Shown here: piece by piece, positions 1 through 64,000 of the stretch | Numbering within the stretch: position 1 is the stretch's first letter | How the letters are laid out: each line of letters opens with the position of its first letter | Source: Methylophaga nitratireducenticrescens | GTDB lineage: Bacteria; Pseudomonadota; Gammaproteobacteria; Nitrosococcales; Methylophagaceae | Direction of reading: 5' to 3' | DNA length: 64,000 nucleotides | NCBI RefSeq assembly: GCF_000260985.4 | Contig: NC_017857.3 | Span: 682,001-746,000, forward strand | Position numbers and translations under genes: made by a program | The notes under the pieces: model-generated | The model's input: the letters and a program-made list of their open reading frames with translations, nothing else | What the model was told of the DNA's origin: nothing | Database searches by the model: none

Positions 1-561
1 AGCGCATCTGCTCAGGCGATGCCGGAACCACAGGCTTTAGTGAAAGAAGCCTCAGACAACATGCTGAAAGCTTTGAAGGAGAATGAAGCTGAACTGGAAA
101 CCAATCCGCAGAAAATCTATACACTGGTGCAGGATATTCTGTTTCCACATTTCGATTTCGAGCGTATGGCCAAACTGGCATTAGGTCTAAGCTGGCGCGA
201 TGCATCTGCTGAACAACAGGCCAAATTTGTTGAGGAATTCCGTCTGCTGCTGGTCAGAACCTATGCCACGGCAATGCTGGAATATACCAACGAAGAAATC
301 CGCTTTCTGCCTTTTCGTGATGATGTGGAAAAAGGCCGGGTAAGTGTGCCAATGGAAGTAGTTCAGCCAAATGGTCCTTCGGTTCCAATGGCATTGTCGC
401 TTTATAAAGACAAGAACGATGAATGGAAAGTATACGATGTCAAAATCGAAGGCATCAGTCTGGTCACTAATTACCGCTCAACCTTTAACCGTGATATCCG
501 AACTAGTGGCATGGATGCGTTGATTGAAAACCTTGCCAAACGCAATGATAAAGCCAGATGA
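1..561 (+). CDS. mlaC: MlaC phospholipid-binding protein (5' end cut by window)
   Basis: Periplasmic carrier of the Mla pathway, which moves phospholipids between the outer membrane and the inner-membrane MlaFEDB transporter. The frame is open from base 1: the codons before the first ATG (base 19) read SASAQA, which looks like the end of a signal peptide, so the real start is upstream of the window. The visible mature part (about 180 aa) has the family length and the typical stretch around LGLSWRDAS and YDVKIEGISLVTNYR. The next gene, mlaB, starts inside its stop codon (ATGA overlap), as in known mla operons. Confidence 0.93.
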   Translation, partial: SASAQAMPEPQALVKEASDNMLKALKENEAELETNPQKIYTLVQDILFPHFDFERMAKLALGLSWRDASAEQQAKFVEEFRLLLVRTYATAMLEYTNEEIRFLPFRDDVEKGRVSVPMEVVQPNGPSVPMALSLYKDKNDEWKVYDVKIEGISLVTNYRSTFNRDIRTSGMDALIENLAKRNDKAR

Positions 562-854
562 TGAAGCTGATTTTTGATGATGTCACCAAACGTATCCTGG
601 TGTCCGGAGAGTTGACGTTTGATACGGCGGCCAGCGGTATCTATATGACGGATCAATTGTTTGTTGAAACGGATACGCTCGATGTTGATTTAACTGAAGT
701 CAGTCGCAGTGATAGTGCCGGATTGGCTTTATTGATCGAATGGATGCGTCAGGCTGAAAAATTAAACAAGCCGATTCGTTATTTTAATATGCCGGCACAG
801 ATGCTGGCGATGGCAGAAGCAAGCGGACTGGAAGAACTTCTTCCTCTGCAATAA
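558..854 (+). CDS. mlaB: MlaB, STAS-domain subunit of the Mla transporter
   Basis: A 98-aa single STAS domain. In the Mla system this cytoplasmic protein binds the ATPase MlaF and is needed for its activity. The conserved STAS core is visible as VDLTEVSRSDSAGLALLIEW, with the serine/aspartate loop at roughly residues 49-55. It overlaps mlaC by 4 bp and is followed by ibaG, the usual gammaproteobacterial order, which supports the assignment despite low STAS sequence conservation. Confidence 0.9.
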   Translation: MMKLIFDDVTKRILVSGELTFDTAASGIYMTDQLFVETDTLDVDLTEVSRSDSAGLALLIEWMRQAEKLNKPIRYFNMPAQMLAMAEASGLEELLPLQ

Positions 855-875
855 CTATAATTTAAGTGGTGAAAC

Positions 876-1100
876 ATGAAAGCAGCAGATATCAAAGTAA
901 TGATTGAAGCAGGCTTACCCGATGCTGATGTTGAAGTGTTTGGTGAAGATGGCCAGCATTTTGATGCTCGGGTTTTTAGTCCGTCATTCTCTGGAAAAAG
1001 CCTGATAGAACAACACCGTATAGTCAAAGCAACCTTGGGTGACAGCTTCAGTAGCGGTGCTGTACACGCATTGTCACTGAAAACGGGCGTCTCTCGCTAA
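876..1100 (+). CDS. ibaG: BolA-family protein IbaG
   Basis: A 74-aa BolA-like protein. Family members bind monothiol glutaredoxins and [2Fe-2S] clusters. The conserved C-terminal block LIEQHRIVKATLGD and the HALSLKT ending are present. IbaG (YrbA) rather than BolA is indicated by its place between mlaB and murA, the classic yrbA position. Spacing to mlaB is 21 bp, so it is probably in the same transcript. Confidence 0.9.
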   Translation: MKAADIKVMIEAGLPDADVEVFGEDGQHFDARVFSPSFSGKSLIEQHRIVKATLGDSFSSGAVHALSLKTGVSR

Positions 1101-3046
<1,946 letters not shown>

Positions 3047-3054
<8 letters not shown>

Positions 3055-4351
3055 TATAAGCGAATTGAATTTCCAGCAAGCTGATTTCTGGTCAAAGCTT
3101 TCCGAGCTGTTGGCCTGGGAAGGTGTCTCTGATGCGGCAATAGCCGACACGGTTAGAAATATTCTGGCAGACGTTAAACAGCGTGGCGACCAGGCCGTGG
3201 TTGAATACAGCCAACGATTTGATCGGGTTAAAGCAACCGCTATGACGGAACTGGAAATTCCATTGGAACGGGCAGCAGCAGCATTGGAATCTATCCCCGC
3301 TGCACAACGTCAGGCGTTGGAAAAAGCTGCAGAACGTGTACGTCAGTACCATGAACACCAGAAACAGGAATCCTGGCATTACGTAGAGGCTGATGGGACA
3401 TTATTAGGTCAACAGGTCACGCCATTGGATCGGGCCGGGCTGTATGTCCCTGGTGGTAAAGCCGCCTATCCTTCATCGGTATTGATGAATGCCATCCCAG
3501 CCAAAGTCGCCGGAGTCCAGGAATTAATCATGGTGGTGCCTACGCCGGATGATGAAGTAAATGATCTGGTGTTAGCGGCTGCAGCGATAGCGGGTGTTGA
3601 TCGAATTTTTGCAATTGGTGGCGCGCAGGCTGTTGCAGCGTTGGCTTATGGCACCGAAACAATTCCACAGGTTGATAAAATTGTTGGTCCGGGCAATATC
3701 TTTGTAGCGACTGCAAAAGGCATGGTGTTCGGGACCGTGGGTATTGATATGATTGCCGGACCATCCGAAATTCTGGTGATTTGTGATGGCAAGACCGATC
3801 CAGACTGGATTGCCATGGATCTGTTTTCTCAAGCTGAACATGATGAAGATGCGCAATCGATTCTGATTTCTCCTGATGCAGATTTTCTGCAGAAGGTGAA
3901 ACAATCCATTGCTCGCTTGTTACCCACCATGGAACGTAAGGCTATTATTGAAACGTCACTGAATAATCGTGGCACAATGATTCTGGTCAATGATATGCAA
4001 CAGGCGGTTGAAGTGTGCAATTTTATTGCGCCAGAACATTTGGAATTATCTGTTGATGAACCGATGGAAATGGCCAAACAAATCCGTCATGCCGGTGCGA
4101 TTTTTATGGGACGTTATACGCCTGAAGCATTGGGTGACTATTGTGCCGGACCAAACCATGTGTTGCCAACCTCCCGAACTGCCCGATTCAGTTCGCCTCT
4201 GGGCGTTTATGACTTTCAAAAACGTTCCAGCCTGATTCAGGTCTCACCACAAGGTGCCCAAAGTCTCGGACAAGTTGCATCAGTACTGGCTCGCGGTGAA
4301 AGTCTGACTGCACATGCTCGCAGTGCTGAGTATCGTTTACAGGAAAAATAA
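3047..4351 (+). CDS. hisD: Histidinol dehydrogenase
   Basis: Final enzyme of histidine synthesis, a zinc- and NAD-dependent oxidation of L-histidinol to L-histidine. It has 434 aa, the normal length. Family landmarks are [16 protein letters not shown], the [13 protein letters not shown] region, and [13 protein letters not shown], which carries the conserved zinc/catalytic residues. It overlaps hisG by 8 bp and shares one base with the hisC start, so the his genes are translationally coupled. Confidence 0.96.
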
Positions 4352-5406
4352 TGAGCCGCTTCTGGAGTGATTTTGTTCATTCATTAGAACCTTATGTGCC
4401 GGGTGAACAACCGCGCGGCCATAATCTGGTCAAACTCAATACCAATGAAAACCCGTACGGTCCCTCACCCAAAGTGCTGGAAGCCATTCGCATGGCCACA
4501 ACCGAGCGTTTACGTTTGTATCCTGTTCCTGATGGCGGCCCGTTAAAACAGGCAATTGCTGATTACCATAAGGTGCCAGCCGAAAGTGTGTTTGTTGGCA
4601 ATGGTTCGGATGAAGTATTGGCGCATGTGTTTAATGCTTTTTTCAAGCATGAAAAGCCGGTTTTATTTCCCGATATCACCTATAGTTTTTATCCGGTGTA
4701 TTGTCAGTTATATGAAATTGATTCGATTTTAGTACCGTTGAATGCTGACTTTGCAATCGATATCACTGATTACGAACAAGATAACGGCGGTATTATCCTG
4801 CCCAATCCCAATGCCCCGACCGGCTGTTTATTATCGCTGGACGACATTCGTCGGCTGGTGGAAACGAACCGCGACACGGTAGTGGTCATTGATGAGGCAT
4901 ACATCGATTTTGGCGGGGAAACAGCCATTCCGTTAACTCAGCGATTCCCTAATCTGTTGGTCACCCAGACCTTGTCTAAGTCTCGTTCTCTGGCAGGTAT
5001 GCGTATTGGCTTTGCGGTAGGTCATCCAGAGTTGATTGAAGCACTGATCAGGATAAAGGATAGCTTTAATTCCTATCCGCTTGATAGTCTGGCGATTGCA
5101 GCCGGCGTCGCAGCCTATCAGGATGAAAGCTACTTTAAACAATGTCAGCAACAGGTTATTACCGAGCGCGAATGGCTAACTCTGTCTCTGACAGAACTGG
5201 GGTTTGAGGTTTTGCCTTCGGCGGCGAATTTTGTGTTTGTCCGGCATCGGCAACACGATGCTGCAATCTTAGCGATGGGCTTGCGGGAAAAAGGGGTGAT
5301 TGTTCGCCACTTTAACAAGCCGAGAATTGATCAGTTTTTACGGATCAGTATTGGCAATCATGCTGAAAATCAATTATTAATGAGTCAACTGGATTTGCTG
5401 GTTTAA
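4351..5406 (+). CDS. hisC: Histidinol-phosphate aminotransferase
   Basis: PLP-dependent class I/II aminotransferase converting imidazole-acetol phosphate to histidinol phosphate. It has 351 aa. Visible motifs are [12 protein letters not shown] at the N terminus and [15 protein letters not shown] around the PLP-binding lysine (K210). It starts on the last base of the hisD stop codon and its 3' end overlaps the convergent DUF4124 gene by 4 bp. No other his genes follow, so the pathway is split in this genome. Confidence 0.95.
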
Positions 5407-6071
5407 TCTTTAGTTGCGGTTCCCAACAGTTCATCCAGGCGCTGACGATCCAGTTCATATTGCATATTCAGCGTATCAATTTCAGTTTGTAACTGTTGAA
5501 TGCTTGACTGATTATTATCAAGTTCCTGTTGCGCAGCTTGCAGGCGACTTTGCAGATTGGCACTGAGACCAATACCACTTAATTCATTATCGGCAGCTTG
5601 CTGTTGCACCTGCTGCAATCGTTGCTGCAAACCCTTACGCTTCTTTTTTAATACTTCAATACGTTTTTCTCGGTATTGCAGGTCTTTATTACGTTCATTA
5701 AGCAAATCCTGTTCGGATTGATAGGCGGAAAGCAGGTTATGATCATAAATAGCCTGTTTACGTCGTTTTTCGGCTTCTATTCTGGCGGCTTCTTCAGCCT
5801 GTTTTTGCTGCTCGAACTCTAGTTTTTTCTGTATTTCACGCTCAGCTATTTCCGCTTCAGTCGGTGCAGGGGGAACCCGTTCAATCACCCGCATCGTTTT
5901 CTCATCCAGAATATCGTAACCTTGTTGAGCAACTTCTGCCGGTAACGTTTTGCTTATAGTGGGTGTACCGTTTTCGTCAGTAAAACGGTACAGTTGAGCC
6001 GCGGTTACGGTTGTGGCAATTAATAATGTTGCGCTTAGCATCGAAGCCGCTACAAAGCGTATTGAAATCAT
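5403..6071 (-). CDS. DUF4124-domain secreted protein with coiled coil
   Basis: A 222-aa protein of unknown function. The start at 6071 gives a proper signal peptide (hydrophobic run ending at TVTAA) followed at once by a DUF4124 domain ([18 protein letters not shown]). The longer frame reaching 6116 would add a non-signal-like tail. Residues about 75-215 are rich in Q, E, K and R with heptad-like leucines, so a long coiled coil is likely. The export signal points to the periplasm. It is convergent with hisC and nearly back-to-back with the permease gene upstream. Confidence 0.8.
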
Positions 6072-6098
6072 TATGTTTTCCCAGAGAGCCTTATTAAA

Positions 6099-6860
6099 TT
6101 GAGCTTTATTGAACATTTTATTCTGTTTGTCATTTCTTTGCTGGCAAATACTTTTTCGGCATTAAGTGGCGGCGGTGCAGGATTAATTCAGTTCCCGGTT
6201 TTGATATTCCTTGGCTTAACCTTTTCTGTGGCGTTAGCCACCCATAAAGTAGCCAGTGTGGCGTTAGGGTTAGGTGCAGCGTTGCGTTACATTACTACCA
6301 GCCGGCTTGAACGTCAGTTTGTGATATTGCTGTTGGTGGCCGGTCTGCCGGGGGTAGTTATTGGTGGCAGTGTGATCTTAATGGTTCCAGACCGAATCGC
6401 AGAGATTGCCCTGGGCTTATTAACCGGATCCTTGGGCATATATTCTGTATTTAAACCGGCTTTAGGACAGTTATACACGCCGTTAAATCGTGAGCGTCAT
6501 GGTTACCTGATTGGTGCGGTTGTATTGTTTTTTCTGGGTATTCTAAATGGATCCCTCACCTCGGGAACCGGGCTGTTTGTCACAATATGGCTGATATTAT
6601 GGTTTGGCATGGATTACCAGCGTGCAGTGGCTTACACGCTGATTCTGGTTGGATTATTCTGGAATGGTGCAGGCGCGATTACGTTGGGTATTCTGGGCGA
6701 AATACAATGGGATTGGCTTCCTGCGTTACTGTTAGGATCGTTATTGGGTGGTTATTTGGGATCCCATCTGGCTTTGCGTTGGGGTAACCAGTGGATAAAG
6801 CGCAGCTTTGAAATTGTGACTTTATTAATTGCTATCAGATTGATTTGGGGGCCTTTCTAG
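6099..6860 (+). CDS. TauE/SafE-family membrane permease
   Basis: A 253-aa polytopic inner-membrane protein with about eight hydrophobic segments and the TauE/SafE signature region ANTFSALSGGGAGLIQFP near the N terminus. Family members export sulfite, sulfoacetate and similar organosulfur or small anions; the substrate here cannot be read from sequence. It starts with TTG (6099) only 27 bp from the divergent DUF4124 start. Its TAG stop is formed by a TA dinucleotide plus the first G of the adjoining MITE-like element, so the original C terminus may have differed. Confidence 0.82.
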   Translation: MSFIEHFILFVISLLANTFSALSGGGAGLIQFPVLIFLGLTFSVALATHKVASVALGLGAALRYITTSRLERQFVILLLVAGLPGVVIGGSVILMVPDRIAEIALGLLTGSLGIYSVFKPALGQLYTPLNRERHGYLIGAVVLFFLGILNGSLTSGTGLFVTIWLILWFGMDYQRAVAYTLILVGLFWNGAGAITLGILGEIQWDWLPALLLGSLLGGYLGSHLALRWGNQWIKRSFEIVTLLIAIRLIWGPF

Positions 6861-7124
6861 GGCTTGTTGGTTTTTCATCTCCGCCTCTGTTGTGAGCTGA
6901 AAAAGCGTCAATCAAGGCACGAGGAGCGCCTTTTAGTTATTCTAAATAAGTGACGAGCAACGCAGAGTGGCGCTTTTTCAGTCACAACCCGAAGGGCTGG
7001 GACTATTTTTGCGACCGCCTGCGTTGTCAAACACTTATGTAGGAAAGCTACACGGCGTGCTTTCCGCCTTGTCGGACACAAAAATAGCCGCCAGCAGTGG
7101 TGGATATGAAAGACCAACAAGCCC
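6860..7124. mobile_element. MITE-like element with terminal inverted repeats and TA target duplication
   Basis: A 265-bp non-coding block begins GGGCTTGTTGG and ends CCAACAAGCCC. The terminal inverted repeats extend about 26 bp with few mismatches (the left continues TTTTTCATCTCCGCC, the right mirrors it). TA flanks both ends (6858-6859 and 7125-7126), the duplication expected of IS630/Tc1-mariner transposition. No transposase reading frame is inside. A related end sits at 18381. The position between convergent genes suggests it could also serve as a transcription end. Confidence 0.72.
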
Positions 7125-7130
7125 TAAAAC

Positions 7131-7772
7131 TCAGACCCCATATTGTTCGCGGTAAGATTTCACCGCAGCTAAATACTTTTGTAAGTTGGGATGATCCTGC
7201 AGATAGCTGAGTAAGTCATTAAGACAGATAATACTGACGACGGGAATCTTATGCGTTTGTTCAACCTGTTGAATAGCGGATAGCTCGCCTTGACCGCGTT
7301 CCTGGCGATCCAGTGCAATGATGACGCCTGCTGGGTGAGCGCCTGCCGCGCGAATGATATCGACGGATTCTCCTACGGAGGTCCCGGCGGAAATTACATC
7401 ATCAATTATCAGCACCTTACCTTTAAGCTCCGCGCCGACCAATTGTCCGCCTTCACCATGATCTTTTTTCTCTTTGCGGTTAAACACATAGGGTACATCG
7501 CGATCATGCTGATCAGCCAATGCGACAACCGTGGTGGATGCTAATGGAATACCTTTATAGGCCGGGCCAAATAACACATCATAATCAAGCTTGGATTCGC
7601 TTATTGCCTGGGCGTAAAAACGTCCCAGCCGGGCCAGTGTTGCACCGCTGTTAAACAAACCACTGTTAAAAAAATAAGGACTGATACGTCCGGATTTGAG
7701 GGTGAATTCACCAAAGCGTAAAACACCGGTTGCTAGGGCGAATTCGATAAAGTCGCGTTGATAATCTTTCAT
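7131..7772 (-). CDS. pyrE: Orotate phosphoribosyltransferase
   Basis: Joins orotate to PRPP, giving OMP in pyrimidine synthesis. It has 213 aa. The PRPP-binding motif [13 protein letters not shown] and the flexible-loop region [11 protein letters not shown] are clearly present. It overlaps the upstream metW by 4 bp and is the last gene of the minus-strand run yggS-proC-yggT-metX-metW-pyrE. Its stop lies 6 bp from the end of the MITE-like element. Confidence 0.96.
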
Positions 7773-8371
7773 GAGTTTCCGTTATGAATCAAATAAACAG
7801 CTATCTGGCCGAACAGGTTAGGTAATAAGCGAATGCCAAGTGTATCTTTATGTTCGTGATTAACGACACTGCGGTTCACCACACTAAATCCATATTGGTC
7901 ACAGAGCTTTTCAAAATCTTTCAACGTACATAAATGGATATTGGGTGTATCAAACCAGGCATTTGGCAGGTTTTTGGACACCGGCATTTTGCCCCGTAAC
8001 CCCAGTTGAAAACGGCATTGCCAATGGCCGAAATTAGGAAAACCGATAATTCCCTGTTTGCCAACTCGCATGATTTCTCTGAGCAAAAAGTCAGGTCGTT
8101 TAACTGCCTGAAGGGTTTGTGACAGAATGACAAAATCAAAGCTCTGATCACCGAACTGACTGAGACCTTCATCCAAATCTGCCTGAATGACGTTAACACC
8201 ACCGGCAATACATTCGGAAAATTTGCTGTTATCTATTTCCAACCCGTAGCCGGTGACATTGCGTTGTTGCAGATGTTTTAACAAAGACCCATTGCCACAG
8301 CCCAGATCGAGCACATGGGCATTATCTGGGATCCAGTCACTGATAATTTGTAAATCAACCCGTAAAGTCAT
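7769..8371 (-). CDS. metW: MetW methyltransferase-like protein
   Basis: A 200-aa class I SAM-dependent methyltransferase fold with motif [16 protein letters not shown]. MetW is encoded next to MetX in many proteobacteria and is linked to homoserine acylation in methionine synthesis; its exact reaction is not settled. It shares one base with the metX stop and overlaps pyrE by 4 bp, which fits the family context. Confidence 0.93.
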
Positions 8372-9519
8372 CAGCTATTCACCTCTTTTGCAACTTGCTG
8401 CATATAGCTGGCAAAAATTTCCATATAGCGGGGGATCGGCATCAAAAAGGCATCATGTCCCTGCGTGGCTTCAATTTCGGCATAACATACGGACTTGCCA
8501 GCACTGAGCAGGGCATCAACGATTTCCAGTGAGCGTAAAGGTGAAAAACGCCAATCACTGGTAAACGAAATAATCAATGATTTGGCCTGAATGGCTTTGA
8601 CTGCTTGTGTCAGATCGTCGTCATATTCCTTGGCCGGATCAAAATAATCCAGTGCTTTGGTCATTAATAAATAAGTATTGGCATCAAAACGTTCTACAAA
8701 GCTGGAGCTTTGATAACGTAAATAACTCTCGATCTGGAACTCAACATCATAGCCATACTGAATCTTGCCACTGCGCAGTTCACGACCGAATTTTTCACCC
8801 ATTGCTTCATCGGAAAGATAGGTTATATGCCCCAGCATTCTGGCCAGTCCCAGTCCCTGTCGTGGAACCGTATCGAATTCCTGATAGCGGCCCTCATGAA
8901 ATTCAGGGTCAGACTTAATGGCTGTCCGGGCCACTTCATTAAATGCAATATTCTGTGCGGATAACTTTGGCGCTGCAGCGATAACCAGTGCATGACAAAC
9001 CCGCTCGGGCAATGTAATTGCCCAATCCAGAGCTTGCATGCCACCAAGGCTACCGCCAACCACCGCAGCCCATTTATGAATACCTAATGAGTCTGCCAGT
9101 ATCGCCTGACTTTTTACCCAGTCAGCTACTGTCACAATGGGAAAGTCCGGACCATATAATTTGCCGGTTTCAGAATTAATGGTATTAGGGCCAGTGGAAC
9201 CCTTACAACCGCCAAGATTATTCGGGCAAACGACAAAAAACTGATTGGTATCAATGGCTTTTCCTGGACCTATCGCTGTATCCCACCAGCCGGGTTTACG
9301 ATCATCCAGTGAATTAAACCCTGCAGCGTGGTGGTCACCAGACAGGGCATGACATATAAGTACAGCGTTACTCTTTTCTGCGTTTAACGTGCCATAAGTT
9401 TCGTAAATCAAATCGAATTGTGGCAACGTTCGCCCACAATCCAGCGCCAACGGCGTATCAATATGCAATTGAGAAGGGGTTACCAATCCGACAGAGTCAG
9501 CTGGCAGGGAGTCCGACAT
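8371..9519 (-). CDS. metX: Homoserine O-acyltransferase (MetX type)
   Basis: Alpha/beta-hydrolase-fold enzyme that activates homoserine with an acyl group for methionine synthesis. It has 382 aa. The nucleophile elbow [10 protein letters not shown], the oxyanion-region motif [13 protein letters not shown] and the C-terminal catalytic histidine region ([10 protein letters not shown]) are present. MetX enzymes use acetyl-CoA or, in many gammaproteobacteria, succinyl-CoA; I cannot decide the acyl donor from the sequence. It is followed directly by metW. Confidence 0.94.
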
Positions 9520-9540
9520 AAGCTACTGTGTCCTATAAAA

Positions 9541-10116
9541 TTAATACTGGGGGTACGCTGTGCCAAGCAAGATGGGCATGACTAACATCGACAGTACCTG
9601 CAACCCTAATATGACGACCAATGGCGATAAATCAATGCCACCCATTAACGGCATTCTTTTACGAACTGGATCCAGCAAAGGGGCATTTATCGCCTGAATC
9701 AGACTGGCGACCGGATTATAGCCTTGAGGGGCCAGCCAGCTAAGCAGTACTTCGATAATAATCGTCACCGTAAACAGGCTGATAAACAGGGAAAATAATT
9801 CTGCAGCCGTCAGCAGAACCAGGCCAATAAGGGCGGGCCATGCCCCAGCCAGACTCAGCAACAACGTCAGTTTGACTAATGTGACCAGAATCAATAGCAG
9901 TAAAACGGCAGAATCAAATTTTCGGGTACTGGGCATAAAACTGCGTAACGGAGCGCAGAGTGGTTCGGTGATTCGGATAATAGTCTGAATCAAAGGATGG
10001 GTAAATGAAGTCCTTATCAGCGGTAACAGTAACCGTATGGCAACGATATACATATAAAGCTGGAAAAGTGTTTCAATCAGAAACATCAGCGGGTTTGAAA
10101 AATAGCTGTTAGGCAT
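9541..10116 (-). CDS. YggT-family inner-membrane protein
   Basis: A 191-aa membrane protein with two copies of the YggT hydrophobic unit (about residues 10-85 and 100-185). YggT proteins are linked to osmotic shock tolerance and cell-division-associated clusters, but the mechanism is unknown. The start at 10116 (MPNSYFSN) is preferred over 10134 because GGGA lies 7 nt upstream of it and it leaves a short 8-bp overlap with proC. The proC-yggT neighbourhood is widely conserved. Confidence 0.88.
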   Translation of the reverse strand: MPNSYFSNPLMFLIETLFQLYMYIVAIRLLLPLIRTSFTHPLIQTIIRITEPLCAPLRSFMPSTRKFDSAVLLLLILVTLVKLTLLLSLAGAWPALIGLVLLTAAELFSLFISLFTVTIIIEVLLSWLAPQGYNPVASLIQAINAPLLDPVRKRMPLMGGIDLSPLVVILGLQVLSMLVMPILLGTAYPQY

Positions 10117-10942
10117 GGTCTTGTCCCAGTTCATTGGCCAGCTCTCTTGCGCGTAATGCCGCGGCCACTAATGCGTTTTCAAATAAGCCATGTAAACCAC
10201 CATCTTCCAGTTCATGGATAGCTCTTTCAGTCGTGCCACCGGGAGAGGTGACCTGTTTACGCAAAGTGCTGGCGGATTCGCCACTTTCAAGGGCCATTTT
10301 AGCGGCTCCGAATGCGGTTTCCAAACATAATAATCGTGCGGTCTCCGGCGGTAAACCTAGTTCAATAGCCGCATTTTCCATCGCTTCCATCACCAGAAAG
10401 AAATAGGCAGGGCCGCTGCCCGATACAGCGGTAACGGCATCCATGTGTTTTTCTTCATTCAGCCAGATTGCCAGACCACAGGCACGCAAAATGGATTCCG
10501 CCAGCTCGTGCTGCTGATGGTTAACATACTCATTTGCAAATAGTGCGGTGGCCCCGGCTTCAACCAGCGCCGGTGTATTGGGCATTGCACGCACGATAGC
10601 GGTTTGCGGTTTGTTCAGCCAGCGGCTGATATCTTCAATACGGATGCCGGCGGCAATTGAAATCAGTAATTGTTTTTCTTGCCAGGAAGAATGAAGCGCT
10701 TTAACAACCTCCTGCAGTTGTTGAGGTTTAACAGCAATAATAATGACATCAGCACCTTCGATAGCATGTTGGTTGCTGGTAAACGTCTGCACAGGATATT
10801 GACGGTTAAGTGACTCAAGTGTTGCGGCATGTTTATCGGCAACATGGATATCTTCAGCTGGCATGCCATTGGCGATTAAGCCACCAATTAAACTGCGTGC
10901 CATATTTCCACCGCCGATAAAGGCGAGCTTGCAAGGTATCAT
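10109..10942 (-). CDS. proC: Pyrroline-5-carboxylate reductase
   Basis: NAD(P)H-dependent last step of proline synthesis. It has 277 aa. The N-terminal Rossmann motif AFIGGGNMARSLIGGL and the C-terminal signature region VTSPGGTTERAIHELE are both present. The conserved cluster yggS-proC-yggT supports the call. The gap to yggS is 48 bp. Confidence 0.96.
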   Translation of the reverse strand: MIPCKLAFIGGGNMARSLIGGLIANGMPAEDIHVADKHAATLESLNRQYPVQTFTSNQHAIEGADVIIIAVKPQQLQEVVKALHSSWQEKQLLISIAAGIRIEDISRWLNKPQTAIVRAMPNTPALVEAGATALFANEYVNHQQHELAESILRACGLAIWLNEEKHMDAVTAVSGSGPAYFFLVMEAMENAAIELGLPPETARLLCLETAFGAAKMALESGESASTLRKQVTSPGGTTERAIHELEDGGLHGLFENALVAAALRARELANELGQDHA

Positions 10943-10990
10943 TTAAACTTTCTCCATTGGGACGGACTCTTCAACGCTGTAGTGTACTGG

Positions 10991-11689
10991 TTATTGTTTA
11001 TTGGGTGTATGTCTCTCACCAAACAGCGCCGTCCCAATCCGGACCATGCTGCTGCCTTGCGAAATAGCGGCCTGCATATCAGCTGACATCCCCATTGATA
11101 AAGTATCAACGCTAGAGTGGGCGGTTTTGAGTTGAGAATAAAGTTGCTGCGCCCGGCCAAAGGCATCGAGCTGTTGTTCAACCGTTTCTGCAATGGCCGG
11201 AATGATCATTAAACCTCGCAACCGAACATTTTTCAGCTGACTTACCGCAGCAGCGAGTTCCATTAAACCGTCGGGATGAACACCTGCCTTGCTGGCTTCA
11301 TCATCAATGTTGACTTGCAGGCAGATATTCAAAGGCGGTTTTTCAGTGGGTCGCTGGTCAGACAACCGTTGCGCAATTTTAAGCCTGTCCACACTTTCAA
11401 CCCAATCAAAGTTGGCAGCAATATCCCGTGTTTTGTTGGATTGGACAGGCCCGATAAAATGCCATTCCAGATTTAAATCTGCTAATTCCGCGATTTTTTG
11501 TAAGGCTTCCTGCAAATAGTTTTCACCAAAGCGTGTTTGTCCTGCTTCAGCTAGTTCACGTAGCCGGGATGCTGGCCAGGTTTTGCTGACAGCAAGCAAT
11601 TTCACTAAGCCTGGGGGGCGATTAGCCTGTTGTTCTGCCAGTTTGATGAAGTTCATCACAGATTGCAGACGTGTTTTTGAATTTGTCAT
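10991..11689 (-). CDS. yggS: YggS/PLPBP pyridoxal-phosphate homeostasis protein
   Basis: A 232-aa alanine-racemase-like TIM barrel that binds PLP without known enzyme activity and buffers vitamin B6 and amino-acid metabolism. The PLP lysine lies in LLAVSKTWPA (about K36), and the family stretch RFGENYLQEA and the late SMGMSADMQAAI and RIGTALFG motifs are present. It is the first gene of the minus-strand operon, divergent from pilT, with about 90 bp between the two starts. Confidence 0.95.
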   Translation of the reverse strand: MTNSKTRLQSVMNFIKLAEQQANRPPGLVKLLAVSKTWPASRLRELAEAGQTRFGENYLQEALQKIAELADLNLEWHFIGPVQSNKTRDIAANFDWVESVDRLKIAQRLSDQRPTEKPPLNICLQVNIDDEASKAGVHPDGLMELAAAVSQLKNVRLRGLMIIPAIAETVEQQLDAFGRAQQLYSQLKTAHSSVDTLSMGMSADMQAAISQGSSMVRIGTALFGERHTPNKQ

Positions 11690-11780
11690 GTTGCAAGCCA
11701 GTCTGGAGCGCGCTACCTTTAACAGTATTCGCTATGTTGTCATCGACATGTAGCCATCATTATCGAATTAAGGAATGTGC

Positions 11781-12818
11781 ATGGATATTACTGAATTGCT
11801 GACCTTTAGTGCAAAAAACAATGCATCCGATTTGCACATCTCCTCTGGTGAGCCGCCAATGATTCGGGTTGATGGCGATATAAAACGCATCAATTTGCCC
11901 GCCATGGAGCACAAAGAAGTGCATGCCATGATATATGACATCATGAACGACCGTCAGCGTAAGGATTTTGAAGAATTTCTGGAGGCAGACTTTTCGTTTG
12001 AGATTCCCAACCTGGCGCGTTTCCGGGTCAATGTGTTTAATCAGAACCGGGGGGCAGCCGCCGTTTTCCGAACCATTCCTTCAACGGTGCTGACACTGGA
12101 AGAATTGGGTGCCCCCGAAATTTTCAAACAGATTTCCGATAATAATCGCGGTATTGTGCTGGTAACCGGTCCGACTGGTTCCGGTAAGTCAACCACGTTG
12201 GCTGCAATGATCAATTATCGTAATGAAAAAGATAACGAACATATTCTGACCATTGAAGACCCGATCGAATTTGTACACCGCAGTAAGAAATGTCTGATCA
12301 ATCAGCGTGAAGTGCATCGTGATACCCATGGCTTCAGTGAGGCGTTACGCAGTGCTTTGCGGGAAGATCCTGACATAGTTCTGGTCGGTGAATTACGGGA
12401 TCTGGAAACCATTCGTCTGGCACTGACTGCCGCGGAAACCGGTCACTTGGTATTTGGTACTCTGCATACCTCCTCAGCGGCAAAAACCATAGACCGTATT
12501 ATCGATGTGTTTCCGGCGGCTGAAAAAGATATGGTACGTTCGATGTTGTCAGAATCTTTACGTGCGGTCATTTCCCAGACGCTATTGAAGAAAGTCGGGG
12601 GTGGGCGGATTGCGGCACATGAAATCATGATTGGTACGCCGGCTATCCGTAATCTGATTCGTGAAGATAAAGTCCCGCAAATGTATTCTTCAATTCAAAC
12701 AGGTGGTGCCTTAGGAATGCAGACATTGGATCAGTGTTTACAGGATTTGGTACGTCGTCAGCAAATCACCAAGCATGAAGCATTACCCCGTGCCGTGAAC
12801 AAGGATCTGTTCCGTTAG
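11781..12818 (+). CDS. pilT: Type IV pilus retraction ATPase PilT
   Basis: Hexameric cytoplasmic motor that drives pilus disassembly for twitching motility. The protein has 345 aa. The Walker A motif GPTGSGKSTT, the Walker B region IVLVGELRDLETI and the retraction motif AIRNLIRE near the C terminus are all present. I start at ATG 11781 because AGGA at 11771 lies 6 nt before it; the ATG at 11775 would sit directly against that ribosome-binding site. pilU follows after 9 bp, as in pseudomonads. Confidence 0.96.
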   Translation: MDITELLTFSAKNNASDLHISSGEPPMIRVDGDIKRINLPAMEHKEVHAMIYDIMNDRQRKDFEEFLEADFSFEIPNLARFRVNVFNQNRGAAAVFRTIPSTVLTLEELGAPEIFKQISDNNRGIVLVTGPTGSGKSTTLAAMINYRNEKDNEHILTIEDPIEFVHRSKKCLINQREVHRDTHGFSEALRSALREDPDIVLVGELRDLETIRLALTAAETGHLVFGTLHTSSAAKTIDRIIDVFPAAEKDMVRSMLSESLRAVISQTLLKKVGGGRIAAHEIMIGTPAIRNLIREDKVPQMYSSIQTGGALGMQTLDQCLQDLVRRQQITKHEALPRAVNKDLFR

Positions 12819-12827
12819 GAGATCATG

Positions 12828-13970
12828 ATGGAAATAGTCACTATTCTTAAGGCTGCGGTAAAACACGAAGCCTCTGATATTTTTATTACTTCAGGCCGGC
12901 CAGCCACCTTGAAAGTGAATGGCCGTATGGCAACGCTTTCGCAGGAACCTTTAACTGAAGAAGAAGCGCGTGAATTGGTATTGAGCACCATGAACGACGA
13001 ACAAAAACGTACTTTTGAACGTGATAAGGAATGTAATTACGCTATTGATACCAAAGGTGCCGGCCGTTTTAGGGTTAGTGCGCTGTATCAACGCAGTCGA
13101 ATCGCCATGGTATTACGTTTGGTAAAAGGGGAAATCCCGACCATTGAAGAGCTGCATGTTCCTGAAATCATCAAAGAGCTTGCTATGACCAAGCGTGGTT
13201 TGGTGATGTTTGTGGGGGCCACCGGAAGTGGTAAGTCAACCACGCTGGCGGCAATGATTGGTTATCGTAATCAGAACAGCACCGGACACATTTTAACGAT
13301 TGAAGACCCGATTGAATTTGATCATAAACATGCAGGATGTGTTGTCACACAGCGAGAAGTGGGGGTGGATACCGACTCCTACGAAGTCGCATTGAAAAAT
13401 TCATTACGACAGGCACCGGACGTCATTATGATTGGTGAAATTCGTAGCCGCGACACAATGGATTACGGTATTTCATTTGCTGAAACCGGTCACCTTTGTT
13501 TATCAACCCTTCACGCCAATAATGCTAACCAGGCAATGGAACGGGTGATTAACTTTTTCCCGGAAGACCGGCATCAGCAATTATTTCTTGATTTGTCTCT
13601 AAACCTTAAAGCTGTTGTGGCACAACGGCTGATTCCAAAAAAAGATGGTTCCGGGCGGGCGGTTGCAGTGGAAGTTCTGCTCAATACACCACTAATTGGA
13701 GATTTGCTCGAAAAGGGTAAGGTTGCCGAAATCAAGGATGTGATGAAGCGTTCACGGGAATTAGGGATGCAAACGTTCGATCAATCTTTATATGATTTGT
13801 ATAAAGCTGGAGAAATCTCATACGAAGACGCATTGCGAAATGCTGATTCCAGTAATGAAGTAAGGTTGATGATCAAATTAGGATCTGAAACTGGAGAACT
13901 CCCTGTGGACGCTGGTGCCCAAGCTTTATCCCTAGAAATGGAAAACGATCCTATGGATAGCCGGTTTTAA
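12828..13970 (+). CDS. pilU: Accessory pilus retraction ATPase PilU
   Basis: Paralogue of PilT that assists retraction force. It has 380 aa. Walker A (GATGSGKSTT) and the Asp-box/Walker B region (VIMIGEIRSRDTM) are intact, whereas the AIRNLIRE motif of PilT is replaced by TPLIGDLLEKG, typical of PilU. Of two adjacent ATGs the second (12828) has better spacing from AGGAG at about 12817-12821. Confidence 0.95.
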   Translation: MEIVTILKAAVKHEASDIFITSGRPATLKVNGRMATLSQEPLTEEEARELVLSTMNDEQKRTFERDKECNYAIDTKGAGRFRVSALYQRSRIAMVLRLVKGEIPTIEELHVPEIIKELAMTKRGLVMFVGATGSGKSTTLAAMIGYRNQNSTGHILTIEDPIEFDHKHAGCVVTQREVGVDTDSYEVALKNSLRQAPDVIMIGEIRSRDTMDYGISFAETGHLCLSTLHANNANQAMERVINFFPEDRHQQLFLDLSLNLKAVVAQRLIPKKDGSGRAVAVEVLLNTPLIGDLLEKGKVAEIKDVMKRSRELGMQTFDQSLYDLYKAGEISYEDALRNADSSNEVRLMIKLGSETGELPVDAGAQALSLEMENDPMDSRF

Positions 13971-14142
13971 TTTTCAGGGACATCATAAAGGTTAAATATG
14001 CCTTTTTTTTAATATGTTACACTTCAAATGTAAATCGTATTATTATGATGTTTGAGTCTGAACACATGGATTAACCAGCGTGTCAGCCAAGATATCAACA
14101 AACGATTACCAACTAAGCAATAAATCTAAAGGAACTAAAACT

Positions 14143-14994
14143 ATGAATATTACAGTTAAATTAACGGCGGCATTGCTGACGATTGGTTTGCTGGCTGGTT
14201 GTGCAGGTCCAAACCAGCGTGCGTATCAAGATTACACTTTATGTTCTGCCCTTGGTGGTGCGGTAGGTGGTGCTGCTATCGGTGCAGCGGCTAGTGGAGG
14301 CTCTGGTGCAGCAGGCGGAGCTGCAGTTGGCGCAATGTTGGCTTTATTGCTTTGTCCTACTGATGAAGCTCAAGCAGCAGAAACAGCAGCATCTGAAAAT
14401 ACCATGTGTGAGCATGAGCCAGTTCCGGGAGCATTGCTTGATGCCAAAGGTTGTGCAATGGATTCAGATAACGACAATGTTCTTGATGGTATTGATATGT
14501 GTGCCAATACTCCAGCTGGTGTAACAGTTGATGATGTTGGTTGCCCAATTGATTCAGACAGAGATGGTGTAGCAGATTACAAAGATCTTTGCCCTAATAC
14601 GCCAGAAGGCGTGATTGTTGATGAAGATGGTTGCCCAATTGCTGGTCAGACTATTCTGTCATTAACAGGTGTTAACTTTGAGTTTGATAAATCAACACTG
14701 ACATCAGAAGCTCAGGATACTCTGGACGAAGCTGTTGAAGCTCTGTTGAATACTGACGAAGTTGTTGAAGTTCGTGTTGAAGGTCACACTGATAGTATCG
14801 GTTCAGAAGAGTACAACAAACAATTGTCTCAAGAACGTGCTCAATCAGTAGTTGATTACCTGGTTTCAAATGGTGTTAATGGAAACAACCTGATTCCAGT
14901 TGGTATGGGGGAAACTTCACCAGTTGCAAATAACGCAACTGATGCTGGTCGTGCCCTTAACCGTCGTGTAGATTTTGTTGTAAATTCTCAATAA
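14143..14994 (+). CDS. OmpA-family lipoprotein with thrombospondin type-3-like repeats
   Basis: A 283-aa outer-membrane lipoprotein. The start at 14143 is placed by AAAGGA about 9 nt upstream and by the signal peptide ending in the lipobox LLAGC (lipidated Cys about residue 20). Next come a glycine-rich, glycine-zipper-like stretch (about residues 35-68), three Asp-rich TSP3-like calcium-binding segments (for example DSDNDNVLDGIDMC), and a C-terminal OmpA/MotB domain that binds peptidoglycan (EFDKSTLTSEAQ; VEGHTDSIGS). It probably ties the outer membrane to the wall. A strong terminator follows. Confidence 0.88.
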   Translation: MNITVKLTAALLTIGLLAGCAGPNQRAYQDYTLCSALGGAVGGAAIGAAASGGSGAAGGAAVGAMLALLLCPTDEAQAAETAASENTMCEHEPVPGALLDAKGCAMDSDNDNVLDGIDMCANTPAGVTVDDVGCPIDSDRDGVADYKDLCPNTPEGVIVDEDGCPIAGQTILSLTGVNFEFDKSTLTSEAQDTLDEAVEALLNTDEVVEVRVEGHTDSIGSEEYNKQLSQERAQSVVDYLVSNGVNGNNLIPVGMGETSPVANNATDAGRALNRRVDFVVNSQ

Positions 14995-15014
14995 AACTCA
15001 CAATGCATTATAAG

Positions 15015-15040
15015 AAAAGGCCCTTAACCGGGCCTTTTTT
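15015..15040 (+). terminator. Rho-independent terminator after the OmpA-like gene
   Basis: The stem AAAAGGCCC / GGGCCTTTT around the loop TTAACC is followed by a run of T. It lies about 20 bp after the OmpA-like stop codon. Confidence 0.9.
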
Positions 15041-15395
15041 GTGCCTGCTGTTTTTGAGTGAAGCCGTAGATCAGAAAAAATTCTATGGGGTTAAGTTGAG
15101 TTGCTACCAAATGATGAGTTATAAAACGCTTTGAAGCGTTGAAAATTTTACATTTCACCGTTATTCCTACCACGGTTTAGTGCATCTATTTTAAATTCCT
15201 CAGATTTAATAACGAAAACAGATAGATATCGTATTGGCATGATTTCTGTAATATTCCTTGTGACTGATATTTTTGCTGAATCTGCATTGAGCTTTATTGC
15301 AATTATTTAAAGTTTATTTCAGCAAGAGCCTTTGGTAATAAATAAAGAGCGACAAGCCCTAGGTATCAGTTTTTTAGAGCAATAAGGAGAAAAAA
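15041..15395. other. Intergenic region upstream of csbD-like gene
   Basis: There are 355 bp without a convincing gene. A weak sigma54-like match (TGGCATG, 4 nt, CTGTA) lies at 15235-15250 but lacks the GC of the -12 element, and an isolated CAAGCCCTA at 15353 resembles the MITE end only over a few bases. No other structure was seen. Confidence 0.5.
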
Positions 15396-15587
15396 ATGAG
15401 TACAGATATTGCAGAAGGTAAATGGACTCAAGTTAAAGGTAAACTCCGTGAAAGCTGGGGTGACTTAACCGATGATGAAATTGAACAAACAAAGGGCAAT
15501 AGCCAGCAATTGGTTGGTCTACTGCAGGAGCGATATGGCCTGGCAAATGATCAGGCAGAAAAGGAAGTTGAAGCGCTTACCAAATAG
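15396..15587 (+). CDS. CsbD-family stress protein
   Basis: A 63-aa hydrophilic CsbD-like protein, a family induced under general stress or in stationary phase with no known biochemical role. The typical start GKWTQVKGKLRESWGDLTDD is visible. AAGGAG lies 7 nt before the ATG. It is monocistronic: a perfect terminator follows about 30 bp later. Confidence 0.9.
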   Translation: MSTDIAEGKWTQVKGKLRESWGDLTDDEIEQTKGNSQQLVGLLQERYGLANDQAEKEVEALTK

Positions 15588-15616
15588 AATGCTTTTTGCT
15601 GGATTAAACTAGCTCC

Positions 15617-15640
15617 AAAGACGCCGAAAGGCGTCTTTTT
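15617..15640 (+). terminator. Rho-independent terminator after csbD-like gene
   Basis: The 9-bp stem AAAGACGCC / GGCGTCTTT has a GAAA tetraloop and is followed by T residues. Confidence 0.92.
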
Positions 15641-15749
15641 AGTTCAACGTGAATATTTTCCTGATAAAGCTTGTAATTTATTCATGATGACTAAGGTATT
15701 TAAAGTGGGAGAGTTGAATAACCCAATGAAATTATTTGGTTTATATTCT

Positions 15750-15765
15750 TGGCATGGTAATAGCA
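15750..15765 (+). promoter_or_regulatory. Candidate sigma54 (-24/-12) promoter
   Basis: The match TGGCATG, 4 nt, TAGCA differs from the sigma54 consensus TGGCACG-N4-TTGCA at only two places and keeps the GG and GC at the required 12-bp distance. It lies 38 bp before the double-BON gene. A sigma54-dependent activator gene is 1.2 kb downstream, which fits. Based on pattern matching only. Confidence 0.6.
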
Positions 15766-15802
15766 GCTGTCTAAGAGTGACATTAAATCAATTAGGAGAT
15801 AA

Positions 15803-16363
15803 ATGATGAAATTTAAAGTGAACCATTTAGCAATTTTGACCGCAGCTACATTAGTTACTACCCCTGTGTTAGCAAATGACTGGCAAGGTGAAGCTAATGA
15901 TGCCTGGCTGGATGGCAAATTAGAAACATCATTATTGCTCAACACCGAACTGAATAATTTTAAAATTGACACGGATATTGAAAGTGGGGTTGCAGTTTTA
16001 AGTGGTGAAGTGAACAACCAGACGCAAAAGGAGCTGGCTGGTGAAATTGCACAAAATATTGAAGGTATCTCTGAGGTTAAAAATAACCTGACGGTAGATG
16101 AAAACTACCGTAATGAAGATAATGACGATGATAACTCTTTTAGCCGTACATGGCATGATATGACTGTTACTGCCGGACTTAAAATGGAGCTTGCTGCGCA
16201 TGATGAGCTTGAAGCCACTGCTATTGATGTCTCAACCGACAATGGCGTTGTTACATTGAAAGGTAACGTGAAAAATGAGGCCGAAAAAGATCTGGCGGTC
16301 GAAATGGCAAAAGGCTATGACAAGGTTGTTGAAGTCAACGATGAACTCGTTGTAACAAACTGA
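15803..16363 (+). CDS. Periplasmic protein with two BON domains (OsmY-like)
   Basis: A 186-aa exported protein. The signal peptide ends at about TPVLA before NDWQGEAND. Two BON repeats follow (about residues 50-95 and 130-185), each with the pattern of alternating strands around SGVAVLSGEVNNQ and NGVVTLKGNVKNE. OsmY-type BON proteins bind phospholipid surfaces and help outer-membrane protein biogenesis or osmotic stress survival. A second ATG at 15806 has slightly better spacing to TAGGAG. The DUF2383-like gene begins 7 bp after its stop, so the two form an operon from the candidate sigma54 promoter. Confidence 0.82.
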   Translation: MMKFKVNHLAILTAATLVTTPVLANDWQGEANDAWLDGKLETSLLLNTELNNFKIDTDIESGVAVLSGEVNNQTQKELAGEIAQNIEGISEVKNNLTVDENYRNEDNDDDNSFSRTWHDMTVTAGLKMELAAHDELEATAIDVSTDNGVVTLKGNVKNEAEKDLAVEMAKGYDKVVEVNDELVVTN

Positions 16364-16370
16364 ATGTCAC

Positions 16371-16832
16371 ATGTTGAATAACAGAGATCAGCAACTTATT
16401 CAGGAGTTGAAGAGTATCTGTGCTGATGGACGCAACTTCTACGATATGACTGCAAGGAAGGCGGTCAGTAGTGAAATAAGAATGCTGTTGCGTGAAATGG
16501 CTCTGGTACGAGCTGAAATTGTTGACGATATTAACAAGCGTTTTGCCGGGCTCAGGAATACTCAGCCTTCCAATAGCGAGTTAGCGTTAACAATGCGGGC
16601 AATCTACAAAGTTGCATATGGAACATGTGAGGATGTAATTGATAAAGATTGTCTTGTTGATTTGGAATCAATGGAAATGCATTCATTAGAAATTTTTAAA
16701 ATCTATGTAAGAAGAATGCATGACCGGCGAATGTCATCTTATCTTGCAGGCCACTTGGCGAATATGCAATTAAGTCAGGATCGTTTGCTAAGGTTAAAAA
16801 GTGATCAACGACATCATCGCCGTATTGATTGA
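16371..16832 (+). CDS. DUF2383-like four-helix protein
   Basis: A 153-aa cytoplasmic protein, mostly helical. The arrangement (LIQELKSICADGRNFYD early, then LLREMALVRAEIVDDI) resembles the ferritin-like DUF2383/PA2169 family seen beside stress proteins, but the metal-ligand pattern is not clear and the match is weak by eye. It directly follows the BON gene and ends at a long terminator hairpin, making a two-gene stress operon. Confidence 0.55.
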   Translation: MLNNRDQQLIQELKSICADGRNFYDMTARKAVSSEIRMLLREMALVRAEIVDDINKRFAGLRNTQPSNSELALTMRAIYKVAYGTCEDVIDKDCLVDLESMEMHSLEIFKIYVRRMHDRRMSSYLAGHLANMQLSQDRLLRLKSDQRHHRRID

Positions 16833-16850
16833 CTCATCAGCTATTCCATA

Positions 16851-16883
16851 AAAGAGGTTGAAACATTTAGTTTCAACCTCTTT
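16851..16883 (+). terminator. Rho-independent terminator after BON/DUF2383 operon
   Basis: A perfect 14-bp stem (AAAGAGGTTGAAAC / GTTTCAACCTCTTT) with a 5-nt loop lies 18 bp after the stop. The T tract is short. Confidence 0.85.
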
Positions 16884-16953
16884 ATCTATGTTAAGAAATC
16901 TATAAAATCCGCATGTTAGACTCGAATTTAATTACTACTTAAAAACGGGTCTT

Positions 16954-18279
16954 ATGCCAAAATTACTGTTAATCACGACTGATGAAATCTTATCAGCGAA
17001 ATTGAGCAAACTGCTCTCTGCATGTAACTTTAGTCTAATTCAAGTTGCAGATATGACCGAGCAAGACTATGAAGCAGATTTGGTTATCTTCGCCCCCCAA
17101 AAAGCCACTGAGTCTGACTATAAGTTATTCGAAACCCATCCTTTGCAAAATACAGCCGACTGGATTTTATTAAGTGACGGTTTGCCAAATAAATGGCTGG
17201 ACTTAATGATGAGTAAAGGGGTGGCTTATCATTTTCGACAGATGAGCGACTTTACCCCCCTCATTGAAGTCGCCCAGGAATTTGCCACAGAATTCAAACA
17301 GCTGAAAAAAAACCGCCACACTGCCACACTTACCTCCACACTAGATCAATATGGCTCGCTTCTGGGCTCATCTGCTGTTATGCATAAGCTTTATCGTTTG
17401 ATACGACGTGTCAGCCAAACCGATGCGAATGTATTTCTGATTGGCGAAAGTGGATGTGGGAAAGAAGTTGCTGCCAAGACCATCCATGAACAGAGCGAGC
17501 GCGCTAACGAACCCATGGTTTGTGTCAATTGTGCTGCTCTTTCAGCCGATCTAGTTGAAAGCGAGTTATTTGGTCATGAAAAAGGTGCTTTTACCGGAGC
17601 GGTAAATCAACATATCGGATTTTTTGAACAAGGTGGTAATGGTATCTTATTACTGGATGAAATTACGGAAATGCCGTTGCCTTTACAAGGCAAACTGCTC
17701 AGGGTGTTGGAAAGTGGTGAATTCCGCAGAGTGGGTAGCGATATTGTAAGACAGTCCAAAGTAAGAATTATTGCGGCGACCAATCGCGACCCCGAAGAAG
17801 CCATTGAAGCCGGTTTTCTACGTGAGGATCTTTACTTTCGTCTGGCACATTTTCCAATCAAACTTCCTCCGTTAAGGCAGCGGGGAAATGATGTAATTGA
17901 ACTGGCCAAACATTTCCTAGCTTATCGTAATGAAGCCACTGGTTCAGGGAAGGTCTTTTCCGATGAAGTGTTGGAGATTTTTGCTCAATACAACTGGCCA
18001 GGAAATGTCAGAGAGCTTAAACATTGTGTTGAACGGGCACATATTCTGGCGGAAGAGGTCATTACTGTTACAGATTTACCTGATTTTGGCAGTAATTCGC
18101 TTATTAATGAAAATGGTATTAAACCAGGAACATCAATCAAAGACGCTGAAAAAACATTGATTTTTTCGACCTTGGAAGCTTGTAAACAGAATAAAACCCA
18201 AGCAGCTAAGCAGCTTGGTATCACTGTTAAGACTTTATATAACAAACTCGATCAATATGTCCAATTAGACCATCTGTAG
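16954..18279 (+). CDS. Sigma54-dependent transcriptional activator with degenerate receiver
   Basis: A 441-aa enhancer-binding protein. The N-terminal 120 residues have receiver-like spacing but no phosphorylation site: the place of the phospho-aspartate reads DLVIFAP (A47) and the early acidic pair is T8-T9. The AAA+ domain is complete: Walker A GESGCGKE (about residue 164), the sigma54 contact loop GAFTGA (about 211), Walker B GILLLDE (about 231) and an R-finger region. A Fis-type HTH ends the protein ([18 protein letters not shown]). It probably works without a classical kinase. The nearest candidate target is the sigma54 promoter at 15750. Confidence 0.85.
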
Positions 18280-18380
18280 TGGTTCCATGAATAGATAACC
18301 TTTTTTCTAATTCAGGCAATTTTTCCCATAAATATTATTAACGTCGGAATGTTCATTTATCAAAATGAAGCAAAAGATTA

Positions 18381-18406
18381 GGGCTTGTATATCTTTCATC
18401 TCCGCC
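18381..18406. repeat. Solo MITE terminal repeat
   Basis: GGGCTTGTATATCTTTCATC followed by TCCGCC, preceded by TA, matches the end of the 265-bp element at 6860 with few differences. No matching right end was found nearby, so it looks like a truncated copy at the edge of the accessory region. Confidence 0.5.
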
Positions 18407-18457
18407 AAATTCTAAAAAGTGAAAAATTGTTACAGCTAGTACAATTCAAACTTTTGG

Positions 18458-19771
18458 CTATCGAGAGTTACTTAGTAATAGTGAAATATTTTTATCAAAT
18501 GCTGTAAAAGTGGATTCCAGTAATTTTTTGGGAAATTCTTCAGGAAGCTCTTTTAGCGTATTTTCGATGACGGATTCTTTGTCTTTACAAAGTTGCTCGA
18601 AAATTTCAGCGATTGATTGACGTGAAAGCCCTGCTTCAACGCCAGTCTCGATGATATACCGAACAGCAATTTCTTTAATTTTGTAGTGTCTGGATTTACC
18701 AAAACTCATACTGAGCTTGTAATTCTTATGAGCTACTTGTTTGGCATCGACTGATGGCTGTAGGGTTAGGACATCGTATAGCGGCGTCATTCTATATCTT
18801 CCGCCAGGCATTAAAGACAAGCTAAAGTTTTTACCATGGCCATCTGTGGCACCAATAGCCCAAAATAAAATTGTGGACATGAAAAAGTCCATCCGGTCCT
18901 GCGTTGGCTCATCACTGCCACGAAATAAGTCCATTATTTCTACAATACCTGGACCTCCTTCACTTTGATATTTTCTCGTGGGTGGGATGGAGAGTGCTTG
19001 GCAACAATCTTCCTGTGGCAATCGGATCAGCCTGCCATCCGCAGTCCACCTCCTATCAAATCGTTCAATCACCAAGGCCCTACGACTTCCAAAATCAATG
19101 ATCTCTGTGTTAGCTGTTCTTAGACCAAAGTTTTTTAGGAGTTTTAAACACAGAAATTCATTCTCAACACTGTGGGTGAGATCCATACCATTCGACAGTT
19201 TGCCTATTTGTGGCTTGAGTATATGTGTTGTTGGAGTTGTGCCTGTGGGTTTAATCCACTCTCCATTATGAAAGAGCAAAGCGGTCTTCCCTTGGGCTCC
19301 AGCAATGGATATTCGAAAGTCATTTTCTTTTTGTAGCCCGAGTGGTACCTCATCTAACTCGCCCAGTAAGACTTCAATTTCATGCTCTGATAAAACAGTA
19401 CCCTCAAGCTGGTTACTTGTTTCTTGAAAACTCCCCTGGGGAAGGAACTGTAATGCTCCAATACAATCTCTGCCAATCACTGACAACAGACTGAAAGCAT
19501 CAGTGCCATATGCACCTACTCGTTCTGCAAGCCTTTTTCTAACACCGTCATTATCGGGTAAAAGGTTCTCGAAGACGGATATTACCCGAGCACCGATGAA
19601 GCGATCTTTCCTGAGAGGTAAGGATAAAGAAACAGGAAAAGCATGCTCCCAATCTAACCAACGTTGATCATATATAAACGATATAGCGCCTGTGCTTTCA
19701 CGAATAAGCTGTCCGACGATTCGGTTACTTATCCATACATCAAGCGGGATATAGTGTTGACGACGGCCCAT
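18458..19771 (-). CDS. hipA: HipA-family serine/threonine kinase toxin (copy 1)
   Basis: A 437-aa kinase of the HipA family; in E. coli HipA phosphorylates glutamyl-tRNA synthetase and causes persistence. The couple-HipA N terminus, the autophosphorylation segment FRISIAGAQ (Ser155), the catalytic loop TDGHGKNFSL (D310, N315) and YDVLTLQP are present. The conserved GAQEKT loop is GAQGKT here (G161, codon at 19289-19291); the second copy keeps Glu, differing by one transition. Other changes at conserved-looking sites (RVISVFENLL against RVIPVFENLL; GAYGT against GADGT) hint at weakened activity. It starts one base after the hipB stop. Confidence 0.9.
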   Translation of the reverse strand: MGRRQHYIPLDVWISNRIVGQLIRESTGAISFIYDQRWLDWEHAFPVSLSLPLRKDRFIGARVISVFENLLPDNDGVRKRLAERVGAYGTDAFSLLSVIGRDCIGALQFLPQGSFQETSNQLEGTVLSEHEIEVLLGELDEVPLGLQKENDFRISIAGAQGKTALLFHNGEWIKPTGTTPTTHILKPQIGKLSNGMDLTHSVENEFLCLKLLKNFGLRTANTEIIDFGSRRALVIERFDRRWTADGRLIRLPQEDCCQALSIPPTRKYQSEGGPGIVEIMDLFRGSDEPTQDRMDFFMSTILFWAIGATDGHGKNFSLSLMPGGRYRMTPLYDVLTLQPSVDAKQVAHKNYKLSMSFGKSRHYKIKEIAVRYIIETGVEAGLSRQSIAEIFEQLCKDKESVIENTLKELPEEFPKKLLESTFTAFDKNISLLLSNSR

Positions 19772-19772
19772 G

Positions 19773-20024
19773 CTACAAGATTTCCTCTAGCTGGCTGATA
19801 TTACCCTTACTGCGCTCTTGTACATGAATTTCCAAATCCAAAGCGGCAAATAAATCAAAAACAGTATCCAGCTTCGTGCTCGAGACACCATTTTCAATTT
19901 TTGAAATCGTTTCCTGCCATATACCGCTTTTTGAGGCTAACTCACTTTGAGTTAAGGCTTTCGCTTTACGAGCGTGCCTGATGGCATTACCTAAATCTTT
20001 AGGCGATCTGACCAGTATCTTCAT
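19773..20024 (-). CDS. hipB: HipB-family XRE antitoxin and repressor (copy 1)
   Basis: An 83-aa helix-turn-helix protein (LTQSELASKSGIWQETISKI) that in this family binds HipA and represses the hipBA promoter. GAGG lies 6 nt before the ATG. Upstream are four evenly spaced dyads (20046-20144), likely its operators. The protein is almost identical to the copy at 38696 (one clear difference near IHVQE/IHIQE). Confidence 0.92.
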   Translation of the reverse strand: MKILVRSPKDLGNAIRHARKAKALTQSELASKSGIWQETISKIENGVSSTKLDTVFDLFAALDLEIHVQERSKGNISQLEEIL

Positions 20025-20045
20025 CTTAACCTCATTACAAGTAAA

Positions 20046-20144
20046 TATGACCTGTAGGCCATAAATTTCGTATATGACTTGAAAATCATAATCTGTTTTT
20101 ATGGTCTTTGTATCATAAATCCAATATATGGTCTATAGGTCATA
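20046..20144 (-). promoter_or_regulatory. Array of four hipBA operator dyads, 27-bp period (copy 1)
   Basis: Four 18-bp imperfect palindromes of the form TATG-N10-CATA start at 20046, 20073, 20100 and 20127, exactly 27 bp apart, 22-120 bp upstream of the hipB start. Examples are TATGACCTGTAGGCCATA and TATGGTCTATAGGTCATA. E. coli hipBA also has four HipB operators, so HipB binding is the natural reading. Confidence 0.8.
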
Positions 20145-20268
20145 ATAAACTTATTACGATTGAAGAAAGTTTTATTAACCAGAGCTGCGCATAAGATAAG
20201 GAGCGATTAAAAGCCTGAGCCATGATCGAATCGTTTGACCAACAACGAGGGCTCGAAAGGGCTCCGTA

Positions 20269-20439
20269 ATGGATAATCTAGAACAAATGTTTTGTGAAGC
20301 CGATGATTGTTGCCAAAGATTTATTCCCGCCTGGCAGCAGGAATTGTTAGAAAACGAAGACAAGTGTCGAAATAAGCCAGGCCAGTTATCAGAAAGTGAA
20401 GTCATCACACTACTGATTTTGTTTCACCATGAAAATTGA
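20269..20439 (+). pseudogene. IS982-family transposase N-terminal remnant
   Basis: A 56-codon frame (MDNLEQMFCEADDCCQRF, then LSESEVITLLILFHHEN) resembles the start of IS982-type transposases. It stops where a different frame, the serine-recombinase fragment, begins. The catalytic part is missing, so this is debris. The upstream AGCTGCGCATAAG stretch near 20182 may be part of the element end. Confidence 0.55.
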
Positions 20440-20983
20440 GCAATATATGAATCGCCTTATTGAATCAGACGTACCAACGGTTGTGAAAAACTACGAACAG
20501 CACATTAAAAACCGTAAAACATTACAAGGGCAGCTAGCTCAGTTGGATATGAAAATTGAGCAATATATGAATCGCCTTATGGAATCAGACGCGCCATCAG
20601 TTGTGAAGAACTATGAACAGCACATAAAAAAGCTTGAAGAAAATAAGGTTGAAATCATGGAGAACATACAAAAAAACAGTGCACCAAAACGAGAGCTGGA
20701 TGACATACTTCGAACTACTGTTGAGTTCTTTGAAAATGTCTCTAATCTATGGAAAAACGGGCGTTTCGAAGAAAAGCGGGCAGTGTTGAAGCTTGCTTTT
20801 TCCGGTAAGCTGGCATAGGTGAGAAACGAAGGTTTTCGAACCCCTCAAACCTCGCTGCCATTCAGGCTTTTAGGGGAATTATCTACCCCTAATTATGAAG
20901 TGGCGCGCCCGACAGGAATTGAACCTGTGACCCTCGGCTTCGGAATGCAAAAAAATACCTCCAGATATTTCAACAAAAAATGA
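20429..20983 (+). pseudogene. Serine recombinase C-terminal fragment with internal duplication
   Basis: Only the C-terminal part of a large serine recombinase (coiled coil and tail) is left; the catalytic N terminus is absent. A 120-bp unit beginning ATGAAAATTGAGCAATATAT occurs twice in tandem (20429 and 20549), doubling the coiled-coil helix. After KLAFSGKLA an in-frame TAG at 20816 interrupts the frame, which otherwise continues as VRNEGFRTPQTSLPFRLLGE and then runs through a tRNA 3' fragment to TGA at 20981. Family and tail pattern are recognised by eye. Confidence 0.65.
20901..20945 (-). other. tRNA-Arg 3' half fragment (attachment-site remnant)
   Basis: Read on the minus strand this is the 3' part of a tRNA: anticodon loop TTCCGAA (anticodon CCG, Arg), then a T arm with a perfect 5-bp stem (ACAGG / CCTGT around TTCAATT) and acceptor end CGGGCGC-G-CCA. 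The D arm and 5' acceptor strand are absent. Such 3' halves are left when an integrating element recombines within a tRNA gene; here it overlaps the tail of the recombinase fragment. Confidence 0.7.
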
Positions 20984-21365
20984 CATTGAAATACAGCTAT
21001 AGATATTAAATGTATGTAAGTATATGTTTTTAAATTAGTTTTAAATCTACCATTTTACGACAAATAAGACCATTTAATGGTTAGGTCTAACAGCTATTGA
21101 TTCAACGAAATCCATGAATGTCGGAAAGTTTGTCACGCTCTATTTTCAAAATAACGACCTTTAGCCAACTTTTGCAATGTCAGATTTATATGGATTTCCC
21201 AAAAATGTCTAAGTATTTTTTCAACCTTTTCCACTAGGGTGTTTGCGAAAACCTTCAATCTTGTTTTTGGATATTGGATCGGAAGCAGACCAAAGTTAAA
21301 GGAGTTATAATCAGTATGAGTTAGTTTGAATACTTGCATACTGATGTCTCATAAGGAGGTGAAAA
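20984..21365. other. Intergenic region, no gene recognised
   Basis: AT-rich 382 bp between the recombinase/tRNA remnant and the small membrane-protein gene. A short open frame on the minus strand has no recognisable features. The last 15 bases hold the strong ribosome-binding site of the next gene. Confidence 0.4.
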
Positions 21366-21719
21366 ATGCTGATTGCTTTGATGATTTTGTTAGTTGGTTT
21401 AGCTTTGTATTGGCCAATCAAGATCCATGCTCGCAATAGTGGTCAGACTTTGCTTAAAAGCGCTATCACCGATCCCGCCTCGATTGGTCTCGCTGGATTT
21501 GTATTGGCCGGGGCAGCTATCATGTTAACCGCTCCATTCTGGCCGTCCTTTGAGCTGCACAGATCAGGACTCTTGATGTTTACATTGGGCTGCGGCTTCA
21601 GCTTTCTATTCTCATTCGCTGTTATTTATGACGATATACAGGACAGGAAACAAGAAAAGCGTCCTTACCGTTCGATGTATAAACGCCTCCAGACAATGCG
21701 AAAAAGCAAACAGCTCTAG
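21366..21719 (+). CDS. Small three-helix membrane protein, function unknown
   Basis: A 117-aa protein with an excellent ribosome-binding site (AAGGAGGTGAAAA before ATG). It has three hydrophobic segments (about residues 1-18, 38-58 and 68-90) and a basic C-terminal tail (RKQEKRPYRSMYKRLQ), suggesting the tail is cytoplasmic. I do not recognise the family. It stands alone between the tRNA/recombinase debris and IS3 debris. Confidence 0.65.
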   Translation: MLIALMILLVGLALYWPIKIHARNSGQTLLKSAITDPASIGLAGFVLAGAAIMLTAPFWPSFELHRSGLLMFTLGCGFSFLFSFAVIYDDIQDRKQEKRPYRSMYKRLQTMRKSKQL

Positions 21720-22098
21720 TTTGTGTATTCCAAATATGGAAGCCTAACTCTACTCCAACAACTTTACAGGCCAGCACCAGAACGAAACTTGGTGTTTGAC
21801 TTGCGCGATCGAAGACGGGTTCTACCCCGATTTTGGGGACACTTCAAAGAAGCCTGATAATGGGCAAAAGGAGTGTTTATGTCGAAGAGAAGAAAGTTAA
21901 TCTGTTCATATGAATACCTCTCAATATGCAAAATGGTTAAATGTTCGAATGATGTCGTTCTCCGAGATATTCAAGATTTAGTTAATTGAAAAATATTTCT
22001 TCTGAACTCGGGAGGTAGTCGGAGTAGAAATGATCTGCTCCCCACTTTCTAATCCATAAAGAACTTAGTAATGTTCATCACTGAAAAGGAAGATGAGC
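21720..22098. other. IS-derived debris upstream of IS3 remnant
   Basis: At about 21880-21890 a short frame begins MSKRRKL with GGAG just upstream, which resembles the start of an IS3-family OrfA, and it decays after some 35 codons. CCCCGATTTTGGGGACACTT near 21827 looks like an insertion-sequence end. No complete element is present. Confidence 0.35.
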
Positions 22099-22361
22099 AT
22101 GAAAAAATGATTTACAGAAGAGCAAATCATTCAGATTTTGAAAGTGGCAGAAGCGGGGCTCTCCGTGAAGGAGTTATGTCGGAAATACGCTATTTCCGAT
22201 GCGACGTTCTACACCTAGCAAAAAAATACGCTGGTCTGGCAGTCTCCGAGGCCCGTCGTCTCAAAGGCCTTGAACAAGAAAACGCCCAGCTCAAAAAATT
22301 ACTTGCCGAATCCATGCTGGACAATGAAGCCCTCAAGGTGGCGTTGAACCGAAAGTACTGA
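22099..22361 (+). pseudogene. IS3-family OrfA (broken by two stop codons)
   Basis: Read from ATG 22099 the frame gives MKK-stop-FTEEQIIQILK, then FYT-stop-QKKYAGLAVSEARR and a leucine-zipper end LKKLLAESMLDNEALK, the IS407-type OrfA pattern. The stops (TGA at 22108 and TAG in place of an expected Trp) can each be explained by a single transition. No functional OrfA can be made. Confidence 0.8.
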
Positions 22362-22384
22362 CCGTCAGGAATAAGCGGGAGGCG

Positions 22385-23169
22385 GTGCGCGCGATGCTGT
22401 CACAAACAGCTATTTCTGAGCGAAGAGCCTGTTCCCTAGTCGGTCTGAACCGCGCCACCATGCGATACCAAAGCCAGTCAACACAAGAAACTGACTTGGT
22501 ACAACGTATTAAAGCGATTGCCTTTGAAGGTTATCGGCGAGTGTATCAGCTATTACGTCGAGAGGGACGCCATGTGAACCACAAGAAAGTTTATCGGTTG
22601 TATCGAGAAGCTGGATTGGCGGTACGTAAACGAAAACGACGCAAAGGTCTCATGGTGGGGCGTCAGCCTTTATTGCTACCAGACAGCCCCAACCATACCT
22701 GGTCGATGGATTTTGTGATGGACTCACTCGCCCATGGTCGGCGCATGAAGTGCTTGACCATCGTTGATGACTTTAGCAAAGAATGTCTAGATATACCGAT
22801 TGCACATGGAATATCCGGTGAACAGGTCGCACGAACACTGAACACTATTGCTGCCTTTAGAGGCTATCCGGTGGCATTAATAACTGATCAGGGACCAGAA
22901 TTTACCGGAAAAGCGCTTGACCAGTGGGCATATGAAAATGGTGTTGAATTGAAGCTAATACAACCAGGAAAGCCATGCAAAATGGTTATATCGAGAGTTT
23001 CAACGGTAAGTTTCGGGATGAATGTTTAAATAAGCACTGGTTTAGTGATCTGGCCCATGCCAGAGAGCTGATCAATCAATGGCGAATTGACTACAATGAA
23101 AACCGGCCACATTCGTCACTTGGCTATCAAACGTCATTGGAGTTTGCTACAGCCCCTTCGCCAAATTGA
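22385..23169 (+). pseudogene. IS3-family OrfB transposase (frameshifted)
   Basis: An rve-type DDE transposase. The first D (WSMDFVMDSL) and second D (ALITDQGPEFT) lie in one frame; after QPGKP the frame shifts by one lost base near 22975 and continues in another frame with QNGYIESFNGKFRDECLN, which contains the catalytic E. A short in-frame loss is also likely before GYRRVYQLLRREG. Together with the broken OrfA this is a dead IS3/IS407-group element. Confidence 0.85.
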
Positions 23170-23284
23170 TTGAAAACCACGGGTATTACTTAGCTGAAGT
23201 TGGATTAGGTGTTGGAGGTGCTCACAAGTCTATAGTGAGCAATTGGTGATAGGCCTTTGATCTCCAAACAGCAAAATCGACAAT

Positions 23285-24010
23285 ATGTTGTGTTACCTTA
23301 TGGACTACTTTCTTCCTGACAACAGACTATCAATGCCTCATGCAATAAAACAAACCCTGCTGGTATTCATGTTGTTGCTGGGGATGACAATCCTCTGGCG
23401 ATTCCTAGCTGATGCTGGCTATTTAAATGAAGCTGCATTGCTGAACCACACCGCATATATAAGACAGTTTGAGTATTCCCTGTGGAGTTTGATTGGTATC
23501 ACTTTATTGTATGTGGCATTGCTGGCGATTATGTTTCCACTGACCATTCTGGTGGTCACAACCGGAATGCTTTTTAGTACGGAATGGGCAATATTCTGTG
23601 CCACATTGGCTACATTAAGCTCTTCAGCAACAGGCTATATTGTTGGACATTGGGTTGGGCGTGAAACCATCGAAAAACATGGTGGCGAAATGGTTCGTAG
23701 AGCAGAAAAGTATATCCAGCAAAATAGTTTCAATAGTATGGTATTGATTAATCTCTTGCCCGTTGCCCCATTTACCATGACCAACATGCTCGCCGGTGCT
23801 TTCCGGCTCGATTTTCCCCGCTACATGCTAGGCTCAGCAGTGGGCATTATCCCCGGTTTGATATTAGTGATTGCATTTGGTGGGCAGTTGAGCAAGCTGA
23901 TCGTTGCAAATGAAAACGGATTACCTTGGTCAGCCATCCTAATCGCGATTTCACTGGTTATTGTATTGGTTGGATTGCTAGTTTATTTGCACAAGCGCTT
24001 TAATAGATAA
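23285..24010 (+). CDS. VTT/DedA-like (TVP38/TMEM64) inner-membrane protein
   Basis: A 241-aa polytopic membrane protein with the SNARE-associated/VTT-domain landmarks: re-entrant segments around FPLTILVVTTGMLF and NLLPVAPFTMTNMLAG. Members of this superfamily include lipid scramblases and undecaprenyl-phosphate translocases. The start is uncertain: ATGs at 23285, 23300 and 23333 all lack a good ribosome-binding site. It is the first gene of an envelope-lipid cluster and is convergent with the glycosyltransferase fusion. Confidence 0.78.
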   Translation: MLCYLMDYFLPDNRLSMPHAIKQTLLVFMLLLGMTILWRFLADAGYLNEAALLNHTAYIRQFEYSLWSLIGITLLYVALLAIMFPLTILVVTTGMLFSTEWAIFCATLATLSSSATGYIVGHWVGRETIEKHGGEMVRRAEKYIQQNSFNSMVLINLLPVAPFTMTNMLAGAFRLDFPRYMLGSAVGIIPGLILVIAFGGQLSKLIVANENGLPWSAILIAISLVIVLVGLLVYLHKRFNR

Positions 24011-24027
24011 CCAAAAACAAACGGCTA

Positions 24028-26250
24028 TCAAGAAGATGATCGATGATAGGTTGCTAAGACTTCACCATAAAATTTATCAATATTCTGGGCAAAAATGTCA
24101 CAGTCGTGTTGGCGTGCAAATTCGATAGCTTGTTTTGAAAGTTTTTCTCGTAAAACGTTATCTTCGATGAGTAATTTAAGTTTGCTATTCCACAGTTCAA
24201 TATCATCTAGCGTTTTAAAACCTGTTTGCCCCTCAACTATTGCATCATCAATTCCACTTGAACGAATGGCAACAACCGGTAGACCGGCTGACATAGCCTC
24301 TAAAATCACCATGCCTTGTGTTTCAGACTTTGAAGCAAAGACGAAGATGTCTGCCATTTGATAATAGCCAGGGATATTTTCAGGTGAAACAGCGCCAACA
24401 AGCTGGATGCTTTTTTGCAGACCTGTCTCGGTAATTCGGTTTTCGAGATAGTGACGATCATCGCCTTCCCCAACAATTACCAATTCAACGTGATTTTGAG
24501 TTTGTTGATCCAGGCTGGCAATTGCATCAATAAGAAACTTCACATTTTTTTCTTTGCCAAGACGTGAAACGCTTACAAGCACCAGTTGTTTTTGTTCAAT
24601 GCCGAGTTGTTTTTTTAATGCTACCGGTGTCAGCCTATGTGGACTATTAAAGCGCATAAAATCAACGCCACTTGGTTGCACACAAATACGGCTTTTCACC
24701 CCGACTAGACGCAAATACTCCTCGGTGGAATAGGTGGGCACAACGACACCATCACATTTATTACAGAAGCGACGAATGATTAAGTGGGAGATAACATTTC
24801 GGAATAACGCACCTGGTAATGGAACATAATGCGCATACATTTCGAGCCTGGTATGGTACGTGTAAATAATTGGACACTTATAGCGTTTAGCGAACCATAA
24901 ACCCACTGAGCCAAGCCAGAAAGGGTGATGCACATGCACCAGATCAGGTTGCTGCTGCTTAAAGGTTTTTCTGATTTTCTGTTGGAAGGGATTGGTTAGT
25001 CTGAATTCACCCTTGCTGCCAAAAGCAAACAATGTTTTCACGCGAGTGCATGATGAATTCGATTGCTTCTCGCCAGTGTAGTCTGGAGCGATGATATGAA
25101 CGTTATGCCCTCTATTGCGTAATCCGTTAGCCAATCGGTCGATAGAAATAGTGACGCCAGAGATAAACGGAAAGAAATTATTGGTAAAAAAAGCAATGCG
25201 TTTAGGTTTATCTCTATAGTTTGAATCATCAATCGTGAAGTGGGTATAAAAGTCACGATCTTCGTAGATGACCTCTCTTAACTTAAGCCCGATAAGCACT
25301 AAAACACTAATAACCACCAAAAAACGTGCGAAGCTGACATAAAAAAAAGTATAGATGGCCGACCAGATACTCGTTATTGTTCGGTGCCAAGAAGACTGAC
25401 TAATACGAGGTATTACTGGGCTTACGCTGACTTCATCAGCTGACACATTAACTTCCACGAAATGATGATAACTATTTTTGTCATCAACAATGACACCCCC
25501 AGCACCGCCAGTTGTAATATAACGAACACCATCAATAGTTTGGTTCGCATACAATGCAAGGTTCGCAGAAAACACTAAGTCCACATGGTGCTTTCGGAGC
25601 AATGTATGAAGCTTCTGTGCTATTTCTTCATCATTAAAATAATTATCTTCGGTAAATGCCGGCGTGTTATCCAGTTTTGGATGAATGGGTAATCCCAAGA
25701 AGACAAATCGATTGTGCGCTGCAGACTGAGTCAGCTCTTGATTTAGCCACTCTAGTTGCCATGCATAGGGCGTACTGCCGGTATTGTCGAGAAAAATAAA
25801 CTGATTGTTATTAATCTTAAATGAAAAGAAAGGCGGGCCAAAATGCTCGAAGAAACGAAAATCACCAAAATCACTGTCTTCATTTTCACCATAAGTCAGC
25901 AACCAAGGCATATGCAGCTCTTCGAGCATTTTAATAAGTGAACGATAGTTCTGTTCTGCACCATCACTCACAGCATTACCCGCTGAAATTAGAAATGCTG
26001 CGTTAGAATTGTTCAACCTCGGTATAAATTGCTTTTGAAAGATACTGGAAGAGTTATTGATATTGCCAACCACAACAAACTGAAATTCCGTTTTCTCTCT
26101 TAGGACTTGTTGTATGGCCTGAATTTTTGATAAGTGCAAGGAAGCATAGTGAGTTTCAGCAAGGTTCAAATACACCTGATAGCCGATAAGTAAAGCGATC
26201 AAAGCAGTATTTAAGATATAAAAAATCTTTAGCTTGGTTTTTCTAAGCAT
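24028..26250 (-). CDS. Membrane-anchored metallophosphoesterase-like / GT4 glycosyltransferase fusion
   Basis: A 740-aa two-domain protein. Residues about 9-27 are a transmembrane anchor. Residues 55-290 look like a calcineurin-type phosphoesterase, but the metal motifs are degraded (GNINNSS for GD-x-H, YGENEDSDF for GNHD). A second membrane segment (about 308-328) precedes a full GT-B glycosyltransferase of the GT4 type (KRIAFFTNNFFPFISGV, then VSRLGKEKN and the E-x7-E motif ETQGMVILE). GT4 enzymes of this kind often glycosylate diacylglycerol or other lipids. It is divergent from the two-component pair at 26681. Confidence 0.8.
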   Translation of the reverse strand: MLRKTKLKIFYILNTALIALLIGYQVYLNLAETHYASLHLSKIQAIQQVLREKTEFQFVVVGNINNSSSIFQKQFIPRLNNSNAAFLISAGNAVSDGAEQNYRSLIKMLEELHMPWLLTYGENEDSDFGDFRFFEHFGPPFFSFKINNNQFIFLDNTGSTPYAWQLEWLNQELTQSAAHNRFVFLGLPIHPKLDNTPAFTEDNYFNDEEIAQKLHTLLRKHHVDLVFSANLALYANQTIDGVRYITTGGAGGVIVDDKNSYHHFVEVNVSADEVSVSPVIPRISQSSWHRTITSIWSAIYTFFYVSFARFLVVISVLVLIGLKLREVIYEDRDFYTHFTIDDSNYRDKPKRIAFFTNNFFPFISGVTISIDRLANGLRNRGHNVHIIAPDYTGEKQSNSSCTRVKTLFAFGSKGEFRLTNPFQQKIRKTFKQQQPDLVHVHHPFWLGSVGLWFAKRYKCPIIYTYHTRLEMYAHYVPLPGALFRNVISHLIIRRFCNKCDGVVVPTYSTEEYLRLVGVKSRICVQPSGVDFMRFNSPHRLTPVALKKQLGIEQKQLVLVSVSRLGKEKNVKFLIDAIASLDQQTQNHVELVIVGEGDDRHYLENRITETGLQKSIQLVGAVSPENIPGYYQMADIFVFASKSETQGMVILEAMSAGLPVVAIRSSGIDDAIVEGQTGFKTLDDIELWNSKLKLLIEDNVLREKLSKQAIEFARQHDCDIFAQNIDKFYGEVLATYHRSSS

Positions 26251-26680
26251 TTAATTACGTCAGGATTTGGGTATTTGAATATCGTAGCGATCTGATTACA
26301 GAATACCAGTATGAAATGTAAATGCCTTGAATTGATTTTGTTTGAGCATCCATTAACGTTCAAAATCTCAGAATCTAAAACGTTGAACTACAGATAGCGA
26401 TTTTCGACACTAATAATGCGGTTTAGCAGACATTTCTAGAATGATAAAAAGCAATTATTAAAGTCATGGCAGCTACGACTAGATAATGGAAGACCAGGTT
26501 TATATTTTCTTGATATTTCTTCGATGAAAAACTTATCTTTAGTAAGGCATACTGGGAAGATAAATAAGTATCTTGGCTTAATTTATCAAATGAGCATTGA
26601 CTTATTCCCTGTAAATACACGCCTAGAGCGAGCAACAATGACGTTTTTTTTCTAATTATTGGCAGTAAAATCATTAAGCC
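26251..26680. other. Divergent promoter region
   Basis: 430 AT-rich bp between the divergent glycosyltransferase-fusion and response-regulator starts. A short minus-strand frame here has no recognisable domain. Promoters for both directions should lie here, but I could not single out sites. Confidence 0.4.
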
Positions 26681-27388
26681 ATGAATATCCCCTCTCTTGC
26701 TATATTAATTGTGGAAGACCAAGTTGCACTTGCTGAGAATCTATTCGAGTTTTTTGAGGATACTCACTATGAACTCGATTTTGCAGCTGATGGATTAACA
26801 GCGCTGCACTTGTTAGCAACTAATGATTATGATGTGATTGTGTTAGACATCATGTTGCCCGGCCTGTCCGGCTATGAGATATGTCGGCGAGTTCGTCAAG
26901 ATTTAAAGAAAAACACCCCCATTATTATGGTAACCGCGAAAGGCACTCTGCCCGATAAAGAAGAAGGGTTTGGAGTCGGTGCTGACGATTACCTGGTTAA
27001 ACCATTTGATCTAAGAGAATTGCAGCTTCGAATTGAAGCGCTTTCCCGGCGGCAGTTTGCAAATGATTCTGTGAAAAAGGTTGGAAGTCTCAGCTTTGAT
27101 CCGGGGCGACTCATGTTGCGTTATGGTGACATCGCGAGCGTCGAATTGAGTGGGATCGCCGCTAAAATCATTGAATCTTTGTTTGACGCTTATCCCAAAT
27201 ATTTATCCCATGAAGTTTTGTGTGAGCAGATTTGGGGTAGTCCTGATATAGAAACACAAACATTACGAACCCACATATACAACTTAAGGCAAATACTTCA
27301 AAAGTCACTTGGCTTTAATTTTGTAAAAACTATGCATGGACGGGGTTATCGTCTGCAAACTCCAGAAGAGTCAGGTAACACCGAGTGA
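26681..27388 (+). CDS. OmpR/PhoB-family response regulator
   Basis: A 235-aa regulator. The receiver has the acidic pair E12-D13, the phospho-acceptor D56 (VIVLDIMLPG) and the conserved lysine in DDYLVKPF. The C-terminal winged helix shows the OmpR ending LRTHIYNLRQIL and MHGRGYRLQ. The downstream kinase start overlaps its stop (GTGA). With dgkA after the kinase, the arrangement resembles ColRS-type envelope-stress systems, but orthology is not shown. Confidence 0.9.
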   Translation: MNIPSLAILIVEDQVALAENLFEFFEDTHYELDFAADGLTALHLLATNDYDVIVLDIMLPGLSGYEICRRVRQDLKKNTPIIMVTAKGTLPDKEEGFGVGADDYLVKPFDLRELQLRIEALSRRQFANDSVKKVGSLSFDPGRLMLRYGDIASVELSGIAAKIIESLFDAYPKYLSHEVLCEQIWGSPDIETQTLRTHIYNLRQILQKSLGFNFVKTMHGRGYRLQTPEESGNTE

Positions 27389-28662
27389 GCTTGTCTTTAG
27401 CAACGCGCATATACCGGACGATTTTTGCGGTCAGTTTCCTAACAATCGTGCTCTCGCTTGTCATTATCGAATTCATATACGAGGACATGGAGTATACGAT
27501 TTTAGAATTTGAATTGAGTAATGAGTTTGATTTCTATAGTCGAAAAATTAATAACCCCGATTTTCAAACTTGGCAAACAGCTAATATTTCAGTGGCATTT
27601 GTCGGTGAAAAAGCTCCAAATCCTTCACAGTTACCAAAACATTTTCAGGGTATCAAAGCTCCCGCATCCGAAGAAATAGAATTCAAAGATCAACATTTTT
27701 TAGTTTTGGCAAAACAGATTGACTCTCCCAGTGGAACTTTATTTATCTCCCAAGATATTACAGCCATGGAAGAGCGTGAAATTCTTTTCCAGCTTGCCAT
27801 GCTGGGCTTAGTTCTATTAATGACTTTTATTGGCTTTGTTTTATCTCGTCTGGGTGCAAGAAAACTGGTCAAACCGCTACAAAAACTTACGCATGCCATA
27901 CAGAAAACGACACCTGGCAAAAGCATGCAGCGACTGGAAAATGACTATGTCGAGCATGAATACAACAATATTGCCAATGCGTTTAACCGCTTTTTAGACG
28001 CGATGGAGGAGTTTGTACAGCGTGAAAATATGTTCATCAAAACTGCTAGCCATGAATTGCGCACCCCAATAGCAATCTTATCTGGTGCTCTTGATGTGAT
28101 TGATAAGCGGCAACAATTATCAGCAGCTGATAAACAGACGATGAGGCGCATTCGACAAACTGTTAATCACATGCAGATCGAGGTTAATACGCTATTAGCC
28201 TTGCTACGCAATGAACAGCCCGTAAAGGATTCTAAAATTTCCTTAAGTGTTCTAATTCAGGATGCCGTGGAAGAAATAAAGAATGAAATGCCAATGGCGT
28301 CAGAGCGGCTAAATTACGTTTCATCAATCTACGATCAACAGATTGTCCTTACCAATCACTCCTTAATGAGAATGCTACTCCGCAACCTCTTGCACAATGC
28401 GATTCAACATACTCAGGATGAGGTACGTATTCAGTCAGGTGACTGCGTTATCCACGTTACAGATTTTGGCAGTGGTTTGCCGATAGATATTCACCAACGC
28501 ATAACTAATCGTTCCGTTGGGCAGCAATTACTTTTTCAAGAAACCCGCTTTGGCCTTTTAATCGCACAAATGATCAGTGAAAAACTGAACATGAAATTAA
28601 GCGTGGCTCAATCTGATTCAGGCGGCACAACCTTTGAGATTCATTTCACACCGAGTATTTAA
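27385..28662 (+). CDS. Sensor histidine kinase
   Basis: A 425-aa membrane kinase partnered with the preceding regulator. It starts with GTG. Two membrane segments (about residues 11-32 and 134-155) enclose a roughly 100-residue periplasmic sensor. A HAMP-like linker is followed by the H box ASHELRTPIA (H223), the N box NLLHNAIQHT, the G1 box DFGSGLP and G2 FGLLIAQM. All catalytic boxes look intact. The overlap with the regulator and the 5-bp gap to dgkA indicate one operon. Confidence 0.9.
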   Translation: MSLSLATRIYRTIFAVSFLTIVLSLVIIEFIYEDMEYTILEFELSNEFDFYSRKINNPDFQTWQTANISVAFVGEKAPNPSQLPKHFQGIKAPASEEIEFKDQHFLVLAKQIDSPSGTLFISQDITAMEEREILFQLAMLGLVLLMTFIGFVLSRLGARKLVKPLQKLTHAIQKTTPGKSMQRLENDYVEHEYNNIANAFNRFLDAMEEFVQRENMFIKTASHELRTPIAILSGALDVIDKRQQLSAADKQTMRRIRQTVNHMQIEVNTLLALLRNEQPVKDSKISLSVLIQDAVEEIKNEMPMASERLNYVSSIYDQQIVLTNHSLMRMLLRNLLHNAIQHTQDEVRIQSGDCVIHVTDFGSGLPIDIHQRITNRSVGQQLLFQETRFGLLIAQMISEKLNMKLSVAQSDSGGTTFEIHFTPSI

Positions 28663-28667
28663 TTTCT

Positions 28668-29045
28668 ATGACTGCAGCAATTCAAAAACATACAGGCCTG
28701 AAACGGTTGTTATTTGCGACCTACTATTCGCTGAGGGGGTTATGTTTGTGCGCACGATACGAGTCTGCATTCAGACAAGAGCTGGTGCTTTTTCTAGTGC
28801 TGCTCCCCTTTGTTTTTATTATCGACTTTACTGCTATCGAACGTCTGGCATTGATAGGCGTGATAGTAGCCGTGATGGCAGTGGAAGCCCTTAACTCTGC
28901 CATAGAATGCACACTGGATAGATTCAGTACCGAATTACATCCCTTGACTGGACGCGCTAAAGACTATGGCTCTCTTGCCGTGTTGTTGACGCTATTGATC
29001 GCTGTGGCCACTTGGTTAGTGCTTTTATGGCCAAAATTTACTTAA
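28668..29045 (+). CDS. dgkA: Diacylglycerol kinase
   Basis: A 125-aa small membrane kinase with three transmembrane helices that returns diacylglycerol to phosphatidate. The family motifs EALNSAIE and AKDYGSLAVLL are both present. DgkA recycles diacylglycerol released when phosphoglycerol or phosphoethanolamine groups are moved from phospholipids to glycans or lipid A, which matches the transferase gene that follows 9 bp later. Confidence 0.93.
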   Translation: MTAAIQKHTGLKRLLFATYYSLRGLCLCARYESAFRQELVLFLVLLPFVFIIDFTAIERLALIGVIVAVMAVEALNSAIECTLDRFSTELHPLTGRAKDYGSLAVLLTLLIAVATWLVLLWPKFT

Positions 29046-29054
29046 ACAACTGAA

Positions 29055-31040
29055 ATGACATTATCAATGAAACATAACTACATGTCTTGGCTTGGACCTT
29101 ATCAAATTCTATTGAAACTTTTATTAGTAGGGCTAGCCATTTTGTCATTATCCCGTTTGGGATTAGCTATTTGGCAATGGGATAGAGTCACATCTGCAGT
29201 TAATTTACCGCTATTTTTTATTCAGGGTGTACGCGCTGACCTCATCATGTTGGGTATGTTAATTGCGCCGTTAGCATTACTGATGCCGTTATTAGTAAAT
29301 AAATATACTTGGCGGTTTTGGCAAAAACTAGTCTGGGTTTGGGGCACGTTTATAGTCATTTTAGTGGTGTTTATGGAAACCGCCACACCTGCTTTTATTA
29401 TGCAGTATGACCTGCGACCCAATAGATTATTTGTGGAGTATCTACAATATCCAAAAGAAGTATTTTCCACGCTTTGGGAAGGCTTTAGAGTCCCACTTAT
29501 ACTTGGCGTTTCACTGACCATTATTGCAGGCATTCTCTTCAGCACGATGTTAAAGAAATGGTTGTCGCAGTATCGACTTGACTGGCCGGTATGGAAATTA
29601 TGGTTAACTTGGCCACTGTTGGTGTTGCTTCTGGTGGTGATGATTCGTTCAACAATGGCGCACAGACCTGCAAATCCAGCGATTTTTGCAATAACCTCCG
29701 ATGCCATGGTGAACAGTCTTATCATCAACTCCAGTTGGTCAGTGTATTTTGCAATCTACAACATGCAGCATGAGGCTGAAGCAGGCGAAGTGTATGGTTC
29801 GCTGACCGATGATGAAATCATGGCAGAAATGGACCAGAACTATCCTTGGTTAAATGCGGATCCGGATGCACCATTTCCAACTTTAAATAAACGTGAATCA
29901 TCGATAACGCGCGATAAACCGCTTAACCTTGTGATAATCCTTGAAGAAAGTATGGGAGCTACATTTGTTAAATCGTTGGGCGGTGAACATGCGGTAACCC
30001 CAGAGCTTGAAAAGTTAAAAGATAAAGGGTGGTGGTTTGAGCAGCTTTATGCAACCGGAACACGCTCTGTACGCGGTATTGAAGCGACAATAAGTGGTTT
30101 TTTGCCAACTCCTGCGAGAAGTGTCGTCAAGCTTTCACTTTCTCAACAAAACTTTTTTACCATCGCCGATTTATTGAATCATAAAGGTTACTTTACCGAG
30201 TTTATTTATGGGGGAGAATCGCATTTCGACAATATGGCGTCGTTCTTTATCGGTAATGGCTTTGAGTCGGTTATTGATCAAGATAATTACCAAAATCCAG
30301 TATTCAAAGGGAGTTGGGGTGTTTCGGACGAAGATTTATTAAACAAAGCGCATAATCGCATCTCTGAAATGCATCAAAAAGGACAGCCTTATTTTAGTTT
30401 GGTATTTACATCTAGTAACCATTCTCCCTACGAGTTTCCAGATGGGCGAATAGATCTGGAAGGTTCGGAAAAGCAAACGGATTTGAATGCGGTTAAATAT
30501 GCTGATTACGCTTTAGGCGAGTTTTTTGATAAGGCTATGCAAAGTGATTATTGGCAAAACACACTGTTTCTGGTCATTGCTGATCATGATCTTAATGTTT
30601 ACGGTGATGCTTTGGTACCTATTGAAAGATTCCAGATACCGGGCCTTATCCTAGGAGCCGATATTAAACCAAAGAGAATTAAGACAGTGGCAAGTCAGAT
30701 TGATATGGCCCCGACCTTATTGTCGCTGATGGGCATTTCAGCTGAAACGCCGATGATCGGACGTGATTTGAGCCGCCCAGAAGAGCATCAATCCACGGGA
30801 CGAGCTCTTATGCAGTTTGCTGATTATTTTGCATTGATGCAGGGAGAAAAAGTGACCATTTTAAGACCTCAAAAACAAGCGTTAGAAGGTCATTATTCAC
30901 CCGATACACGACAACTAGAAATTCTTGGCCCAGCCGAAGAGGAAGATGCACACGAAGCTTTAGCACATGTTTTGCTACCATCATGGCTCTATCGGCAACA
31001 GCGTTACGATATGCCGCTTGGTCACCCGGCTTATAGATAG
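29055..31040 (+). CDS. LTA-synthase-like phosphoglycerol/phosphoethanolamine transferase
   Basis: A 661-aa protein with about five N-terminal membrane helices and a large periplasmic sulfatase-fold domain. The metal/catalytic motifs are visible: ILEESMGATF, the nucleophile region ATGTRSVRGIE, GGESHFDN and VIADHDLNVYG. Family members include OpgB/MdoB, which moves phosphoglycerol onto periplasmic glucans, and lipoteichoic-acid synthase. The donor is probably a phospholipid and the product diacylglycerol would be handled by the adjacent DgkA. The acceptor is unknown. Confidence 0.85.
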   Translation: MTLSMKHNYMSWLGPYQILLKLLLVGLAILSLSRLGLAIWQWDRVTSAVNLPLFFIQGVRADLIMLGMLIAPLALLMPLLVNKYTWRFWQKLVWVWGTFIVILVVFMETATPAFIMQYDLRPNRLFVEYLQYPKEVFSTLWEGFRVPLILGVSLTIIAGILFSTMLKKWLSQYRLDWPVWKLWLTWPLLVLLLVVMIRSTMAHRPANPAIFAITSDAMVNSLIINSSWSVYFAIYNMQHEAEAGEVYGSLTDDEIMAEMDQNYPWLNADPDAPFPTLNKRESSITRDKPLNLVIILEESMGATFVKSLGGEHAVTPELEKLKDKGWWFEQLYATGTRSVRGIEATISGFLPTPARSVVKLSLSQQNFFTIADLLNHKGYFTEFIYGGESHFDNMASFFIGNGFESVIDQDNYQNPVFKGSWGVSDEDLLNKAHNRISEMHQKGQPYFSLVFTSSNHSPYEFPDGRIDLEGSEKQTDLNAVKYADYALGEFFDKAMQSDYWQNTLFLVIADHDLNVYGDALVPIERFQIPGLILGADIKPKRIKTVASQIDMAPTLLSLMGISAETPMIGRDLSRPEEHQSTGRALMQFADYFALMQGEKVTILRPQKQALEGHYSPDTRQLEILGPAEEEDAHEALAHVLLPSWLYRQQRYDMPLGHPAYR

Positions 31041-31108
31041 TAGGTGCTTAATAGGTAAGCTTTATCAAAATCCAAGCGATTCCTATCTCTTCGTTACCAC
31101 AGTCTTCT

Positions 31109-31909
31109 CTATTTAATGAGTAAAAAGTAAATCACAGCAGCCAGAAATACGCGGTAGATAACATAAGGCCACATACCAAAATAATTGAGCCATTTAAGAA
31201 AAAGATGGATAGCGGTCAGTGCTGTGATAAATGCCGTAATGGCACCGATGGCAAAAGAAAGCCAATTGAGTGATATGTCACTCATAGCCACATCCAAAAG
31301 CTTTGCTGAAGCAGCAAGTGCTGTAATTGGGATGGCTAATAAGAATGAAAAGCGAGAAGCTGCTTCGCGATTAAGTCCTAGAAGCAACCCAGCAGTTATA
31401 GTTGCACCAGAACGTGAAGTTCCAGGGATCAATGAAATAGCTTGAGCCAAACCTATCAATAATGCATCTTTCCAGTCCAGAGTATCAATCTGACGATTTC
31501 GTTTAGGACGCCAGTCAGCCCACCCCAGAAGTAAACCAAAAAATAATGTTGTGAAACAAATAAGCTCAATGGAGCGAAGTTGATTATCGATAAGATCCAG
31601 AAGCAAAAGTCCGGCAACAGCCGCTGGCAATGTTCCTATTAGTAAGAATAATCCTAATCTTCCCTGGCCAATAAACTGTCTATGTTTGGCTGAGTTTAAA
31701 CTATCTTGGGCTATCATCTTTATATCTCGGTAGAAATACAGCATTACTGCTAGTAAGGTGCCGAGGTGGACTGCAAGATCAAAAGCAACTCCCTGATCTG
31801 ACCATCCCATAACTATAGGGGCCAATATTAAATGCGCGGAACTCGAAATAGGTAGAAATTCGGTTATACCCTGAATGATGCCTAACAAGATGGTATGTAA
31901 AGTATTCAA
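31109..31909 (-). CDS. uppP: Undecaprenyl-diphosphatase
   Basis: A 266-aa BacA-type integral membrane phosphatase that recycles undecaprenyl diphosphate to the lipid carrier for peptidoglycan and other polymers. Both signature regions are present: GITEFLPISSSAHLIL near the N terminus and PGTSRSGATI in the middle. It is convergent with the LTA-synthase-like gene and closes the lipid-related cluster. Confidence 0.95.
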   Translation of the reverse strand: MNTLHTILLGIIQGITEFLPISSSAHLILAPIVMGWSDQGVAFDLAVHLGTLLAVMLYFYRDIKMIAQDSLNSAKHRQFIGQGRLGLFLLIGTLPAAVAGLLLLDLIDNQLRSIELICFTTLFFGLLLGWADWRPKRNRQIDTLDWKDALLIGLAQAISLIPGTSRSGATITAGLLLGLNREAASRFSFLLAIPITALAASAKLLDVAMSDISLNWLSFAIGAITAFITALTAIHLFLKWLNYFGMWPYVIYRVFLAAVIYFLLIK

Positions 31910-32189
31910 AGATCTGTCCTAAAATTATTTCGCCAGATAGATTATTAATATATGAAGTTGAAAATCTTTGAATTAATAAAGCCGTTTCGTATTGTAATGC
32001 AGCTAATGGAATAGATCTCAGTAAACCTATCGAAATTTCCGGCAGTCATGACAAAAACAGAACCAAACAGGACATTACTAAGCAGAGATTGGACTAGATG
32101 ATAGGGGCAGGTCAGAAAATATCGAATAACTACTGATATCCATATATATATCCTAACTAATTTGTTGTCGATTCATATCCAGAAATCTT

Positions 32190-32459
32190 TTAGCCTTTGC
32201 GATTAAATTGATGACGCTTTTGATATTTTTCAAGCCGTTTTTTGAATGGCTCAATATAGTATGTGTTGCGCCGCTTTTGATGTTCTTTCCACTCGACCCA
32301 AAAAGCATATAATCCCATCAGTCCAAATCCGATGCATATCATTGCTAGGCCATAGACAAAATGCGTTTTAACATTTGGTACTAATGGCACAAAGATCGCC
32401 ATAAAAACTCCTAGAGCAAGCATCAACCAAGCGGGGTGTGAATAGTTAAAAAATTTCAT
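32190..32459 (-). CDS. Small two-helix membrane protein, unknown
   Basis: An 89-aa protein with two hydrophobic segments (about residues 10-28 and 34-54) and a strongly basic tail (KEHQKRRNTYYIEPFKKRLE). No family recognised. It is on the same strand as, and shortly downstream of, the membrane ParD-like gene, so it may belong to the same transcript. Confidence 0.55.
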   Translation of the reverse strand: MKFFNYSHPAWLMLALGVFMAIFVPLVPNVKTHFVYGLAMICIGFGLMGLYAFWVEWKEHQKRRNTYYIEPFKKRLEKYQKRHQFNRKG

Positions 32460-32511
32460 GTATCGATTGTTCGTTCTAAAATTAAGCTCTGCCGTGAATG
32501 ACTTTCAGAGT

Positions 32512-32874
32512 TTATGTTTTTCTATTCTTGTGAGTTTTTCGTTCATATTTAGTTACCTTGCCTTGCTCTAATTCTGTCGTGCTAGCCAATGCATCCTTGA
32601 TGAACTCAAAATTTAGTTCTGGATTATCTTCAGCAATTCTGCCAATACGGGCCCAGCGTTCGATTTGCTCAGCAAGACTCAGCTTGTTTATTTCTGCTCG
32701 AGTTTGAACGTCTTTAAGAAAGTCTCGATTCATATGGAGTGTTCCAGTAATTTGTTGCTTTTTTTTGCGTTCATCATCCACTTGACTAGCATGTCTGCCC
32801 AGCAAAATAAAAAACAGCAATATTAAAATGCCTCCAAAAAGAAAAGGGAAGTTGATTAATTGCATTAGTGTCAT
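32512..32874 (-). CDS. ParD-like antitoxin domain fused to a membrane helix
   Basis: A 120-aa protein. Residues about 8-25 form a membrane helix; the rest (about 47-100) resembles the ParD-like antitoxin family (SLAEQIERWARIGRIAEDNP, then FEFIKDAL). Such antitoxins are normally soluble. An internal ATG (MNRDFLKDV, about residue 47) could give a soluble form. No toxin gene is adjacent: the neighbours are two small membrane proteins. Confidence 0.6.
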   Translation of the reverse strand: MTLMQLINFPFLFGGILILLFFILLGRHASQVDDERKKKQQITGTLHMNRDFLKDVQTRAEINKLSLAEQIERWARIGRIAEDNPELNFEFIKDALASTTELEQGKVTKYERKTHKNRKT

Positions 32875-32896
32875 TTCTAAATACCTCTAGGCTGGG

Positions 32897-33181
32897 TTAC
32901 TGAGTGGTTGTTCTAGGTCCTGCACTATCCGAGGTAGTTAAGAGGCCGAATATCCATAATACAATCGCATTTGAAATGGCAATGAAATGTATGGCGGAAA
33001 GATGGTTCATTACTGCTGCTTCTATGATGATAGCAATAATCGAAATCAAGCCTACTTTCCGAGCAAACCCTTGAACAGTTTTTAGCTTAAAGTTCAGGCC
33101 CTTTTGTTTTTGGTAGTAATCGATAGCACATAAAATGACTACTACGAAACATATGGCGCCAGAGATAATTGTGAGACTCAT
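32897..33181 (-). CDS. Small membrane protein, unknown
   Basis: A 94-aa protein with three likely membrane segments (residues about 2-20, 42-60 and 65-82) joined by a basic loop (YYQKQKGLNFKLK). No family recognised. Its stop lies 22 bp before the membrane ParD-like gene, suggesting a three-gene minus-strand operon 33181-32190. Confidence 0.5.
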   Translation of the reverse strand: MSLTIISGAICFVVVILCAIDYYQKQKGLNFKLKTVQGFARKVGLISIIAIIIEAAVMNHLSAIHFIAISNAIVLWIFGLLTTSDSAGPRTTTQ

Positions 33182-33860
33182 GGTTTATTTCCTATATTAG
33201 TAATTTCCTATCTTTGTTATTAGCTGTCGCTCTGTTCAAAGCAATAGTGATTGAAAAATACCACGGGTCACAGATCACGCAAGTTGATAATCTGAATTTT
33301 TTCTATGTGATTGATTTTATTGATGTCTACGTGAGAGTCCATCTTGGACTGCGCAAAATTATTGATATCAAGTTATTGATTTATCAAAGTTGGGTCTTAC
33401 TATTTGATTTTATGTCTTATGTTGAAGTAAATAGTTGATTTGATGGGTAATATAAGTGTATGTCATGAGACAGCCGAAGTGCTCTCTCTCCCCATGTGGA
33501 GAATAGAAAAAGAACCGCTATTAGGCGGTTCCTTTTTGCCCCAATTTATAAATAATTCATACATAAAGATCATCTTCAAGGTTTAGCTGATAGCTGTATC
33601 TAATATTCAATAGGCTATTAGGGCTACTAATAGCTGAGTATAAAAAATTTCTTTTCTCAGATAACTTTTCTGTTTGAAGATAATTTTAACCATGAATCTA
33701 TAAGATGATTTAGTATTTTAGTTATTAAAACAGCTTCCAAATTTTTCGATTTAAACCAACTTGTGACCCAGTTACTTGTAGCATGTATTTTCTGAGATAA
33801 GATTCCTTGATAGTCCATGGATTTGTGGGCTTGATAAGACGAAAAATTAAGGAAGGTTGA
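33182..33860. other. Intergenic region with one terminator
   Basis: 679 AT-rich bp. A hairpin terminator lies at 33508-33537. An open frame on the plus strand before it (33214-33438) has no ribosome-binding site or recognisable domain and I do not call it. Nothing else stands out. Confidence 0.4.
33508..33537 (+). terminator. Rho-independent terminator (possibly bidirectional)
   Basis: The stem GAACCGC / GCGGTTC is flanked by A residues on one side and T residues on the other, so it could work in both directions. It is not directly behind a recognised gene. Confidence 0.7.
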
Positions 33861-34484
33861 GTGATTAAAAAATTAGAAAAAAGTGCTTTAGTAGCAATTA
33901 TCCTATCATCGGCCACGGCCTGTTCAAGCCCAATGGATGCCAATAAAGATAACTTCAAAGCAGCAATAAATGATTATTACGAGGTAAAGAAAGAGTGTGT
34001 AGATATCGGAAAGCTTCCAGTTACAACACCTGAGTCAAAGAATCCCACAGTATTGGATGAGTTTGAAAAACTTGGGTTTTTAAAAGTTGAAAAAACGAAG
34101 ATCAAGAATGAATCACTTGAGGCACTGTTACTTGGTGAGGGGCCCAAGCAAGTGTCAGCTTTGAAATACACTCTGACCCCAGAGGGTGAAAGCAACGCTA
34201 GTATTAGTTCTGGTGATAAGGTTAGCTTCTGTTATGCTCAAAATGAAGTAGAGGATGTTATTGATTTTACAAATCCTACAGAAAGTGAGGGCTATGTTAT
34301 TTCTCGGGTGTCCTATACATATAAGTTTGGTGATATTGCTGATTGGGCAAAAACTTCAGAGTTTTTCCAGGAAAAGCACTTACGATTGAGACAGGCTATT
34401 AATAAATCAGATGAGATAATTTCTGGCTCTGCTGTGTTAGTTCAAATGAGCGACAAGTGGAAGCATGGCAACTTGGTTCGATAA
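33861..34484 (+). CDS. Putative lipoprotein, unknown function
   Basis: A 207-aa protein starting with GTG, with GGAAGG about 8 nt upstream. The N terminus has a short basic region, a hydrophobic run and a lipobox-like SSATACSS, so a lipid-anchored envelope protein is likely. The rest is hydrophilic with no recognised domain. It stands alone among accessory genes. Confidence 0.6.
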   Translation: MIKKLEKSALVAIILSSATACSSPMDANKDNFKAAINDYYEVKKECVDIGKLPVTTPESKNPTVLDEFEKLGFLKVEKTKIKNESLEALLLGEGPKQVSALKYTLTPEGESNASISSGDKVSFCYAQNEVEDVIDFTNPTESEGYVISRVSYTYKFGDIADWAKTSEFFQEKHLRLRQAINKSDEIISGSAVLVQMSDKWKHGNLVR

Positions 34485-34588
34485 ACACTCTATCAGTCCC
34501 CATCCGATATAGTATGGGTGGGGGCTTAATTCTCCTTTATGAATACGTATGACACACCAAAACCCTAATTGAAGAGGTAAGAAGTTGT

Positions 34589-34792
34589 ATGGTAAGGCGA
34601 GAAAACAATGAAAAACCATCATACTCTATCGATAAGTTGGAGCAGGCTGATGAATCTCGCAATCACGATTTATGGTTCCGTGAACAAGTAACTATTGGTC
34701 TAATTCAGGCCAATTCTCCAAAAGCCATCTGGTTAACGTCAGAAGCAGTTCGAGCCAGAATGAAACAAAGGGCTAAGGCACTAGCCAAATAA
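34589..34792 (+). CDS. Orphan antitoxin-like (stability determinant) protein
   Basis: A 67-aa protein whose C-terminal half (WFREQVTIGLIQANSP, then WLTSEAVRARMKQR) resembles small antitoxins of the StbD/stability-determinant type paired with RelE/ParE toxins. No toxin gene follows: about 190 bp of non-coding sequence leads into the hipA remnant. It is probably an orphan or a leftover of a lost pair. Confidence 0.5.
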   Translation: MVRRENNEKPSYSIDKLEQADESRNHDLWFREQVTIGLIQANSPKAIWLTSEAVRARMKQRAKALAK

Positions 34793-35361
34793 ATAATGAT
34801 TTGAATTGCTAATGTTGGCGACTGGCGAATACTTAGTTTTCCATATCCTAAAACGCCTTAAGATTGATCCAGAAATTAATAAGCCAGCAAAAAGCTATAC
34901 AGCCAATTAGTTAAACGTTGAATAAAAGAGGTTCTGTATTTATAACATTCCCTAAAGAAAAGGGGGAAACCCTCTCGAACTTTTGCCTATCGAGCATTAT
35001 TTAGCAGTGAAATATTTTTTTCTAACGTTGTAAAATTGGAGTCCAATAAGTTTTGGGGAAAATCCTTTGGGAGCCCCTGCAGTGTATGTTCGATAGCTTT
35101 ATCTTTGTCTTTACAAAGTTGATCGAAAATTTCAGCAATCGATTGACGTGAAAGCCCTGCTTCAACGCCAGTCTCGATGATATGCCGAACAGCAATTTCT
35201 TTAATTTTGTAGTGTCTGGATTTACCAAAACTCATACTGAGCTTGTAATTCTTATGAGCTACTTGCTTGGCATCGACTGTAAGCGTCCACTGAGCACACC
35301 CTACCGGAATTGAACGACACTTGTTTAGATCCCCATTTAAATTTAGATGGGGATCTAACAC

Positions 35362-35721
35362 ATGAATCATCATGCGAAGTTACCAAGGCGACGTTACACC
35401 AATGAGCAGAAGTTAAACATCGTCAAAGCTGCATTATCGGGTGAATATTCCAAAGCCGCGATAGCGAGGGCGCACGATATTAATGCCAATCAACTGGCGC
35501 GCTGGATAAAGGAATATCGAGACGGTGCCGCCTGGACGGCTCAGACGACGCGACTATTACCGGTCAGTGTTACATCAACCGAGTTTGCTGTTGAGCCTGG
35601 CGTTCAGAGTGATGATTGGCTAAACGGTGAGATAGAGGTTTTATTGAGCACCGGCCATACGCTCAGGCTTAACGATCCATCCCGGACATTGTTGTCACAT
35701 CTTGTGCAGATGTTGACATGA
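35362..35721 (+). CDS. tnpA: IS66 accessory protein TnpA
   Basis: A 119-aa DNA-binding protein with an N-terminal HTH (KLNIVKAALSGEYSKAAIAR, ANQLARWIKEYR) typical of IS66 OrfA. Its stop overlaps the tnpB start by 4 bp. It is needed with TnpB for transposition of this IS group. Confidence 0.9.
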   Translation: MNHHAKLPRRRYTNEQKLNIVKAALSGEYSKAAIARAHDINANQLARWIKEYRDGAAWTAQTTRLLPVSVTSTEFAVEPGVQSDDWLNGEIEVLLSTGHTLRLNDPSRTLLSHLVQMLT

Positions 35722-36062
35722 ATATTCCGGGTGGTGCGCGAATATGGCTGGTAGCCGGCCATACCGATATGCGAAAAGGCTTTGATGGTCTGGCATCCTT
35801 GGTGCAGGTTCAGCTCAAACAAAACCCGTTTTCAGGTCAGGTGTTTATCTTTCGGGGCCGCCGGGGTGACCGGGTCAAAGTGCTGTGGTGGGATGGACAG
35901 GGCTTGTCATTGTATTACAAGCGACTGGAACAGGGCCGGTTTATCTGGCCATCGGCAAACGCCGGGAAAATCCACCTCACTTATGCCCAGTTATCGATGC
36001 TGCTCGAAGGTATTGACTGGCGCGCACCAAAGCGCACATCAAGGCCCAAGATAATTGCCTGA
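35718..36062 (+). CDS. tnpB: IS66 accessory protein TnpB
   Basis: A 114-aa IS66 Orf2 family protein, recognised by GHTDMRKGFDGLASLVQ and the DRVKVLWWDGQGL stretch. Its exact role in transposition is not known. It overlaps tnpA by 4 bp. Confidence 0.93.
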   Translation: MNIPGGARIWLVAGHTDMRKGFDGLASLVQVQLKQNPFSGQVFIFRGRRGDRVKVLWWDGQGLSLYYKRLEQGRFIWPSANAGKIHLTYAQLSMLLEGIDWRAPKRTSRPKIIA

Positions 36063-36112
36063 AAGTGAGTAAAAATGGGGCTTTACGCTGTATTTTGCGG
36101 TATAATAACCGT

Positions 36113-37645
36113 ATGAATTTTCAGTCAAAACCGCTGCCCGATGACCCCACTGCATTGAAACAAATGCTGGTTGATTTGCAGGTGCAGCTTGAGACTGAAA
36201 AACGCCTGAACCAGACCCTGAGGTTGCGTTTACAAGCACTGCTTCGTCAGCGTTTTGGTCGCTCCTCTGAAAAGCAGCAAGACACGACCCAGCTGGATTT
36301 ATTGATTGAGGACACGGAAACCGCCATTGCGGCGATAGAACTGCCGGCAACAGAGAAACCGGCTACTCAGGAAGTGCCACGGGCCCGTAAGCCGTTGCCC
36401 GCCCATTTGCCCCGCACGGTTCAACAACAGGCACCTGCCAGTTGTGATTGCCCTGATTGTGGCAAGGCGATGAAGGCGGCCGGTGAAGAGGTGTCCGAGC
36501 TGCTGGATGTGATGCCCGCCCAATACCGGGTGATTAAAATCGTTCGTCCCAAATACAGTTGCAAGTCTTGCGAGCGTATTGTGCAAGCCCCAGCCCGGGA
36601 ACGGGTCATTGATAAAGGCATGGCCAGTTCTGCCTTAATCGCCCAGGTCATTGTCGATAAATACGCGGACCACCTGCCATTGTATCGCCAGGCTGAGCGG
36701 TTCAAGCGCGAAGGCATTGATCTTGACCGTTCAACGCTCGCAGGTTGGGTGGGCCGGGCCGGTGCTTTACTTAAGCCATTGGTAGGCGCTATCCGAGAGC
36801 ATGTGATGGCAGGTCATAAACTGCACGCAGATGACACCACGGCGCCGACCTTGAAACCGGGCAATGGCAAAACCCTGACTGGCCGTTATTGGAATTATGT
36901 GCGTGATGACCGGCCATTTTCAGGTAAAGCGCCACCGGCGGTGTGGTTCCAGTACAGCACGTCACGCAAAGGTCAGGAACCGTTACAACACCTCAAAGGC
37001 TTTAAGGGTGTGATACAGGCTGATGCCTATGCAGGCTATAACCTTGCGGTGCAACGCGGTATCACCCGCGCCGGCTGCTGGGCACATGTGCGGCGCAAGT
37101 TTTATGAAATAGCCGAAGCCACCGACAGTCCCGTGGCCAGGGAAGCCATTAAGCGGATAGAAGCCTTGTATCGTATTGAACGCAGCATGAACGGCAGGCC
37201 ACCGGATGAGCGACGACATATCCGGCAACAACAGGCTGCGCCCTTAATGGCTGACTTTAAAGCGTGGCTTGATTCAAGACTGCGGGAATGTGCCAAAGGC
37301 TCAGGGCTTGGCAAGGCGATTAACTATGCCCGTAAGCAATGGGAGAGCCTGGTGCTGTACCTTGAAGACGGTCATGTTGAAATTGACAACAATGCCGCTG
37401 AGCGGGCTATCCGGCCGCTGGCGCTCGGTCGTAAAAACCATCTGTTTGCTGGCTCTGAAGAGGGTGGGCATTATGGGGCTGCGTTATACAGTATCCTCGG
37501 GACGGCCAAGCTTAACGGCATTGATCCCAAAGCCTACCTCACCGCTGTGCTCAAACGCATCAACAACACGCCCATCAACCAGGTCGAGCAATTGCTGCCC
37601 TGGAATATTGACCTTAGCCAACCAGCTGTGAGCGAAGCTGTCTAG
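36113..37645 (+). CDS. tnpC: IS66 transposase TnpC
   Basis: A 510-aa DDE transposase. The N terminus has a leucine-rich coiled coil (LQVQLETEKRLNQTLRLRLQ), then a zinc-finger-like region (CDCPDCG, CKSC), then the catalytic core (HADDTTAPT, IQADAYAGY, and NNAAERAIRPLALGRKNHLF with the final acidic residue). I start at ATG 36113 rather than the upstream GTG at 36065, since the family begins at about MNFQSKPLP. Confidence 0.93.
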   Translation: MNFQSKPLPDDPTALKQMLVDLQVQLETEKRLNQTLRLRLQALLRQRFGRSSEKQQDTTQLDLLIEDTETAIAAIELPATEKPATQEVPRARKPLPAHLPRTVQQQAPASCDCPDCGKAMKAAGEEVSELLDVMPAQYRVIKIVRPKYSCKSCERIVQAPARERVIDKGMASSALIAQVIVDKYADHLPLYRQAERFKREGIDLDRSTLAGWVGRAGALLKPLVGAIREHVMAGHKLHADDTTAPTLKPGNGKTLTGRYWNYVRDDRPFSGKAPPAVWFQYSTSRKGQEPLQHLKGFKGVIQADAYAGYNLAVQRGITRAGCWAHVRRKFYEIAEATDSPVAREAIKRIEALYRIERSMNGRPPDERRHIRQQQAAPLMADFKAWLDSRLRECAKGSGLGKAINYARKQWESLVLYLEDGHVEIDNNAAERAIRPLALGRKNHLFAGSEEGGHYGAALYSILGTAKLNGIDPKAYLTAVLKRINNTPINQVEQLLPWNIDLSQPAVSEAV

Positions 37646-38695
37646 GGTGTAACGGGTCAACGCTTACCATCGACTGATGGCTGTAGTGTTAGGACATCGT
37701 AAAGCGGTGTCATTCTATATCTTCCGCCAGGCATTAAAGACAAACTAAAGTTTTTACCATGGCCATCTGTGGCACCAATAGCCCAAAATAAAATTGTGGA
37801 CATGAAAAAGTCCATCCGGTCTTGCGTTGGCTCATCACTGCCACGAAATAAGTCCATTATTTCTACAATACCTGGACCTCCTTCACTTTGATATTTTCTC
37901 GTGGGTGGGATGGAGAGTGCTTGGCAACAATCTTCCTGTGGCAATCGGATCAGCCTGCCATCCGCAGTCCACCTCCTATCAAATCGTTCAATCACCAAGG
38001 CCCTACGACTTCCAAAAGCAATGATCTCTGTATTAGCTGTTCTTAGACCAAAGTTTTTTAGGAGTTTTAAACACAGAAATTCATTCTCAACACTGTGGGT
38101 GAGATCCATACCATTCGACAGTTTGCCTATTTGTGGCTTGAGTATGTGTGTTGTTGGAGTTGTGCCTGTGGGTTTACTCCACTCTCCATTATGAAAGAGC
38201 AAAGCGGTCTTCTCTTGGGCTCCAGCAATGGATATTCGAAAGTCATTTTCTTTTTGTAGCCCGAGTGGTACCTCTTCTAACTCGCCCAGTAAGACTTCAA
38301 TTTCATGCTCTGATAAAACAGTACCCTCAAGCTGGTTACTTGTTTCTTGAGAACTCCCTTGGGGAAGGAACTGTAATGCTCCAATACAATCTCTGCCAAT
38401 CACTGACAACAGACTGAAAGCATCAGTGCCATCTGCACCAACACGTTCTGCAAGCCTTTTTCTAACACCGTCATTATCGGGTAAAAGGTTCTCGAAGACG
38501 GGTATTACCCGAGCACCGATGAAGCGATCTTTCCTGAGAGGTAAGGATAAAGAAACAGGAAAAGCATGTTCCCAATCTAACCAACGTTGATCATATATAA
38601 ACGATATTGCGCCTGTGCTTTCACGAATAAGCTGTCCGACGATTCGGTTACTTATCCATACATCAAGCGGGATATAGTGTTGACGACGGCCCATG

Positions 38696-38947
38696 CTACA
38701 AGATTTCCTCTAGCTGGCTGATATTACCCTTACTGCGTTCTTGTATATGAATTTCCAGATCCAAAGCGGCAAATAAATCAAAAACAGTGTCCAGCTTCGT
38801 GCTCGAGACACCATTCTCAATTTTTGAAATTGTTTCCTGCCATATACCGCTTTTTGAGGCTAACTCACTTTGAGTTAAGGCTTTCGCTTTACGAGCGTGC
38901 CTGATGGCATTACCTAAATCTTTAGGCGATCTGACCAGTATCTTCAT
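38696..38947 (-). CDS. hipB: HipB-family XRE antitoxin and repressor (copy 2)
   Basis: An 83-aa protein almost identical to copy 1, with an intact HTH. It remains expressible although its partner hipA is split. It could therefore neutralise or repress copy 1 in trans through the same operators. The GAGG ribosome-binding site and 27-bp operator array are conserved upstream. Confidence 0.92.
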   Translation of the reverse strand: MKILVRSPKDLGNAIRHARKAKALTQSELASKSGIWQETISKIENGVSSTKLDTVFDLFAALDLEIHIQERSKGNISQLEEIL

Positions 38948-38968
38948 CTTAACCTCATTACAAGTAAA

Positions 38969-39067
38969 TATGACCTTTAGATCATAAATGTCGTATATGA
39001 CTTAAAAGTCATAATTTATTTTTATGGTCTTTGTATCATAAATCCAATATATGGTCTATAGGTCATA
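38969..39067 (-). promoter_or_regulatory. Array of four hipBA operator dyads, 27-bp period (copy 2)
   Basis: Dyads TATG-N10-CATA start at 38969, 38996, 39023 and 39050, again exactly 27 bp apart. The first two differ from copy 1 at inner positions (TATGACCTTTAGATCATA) but keep the outer TATG/CATA arms, as expected for a conserved binding site. Confidence 0.8.
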
Positions 39068-39185
39068 ATAAACTTATTACGACTGAAGAAAGTTTTTAGG
39101 TAATTATCCGAAAGTATAGTCAAAAGACTACGGAAATTAGCATAATCATAAAGGCCTATGAAAAGAATAATGGGAGGTACCCACC

Positions 39186-40514
39186 ATGATTAGGAGCTCT
39201 GATGATATGGACCCAAAAAGCCCAGATGTTTCATTTCCATTAGACAGAATAACCTTATTTGATCTCGTCTGGTCCATGCCAATGACTGCATTGGCAGAAA
39301 AATGTGGGGTTTCTTCAAGTTATTTGGCGAGAGTTTGCACTCAAATGAGTGTGCCTAGACCAGAACGGGGTTATTGGGCAAAGTTAGCCGTAAGTAAAAA
39401 GGTAACTAAGCCTTCTCTTCCAGAACCTGGGCCTGAGGATATGCTTGAATGGAGCAAAGGTGAGGGTATAACCCCGAGCTCAAATCGCAGGATAAGAAGA
39501 CCTGATATAACTCAGTACCCGAGAACTATAAGACGTGCAAGAGGCTCATGGCATCCTCTTGTTAGGGACGTCAAAGAGCTGTTTTTGAAGGGGAGAGAGA
39601 CTGAGAATGGTTATCTAAAACCCAATAAAAAAATATTACCGGACTTGCTTGTATCATCAGAATGTCTTGAGAAACTGCTAAAACTAGCAAATAACGTGTA
39701 TTGGTCTTTTGAAGAAAAAGGTCATAAAGTCACCTTTGAGCCAAAACATTCGAATTTTATAAGACCAAGTTCAGAAAGTTACATCGAACCCAAAGCTTCA
39801 AATGGTTATACAACCTATTGGTCACCCTATAGATCAACATTGGTTTATGTGGATGATGTTGCCATTGGCCTAATACTTATAGAGGAAAGTGAATCGGTAG
39901 AGTGCCATTATGATTCATCTATCAATCAATATATTCGAGTACATAAAAATCAGGAAAACTCATATCGGTTTTCTTGGACGACAAACCGAAGAATCCCTAC
40001 AGGAAAATTTGCGGTAATTGCGTATTCGCCATACCCGGGCACAAAGTGGGAAAAGCTTTGGCATATACCAGGTATAAAAGGAAGCAAGGAGATTATTGAA
40101 AATATTACTAGTGAAGCAATTGCATCAGCACCAACAATTTCGACATTACACGAGGAAGCAATTGAGCTGGCAGAGAAGCGGAGACGTGAATGGGAGATTA
40201 AACAACAGGAATACAAACAAGCTGAGCGTGAACGCCTTCGTCTCAAAGCAATTGAAGATAGCAAATTGCAACTGAAAGATATTATCGATAAGTGGGGTGA
40301 AGTAGAGCGTATCAGAGGTTTTTTTGATCAGGCTGAGCGCGTGGTTTCAGGGCTTGATGTTACTCAAAGAAATGAGCTGATGATTCGAATAGATGCAGCC
40401 CGCCAGATGATTGGTGAGAATAATGCTTTGAATGCACTAAAAAGCTGGAGAACGCCTGAAGAGCGGATGGATGAGTTAAAAACAACTCGTTCATCTTGGC
40501 TTTATGATGGTTAA
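39186..40514 (+). CDS. Unknown protein with N-terminal HTH and C-terminal coiled coil
   Basis: A 442-aa protein. Residues about 25-70 look like a specialised helix-turn-helix (LFDLVWSMPMTALAEKCGVS, then VPRPERGYWAK), a pattern I associate with a widespread uncharacterised family in accessory regions. A mixed middle domain (about 120-320) is followed by a long charged helix (ELAEKRRREWEIKQQEYKQA, about residues 320-360). No catalytic motif is visible. It stands alone beside an orphan antitoxin and upstream of the Wadjet-like operon. GGGAGG lies 9 nt before the ATG. Confidence 0.6.
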   Translation: MIRSSDDMDPKSPDVSFPLDRITLFDLVWSMPMTALAEKCGVSSSYLARVCTQMSVPRPERGYWAKLAVSKKVTKPSLPEPGPEDMLEWSKGEGITPSSNRRIRRPDITQYPRTIRRARGSWHPLVRDVKELFLKGRETENGYLKPNKKILPDLLVSSECLEKLLKLANNVYWSFEEKGHKVTFEPKHSNFIRPSSESYIEPKASNGYTTYWSPYRSTLVYVDDVAIGLILIEESESVECHYDSSINQYIRVHKNQENSYRFSWTTNRRIPTGKFAVIAYSPYPGTKWEKLWHIPGIKGSKEIIENITSEAIASAPTISTLHEEAIELAEKRRREWEIKQQEYKQAERERLRLKAIEDSKLQLKDIIDKWGEVERIRGFFDQAERVVSGLDVTQRNELMIRIDAARQMIGENNALNALKSWRTPEERMDELKTTRSSWLYDG

Positions 40515-40544
40515 TAAAAGAAGTCGATGCCTTTCATAAGGTAA

Positions 40545-40739
40545 TTATGAAAAAACTCCATGTTCAATCCGGCCAAGCAAGTCGAGTACTTCTTGTTGTC
40601 CCTCATAGGTTTCAATGAACTTTAACGGTATTTGATTATTTAAAGCAGATCTCGGCGTTTGAAGCCAGTGTAATGCATCTCGCTCATTACCAAGAACTTC
40701 TACTGCTCTAGCAAGTAGTTTCTGATCTATTTTTGACAT
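40545..40739 (-). CDS. Short MbcA/ParS/Xre-type antitoxin toxin-binding domain, orphan
   Basis: A 64-aa protein consisting almost only of the DUF2384-like toxin-binding domain of Xre/ParS antitoxins (ALHWLQTPRSALNNQIPLKF, ending LLGRIEHGVFS). The N-terminal HTH is very short or missing, and no RES-domain toxin gene lies downstream; that space is taken by the convergent 442-aa gene. Likely a remnant of a RES-Xre pair or a free-standing antidote. Confidence 0.65.
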   Translation of the reverse strand: MSKIDQKLLARAVEVLGNERDALHWLQTPRSALNNQIPLKFIETYEGQQEVLDLLGRIEHGVFS

Positions 40740-41352
40740 TAATATCTTTAACTACAACGTTTAATATTTGTTCCAAGCAGAGTTTTAACGATAAATCTGA
40801 TTGTCCCGGTCGAATAAAGTCTATCTTTAAAAGAATAATTGAGAAAGTATCTTTGTTGATAATATCTGATTTAAAGGAATGCATCAGATATAAGAATTCA
40901 AACATTCGTAATGGATGTATAGCTCAACTAAATCTGGATCATTGGACTAATCAGTTTAGTCGAAAAGCTAACTTTGAGAAAAGAAAATAGAGTAACCCCT
41001 CGCGATGCGCTGTTCTCTGGAAAGCGGGAGGGGTATTGTTAATACAGGTGTTAACAAAGCTTGTAACTTAGAACAATGTTTTCTGGTTAACAATCACTTA
41101 AGAATCGACGTTAACCCTTTCAAATAAAAATCATAGAACTAGCAACATTGTTAGAAGATCAATGTGGACCTAGAACGGCTTCGGAATTGTTGGAGGTAAT
41201 GAGTCCGCGGTTAGTTGATTCCGATGTGTGGTTCGGGTGTTGTTTAATAGAGCTTCGCAACTGTTGAAACTGCTAATTCAGAGATAAGGGCTGAAAATGC
41301 AAGGAGTTACAATATTGTTATACTGAGTTTATAGTTAAATGGAATATATCAG
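40740..41352. other. Intergenic region upstream of the Wadjet-like operon
   Basis: 613 bp without a convincing gene. A long hairpin can form between CCCCTC (about 40996) and GAGGGG (about 41029). Right after it is a dyad TTGTTAA-N8-TTAACAA at 41036-41057, a possible operator. A plus-strand frame at 40733-40990 lacks recognisable features. Confidence 0.45.
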
Positions 41353-42162
41353 TTGAACATTAATGGATATCTGAAAAAAATAGAAGCAGGTGAGCCAATC
41401 AATTTTTCAAGGCTACTATCTCTTCTGCCAAGTTCTCTGCAAAATAACTACAGGGCTTATTTTTCTTTTGAGCTGGTGTCACCACAGCGGTGGATTGTTC
41501 AGTGCGATGAATCTGTAATAAATGAGCTCAAAACAATAGCAGAAATCCCCTCCAACCGGATTGCCGCAGCCGTAAAAGGGGATTCACACAAAGTAGCTGT
41601 TTCTTATGGATATGTACTGATATATCACGAAGGCATAAAAGACAGCCGTCCAGAGGTAGTCTATTTTGAATCAGAGGCTTTTATTCAGCCACACTCTCCA
41701 AAAACCAATCTCATCTTGATTGAAAATGAAGAAAATTTTTTCAGGTGGAGGGACATGCTAACGGTCTTCAATAAAATGTCTGACTATAACTACAGTATTG
41801 AAAATACCGATATCTGTCTCGGAAGTGGCAATCGGTGTTCGTCACCTTTGCTGGTATCATGGCTAACGCAATATGAGTCTATTTTGTGTGCTTTTGACTA
41901 TGATGCAAAGGGATTAGAAATGTATCAATCTCTGAATACAAAGCTCGGCAATAAAGTGAAGTTTTTTATGCCGGAAGCTTTTGAAGCCTTGTCCTCTTTA
42001 TTTAGGATGAAACCAAAAGATATAAAGCAACTCAATAAGGCTGTTGTTTTGGCTCATAAAATGAAATTTGATCAGTTGGCAGATACATTTATGTCAACGC
42101 GACGCTTCATGGAGCAAGAATCTCTTTTAATGGAATATGAAGATGAATCAACAACGGACTGA
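41353..42162 (+). CDS. jetD: Wadjet-type TOPRIM nuclease subunit (JetD/MksG-like, short form)
   Basis: A 269-aa protein. The C-terminal half has a TOPRIM-like layout: a conserved Glu in LILIENEENFFRW (about residue 124), a glycine-serine turn (LGSGNRCSSPLLVSW) and the acidic pair FDYDAKGL (about D182/D184). In Wadjet/MksBEFG systems this subunit cleaves plasmid DNA. It is shorter than the roughly 380-aa JetD I know, so the N-terminal arm is reduced. It starts with TTG; the next gene overlaps its end by 26 bp. The operon order makes the role likely. Confidence 0.65.
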   Translation: MNINGYLKKIEAGEPINFSRLLSLLPSSLQNNYRAYFSFELVSPQRWIVQCDESVINELKTIAEIPSNRIAAAVKGDSHKVAVSYGYVLIYHEGIKDSRPEVVYFESEAFIQPHSPKTNLILIENEENFFRWRDMLTVFNKMSDYNYSIENTDICLGSGNRCSSPLLVSWLTQYESILCAFDYDAKGLEMYQSLNTKLGNKVKFFMPEAFEALSSLFRMKPKDIKQLNKAVVLAHKMKFDQLADTFMSTRRFMEQESLLMEYEDESTTD

Positions 42163-45067
42163 AGATACAATCATTTATAGAAAAATTATTCTTGTCGATT
42201 CGGCAGGGCTTGGTTTTGTTGAAATACCAATTGACCACCATGCCATATTATTAGGCAAAGGTAACGTTGGTAAATCGAGCATCCTCAATGCCATCCGGCT
42301 GTTTTTACTTCCAGAAAATAATTTTCACAAAAGTCAGCTCAAGTTTGGTTTCAGAGTGCCTAAAAAAGATGCCTATTACTCGAATGATGAGGCATATCAA
42401 CATTATTTTCCGAGTAGTAGAAGTTTCTTAATTATTGAAGTGCAAAACTACGTTGGCACCCATTGCCAAATTCTCCACCGAAGTAACAATCTCGGCTATG
42501 GTCGGATCTTTACACCTTTCGAATTTAATCGTATTCGCCACCTTTTCTGGGAGCTTGGCAATGATGATCAGGGTATTGGCCGAGCAGTAGACGATTTATC
42601 AGTAAATAGCCTCACAGCAACATTGAAGAAAATGTCATCCCATACGCAAATCGCAAGTGATCCTTCTAAAATAAAGAAACTCATATATGGCACTGGAGAT
42701 TTTTTGGATCCAGAAGCCATTAGATATGCATTGTTTCCATTGCTTAAACCTGATGATGCCAGTATTGAATCGTTAAGGGCGCTTGTTTTACTCCTTTTTG
42801 AAATGAATGCCGGCAACAAAACAGTCACTACTGCAATTGCTAATATCATGGAAGCCGGTAAGAAGCGTGATGAAGATGTACTGGACTTTAATATCGATGC
42901 TTTTTTTACTAAGCATGATGAACTGAAAAAAGAAGAGGCTAGACTTACTCGTATCAAGAATGCCCAGCCAGCCTTTCAATCGCTCAAAGCAAGTTATAGC
43001 CGCTATATGCAGCTGCAAGATCTCGAAGCGAGATACCAATCTTTTGAAAAGGCTGTAAGTGAGGCGGAAAGCAGGCTGGCGAGCGAAAGACAGTCAAATG
43101 ATAAAGTTTACGAAAGTTGCAAACAAACTAAACTGTCAGCAGATATTTACAGGCAAGAATTAGCTGATAAGCGAACAGGATTAAAAGAGCTTCTGCGTGC
43201 AGACAAAGCATTGCAAATAGATAGCACTAGAGCGCTTAAAACATATGAGCAGATCCGACTAGAATTTCCGGATGATATTTCTGATTCAGATATTTTGGAT
43301 AATTTGATTGCTGACAAGCAGGACAAAACAGAAGATATTGAGGCGCTACTTAATTCAGAAAAAAATATACAACGACGACAACACTTAGAAAAAAAACTTA
43401 GCGAAAAGCGAGCCCAGTACGAAAGATTGATACTTTCAAAGGAAAATGGTGCTTTTCGCATCTCTGAGCAGATTAATTCTCAGGTTCAAAGTGTATTAGC
43501 TGCAGTGAATAAAGGATTGATTCTAGCTAATCCTAATAGAGCTTTAACGACGGATGAAATTGACAAACTTACCCAGTTCTCCTCGTTATTCACTGAAAGT
43601 AATGAGACTTATCAATTTTTCGATAGAAATTTCCAAAAGCAAAATGCTGCTGTTGATATAGACGAGCAAAGAGATATTTCAGAACTAAAAGCAGAAATTG
43701 TTTCGTATGAAAAGTCACTTAAGTCTATAACGGTCGAAAACGACCAAAATCCTCTGCTTAAGAAAAAGCAGCTTCAAGATCTTCAAAAACAGCTTGAGAA
43801 AACCATTGCCGATCTCGAAGTTGTTCAACACATTGGCTTTCATCGCAAACAAATGTCCGATGTTTCTAAACGAGTTGAGCAAAACACAAAGCTTTTACAA
43901 GAGACTGAGCAAGATCTGGAAAAAGCGAACACGGAATTTAATAATGCTCTCTCCAAACTGAATGATGCCAAACAAGACAGCGAAAAAATCAAATCAAAAA
44001 GTAGTAATCTGATTCTAATCAAGGGCAGATTGAAGACATTAGCAAATCGCTACCCACGACTACTTGAGGGGGAGGCGCTACCTAATGAACTGATAGAGAT
44101 AAGCATAGACTTGGTGAATGTCTTTGAGGAGCAACTACAATTATTTGATAAATTAAAAGTAGAAGTTCTATCGACTTTAAAGGATATGCATCATGAGAGG
44201 CTCTTTAGCTTTAGAGAGATTTTAGAAACTCCGGATGACGGTATTATCATGAGGGCTGTACAAGAGCTCTCCCGCGTTTTCGATGAGCTGCCCGAGCAGG
44301 AAGCTTTCCTGAGAGCTCGGATCCATGAGCATAATGAGTCTGTTGCAAGTTATACCAAAATCCTTCGGGACACCTCGGATTATATAGCCCGCTTTGAAAA
44401 CAGTTTAAATCGCAGCTTTGCGAGCGTTCAAATAAATGATCTTGAAAAAGTTGAAGTCAACATTTCAGTGCATCCCAAATTCAGAAATCTGATTGGAGAA
44501 ATAGTAAAGCTTAATATTCATGGTGAACAATTACCATCGGAGCAGTTTTACGACAGGCTACGTGTGTTTGTTGATGAATTTTTTCGTGATGAAGAGTCAC
44601 GCCTCACGATGGATAAAATTCTCACAGCTTTGAGTTACAAAACACAAAAACGCAATGAATCTTCCATGCAAGCCAAAGAGCAGTCTACCTCAACCACCGA
44701 GCTCATCAATTTTCAATTGGTTCAGGTATTGCTCGATAGAATGACCGTGAATGGGATGCGTGTGCAGATGCCATTGGTTTATGACGAGATAGCTAATGTG
44801 AATTTGGATCAGTTCGATTGGTTATTACCACACCTTGAAGATAACGGATTCAGCCTTTTTTCTGCTTCTACATATAGTGCGAGCAGTGAGCTTATTCATA
44901 AAGTTGGGCGATTTATTGAAATTGGTAGTACCAGGACTGGTCGTCCATACCACCAAGGCCGCGATATCGTATGTTGGAACAGCGAGGAAGGTTTTGAACA
45001 TGCGGAAGCTTCTTATCTCACAGGGTTGGAACTAGCTGAGCAGACAGACTGGCTAGAAGATGACTAA
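42137..45067 (+). CDS. jetC: SMC-like ATPase of Wadjet/Mks system (JetC/MksB)
   Basis: A 976-aa condensin-type ATPase. Walker A GKGNVGKSS lies at about residues 38-46. Long coiled coils (about 250-420 and 530-700) flank a hinge-like middle. The C-terminal head carries a signature-like STSTTELINFQ (about 849) and Walker B MPLVYDEIANV (D/E about 882). MukB-like length and head spacing match JetC/MksB. In such systems it extrudes DNA loops and selects circular plasmids for cleavage. It may start at ATG 42137 or 42143. It overlaps both neighbours, so the operon is tightly coupled. Confidence 0.8.
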   Translation: MKMNQQRTEDTIIYRKIILVDSAGLGFVEIPIDHHAILLGKGNVGKSSILNAIRLFLLPENNFHKSQLKFGFRVPKKDAYYSNDEAYQHYFPSSRSFLIIEVQNYVGTHCQILHRSNNLGYGRIFTPFEFNRIRHLFWELGNDDQGIGRAVDDLSVNSLTATLKKMSSHTQIASDPSKIKKLIYGTGDFLDPEAIRYALFPLLKPDDASIESLRALVLLLFEMNAGNKTVTTAIANIMEAGKKRDEDVLDFNIDAFFTKHDELKKEEARLTRIKNAQPAFQSLKASYSRYMQLQDLEARYQSFEKAVSEAESRLASERQSNDKVYESCKQTKLSADIYRQELADKRTGLKELLRADKALQIDSTRALKTYEQIRLEFPDDISDSDILDNLIADKQDKTEDIEALLNSEKNIQRRQHLEKKLSEKRAQYERLILSKENGAFRISEQINSQVQSVLAAVNKGLILANPNRALTTDEIDKLTQFSSLFTESNETYQFFDRNFQKQNAAVDIDEQRDISELKAEIVSYEKSLKSITVENDQNPLLKKKQLQDLQKQLEKTIADLEVVQHIGFHRKQMSDVSKRVEQNTKLLQETEQDLEKANTEFNNALSKLNDAKQDSEKIKSKSSNLILIKGRLKTLANRYPRLLEGEALPNELIEISIDLVNVFEEQLQLFDKLKVEVLSTLKDMHHERLFSFREILETPDDGIIMRAVQELSRVFDELPEQEAFLRARIHEHNESVASYTKILRDTSDYIARFENSLNRSFASVQINDLEKVEVNISVHPKFRNLIGEIVKLNIHGEQLPSEQFYDRLRVFVDEFFRDEESRLTMDKILTALSYKTQKRNESSMQAKEQSTSTTELINFQLVQVLLDRMTVNGMRVQMPLVYDEIANVNLDQFDWLLPHLEDNGFSLFSASTYSASSELIHKVGRFIEIGSTRTGRPYHQGRDIVCWNSEEGFEHAEASYLTGLELAEQTDWLEDD

Positions 45068-46466
45068 ACGTTTTAATACCATTGAAACACTTAGGGTGAT
45101 GTTGGCTCACCCAGACATAATGTTTGACTCCATTCAAACAATGGATGATCTGAATAGTCGCTTTATTAGAGAGACAGACTTTATAAGGCGCATTAGAGAC
45201 TACATGACGAATCTGTCTGATGAGGATCGTAAACGCGTTCAGGTGGCATTTAAGACGAATAACCTGTTACGAAATCAAGTTATTGCCGATATTGCGAAAC
45301 ATGATGGAGAGCGGCTTCTGGTGTTTCAAGATGAAGTTCTCAACCTCTTTCGGTTATGTGAAGCATCACTTCATCAGGAATTAACCGACTCAAGGTTAAA
45401 GAGTCATCTGGATAGCCTAAGAGCAGTGTGTATCCGACTTGAGTCGGCAAGCTTTAGTGACTTGGATCCTGACTACACTGAGCAACGTGATGATCTGCTC
45501 AAACAACTTAGTGACCTGCTAGGGGTACTCAGAAAAAACGTTTCTTCCATAGAAAGTCTCAATCAACAATTGGAGAAAATTTCGGCCAAGGCCAGTTACA
45601 ACGAACAACATTTTGCCCGTTTTAGGCAGGAGATGTTCAATAACATCAGTCAAGTATATGAACGTCATATTAAACCCGTGCTCGCATTCTTAAATGATAA
45701 AGCCAGGTTAAGTGATGGACCAAACCTTTTCAAAGTTTTGCACGAAGTCCAATCTCTTTTTGAGCGACGAAATCATCCCAACATTGCGGATCAGATTTTT
45801 TTGTTTTCAATGAGTTTTACTAGTGTATATAAACCAATGAGCCGTATCTCGGCTGAAGTCGAGCGTTTTTTGAGAAAGACTCGCCAAGGCATATTGGAAT
45901 CAAATGCAATGGAAAGTTCTTATCAATTATTACTGTCTAAATATGAAGAAACGACAACCAGTAATATGCGAAAAAAGTTTATCGCCAAGTCCTATGCTCA
46001 AGAGTCAGGTTATGTCGTTGGACTGAAGAGAAGACCCCGGCCACAGACATACCGCTTTAGCGACTCGAAATCCTATCTAGATAATTTCTTCAGTGAAATT
46101 GAACTTCGTTTAGATGATATGACCAGATTAAAAAGTATTTTGCCAGAATCGGGGCTCTACCAGAGAGAAGGAAATGCGGATGAGCGGATGAGGAGGGCTA
46201 AGCTATTATTTCAATTTATTGATGGTATGCGATTTCGTCCAACACAAGATCTATTGGCAGCGATGCATCAAAGATTAATCAGCGGGTTTGGCGAGTATGA
46301 AATTCATGACTTGCTTTCATCTCTGATCAGAATCAGCCAACGCTTTCAGGGAAAAGATAGTGAATTAATTATCAATACAACTAATCGCAGGCGATACCTT
46401 CAACTTGATGATAAAGCCTTTTACTATCGTGTCAGAATGTTGAGTAGGACAATCCAACATGAATGA
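45060..46466 (+). CDS. jetA: Kleisin-like subunit of Wadjet/Mks system (JetA/MksF)
   Basis: A 468-aa, mostly helical protein. An N-terminal winged-helix-like region (residues 1-90), a long helical middle and a C-terminal winged-helix-like end (LSSLIRISQRFQGKDSELII) follow the MukF/MksF plan. Primary sequence similarity is low by eye, so the call rests on size, layout and position between the ATPase and the MukE-like gene. It overlaps jetC by 8 bp and the next gene by 8 bp. Confidence 0.65.
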   Translation: MTKRFNTIETLRVMLAHPDIMFDSIQTMDDLNSRFIRETDFIRRIRDYMTNLSDEDRKRVQVAFKTNNLLRNQVIADIAKHDGERLLVFQDEVLNLFRLCEASLHQELTDSRLKSHLDSLRAVCIRLESASFSDLDPDYTEQRDDLLKQLSDLLGVLRKNVSSIESLNQQLEKISAKASYNEQHFARFRQEMFNNISQVYERHIKPVLAFLNDKARLSDGPNLFKVLHEVQSLFERRNHPNIADQIFLFSMSFTSVYKPMSRISAEVERFLRKTRQGILESNAMESSYQLLLSKYEETTTSNMRKKFIAKSYAQESGYVVGLKRRPRPQTYRFSDSKSYLDNFFSEIELRLDDMTRLKSILPESGLYQREGNADERMRRAKLLFQFIDGMRFRPTQDLLAAMHQRLISGFGEYEIHDLLSSLIRISQRFQGKDSELIINTTNRRRYLQLDDKAFYYRVRMLSRTIQHE

Positions 46467-47076
46467 GTTACAGACAGAATTTGACGCTGTGAGAGCATCA
46501 GATAGTCAACAGATATACAAAGCACTTACGGCAGGCAAAATAATCTCTAAATATTTCTATGATGACCTCAAGGCGGAAATAAAACAAAGCCCGTTATTTA
46601 CGGTTATTTTTAATCATCTTGGACATTTCAAAAAACTCTATCAACATATCGGATTTGAACTCGTATTTGATCCCGATGGTGATTTTTTCTACGTCAGAGA
46701 TTATGACGAAGGTGAGACAGAAGAGGCTGATGAAAATGCTTTTAGAGTCCAAGTTGCACTATTAATAATTGGCAGATTTTACTCCCGTTCGGGACGAGAT
46801 CTGGAAGGACTCATTCGACCAGACATGGGATTGGATGAAACAGACTTTCGTATCTTGTCTGATACAGAGGAATATATAGATATTTTGCAGGCTTCAAGAT
46901 TGCCCTCTGATTGGATAAAAGTGATGGATTTTCTGCTCGAACGAAGTTTTGCTCATCGGTTGGGAGAGCAGCGATATATCCTTAATCCCGCTGCATTGAG
47001 CTTTTTGAGTAGACTTGTTACCAATTACAACCAACAAGTTGAAATACATGAAGATTTTGAGAAGGTGTCTATTTGA
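46459..47076 (+). CDS. jetB: MukE/MksE-like subunit of Wadjet/Mks system (JetB)
   Basis: A 205-aa protein that resembles DUF4194/MksE: two winged-helix units, a central acidic turn (YDEGETEEADENAFRVQVAL), and the family-like ending VMDFLLERSFAHRLGEQ with NPAALSFL. In condensins MukE binds the kleisin and helps load the ATPase. It overlaps jetA by 8 bp and ends the operon. Confidence 0.68.
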   Translation: MNELQTEFDAVRASDSQQIYKALTAGKIISKYFYDDLKAEIKQSPLFTVIFNHLGHFKKLYQHIGFELVFDPDGDFFYVRDYDEGETEEADENAFRVQVALLIIGRFYSRSGRDLEGLIRPDMGLDETDFRILSDTEEYIDILQASRLPSDWIKVMDFLLERSFAHRLGEQRYILNPAALSFLSRLVTNYNQQVEIHEDFEKVSI

Positions 47077-47442
47077 AGCTGGAATTTGTCAACGATACTG
47101 GGGGCTGTCCATTAAATGGCTGAAGGTATCTAGTAAATTAGTGGCGATTCAAAGTTACTAAAAAGTGAGTTGCTGATTAGTCAAGCAGATGCTTTGCAGC
47201 AGATTGCGGAACTTAAACATGAAAACTTTAGATTACGAACAGAGCTTGCTAAATTGGGAAGTGCGAACATTGAGCTGCAAGCCAGAATAACAGGGTTAGA
47301 GCAAAACACATTTGAGTATAGCAATAAAAAAGTAGTGAAAATCCTTATTACATGAGCCAAAAAGGACATTTTATAACGATCGTTATCCACATTGGCTTGA
47401 ATCAAATACTTGATAATGTATACCAGGGACTTCTAGTAAATA
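47077..47442. other. Intergenic region with palindrome and possible small coiled-coil ORF
   Basis: 366 bp between the Wadjet-like operon and the ATPase gene. A 61-codon frame from TTG 47170 (AELKHENFRLRTELAKLGSA) would give a short coiled coil but lacks a ribosome-binding site. Closer to the next gene is the perfect palindrome listed separately. Confidence 0.4.
47373..47386. promoter_or_regulatory. Perfect 14-bp palindrome upstream of GHKL-ATPase gene
   Basis: ATAACGATCGTTAT is a perfect dyad 56 bp before the ATG at 47443. An outer pair AGCCAA / TTGGCT (47355 and 47392) lies around it. It is a candidate operator; the binder is unknown. Confidence 0.4.
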
Positions 47443-48549
47443 ATGCAAGAAGATATTGAAAGAATTTTAACGGAAACTCCAGGATTGCGTGGCAGGCAAA
47501 TCGCTAAGAAATTAGGAGTAGACAAAAAAGTTGTCAATTCGTACCTAAGCAAACAGAAAGGGGAATTCGTAAAAGACGAAGATCACTGTTGGTATGTTGC
47601 TGGTGCTGAGTTACAAATCAAGCTTAATGGCGATACCTGGGTTAATGGTCTTTCTTTTGATAATGCAATCAAAAGGGTGGGATCACCGTTAGAACCTGGC
47701 TGTAAGTCAGTCCATTTTATTTTGCCCGAAGGTTGCAGGATATTGTTAGAGGCGGCGGCCCGTTTGCTCGCTATTTCCAACCAGGCTGCTTTAGCCGGTA
47801 AAGATGTAATAATCGACTTTAGTGACTGTAGTAGCACGCTCACATATTTTGACCGTATGGGATTTTTTGATCTTCTAAACCCGATGATTAGTGTTAAGCC
47901 TGACAAACCACGCACGTCACGGGCCTCAATTTATCACGGGAATAGTGAATCTGTTTATGAGTTTGGTGAAATTGATCCCCACGATCTTGATGAAAATATT
48001 CCAAAAAGACTAAAAGAAAGCTTTGTTCATTATGCAGGTGTGGAATACTCACAACCTGCTTTTACAGTTCTTTCAGAGTTGTTCGGTAATGTTAGGGACC
48101 ACTCCGACTCGCCAATACCCGGATATATCGCTCTACAGCGTTACAAAGGGCATGACGGTCGTAATCCGGTTGCCCCCCATATTCAAACTATTGTCTCCGA
48201 TAGTGGTAGGGGCATAACAGGCACTTTGATGCCAATCCTGGAGAAAAAATATCCTGACATTTACAGGAAATTCGATTTTAGCGATCCTTCCTCAAAACCG
48301 CTCTTGATCAAAGAGGTTATAGAAAAAGGGCAAATCTCACGAGTCGAAGATGATGGTCATGGGCTTGGCCTGAAACGGAGCGGAGATGTAGCAGCATCCT
48401 ACAATGCCACCATCTCTGTGAGGGAAGATACTTTTGAGCTCAAACTATCGTATAAAGTAGGAAGATTAGCCTCGACCTCCTATGAGCTTGATCTTCCAAA
48501 GATGTTGGGATGTCATATTTGTTTTGACTTCATCCTTGCAACACGTTGA
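47443..48549 (+). CDS. Winged-helix/STAS-like/GHKL ATPase regulator
   Basis: A 368-aa protein with three parts. Residues 1-50 look like a winged helix (GLRGRQIAKKLGVDKKVVN). Residues about 75-150 have a STAS-like pattern (GKDVIIDFSDCSSTLTYFDR). Residues 200-340 are a GHKL ATPase: N box VLSELFGNVRDHS, G1 box VSDSGRGI and G2 box DDGHGLGLKRSG. No histidine-phosphorylation box is present, so an anti-sigma-like or switch ATPase is more likely than a classical kinase. The STAS/winged-helix gene follows after 22 bp. Confidence 0.7.
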   Translation: MQEDIERILTETPGLRGRQIAKKLGVDKKVVNSYLSKQKGEFVKDEDHCWYVAGAELQIKLNGDTWVNGLSFDNAIKRVGSPLEPGCKSVHFILPEGCRILLEAAARLLAISNQAALAGKDVIIDFSDCSSTLTYFDRMGFFDLLNPMISVKPDKPRTSRASIYHGNSESVYEFGEIDPHDLDENIPKRLKESFVHYAGVEYSQPAFTVLSELFGNVRDHSDSPIPGYIALQRYKGHDGRNPVAPHIQTIVSDSGRGITGTLMPILEKKYPDIYRKFDFSDPSSKPLLIKEVIEKGQISRVEDDGHGLGLKRSGDVAASYNATISVREDTFELKLSYKVGRLASTSYELDLPKMLGCHICFDFILATR

Positions 48550-48571
48550 GTATTCTGATTAAATTAACAAG

Positions 48572-49120
48572 ATGAAACAGATTAAGATTCTTATGCGCCT
48601 TCTCGATTTTACTGATAATGACCATCCCTTTGGCAATAAGCAGGGCCGAGAAGTCTTATTAAAGCTGTCGGACTACATCGACGAGCATTCAGCAGATATT
48701 TACGAAGTGTCATTGGAGGGGATCATTGCCACCGATGCCTCTTTCCCCAGGGAGAGTGTCATCTCTCTTGCCAAGATGTACAAAGGCGAAAAGGGGTTCT
48801 ATCTTACGGGCCAGTTCTCCAAAGACTTGCTGGATAATTGGCATTATGCGGCTATTGCCAAAGAGCAACCGCTTATTCTGAAAGAAGATAATGGGTATAA
48901 AGTCATAGGGCCGAAACCTATAGGAGGCGCCGAAGAACTCCTTAACTTCATAATGAAAGAGGGGGAAGTCTCAACCGCAAAAGTGGTCCAGAAGTTTGGC
49001 GTTTCTGCCCAAAACGCCAGTGCCAAATTGAAGAAGCTATTCGCCACGGGCCTTATTCTAGGCCGTAAGACTGTAGCAGAGTCCGGTGGACTTGAATTCG
49101 TATATCGAGCGATCAAATAA
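48572..49120 (+). CDS. STAS-like (DUF4325-type) and winged-helix protein
   Basis: A 182-aa protein. Residues about 30-80 form a STAS-like core (VSLEGIIATDASFPRESVIS, then AKMYKGEKGFYLTG). Residues about 115-175 are a winged helix (EGEVSTAKVVQKFGVSAQNA, then LKKLFATGLI). STAS domains commonly bind GHKL ATPases, so it likely pairs with the preceding gene and acts at the dyads just downstream. It ends at a small terminator before the Ubl operon. Confidence 0.65.
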   Translation: MKQIKILMRLLDFTDNDHPFGNKQGREVLLKLSDYIDEHSADIYEVSLEGIIATDASFPRESVISLAKMYKGEKGFYLTGQFSKDLLDNWHYAAIAKEQPLILKEDNGYKVIGPKPIGGAEELLNFIMKEGEVSTAKVVQKFGVSAQNASAKLKKLFATGLILGRKTVAESGGLEFVYRAIK

Positions 49121-49123
49121 AAA

Positions 49124-49151
49124 TCTGATAAAACCCCTTGATTTAACCAGA
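49124..49151. promoter_or_regulatory. Imperfect dyad, site 1
   Basis: TCTGATAAA and TTTAACCAGA arms with a 9-nt middle. It closely resembles site 2 at 49202, 78 bp away. Candidate operator for the adjacent winged-helix protein. Confidence 0.45.
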
Positions 49152-49173
49152 AATAAGCCATATTCTATATCGT

Positions 49174-49196
49174 AATGGCGTATAGCCATTTTTTTA
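49174..49196 (+). terminator. Short rho-independent terminator before the Ubl operon
   Basis: The stem AATGGC / GCCATT with loop GTATA is followed by T residues. It separates the regulator pair from the downstream operon. Confidence 0.65.
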
Positions 49197-49201
49197 AAAA
49201 A

Positions 49202-49229
49202 TCTGTTAAAACAGGTTAGATTTAACAGA
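49202..49229. promoter_or_regulatory. Perfect-arm dyad, site 2, in front of the Ubl operon
   Basis: TCTGTTAAA-N10-TTTAACAGA, with 9-bp arms in perfect inverted symmetry. It ends 19 bp before the first start codon of the Ubl operon, so a bound repressor would block initiation. Confidence 0.6.
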
Positions 49230-49248
49230 AATAGTCAGGAGGTTGGTT

Positions 49249-49422
49249 ATGGCTACAAATCCACCGAAGGGTGACGGGCATCGTAACGGGGCGGTGAAAG
49301 GCCGCTCGCAGACAAAGACCCCGTCAGGGCATTACGTGAAGCGGAACGCGGATACGGGGCGTTTCATGGACGTAAAGACATCATCAAAAACGCCGTTTAA
49401 GGGCGTTCGCAAAGAGAGATAA
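49249..49422 (+). CDS. 57-aa basic glycine-rich protein of the Ubl operon
   Basis: A short gene with a strong AGGAGGT ribosome-binding site 6 nt before the ATG. The protein begins MATNPPKGDGHRNGAVKGRS and contains GHYVKRNADTGRFMDVK and a basic end PFKGVRKER. I recall similar small proteins beside bacterial ubiquitin-like operons, but no function is known. The Ubl gene starts 10 bp after its stop, so it is the first gene of that operon. Its basic, flexible nature would suit a substrate, RNA/DNA-binding or adaptor role; this is inference. Confidence 0.75.
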   Translation: MATNPPKGDGHRNGAVKGRSQTKTPSGHYVKRNADTGRFMDVKTSSKTPFKGVRKER

Positions 49423-49432
49423 GGAGTCTGTA

Positions 49433-49681
49433 ATGAGTAACGAAAAATCAAATCGTCCAGAATTGTTTATTGATAATGAAAGGTATGACTGGGACAAAGA
49501 TACCATCACTGGATCGGAACTCAGGGAACTGGGTTCGCTGCCTGATGATGTTGAAATATACTGGAAAGAGCCCGGAAATCCTGATTTTCCGGTAGAGAAT
49601 GATACAGTTGTCAACTTGACCCAACATCCGGGACCGGATCGGTTTTCGACACAATCTGTCGGCTCACAGGCGGGGGCATAA
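49433..49681 (+). CDS. Ubiquitin-like protein (multiubiquitin-family fold, single domain)
   Basis: An 82-aa beta-grasp-type protein: LFIDNERYDWDKDTITGSEL, RELGSLPDDVEIYWK and a VVNLTQHPGPDRF end match the bacterial multiubiquitin domain pattern. Unlike eukaryotic ubiquitin it does not end in GG: after the domain comes a 13-residue tail ending VGSQAGA. It may be trimmed by the JAB domain of the downstream fusion or conjugated through a different end. The gene is 2 bp before the E2-like gene. Confidence 0.82.
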   Translation: MSNEKSNRPELFIDNERYDWDKDTITGSELRELGSLPDDVEIYWKEPGNPDFPVENDTVVNLTQHPGPDRFSTQSVGSQAGA

Positions 49682-49683
49682 TC

Positions 49684-50088
49684 ATGCCCTTGTTCCTTGA
49701 TGAAGATTACGATGCGTTAAAGGAACGGGGTGTTTTGTTTGTCGAAGAGGAGGCACAGCGGTTTTTTGTGATACAGGGCTATAAGTTATCTGATAGCGTG
49801 TATAAGCAGGATTGCTGCGATGTTCTCATTGTTATTCCAAGCAATTATCCTCAAGCCGGAAACGATATGTTCTGGACAAATCCCCGGTTGGTAAGGGCAG
49901 ATGGAAAAGCTATTCCACAAACGAATGAGCCTGGCGGCGGGGACAACCGGATTTTCCAGGGAAAAGAGTTTTGCCGGTGGTCGAGACACTGGAATCAAGG
50001 TTCCTCTGTCTGGCGACCAGGTAAGGATAATATCGTTACTATATTGCGAAGAATAGATTGGGCGTTAAGGAGACCTAATGCCCAATGA
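49684..50088 (+). CDS. E2-like conjugating protein (prokaryotic E2 family E)
   Basis: A 134-aa protein with an E2/UBC-like plan (strand-rich start FFVIQGYKL, then CCDVLIVIPSNYPQAGNDMF with the family proline-rich turn). The conserved-looking segment EFCRWSRHWN holds a candidate catalytic Cys at residue 97. Some bacterial E2-like enzymes are reported to use serine instead, so the nucleophile is not certain. Its stop overlaps the next start by 4 bp. Confidence 0.75.
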   Translation: MPLFLDEDYDALKERGVLFVEEEAQRFFVIQGYKLSDSVYKQDCCDVLIVIPSNYPQAGNDMFWTNPRLVRADGKAIPQTNEPGGGDNRIFQGKEFCRWSRHWNQGSSVWRPGKDNIVTILRRIDWALRRPNAQ

Positions 50089-51533
50089 ATAGGCCTAGAT
50101 TGACATTGCTTGGAACGCAGCACGAAGCGCTCGTAGAGTATCTTGAAGCGCACCCTGATAACCATGAAAGAGGGGCTATTGTTTTGTTTCGTAGGTTGCA
50201 TATTAGCGTTGAGGGGTTGACCGACTCTGACCGCTATCTTGCTAAAGAAGTCATCTATTTTGATGCTACATGGATAAACAGCAGTTCCCCAATTCATTTT
50301 GACTTCAAACTCGCCCCTTTAAGAGAAGTTTTCAGACGTTGTGAAGAAGAAAGTCTTGTGTTTGGTTTCGTACATAATCATCCCCAAGGGAAAACCACAT
50401 TTTCCACTAAGGATGATGAGAATGAACTTACGCTTTTAACGGCGCTAAAAAATCGCAATGGTGAGAATATCACCTTCGTTTCGATGTTGTGGGTGAATGG
50501 TGGATGGGAAGCCCGTATTCGGACAGGCACAGAACAGGAAACTGCTATACCGGTTAGGCATACGCTTGTAACTTCTCCGCCATTGCAGATATTCGGCTAT
50601 CAGGACAGTAGTGACGAGCACTCTGAAGTCCATGCGCGGGGCGCTGCTGCTTTTGGCAAGCCCTTTGTAGACAAAATCAAGTCGCTTCGTGTCGGTATTG
50701 TCGGAACTGGAGGGACAGGTAGTCCTCTTGCTACTTTGGGGGCTCGGGCCGGTATAGGTGAACTGGTATTGATTGACGATGATGAACTGGATCGAAGTAA
50801 TCTAAACCGTGTCAGAGGACTAGGTGTAAAAGATGTTGGAGATAAGAAAGCCCTCAAGTTAAAAGAGTATATTGACAGCATCGGATTGGAGGCCAAAGTT
50901 GCAGCCTGTGACGCTAAGATTGATGAAGATCCCTTGGCACTGGATGCACTGGCCAGTTGTGACGTGGTATTTGGCTGCACTGATGATTTTGTCGGAAGAG
51001 AAGTGATGAATATCGCTCTCTACGCTTATGCCCAGACTTTTATCGATCTTGGCCTAGGGGGCCGCATCCTTGATGATGAAACTGGACAGCCTGTTCTCCG
51101 CTACCACTTTGGGCGTATCAGTACGATTATGCCTGAGTTTGGACAATGCTTGTTTTGTCAGGGTGTCATTCGTGATGTATGGGTTCAAACTCAGCTTGCG
51201 CGGCGAGAAAATCCCGATATAACAAAAAAAGAGCTAAAGGAAAGATACCTTGAAGATGGCGGTGAAGAGGCTCCCGGTATTGGCCCCTTTACCAGTGCTA
51301 CGGCAGATTTTGCACTTGCCACTTTATTTGATCTGATCAAACCTTTCAGGCGCTATCCCCTTGAATTACGAAGGGATATGTTTCATGTGGACTTTGTAAA
51401 AATGGAACTCAATAGTCATCAGACAAAACGGGACAATGAATGTCCCTATTGTGAGCAGCACGATTTTCTATTGATGAAAGAGCAATACCGGTTAAGACGT
51501 CCTTTGCTAGGAAAGCGTGATGAATATGTTTAA
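50085..51533 (+). CDS. JAB deubiquitinase-like and E1/ThiF fusion protein
   Basis: A 482-aa fusion. Residues about 1-150 are a JAB/MPN metalloprotease domain with the JAMM set H97-N-H99-P and S107/D110 (VHNHPQG, FSTKDD). Residues about 195-460 are an E1/ThiF adenylating domain: nucleotide loop VGTGGTGSPLATLGARAG, DDDELDRSNLNR, and the zinc-type pairs CLFC and CPYC. It can both process and activate the Ubl. A candidate catalytic Cys lies in FGCTDDFVGR. Compact fusion of DUB and E1 is known in some bacterial Ubl operons. Confidence 0.85.
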   Translation: MNRPRLTLLGTQHEALVEYLEAHPDNHERGAIVLFRRLHISVEGLTDSDRYLAKEVIYFDATWINSSSPIHFDFKLAPLREVFRRCEEESLVFGFVHNHPQGKTTFSTKDDENELTLLTALKNRNGENITFVSMLWVNGGWEARIRTGTEQETAIPVRHTLVTSPPLQIFGYQDSSDEHSEVHARGAAAFGKPFVDKIKSLRVGIVGTGGTGSPLATLGARAGIGELVLIDDDELDRSNLNRVRGLGVKDVGDKKALKLKEYIDSIGLEAKVAACDAKIDEDPLALDALASCDVVFGCTDDFVGREVMNIALYAYAQTFIDLGLGGRILDDETGQPVLRYHFGRISTIMPEFGQCLFCQGVIRDVWVQTQLARRENPDITKKELKERYLEDGGEEAPGIGPFTSATADFALATLFDLIKPFRRYPLELRRDMFHVDFVKMELNSHQTKRDNECPYCEQHDFLLMKEQYRLRRPLLGKRDEYV

Positions 51534-51948
51534 AAAAATAATTGATTGGATTGCCGGTTTTTTCAGGGAAGGCCAAAAACACACAGATGGGGTAATCCCG
51601 TCTGAAAAGTCCTTGCCGCCTGTCCATTTCCGTGCAGTCAATGTTGTCGAGAAACCACCAAATAACGAGAATGTAGAGGCAGGCAATTTATATTGTGTTG
51701 TCTCTTCTGGAAGAATGAAATGGTCGCTCTTCAGTTGTCCCTGTGGTTGTGGAAGCGTAGTAACCTTGTCCCTACAACCCGTTCATAATCCTTTTTGGAG
51801 ACTGACAAAGACTACTTCAAGCCGTCCGACACTCCATCCTTCTGTATGGAGAGACAAAGGATGTTTAAGCCATTTTTGGATTAAAGACGGACGAATATTT
51901 TGGTGTGCCGATACAGGAATCCATCCTGACTCTCGAAGGCTTTCGTAA
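51517..51948 (+). CDS. DUF6527-family zinc-binding-like protein of the Ubl operon
   Basis: A 143-aa protein. The first 20 residues are hydrophobic/amphipathic (FKKIIDWIAGFF). The core has a cysteine cluster CPCGCG, then LHPSVW, GCLSHFWI and GRIFWC, which is the DUF6527 pattern. That family recurs beside bacterial Ubl conjugation genes, with unknown role. It overlaps the fusion gene by 17 bp and is the last gene of the operon. Confidence 0.75.
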   Translation: MMNMFKKIIDWIAGFFREGQKHTDGVIPSEKSLPPVHFRAVNVVEKPPNNENVEAGNLYCVVSSGRMKWSLFSCPCGCGSVVTLSLQPVHNPFWRLTKTTSSRPTLHPSVWRDKGCLSHFWIKDGRIFWCADTGIHPDSRRLS

Positions 51949-52443
51949 AAGCTATCCGGGTAGAAACCCTTCTGTTATTACTCAGATGACAACCCTGCTA
52001 ATGCAGCTTGGATCTTGCATCATCATCTTCAAATTGACCGAATAAACAAACGACTATTTATAATCTAGGGTATGAATGGGTTCTACCACGGTAATCAACA
52101 TGGAAGTTAAAACTCTATTACATCGACTTTTGTTTTGATGCCAGATTAACCAACTGAAAGGTGTCGAGTTAATTACAAATGACTCATCTCGATCTACCGA
52201 TATGATCATAAGCTGTCCGCAAGGGCGGAGCTTTTCATTTTAGACGTAAAACCCTACAGCCAGACTTATGGCTTTTTTTATAACCAGCTTCTACCAATAT
52301 CCGGTTATTGCTTCTCTATTCCACCTCCCTTCGATAGCCTTCACACACTTATCAATTTAGGTGTGAGAGAGCTTGAATCAAATTCCATTCCAGTTAAGTA
52401 CTTTATTAAGCAGCCATTTAAAGGTTAGTAAATCAGGTGAGCA
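51949..52443. other. Intergenic region between the Ubl operon and the giant recombinase
   Basis: 495 bp with no gene. It contains a terminator hairpin at 52210-52240 and a weaker AGCC/GGCT hairpin before a T run near 52257-52280. The latter part presumably carries the promoter of the 1759-aa gene. Confidence 0.45.
52210..52240 (+). terminator. Likely rho-independent terminator
   Basis: AGCTGTCCGC and GGCGGAGCTTTT form a GC-rich stem with an AAG loop followed by T residues. Confidence 0.6.
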
Positions 52444-55400
52444 ATGGACCTGAACACTGCTTCAAGTGAAGAAATATTTGAATCCATAGCATCAAACTTT
52501 GCTGTAACGATTCGTTATCCCCCTATTGTCGATTTGTTCGAACGGTTGTTTGAGCTGGCAAGTCTTGCTGAATTGCATGCTGACAAATTACCCAATTTAC
52601 CTGACTTTTTAGACAAACAACGGATACAGACTGCACAACAATATCTCATACAAAGAGGGCTTGGACGACAAGGCTCAGTTCGTGAGGGTAATCCGGCATT
52701 TGGCTTATATGGAAAATCGCCACTAGCCTCAGCTGTTATGCAATCTGCTGATATAGAATGCAAGGAAATATATGATGGGATCTGCATTCTATTAATACTC
52801 TATTGCACAGAACAAAATTCACCTTCAGCAAGAGATGACGCCTCCCATGAAGTCAGACAATCTGCTAGATCAGTCAATCCCAGATATCGTTTGTTATCAA
52901 AACTGCCTCCCCTAACCAATGCTTCAGAGGACTATCACCTCAAAATTCGGGCAAAGCTACAAACTATCGAAAATGAAAACGTCAAAAAAGCTCAGCATAA
53001 ATTATTTTATGTTCTGCAAAACCTCTCAAGCCTTGAAAGAAAAAGAACAAAGCCCTCTCGAAAAGAAAATGATCTTACGACGACGATTATTAATTCCAAA
53101 AAAAACGGCGTTTGGAATGAAATAAAACTTCCTGGAAATATTAAACAGGTTTATGAGTCATCTGCTGAATCTGGTGAGCCACCGATTAAAACAACTGTAT
53201 TCGAATCTGATACAGAAGTTGAGCATGATCCCATTATTTTTGATTATGCTGTGCGCAAGGCCAAAAGTTGGGTTCAAAAATCTGAAACCTTCTCAAGAGT
53301 TGATACGACTGCACTAAATGAGCTGGAAAGGACTGAGTTTGTTTCACAGCTTAAACTGCTGCTTAAGAAACAGTTTGGTGAGAGTGTAATTGGTTTTGCA
53401 ATTGCTCTTGTCTACTTATTGGGATTAGAGCTTAGCCAAATTCTCAGCACGAGATGGGGAGCCGTTGGCTTTATTGATCTTCAAGGGAGGTTAATAAAGT
53501 CATTACCGGATTTACCCAGAGTATTTCGTTCAGAAGAGAGTTTAGCTCTCTCTTTATGTTATCTACCACTCCCTAGCTTAGTGAGTTCTTGGATTAAACA
53601 GCATTCACTGCAATTAGCTGGCAGTGATTCACTTCTCGCTTCAACAGATCAAAACGAAAGTGGTTTTGTTTCCAAAGTTCATAGTTTGCTGAATCGCTGG
53701 CGCCGACATGGACGTTATCGTTTTAAATTACCCAAACTGGCCGCTGCACTCTCAGCAGAATTGACCTATCAAACAAGAGATCCACTGATCATAACCACTT
53801 TAGCAGGTGATCTAAAAACCGAACCCCCAGTTTTGATGTATTACCGTGTATTGAAGGGTGATGAATTGAGTCTAGTCTATGAAAAGACGACAGACTCCTT
53901 GCTCAATATTCCGGAAGATTTGCTCGGTTTCGATTTTGGATCAAGCACTGAGCTTCCTGAAAATGTTAAAGGGCTAGTTGATGGCATTACAGCTAAACTC
54001 AAAAGCAAATTGAACCGTTATCCTGCCAACATTATTCAAACACACAACGTTATCATGTATTTCACGCTGACGATGATGCTGTTTGCAACTGGTCACCGTC
54101 CTGTTCGTGATCCGTTTTGCTGGTGGGATGAGCTTGATATCAATTACGAAGGGGTTCTCATCAGCGATAAGGTCGTGTCATTAAGGCATGAATATCGATA
54201 TCAGGTTATCCCCAAAATTGTCCAGACACAGCTTATAACTTACCGTCGTCATTTAAGGCAATTAGGTGCGCGACTATACAGAGATAAGTCCCTAAAAAGA
54301 CAAAAGCTCGGCGTGGCAATCCTGCACTGCCAGGAAGGAAGCTCAAAAAATCTGCCAGTATTTTTTGAGATTGATGAATTAGGAGTGAAGTACTTTTCTG
54401 TTACTCAGAAAAGTTTGCAGACTTATTGGCAACAATTTTCGGAGCTTCCGACAAATGCTGGACGTTCTGTGATGTGCCAACTTCTTGTTGATAATGGGGT
54501 GCCATCTGGCATCGTTGAGCTATATCTTGGACATATCCATGGTTTGTCTCATCGACATGGTCCACGAGCCGGACATGCGCCAGCAGTTGATTTTACGATC
54601 CTCACCAAAGAGATTGAGCAGGCTATGAAAATTCTGGGCTGGAAACATTTGAGTCCATTCAAGCAAAATCGTGATCGGATCCGACTGCCGAAAAAATTCA
54701 AACAATCACTGCTTATTAGTCAGTCAAAAAGAGCTTTTGGGCCCGAAAAACGTCGCTTGATAAGAGTACAAAATGAGATTCATATTAAGCAAATAATGGC
54801 CAGCGCCAGAGTCGATGTTTTCAGTAAGGCTAACAACAGATACTTTCAAAAAGAGCAGGTCAATCAATTCTTCGATCGTATAAAGATAGATTGTCATCAT
54901 GCCGGCCTTAGTATTCAGCGTGGTACAAACTTGGCATCACGCTGGCTGGTCAATGAAAGCCGAAGAGGAGTGACAATCGAAGACTTTCGTCCCGCTCGAA
55001 CCATAACTGCGGAATCATCGGTTATAAGTCAGAAAATTTTCCAAGATCGGCAAAACTCTAAAAAACTCCAGCTCTCGTTGTTATCAGAATTTTCTGTCCA
55101 GCAGAAGCCAGATAGTGTTGAGCAGTCTCTGGCTGAGCTTGTTGTTACAGCTGCTGTCTTTGGTGGTCTGGCTAAACCAGAAGCTCTAAAAATGCTTCCA
55201 GAACATATATTCACAGATATGTTTCGAATTGGTGTGAAGGGAGGCATTATCGAATTTAAAGAACATAGGTGGCTTCCTGACTCGTTGACCCTGTCACGTA
55301 TTATTTACATTCGAAATCATTATTGCTCAGAGCAAGTATTAAAGGGCATTGGAGGGCTACAAAGTCAGCTCATTCTATACCTTAAAAAGCATGCTTTAAA

Positions 55401-57723
55401 GTGCACCCGGGACAATGTGTTTAGACGGCTTTCCGAATTGGCTCAGGCCTTGAATACTTGGCATTTACCGGGTGCATTTCATAATTATTGGATACCTAAA
55501 TCCGAGGGCAGACATTTGCCTCTGCACCGGTTAAATACATTGTTAGAAGATAAGTCATATTTCCCTAAGAACACAATTGAAAATGTTGTCGAAGATGAGG
55601 CCGTAGATTGGCTTCCTGCATTGAGCAAGACCCATTCAAAATGCCTGACTGCGACGCAGTGCTGGCGAGACATCAAGCACATATTTAAACAAGTTGAACT
55701 AACTCAGCCTGTTGGTACAGAAAAAAGGAATAGTGGGCTTAAAGCGAAACTGGAAAAGCAGTTAAAAAAATACTCTGAGCGGGATGAAGTGAGTGTAACG
55801 GGTAAAATCTTGATTGCCTGGTTGGTGGCTCGTTGTCATTATGGTTTTATGAAAGAGAACTTGTCATTTCCGACAATTCAGCGCTATGCCTCTGAAATTT
55901 TTCATCCAATACTGACACTTGTTGAAGGCGATATACGGTCTTTTGATGAAGATGATTTCGAGGAACTGTATTGGGAGTGTATAGAATTTGGCGGTGGTGA
56001 TAGGCAGTATCGTCTTGGACGATTGTATGACTTCCATCATTTTTTACAGATACATCTCGCGTTACCTAACATTAGCTGGTCAGGGCTTTTTGCATTCACT
56101 GGGCTTAATTCGGTTGCATCCTCAATTGATGCAAATATTCTCACAATCAAAGAATATGACGAGGCCATTCAGACTATAAATAATGATGTCGGTTTAACGC
56201 CTTGGTTGAAAGCACGTTACATAATGACCCTGATGCTTGGGTACCGATTCGGATTGCGGTTTGGTGAAGTGTTAAAGCTTAGACATGTTGATGTTCAGCG
56301 TGACGAAAATAAAATTATCCTACAAATTCGAGGGTCAGTGCATGGCGATCTAAAAACTCGCTCAGCAACCAGACAAATACCGCTCATTGGAAAGTTAAGT
56401 GAGCAGGAAGAAAAGGTCTGGGAGATAGTGACCTTGGAAGCGGAGAGGTGGATTCAACAGGATCACCAGACGCTATTATTATTTGATGGCGAATCAGTCA
56501 GAACGTCGATAGATAAACAGCAAACTCGAGGATATTTAAACAAACTATTGAAATATGTCAGTAGCGATAAAAGTTCGCGCTTTCATCATCTAAGGCATAG
56601 TTTTGCCAATCGTCTGGTGGCATACGCTTACAATCTGCAAGATCCGCTTTGGAATCAGATTTCACGCCGATTGATCGGACGGTTTGGCACGAAGCATCTG
56701 CCATTATTGTGGTCATCAAATGATGAAGCAACTATCAAACTTCAGGCAATTGCGGATGTAATGGGACATGCCTCTATTCGCACCACAATGTCTAGCTATT
56801 TCCATTTTCCAGAGATTTTGGGGCGAGCACTTCATAACCAATTTGAACTGAATTTGTCGCCTAAAATCATGGCTTACATGTTAGGGCCGAGTGAGTCTAC
56901 GCTGCAAAAGCGTCGTGAACGTTATAAAAGCAGAAACGATATGCAGGCTTACTTTGCCGGCGAACCGATCAAAAATTTTTTTCCATTGTTAACGACTCAG
57001 CTTCAACCAGCCACCCATGACGGCGATGCCTGGCGTTATACCTTTACTCAGATGAGCGAGCCAGTAACTATTCAAATGATTGACAAAGTTTTGGTACAAA
57101 ATGCCAGAATGCAAAACGTCAGTGCATCTCATTCAAATAATTTTTCATCTGAAGTTATTGAAAAAGTATTACTCCATGCAGCGAACATTCAGGCCAAAAC
57201 GCGGTTTGATTTTTACCAAGTGCGACTTGAAGATCCTGATGCCATCGGAAGCGATGAGTTTGTGGGAAGTAAATTCCAAGAGAATGTTCTTGAAGCAAAA
57301 AGAGTGAACACACAATTGGTTTTGTTGGATAAGATAATAACTGAGGTAGCTGCAATAGATGCTAAAGGTTTCTCAACTCAGGACTTAGCGACTTGGCATG
57401 TTGACAAGCAATATAGTAAGAGTTGGCGTTTTTCGACCCTGTCATCATTGAATGCATTTATAGAACTGCTGGCATTTCTGCCACTAAATGATGCAAAATT
57501 CAAATTAATGTTGCCGACAGCATTCGCGCTTTCTGATGACTTAAATGCCAAGCTACGAAATCATCCTCTGAGGTTTGAGATTGCATCTGATAAGCAGCTG
57601 AAAAAAGATGCGCTAATTAAATTGGTTGCTCTTCCTGCAAATTGCAAAACTTATCAAACGGCCAATCGAGTACTGTTTTGTCTTATCGTATGGTTGCATT
57701 TCAACTATGACACGGCGATCTAA
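52444..57723 (+). CDS. Giant (1759-aa) tyrosine recombinase-like protein
   Basis: The C-terminal third has a complete tyrosine-recombinase active site: R1272 (YRFGLRFGEVLKLRHVD), H1381-x-x-R1384 (HHLRHSF), H1442 (MGHASIRTTM) and Y1452 (SSYFHF). An earlier region (about 530-710) looks like a second, degenerate copy: TGHRPVRDPF at about 551, then RSVMCQLLVDNGVP at about 673 and LGHIHG at about 693, but no nucleophilic Tyr. The first 330 residues and the last 300 have no recognised domain. Large recombinases of this sort occur on gammaproteobacterial islands. It overlaps the convergent gene by 4 bp. Confidence 0.75.
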   Translation: MDLNTASSEEIFESIASNFAVTIRYPPIVDLFERLFELASLAELHADKLPNLPDFLDKQRIQTAQQYLIQRGLGRQGSVREGNPAFGLYGKSPLASAVMQSADIECKEIYDGICILLILYCTEQNSPSARDDASHEVRQSARSVNPRYRLLSKLPPLTNASEDYHLKIRAKLQTIENENVKKAQHKLFYVLQNLSSLERKRTKPSRKENDLTTTIINSKKNGVWNEIKLPGNIKQVYESSAESGEPPIKTTVFESDTEVEHDPIIFDYAVRKAKSWVQKSETFSRVDTTALNELERTEFVSQLKLLLKKQFGESVIGFAIALVYLLGLELSQILSTRWGAVGFIDLQGRLIKSLPDLPRVFRSEESLALSLCYLPLPSLVSSWIKQHSLQLAGSDSLLASTDQNESGFVSKVHSLLNRWRRHGRYRFKLPKLAAALSAELTYQTRDPLIITTLAGDLKTEPPVLMYYRVLKGDELSLVYEKTTDSLLNIPEDLLGFDFGSSTELPENVKGLVDGITAKLKSKLNRYPANIIQTHNVIMYFTLTMMLFATGHRPVRDPFCWWDELDINYEGVLISDKVVSLRHEYRYQVIPKIVQTQLITYRRHLRQLGARLYRDKSLKRQKLGVAILHCQEGSSKNLPVFFEIDELGVKYFSVTQKSLQTYWQQFSELPTNAGRSVMCQLLVDNGVPSGIVELYLGHIHGLSHRHGPRAGHAPAVDFTILTKEIEQAMKILGWKHLSPFKQNRDRIRLPKKFKQSLLISQSKRAFGPEKRRLIRVQNEIHIKQIMASARVDVFSKANNRYFQKEQVNQFFDRIKIDCHHAGLSIQRGTNLASRWLVNESRRGVTIEDFRPARTITAESSVISQKIFQDRQNSKKLQLSLLSEFSVQQKPDSVEQSLAELVVTAAVFGGLAKPEALKMLPEHIFTDMFRIGVKGGIIEFKEHRWLPDSLTLSRIIYIRNHYCSEQVLKGIGGLQSQLILYLKKHALKCTRDNVFRRLSELAQALNTWHLPGAFHNYWIPKSEGRHLPLHRLNTLLEDKSYFPKNTIENVVEDEAVDWLPALSKTHSKCLTATQCWRDIKHIFKQVELTQPVGTEKRNSGLKAKLEKQLKKYSERDEVSVTGKILIAWLVARCHYGFMKENLSFPTIQRYASEIFHPILTLVEGDIRSFDEDDFEELYWECIEFGGGDRQYRLGRLYDFHHFLQIHLALPNISWSGLFAFTGLNSVASSIDANILTIKEYDEAIQTINNDVGLTPWLKARYIMTLMLGYRFGLRFGEVLKLRHVDVQRDENKIILQIRGSVHGDLKTRSATRQIPLIGKLSEQEEKVWEIVTLEAERWIQQDHQTLLLFDGESVRTSIDKQQTRGYLNKLLKYVSSDKSSRFHHLRHSFANRLVAYAYNLQDPLWNQISRRLIGRFGTKHLPLLWSSNDEATIKLQAIADVMGHASIRTTMSSYFHFPEILGRALHNQFELNLSPKIMAYMLGPSESTLQKRRERYKSRNDMQAYFAGEPIKNFFPLLTTQLQPATHDGDAWRYTFTQMSEPVTIQMIDKVLVQNARMQNVSASHSNNFSSEVIEKVLLHAANIQAKTRFDFYQVRLEDPDAIGSDEFVGSKFQENVLEAKRVNTQLVLLDKIITEVAAIDAKGFSTQDLATWHVDKQYSKSWRFSTLSSLNAFIELLAFLPLNDAKFKLMLPTAFALSDDLNAKLRNHPLRFEIASDKQLKKDALIKLVALPANCKTYQTANRVLFCLIVWLHFNYDTAI

Positions 57724-58559
57724 GCAATTTTTTGTTGGGCTATCGAGAAATCAATGAATTCATAATCATTTGGCTCTTCACTGCCACCAATCAGTTTATT
57801 GCGAGGTCTGACAGTGACACTGATGAGATTAAAAGCTTTAAAGGCATCCAGAAGGTTATTTCGCGCCTCGATTGAAAGGGATGAGGTCGTAATTTTATGG
57901 ACGAGACGCATACCATTTTCTTGTAGTCTGAATAATTTTTCGTTATCTGAAAAATCCACCATGCGTCCGGTCAGAGTTAGCTGTTTTTCACTGGTTTGAA
58001 GTCTATGATTTTGAATGCGTTTGAGATGCATATCTAATATTTTTCCACTCGGTAAAACAAAGGTTACTGACTCCATTTTTATATTGGTGCGTCGCAATTT
58101 GTTAACCAACTCTGCACACAACACACTCTTTGTTTGAATCCCATTCGGGGAAGGTTTTGAGCTTACAGTGACAAGTTCTGGAAAGTCCGGATTTTTTTGA
58201 TGAATTTCATCAATGGCCTTTGCCGCCTCAACAAGTACTTTTTCAAAAAAGTCAGAGATACTTTCGTTGCTATCGTCAAAAGCGAAGCTTTGTTGCTGAT
58301 TATTTTGGGCGAACTCAAGTTCGAGGACCAAATCATCTAAAGTTGTGTATTTCTCAGTGTGTATCAGCGTATTAGGTATCAGTTTATGGCTGAATAGTTC
58401 GTTCAGATGCCGACTAAATGTTTTGCCGATAGCTGATAACAATCGTTCAGAATCACTGGAGCAGTTTTTCAATCGTTCAGAGAGCAAAACACTGTTGGTG
58501 ATCTCACCAAATAGTTTGATACCTAGCGACCATGTTTGTTGGGACATTGTTTCCTCCAT
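57720..58559 (-). CDS. Unknown protein convergent with the giant recombinase
   Basis: A 279-aa soluble protein of unknown function. It may start at MEETM or at the second ATG (MSQQTW). Visible parts are a helical N-terminal half, a central acidic stretch (AFDDSNESISDFFEKVLVEA) and a C-terminal mixed region. No catalytic motif or transmembrane segment is seen. Its 3' end overlaps the recombinase gene by 4 bp on the opposite strand, so the two have probably travelled together. Confidence 0.6.
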   Translation of the reverse strand: MEETMSQQTWSLGIKLFGEITNSVLLSERLKNCSSDSERLLSAIGKTFSRHLNELFSHKLIPNTLIHTEKYTTLDDLVLELEFAQNNQQQSFAFDDSNESISDFFEKVLVEAAKAIDEIHQKNPDFPELVTVSSKPSPNGIQTKSVLCAELVNKLRRTNIKMESVTFVLPSGKILDMHLKRIQNHRLQTSEKQLTLTGRMVDFSDNEKLFRLQENGMRLVHKITTSSLSIEARNNLLDAFKAFNLISVTVRPRNKLIGGSEEPNDYEFIDFSIAQQKIA

Positions 58560-58803
58560 ATATATGGTCCCAATCTAGCAGCTCGAAACAGTCACGCAAG
58601 GCCAAAACTGTGATTTCGTTCTGGTTTTTGAACAAGCACTTCGAAGTTTTTGGTGTTTAGGCTTTTATTTGCAAGATGTTTTCATTTTGGAAGGCTAGGG
58701 TATGGTTGTTATGGAGACACTATTCATTCTATTTACACTTTATAAAGCTCAATCAGACACGCCGCCTCATGGGCGACGTGTTGAGCACTTGGGGTGATAA
58801 TTA

Positions 58804-59091
58804 CTAGTAAATGATATTTTGTACTTCGCGTAATCTATCAAGTAGCTTATCGCTCAGTCGCTCGACTTGACGAATAAATAAATCTTCTTCGTTCATTTCT
58901 GTCAAGCGGTTTCCAAGCCAAGTTTTTATGGCCTCATGGTTACAGTATTCGTCACCATGTCCGATAGCAGATACGAGTTGATTTTTGCCGGGTTCGATAC
59001 GGCAAATAATGCATAGTAAATAAGAAGCTTGGCACAATTTATCGGTATGGCTGTAAGTCGAAAATGGAATGAAAGTTAATTCTTCAGTCAC
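58804..59091 (-). CDS. Small cysteine-containing protein downstream of integrase
   Basis: A 95-aa protein of unknown function. Three cysteines lie close together in KLCQASYLLCIICRIEPG and one in DEYCNHEAIKTW; with the histidines this could bind a metal, but the spacing is not a standard finger. It begins 11 bp after the integrase stop, so it is probably co-transcribed with it. Confidence 0.5.
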   Translation of the reverse strand: MTEELTFIPFSTYSHTDKLCQASYLLCIICRIEPGKNQLVSAIGHGDEYCNHEAIKTWLGNRLTEMNEEDLFIRQVERLSDKLLDRLREVQNIIY

Positions 59092-59102
59092 GGTGAAACT
59101 CC

Positions 59103-60284
59103 TTATTTGGTTGAAGCGATTTGCATATGATTCTTCAGTAGGCGTTCAAATGCACTGCCATCTTGACGGGTAAGGTTGGGCACGTATCTGGAATAAACCC
59201 TAAATAACATCTCGGTTGTAGTGTGCCCCATTTGACGGGCTATCCACTCAGGTGCTTCGCCTGCAGCTAACCACAGCGTTGCTGCTGTATGACGAGTCTG
59301 ATACGGGCGTCGGGCAGTAAGGTCCAAATGTCGGAGGAGCGGCTGCCAAACGCGGTTACAGACGTTATTCGAGTTAAGCGGAGAGCCTTCACGCGTACAA
59401 AAAACAAAATCGGATTGTTTGGTCACTTTATGCTGTTCTTTTAGTGCGTCGTAGACCATTTGAGACATATCAATCGTTCTGAATGAGCCATCATTTTTGG
59501 TATAAGTTAGCCCTCCTCGAACTAATGCCTGTCGCACTAGGATTTGCCTACGCTCAAAATCAATAAACTTCCACTGTAGTCCATGTATTTCACTAGTACG
59601 CATGCCGGTAAAAAAACGGACAATGTAATAGTTTCGAAAATCAGACCGAACGGTGTTAATGATTTTCTGCACTTCTTCGATAGCAAAAGGTAAAACATCC
59701 GTTTTAGGAACTCTTAATGATTTTATTCCGTGGTAGGGTGAACTAAAGTCATAACGGTTGGCCGCTTCATTTAATATCATTCGCAATGGCAAAATAATAT
59801 GGTTTATACGACTGGCTGATAGCGGCTTACCACTTTGTTTTTTTGTGACTTTAGTGAGATCTGATCGAAAAGCGAGGATCTCAGCTTTGGTAATGCGTCC
59901 AACCTCTTTATCACCAAAACGGGGATAAATGTATTTCCGCAGATTAAGTTCAACGCCTTCCTTATGTGACAGACGCCATTGAGCTTGCATCTCGTTTACC
60001 CAAACCTCGGCAAAATCTTTAAATTGTGGGGTGTCGGTGAACGATTTTTTACCAAGCTGTTTCAGTTCATGTAACTCTTTAGCTCTTGTACTATCGGGAA
60101 AGTAGTTCCAATACTGAAATGAACCGAGCGTGATTTCGGCCTCAATTTTGTTAAGGACTATTTTCATTCGCTTACGGTTGGCGGATGTGTCATCGAGTTT
60201 GGTTTGTTCCCGGCAGCGTTTTCCTTGATATTGAAAGTCGAAAAAAAGTTTCCCAGTATCTTTTCTGGCTCGAATATTACCCAT
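59103..60284 (-). CDS. int: Phage-type tyrosine integrase
   Basis: A 393-aa integrase counted from ATG 60284 (MGNIRARKDTGKLFFDF), the natural start of the arm-binding domain; the frame open to 60392 overlaps the excisionase. An SAM-like core-binding domain (about 80-170) and the catalytic domain follow, with R in FFTGMRTSEIHGLQW, H-x-x-R as QTRHTAATL, and RQMGHTTTEMLFRVYSRYV giving the last His and Tyr. All key residues are present. The attachment site was not found in this window. Confidence 0.9.
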   Translation of the reverse strand: MGNIRARKDTGKLFFDFQYQGKRCREQTKLDDTSANRKRMKIVLNKIEAEITLGSFQYWNYFPDSTRAKELHELKQLGKKSFTDTPQFKDFAEVWVNEMQAQWRLSHKEGVELNLRKYIYPRFGDKEVGRITKAEILAFRSDLTKVTKKQSGKPLSASRINHIILPLRMILNEAANRYDFSSPYHGIKSLRVPKTDVLPFAIEEVQKIINTVRSDFRNYYIVRFFTGMRTSEIHGLQWKFIDFERRQILVRQALVRGGLTYTKNDGSFRTIDMSQMVYDALKEQHKVTKQSDFVFCTREGSPLNSNNVCNRVWQPLLRHLDLTARRPYQTRHTAATLWLAAGEAPEWIARQMGHTTTEMLFRVYSRYVPNLTRQDGSAFERLLKNHMQIASTK

Positions 60285-60513
60285 TGCAATACCCCCCGGA
60301 GGCCATGGGTAATAGCGCACCATTCTCTTTTGATACTTTTCCGATATCTCTCTCGACAGCTTCCCATAGATAAAGAGTTTTTCTTCCACCAAATGGACGG
60401 ATATAGTGAATTCCTTCTAATAAGACAGAGTCTTTTAGTTGATCACGGATTGTTCTAGGGGTGTATTTAATTAGCTTAGCGAGTTCTTCAGTTGTAAGGT
60501 AAGTCTGACTCAT
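60277..60513 (-). CDS. Excisionase-like HTH protein
   Basis: A 78-aa protein from ATG 60513 (MSQTYLTTEELAKLIKYTPR). It has the helix-turn-helix pattern of AlpA/excisionase proteins (TIRDQLKD, then GGRKTLYLWEAVERDI). It overlaps the integrase start by 8 bp, the usual xis-int arrangement. The upstream extension to 60564 has no ribosome-binding site and reads as non-coding. Confidence 0.75.
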   Translation of the reverse strand: MSQTYLTTEELAKLIKYTPRTIRDQLKDSVLLEGIHYIRPFGGRKTLYLWEAVERDIGKVSKENGALLPMASGGYCNG

Positions 60514-60543
60514 AGATAATCTCCAAGATGCTAAGAGCAATAA

Positions 60544-60573
60544 TATGATGCTCTGGAGATACATTATGATGCT
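60544..60573. promoter_or_regulatory. Direct repeat TATGATGCT, 21-bp spacing, in divergent promoter region
   Basis: TATGATGCT occurs at 60544 and 60565, two helical turns apart, between the divergent excisionase and XRE genes. It could be a binding site for either regulator. Confidence 0.3.
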
Positions 60574-60630
60574 TTAAGTGTCTTGTCAACACTAAAATGC
60601 ACCTTTAAAGACTTATTATGGTTCTTATTG

Positions 60631-60837
60631 ATGGTAAAATGTAACTTATCAGTGCTTATGGGCGCACGAAAACTCAAGATCTCAGATGTTGTTAATGAAA
60701 CGGGTATTAATCGAAGTACAGTGACAAGGCTTTACCACGAAACCACTACTAGAATTGATTTTGAGACTCTTGAAAATTTGTGTCGTTACTTCGATTGCGA
60801 GCCTAGCGATCTTTTATCGATTGTTGATGAAAGTTAG
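60631..60837 (+). CDS. XRE/Cro-type transcriptional regulator
   Basis: A 68-aa HTH protein starting at ATG 60631 (MVKCNLSVLMGARKLKI), the usual start of this small family; the longer frame from 60583 adds a non-conserved stretch. The HTH (ISDVVNETGINRSTVTRLYH) fills most of the protein, ending RYFDCEPSDLLSIV. It is divergent from xis-int and 49 bp upstream of hsdR, so it may control either. Confidence 0.82.
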   Translation: MVKCNLSVLMGARKLKISDVVNETGINRSTVTRLYHETTTRIDFETLENLCRYFDCEPSDLLSIVDES

Positions 60838-60886
60838 ATGTCATCTAAATTGTGAGTGCAATATGAGCCAGGGAAGGAAGTGCTAA

Positions 60887-63202
60887 ATGAGTTCTGAAGC
60901 TGATACTCGAGCTAACTATATCGATCCTGCTTTGCGTGCAGCCTCTTGGCAGCCTTCAAACTTAACAAGAGAGCACTACTTTACTGATGGGCGAAAAATA
61001 GCAGGAGGCGGCAGGGGACGTCGCTGTTTCGTAGACTATCTGCTTCATAAAGACAACCGATACCTTGCTGTTGTGGAAGCCAAAAAGGAGTCTGAGCATC
61101 CAACCAAAGGCTTGCAACAAGCCATAGACTATGCAAACAAGCTTCGCGTTCGTTTCGTCTATTCCAGCAACGGCAAGCAAACCTACGAATTCGATCTGGA
61201 AACAGGTAAAGGCAACTTCATTGAGTTTTACCCAACGCCTGCTGAGTTGGAAAAACGCTATACCGTAGAAACCACAGATTTAAGTCAGGAGCTTAGAAAC
61301 ATCCCTTTCCATTTAGAAGGAGCCATGCAGTCACGTTATTATCAAGAGCTGGCAGTTCATGCGGCTACAGATGCTATCGGGCAAGGCAAATCCCGAATTT
61401 TGCTTACTCTGGCAACGGGTACCGGTAAAACCTTCATTGCCTTTCAAATCGTTCACAAAATATTTCAGGCTCGCTGGAACCTTGACAACCCTGGTTCACG
61501 CAGGCCACGCGTTCTGTTTCTGGCCGACCGTAATATCCTGGCTGACCAAGCCATTAACACTTTCAACCCCTATGAAAAAGACCTGATCAAAATAAATGGG
61601 GAGGAGGTTCGCAAGCGCAATGGTGTCGTGCCAACCAACGCACATATCTTTTTCGCGATTTATCATGCGATTGCGGAACGAGAAAACATCGATGGCTACT
61701 ACAAATCCTATCCCAAGGATTTCTTTGATCTGGTGTTAATTGATGAATGTCACCGCGGCGCAGCGAATGAAGCGGGCTCCTGGCGAGCCATTCTTGATCA
61801 GTTCAGCAGTGCTGTGCATCTGGGTTTAACTGCCACCCCAAAACGCGCAGACAATGTGGACACCTATGAATATTTTGGCCAACCTGCTTATGTATATTCA
61901 CTGAAAGATGGAATCAATGACGGCTTCTTAACGCCCTACCGGGTTAAGCGCGTTAGAACTAATCTGGATGAATTAGTGCTCACCAAAGATGACGTCATCG
62001 TAGAAGGTGAGTCCGGCCAGGATTTATATCAGGTCGAAGACTACGACCGCAAAATCATTGTTGATGAGCGCACAGAGCTGGTCGCCAAAGCCATCTTACA
62101 AAACATCAATCCGTTGGAAAAAACCATCGTCTTTTGTGAGAACCAGAACCATGCGCTGACTATGCGCGACATGATCAACAAATACAAATCCATAAAAGAC
62201 CAGTATTACTGTGTCCGAGTTACCAGTGACGAGGGCAAAGTTGGCCGCGAACTGCTGGAAAAATTTCAGGATAACGACAAAGACATCCCAAACATTATTA
62301 CTTCATCACAAATGCTTACTACTGGTGTCGATGCCCGCAATGTGCGCAATGTGGTGCTGGATCGAACCATTGGCTCGATGGTGGAGTTCAAACAGATTGT
62401 GGGTCGTGGCACCCGAGTATTTGATGGTAAGGACTACTTCACTATTTTGGATTTTCGTGGCGCCACCAACAACTTTTATGATGAAGAGTGGGATGGCGAG
62501 CCCGAAGCGCCGGAGCAAGGCGGTACCCGAGAACCAACCTCGCCACTCTACACACCCAAGCCGATCGAAGATGGCGATGGACCAATGCTTGAACCGGCTG
62601 AACCTCGCGCAAGGTTGAAGGTGAAACTTGGCAAGGGCCGGGAGCTCAAGGTCATTGATATTGAAACCCGATATATCGACGAAAACGGTAAGCCCCTCAC
62701 TATTCAAGAGTTTGTTGAACGGTTAATTCAACAACTGCCAGGCCTATTCAAAAGTGTAGATGAGCTTCGTGATATCTGGTCTGACCCGGACCTGCGTGAA
62801 CAACTCCTGGCCAAACTAGTGCAGGCGGGCTTTGATGAAGAGCAGCTCTCGACCCTGCGCCGTATGTTCGAAGCCGACGATTGTGACATTTTCGATCTGC
62901 TGGCATTTTTAGCCTTCGAACAACCCATGGCTACACGAAAATCCAGAGTGGAAGCATTACGAGCCAATAATGCTTTCTTCGGTCAATACCAACAGGAAAA
63001 GGCCAGGCAATTCCTGCATTTTGTCCTGAATCGCTATGAACAATCGGGTGTGACCGAACTGGCACGTGAGCGTTTGCCAACCCTGATTGAACTGTCTGGT
63101 CTCGGCACCACCAAAGATGCCTCCATGGCCTTTGGTGGCAAACCTGCGCAATTGCTCGCCGCCTTCAAACAACTACAACACCAGCTATACCACGTGAGCT
63201 AA
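60887..63202 (+). CDS. hsdR: Type I restriction enzyme R subunit
   Basis: A 771-aa motor and nuclease subunit of a type I restriction-modification system. The N terminus carries the PD-(D/E)xK nuclease (D50 in CFVDYLLH, E64-A-K66 in VVEAKKE). The SF2 motor follows with Walker A ATGTGKT (about 180), DECH (about 286), TATPKR, and motif VI QIVGRGTR. Size and order fit the EcoAI-like branch. hsdM and hsdS are not in the window and are presumably further downstream; an ATPase gene is inserted first. Confidence 0.92.
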   Translation: MSSEADTRANYIDPALRAASWQPSNLTREHYFTDGRKIAGGGRGRRCFVDYLLHKDNRYLAVVEAKKESEHPTKGLQQAIDYANKLRVRFVYSSNGKQTYEFDLETGKGNFIEFYPTPAELEKRYTVETTDLSQELRNIPFHLEGAMQSRYYQELAVHAATDAIGQGKSRILLTLATGTGKTFIAFQIVHKIFQARWNLDNPGSRRPRVLFLADRNILADQAINTFNPYEKDLIKINGEEVRKRNGVVPTNAHIFFAIYHAIAERENIDGYYKSYPKDFFDLVLIDECHRGAANEAGSWRAILDQFSSAVHLGLTATPKRADNVDTYEYFGQPAYVYSLKDGINDGFLTPYRVKRVRTNLDELVLTKDDVIVEGESGQDLYQVEDYDRKIIVDERTELVAKAILQNINPLEKTIVFCENQNHALTMRDMINKYKSIKDQYYCVRVTSDEGKVGRELLEKFQDNDKDIPNIITSSQMLTTGVDARNVRNVVLDRTIGSMVEFKQIVGRGTRVFDGKDYFTILDFRGATNNFYDEEWDGEPEAPEQGGTREPTSPLYTPKPIEDGDGPMLEPAEPRARLKVKLGKGRELKVIDIETRYIDENGKPLTIQEFVERLIQQLPGLFKSVDELRDIWSDPDLREQLLAKLVQAGFDEEQLSTLRRMFEADDCDIFDLLAFLAFEQPMATRKSRVEALRANNAFFGQYQQEKARQFLHFVLNRYEQSGVTELARERLPTLIELSGLGTTKDASMAFGGKPAQLLAAFKQLQHQLYHVS

Positions 63203-63205
63203 CCA

Positions 63206-64000
63206 ATGAAAGTAACTTTCTCACTATCGCATTCATTTACAGATGAGCAGTCACTAATAATAAACCGGGTGGCTACGCTTATTGGTGAAAATGGGTGTGG
63301 AAAATCCAGTATTCTTCAATCGATATTTGATGAGGGCTTAAAAGACAATCATGCCCGAGCATTTCGAACTATTTGCTTTTCATCTGGACAAAACGAATCT
63401 TTCTCCAAAAGCTTTAATAAGTATGTAAAGAAAAACAGAAGACAAGGCCGAGCCATGAGCTTGGCCTCATTCTATTTTGACAAATCATGGTCTAAGCCCA
63501 TTATTTTTTTAGCCACAGCGTTAGTGAGAGATGGGAAAACTCGCGCATTTCTTAAAGACAGAGGCTATGCCGGTGAGAGCAACGATATTAATCGAGACGA
63601 CGTGTCCACAAAGCTTTCTTTCAAGTTTAAAGTCGACAATCGCTACACGCTGCGGGTACAAGATGCTTTAAGGAGAGAGGAAATTGGTGAAAAAGGTACT
63701 TTAAGGCAGGGACCATTCCATAGATCACTGGAAAGTTTTATTGAGCAGATTGTTGACCCTAATTTCAATTTTGAAAATAAACTAGATGCAGTAAGAATCG
63801 AATTAACAGCTTCAGATATATTGGCGGTAAAATTCGCAAAGGTCGACCCAGAGGCTGAGGTGAATGAGCAGGATTTTGGCGATGACCCGTCCATAAGCTT
63901 CCTCACACAGGCAGTTAATGCGGGCTTTGTAAATAAGTGGACCTTCCAACTACGGTTTGAGCACGGGTTAGAGCTGGATGATCTCAGCGACGGCGAGTAC
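63206..64000 (+). CDS. ABC/SMC-type ATPase, cut by window end
   Basis: Open frame of 265 codons running off the window, starting 3 bp after the hsdR stop. Walker A is GENGCGKSS (residues 27-35). The last visible residues, DLSDGEY, look like the start of an ABC signature. The lone ATPase head is similar in style to AAA ATPases found inside type I restriction loci or in two-gene defence systems with a nuclease partner. Without the downstream gene the family cannot be fixed. Confidence 0.7.
   Translation, partial: MKVTFSLSHSFTDEQSLIINRVATLIGENGCGKSSILQSIFDEGLKDNHARAFRTICFSSGQNESFSKSFNKYVKKNRRQGRAMSLASFYFDKSWSKPIIFLATALVRDGKTRAFLKDRGYAGESNDINRDDVSTKLSFKFKVDNRYTLRVQDALRREEIGEKGTLRQGPFHRSLESFIEQIVDPNFNFENKLDAVRIELTASDILAVKFAKVDPEAEVNEQDFGDDPSISFLTQAVNAGFVNKWTFQLRFEHGLELDDLSDGEY

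Follow-up and report, generated by a model that had tools for sequence, protein, structure and literature searches.

Genes and Features at the Locus

The window analysed here is a stretch of 64,000 nucleotides from Methylophaga nitratireducenticrescens (contig NC_017857.3, positions 682,001 to 746,000). It contains a cluster of five ORFs (49249-51948), all on the + strand and with neighbours that overlap or are a few bases apart, which lie where an earlier note on this DNA had placed five genes. The first ORF (49249..49422, +) is preceded by AGGAGG (49237-49242) and codes for a basic protein of 57 aa from the PDC-S38 / phrog_12550 family (PADLOC PDLC05010). It is followed by genes for a single-domain ubiquitin-like protein (Ubl) of 82 aa (49433..49681, +), a BubB-like E2 of 134 aa (49684..50088, +), a JAMM-E1 fusion (BubCD) of 482 aa (50085..51533, +) and a DUF6527 protein of 143 or 140 aa (51526..51948, +; alternative starts at 51517 and 51520).

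The earlier note delimited the five operon genes correctly but overlooked a gene pair directly upstream (47443-49120). This pair codes for a CapK-like kinase (47443..48549, +), directly followed by a CapS-like STAS-wHTH repressor (48572..49120, +). The gap between capS and the operon contains a terminator-like hairpin followed by a T run (49174..49190, +), assigned by a consensus scan alone. Gammaproteobacterial MAG L005 has the identical five-gene order, likewise downstream of CapK/CapS. Sequence identity to the window is 93% for the small protein, 89% for the Ubl, 78% for the E1, 75% for the E2 and 68% for the DUF6527 protein.

Conjugation Enzymes

The operon had been assigned to the Bub group, with a compact arrangement of Ubl, E2, JAB-E1 and DUF6527 genes. 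This holds, as the E2 and the E1 fusion have their best PDB sequence matches in the Citrobacter proteins BubB (9eae, E=7.3e-8) and BubCD (9ea4, E=6.8e-22), although the E1 is only distantly similar to its Citrobacter counterpart. The E2 belongs to Prok-E2_E (Pfam, 121.7 bits), and the motif WSRH (Trp99-Ser-Arg-His102) is invariant in all 17 aligned E2s. For the E1, the ThiF domain scores 108 bits (Pfam). Among the profiles by which the earlier note had suggested checking the operon, Multi_ubiq, Prok-E2_E, ThiF and DUF6527 pass, but Prok-JAB reaches only 16.8 bits in the E1 fusion, below its cut-off of 25. The JAMM residues noted before are nevertheless present: E28, H97, H99, S107 and D110, which we take to be the JAMM pattern, are invariant in 18 of 18 aligned E1 relatives. 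The same is true for the residues of the E1 nucleotide site (G207, T211-S213, D231, D233, N239, R242 and K255), the presence of which had also been claimed.

The fused DUB-E1 had been considered a mark of a less-studied variant. The solved Bub protein is BubCD, itself such a fusion, and excerpts of a review describe a JAB-E1 fusion in polyUbl operons (PMC11354881). Thus, the fusion is a known Bub form and does not mark a variant.

DUF6527 had been counted as an extra part of the variant as well. It is, however, encoded in all 28 Bub-type loci examined, which were chosen by clear E1, E2 and Ubl matches. The window protein scores 79.9 bits with PF20137, and Ser106 and His116 are invariant in 16 of 16 sequences. 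The DUF6527 profile had 0 matches in the PDB, and a literature search for DUF6527 found no paper. Bub intermediates are said to be oxyesters rather than thioesters, and the Bub operon reportedly contains a protease with a Ser-His dyad (both attributed to Ye et al. 2026). This Ser-His protease is taken here to be DUF6527, which makes it a putative Ser106-His116 processing or deconjugating protease. According to a further review (PMC12687455), a specific protease accompanies the Ubl, E1 and E2 in Bub operons. With PADLOC 2.0.0, the Ubl, E2 and DUF6527 proteins remain without a match, and the E1 is named by its ThiF part only (best score 58.4 bits).

The Ubl and Its C-Terminal Glycine

The Ubl, which we take to correspond to BubA, has a marginal Multi_ubiq match (25.5 bits, Pfam cut-off 24.5) and matches a multi-ubiquitin protein in the PDB (9d59, E=4.6e-5). 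It does end in VGSQAGA rather than GG, as the earlier note had reported. The position of the C-terminal Gly was analysed in the 28 Bub-type Ubls with a profile that was built without the window and cut so as not to see the Gly. In each of the 28, a Gly is found exactly ten residues past the Ubl core, for which 'GxxRF' is a shorthand (nine of the 28 read RVERF, GVESF, GLEHF, GIEKL, GVERL or GVEKF). This Gly is followed by nothing in six cases, by a tail of 1-8 residues in eight and by a fused E2 in 14. The loci of the six tailless Ubls keep DUF6527 as well.

In the window, the conserved Gly is Gly81, and the tail consists of one residue, Ala82. The protein thus has the Multi_ubiq domain and, judged by position, the C-terminal Gly of a Bub Ubl, and its activation, for which Ala82 must be removed, is predicted. 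The absence of a terminal GG had been regarded as a special feature. Given one position-conserved Gly with an optional tail in the family, this puzzle largely dissolves, and the question becomes which enzyme removes Ala82.

Loci Sampled and Occurrence

In total, 35 loci were examined. The Ubl analysis excluded seven of them (L042-L047 and L053) for weak or missing matches to the E2, Ubl or DUF6527. A weak match to DUF6527 does exist in L043 and L053, and the Ubl of L053 has NFG at its C terminus. The 28 loci retained are partly non-independent: L011 nearly duplicates L008, and L012 is closely similar to L013. An IS66 element interrupts the Ubl gene of L009, so that the C-terminal part alone was read, and in L048 the Ubl is annotated as two overlapping genes.

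Among 38 genomes in the draw of relatives, the E1 (E<=1e-30) occurs only in the window's own. The viral scan returned one locus for the E1 and none for DUF6527 (with one DUF6527 protein as query); in 12 phage records, the match covers just 23-35% of the E1 and lies in the ThiF-like part. In the E. coli genomes, nothing matches region 47300-51000. A link was considered between the 1759-aa recombinase and the integrase encoded next to the Bub operon of E. roggenkampii, but the two show no meaningful similarity.

The CapK/CapS-Like Pair and Operator-Like Sites

CapK and CapS are an ssDNA-activated kinase and repressor pair that is found upstream of Bub operons; the roles of the CapS Ser and the CapK Trp have been tested (all PMC13373217). 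The CapK-like protein of the window is 44% identical to CapK next to the published Enterobacter roggenkampii CapS (L019), while its HATPase_c match remains below the cut-off (23.8 bits, cut-off 26.4; Pfam). Similarity to CapK suggests a domain make-up of HTH-STAS-GHKL. Trp66 aligns with the ssDNA-stacking Trp68 of published CapK, and the kinase is predicted to be ssDNA-activated. The CapS-like protein matches PDB 9z72, titled MarR family transcriptional regulator (E=1.9e-59), and is 47% identical to L019 CapS (WP_001567865.1, the CapS protein named in PMC13373217). Its Ser57 aligns with phospho-site Ser54 of the published protein.

The capK-capS gap contains the 9-bp TTAAATTAA (48559-48567), which is identical to the published CapS 'narrow palindrome' (PMC13373217). 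The equivalent in L005 is TTAATTTAA, and L056 has a single TTAA there. A perfect palindrome with 9-bp arms, TCTGTTAAA-N10-TTTAACAGA, precedes the operon (49202-49229) and is a candidate for the CapS 'wide' operator, with TTAA half-sites 12 bp apart, compared to 10 bp in the published site (PMC13373217). Arms of at least 8 bp were obtained in 96 of 2000 mononucleotide shuffles. The palindrome scan (arms of at least 6) does not pick up the published E. roggenkampii sites, the arms of which are shorter. A consensus scan found no sigma-70-like promoter at the wide palindrome. The gene order, the phospho-Ser, the ssDNA-stacking Trp, TTAAATTAA and a second palindrome before the operon are all shared with the published CapK/CapS system; both sites carry TTAA.

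The PDC-S38 Protein

The 57-aa protein matches PDC-S38 over 57 of 57 positions (106.3 bits) and phrog_12550 with 77.1 bits. We take PDC to stand for 'phage defence candidate'. The protein has no Pfam match at E<=1 and no NCBIfam match at E<=0.01. The best PDB match of the PDC-S38 profile (E=0.067) is taken as chance, and a literature search found the name in no paper. Among 22 aligned relatives, identity to the window protein is 54-93%. The pN/pS values are 0.07-0.25 (window versus nine homologues), and of seven window proteins compared with their L005 counterparts, this one is the most conserved.

The gene neighbourhood was analysed for 26 PDC-S38 loci, window included. In the sampled genomes, 13 of the 19 clear loci (E<=1e-16; L068 is truncated and L069 split between frames) have a CapS-, WYL- or XRE-ImmA-like regulator within 400 bp of the PDC-S38 gene. 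In the seven weak loci (L070-L074, L095 and L096), none of the three regulators was found near the gene, and in L074 the profile found no member. Across the clear loci and others, PDC-S38 adjoins Bub, CBASS, DISARM-like, SNF2/PLD helicase and RecBC-like genes. The association of the family with regulators is described here.

Interpretation

We consider the locus to be a Bub operon under CapK/CapS control, with a probability of roughly 80%. Bub operons have been described (PMC13373217), and the locus shares with them the Ubl, the Prok-E2_E-type E2 and the fused JAMM-E1. It differs in that its Ubl, like that of L005, is single-domain, not fused to the E2 and has a one-residue tail, and in that a PDC-S38 gene is added in first place.

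BilABCD systems share the Ubl/E1/E2/JAB logic, and the Ubl also weakly matches Methylobacterium BilA (PDB 8u38, E=0.013). It is nevertheless highly improbable that these similar kinds of parts represent a Bil-type anti-phage system with thioester chemistry. The E1 (BilD) and the DUB (BilC) are separate proteins in Bil, but fused here, as in BubCD. The Bil E2 is Cys-based, and BilB uses Cys138 of a CEHH motif (excerpts of PMC11354881), whereas the alignment of 17 E2s has no invariant Cys column and the window E2 is a Prok-E2_E protein that matches BubB. On the E2, we reject Bil membership. In Bil, BilC processes BilA and exposes its Gly (excerpts of PMC11354881). A Bub operon with a Gly-independent Ubl, used unprocessed and adenylated at Ala82, is quite unlikely. 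The gene does encode a protein ending in QAGA, the L005 Ubl ends likewise, and the processed form has not been seen. However, the Gly is at a fixed position in 28 of 28 Ubls, while the sequence beyond it is variable or absent; the 14 Ubls fused to an E2 at this point need a cut for a free C terminus; and two candidate proteases are encoded adjacently. Gly-independent activation was dropped as the main reading on this positional evidence.

The 57-aa protein had been listed as an extra that marks a variant. It is indeed a member of a recurrent family, but this family is not Bub-specific, as it adjoins other immune systems. It could be a part of the Bub machine, e.g. a substrate or a cofactor of the E1 or E2, since its gene comes first in the operon in the window and L005 and directly follows DUF6527 in the Bub operons L017 and L051. 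We regard this as unlikely. PDC-S38 is found in only four of the 28 Bub-type loci, within the stretches examined (five of the 28 have short flanks), which weakens the case for an integral part. Furthermore, the CBASS operon of L056 codes for a protein 89% identical to that of the window, and PDC-S38 adjoins WYL genes in loci without Bub seed matches. Tentatively, and at somewhat under even odds, PDC-S38 may be a component induced by DNA damage that many unrelated immune loci have in common, encoded next to CapK/CapS-, WYL- (CapW-like) or XRE-ImmA- (CapH/P-like) regulators regardless of the effector. As it varies far less than the nearby regulators and effectors, it would most likely act on a target common to the hosts, such as DNA, RNA, the ribosome or RNA polymerase, rather than on the products of neighbouring operon genes.

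While the family assignments, candidate active-site residues, operator-like sites and Gly position are read from the sequence, the biochemical steps, the damage response in the host, the substrates and any anti-phage benefit are what we infer for a Bub operon under CapK/CapS control. DNA damage would generate ssDNA and thereby activate CapK, which would phosphorylate CapS at Ser57. CapS would be released from both operator-like sites, and the five-gene operon would be switched on. An operon protease (DUF6527, or else the JAMM domain) would trim Ala82 and expose Gly81, to be adenylated by the E1 half of BubCD. The E2 would then receive the Ubl, with an ester on Ser100 of WSRH as the most likely linkage, and pass it on to target proteins, a conjugation that the JAMM domain and/or DUF6527 may reverse. 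The PDC-S38 protein would be an accessory that is induced along with the tagging cascade but stands outside it and has a separate target.

The rule that the Gly is ten residues past the core defines the cut site of a Bub Ubl and thus makes the roles of DUF6527 and the JAMM domain directly assayable. The natural one-residue tail is the minimal substrate. The locus is another Bub operon, and the association of PDC-S38 with regulators is the new lead. If PDC-S38 acts on a target that the hosts have in common, bacterial immune systems would share in it a layer that is easily overlooked because the gene is so small.

The Bub operon and its candidate active sites

ORF reading of the window bears out the five genes described in the earlier note (49249-51948, forward strand), which code for a 57-aa protein, a Ubl, an E2, a JAB-E1 fusion and a DUF6527 protein. 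Multi_ubiq, Prok-E2_E, ThiF and DUF6527 score over their Pfam cut-offs, and the Prok-JAB score of the fusion is below its own. By sequence, the locus is a Bub (bacterial ubiquitination-like) operon, because the top PDB sequence matches of the E2 and of the fusion are Citrobacter BubB (E=7.3e-8) and BubCD (E=6.8e-22, residues 52-433), and the Ubl matches PDB 9d59 ("multi-ubiquitin domain-containing protein", E=4.6e-5). The JAB-E1 fusion, common to Citrobacter and the window, is a known Bub form (BubCD), so that it does not mark a variant as first thought. We consider the locus a genuine addition to the Bub kind, control region included, for which an anti-phage role is plausible.

The JAMM set of the fusion (E28/H97/H99/S107/D110) is invariant in 18/18 aligned sequences (homologous loci in other records carry L-numbers below). 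The nucleotide-site residues (G207, T211, G212, S213, D231, D233, N239, R242 and K255) are likewise invariant in 18/18. For Bub, Ye et al. 2026 are said to describe an oxyester route and a Ser-His protease family. The E2 has W99-S100-R101-H102 invariant in 17/17 aligned sequences, among which there is no invariant Cys. This pattern would fit the reported oxyester route. It also fits the label "inactive E2-like" in PMC11354881. DUF6527 has 12 invariant columns in 16/16 sequences, Ser106 and His116 among these, and its profile found no PDB sequence match. The two residues would fit the reported Ser-His protease family. They would also fit the "specific protease" that Bub operons carry according to PMC12687455. 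In the plasmid records L013, L020, L048 and L054, the DUF6527 frame is open in the DNA though absent from the PLSDB gene table.

The C terminus of the Ubl

The earlier note asked how a Ubl without a terminal Gly is activated. Of 35 loci (plasmid records, drawn genomes and L005), we kept the 28 in which E1, E2 and Ubl each gave a clear match. The profile that located each Ubl core left the window out and stopped 10 residues short of the end; residue +10 was then read. This residue is Gly in 28/28 Ubls, some of which seeded the core profile (the Gly lies outside it) and some of which are closely related to each other. In 6 the Ubl ends there; in 8, among them those of the window and L005, a tail of 1-8 residues comes after it, and in 14 an in-frame E2. 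The window Ubl ends GPDRF-STQSVGSQAG-A; Gly81 obeys the +10 rule, which leaves Ala82 as a tail of a single residue. The lack of a terminal GG is thus not special, and at the sequence level the question has a clear answer, a position-conserved Gly81 plus a one-residue tail. Either DUF6527 or the JAMM domain would cut off Ala82. DUF6527 is present in 28/28 loci, including the 6 with a tailless Ubl, and therefore co-occurrence does not decide the trimming enzyme. DUF6527 probably does more than trimming, because it is also kept beside these tailless Ubls.

Natural in-frame Ubl-E2 fusions occur in L006, L009, L012, L013, L016, L017, L019, L021, L039-L041, L050, L054 and L055. As the E2 is joined directly after the conserved Gly, such fusions would need cleavage before they could function.

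The CapK/CapS-like control region

Two forward-strand genes ahead of the operon, absent from the earlier note, code for CapK-like (47443..48549) and CapS-like (48572..49120) proteins. CapS matches PDB 9z72 (titled MarR family regulator) with E=1.9e-59 and is 47% identical to WP_001567865.1 (L019), the accession given for E. roggenkampii CapS. According to PMC13373217, which gives this accession, ssDNA activates CapK, which then phosphorylates CapS Ser54, and phospho-mimic CapS loses binding to its sites. The window counterparts of the published CapS phospho-Ser and CapK Trp are CapS Ser57 and CapK Trp66.

The published narrow site, TTAAATTAA, has a letter-identical copy at 48559-48567, between capK and capS. 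At this position, L005 has TTAATTTAA and L056 a single TTAA only. Directly ahead of the operon lies a perfect palindrome with 9-bp arms (49202-49229), a candidate CapS wide operator. The TTAA half-sites are 12 bp apart, whereas those of the published wide site are 10 bp apart. The evidence for this operator is weaker, because arms of at least 8 bp arise in 96/2000 shuffles of the intergenic region and a consensus scan found no sigma-70-like promoter there.

Genomic surroundings and distribution

The host genome (3.135 Mb, single contig, window at 682001-746000) has no second copy; three further E1 matches span only the ThiF-like part. At E<=1e-30, the relatives draw has the E1 in 1/38 genomes, which is the one that holds the window, and the class draw has it in 3/369, window counted. 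The nearest relative found is locus L005, from a gammaproteobacterial MAG. It carries capK, capS, the 57-aa gene and the window's set of Bub genes in unchanged order, and also a type I restriction gene.

Upstream of capK, an SMC/MukBEF-like cluster of three genes (42137-47076) codes for a 976-aa protein with a weak P-loop match, a 468-aa protein and a member of the MksE family (76.8 bits); PADLOC gave only a weak JetB match. The operon is followed by an unusually long protein of 1759 aa (52444-57723) with a single tyrosine-recombinase domain match (residues 1233-1397); its plasmid relatives are only partial, and 220/224 records are from Acinetobacter. Beyond it, the region 59103-63202 codes for another integrase on the reverse strand and, on the forward strand, for a protein resembling the R subunit of type I restriction systems. 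These downstream genes give the locus the look of a mobile defence island.

The PDC-S38 family

The 57-aa protein belongs to PADLOC family PDC-S38 (106.3 bits) and also to phrog_12550. The name PDC-S38 was not mentioned in the literature searched, and the available text of PMC13373217 mentions no small protein, leader or short open reading frame. The same text reports 57 cases of YegP homologues after capK/capS. Like PDC-S38, other small proteins open or close Bub operons; they are encoded in L010 (6206-6451), L014 (3576-3803) and L007 (3449-3640, reverse strand). Two are annotated as DUF2188 (confirmed by Pfam for L014), and that of L007 is a Lys/Ala-rich 64-aa ORF.

PDC-S38 occurs in 15/369 class-draw genomes (E<=0.001) and 13/398 phylum-draw genomes (E<=1e-8), the window's genome and G365 being common to both. 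This gives 26 loci, the window's own included (25 were taken with flanks), of which 19 are clear members and seven are weak. A regulator ORF lies within 400 bp upstream in 13/19 clear loci (12/18 without the window): WYL in 9 (weakest match L090, 3e-19), XRE-ImmA-like in 3 (L067 settled by hand) and CapS in the window. Divergent pairs number 11/13 (8 WYL, 3 XRE-ImmA); in L088 and the window, both genes point the same way. A WYL domain is a rare find, with 79 matches across 94 genomes, and the chance rate is about 0.00025 per random position (80 matches, guessed 2.7 Mb per genome); genes picked at random from defence islands would make a fairer control. No regulator lies within 400 bp upstream at L064, L089, L091-L094 or the seven weak loci.

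Loci chosen by similarity stand outside the 13/19 count. CapS adjoins at L005 and L056, WYL at L057 and L058; an unannotated Methylomonas copy adjoins a WYL gene, then recB and recC. Other loci break the pattern: L059, L060, L097-L099 and L101-L105 have no regulator, and L100 has an ImmA/IrrE-like match on the same strand. In L017 and L051, the PDC-S38 gene closes the Bub operon, after DUF6527. Two seemingly decayed copies, one truncated and one split between frames, lie beside WYL genes (L068, 6029-6196, and L069, 6655-6824 of contig G009:C100). Regulator-free loci, these decayed copies and the copies in phages argue against PDC-S38 being strictly tied to a regulator. CapW and CapH/CapP respond to damage, and the adjacent WYL and XRE-ImmA proteins may do likewise. 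A more distant superfamily branch (VQVKNPRSxxYVK...) is found in L071, L072 and L073, followed in the latter two by a protein of 213 or 207 aa.

The neighbours of PDC-S38 are varied. CBASS-like genes follow CapK/CapS in V. gigantis and follow WYL in Burkholderia; L063 has, on its WYL side, a DrmD-like helicase (686 bits); L062 has an HKD+Snf2-type helicase, and L088 a UvrD-like helicase and PD-(D/E)XK nucleases. A YdjM-like membrane protein, which may be a CBASS-type membrane effector, is encoded close behind PDC-S38 in L056 (7176-7541, Pfam 55.9 bits) and, by similarity to that protein, near it in L061, L062, L063 and L066.

PDC-S38 is 93% (L005) and 89% (L056) identical to the window protein, compared with 45% and 38% for CapK and 51% and 57% for CapS; its identity to the window protein ranges from 54 to 93% among 22 aligned relatives. 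Its pN/pS (window vs homologues) is 0.07-0.25, with pS 0.46 to L005 and 0.71-0.98 to the other eight homologues, near saturation against most. Because PDC-S38 is held constant beside changing partners, its target is probably common to its hosts. This small-protein family merits study of its own.
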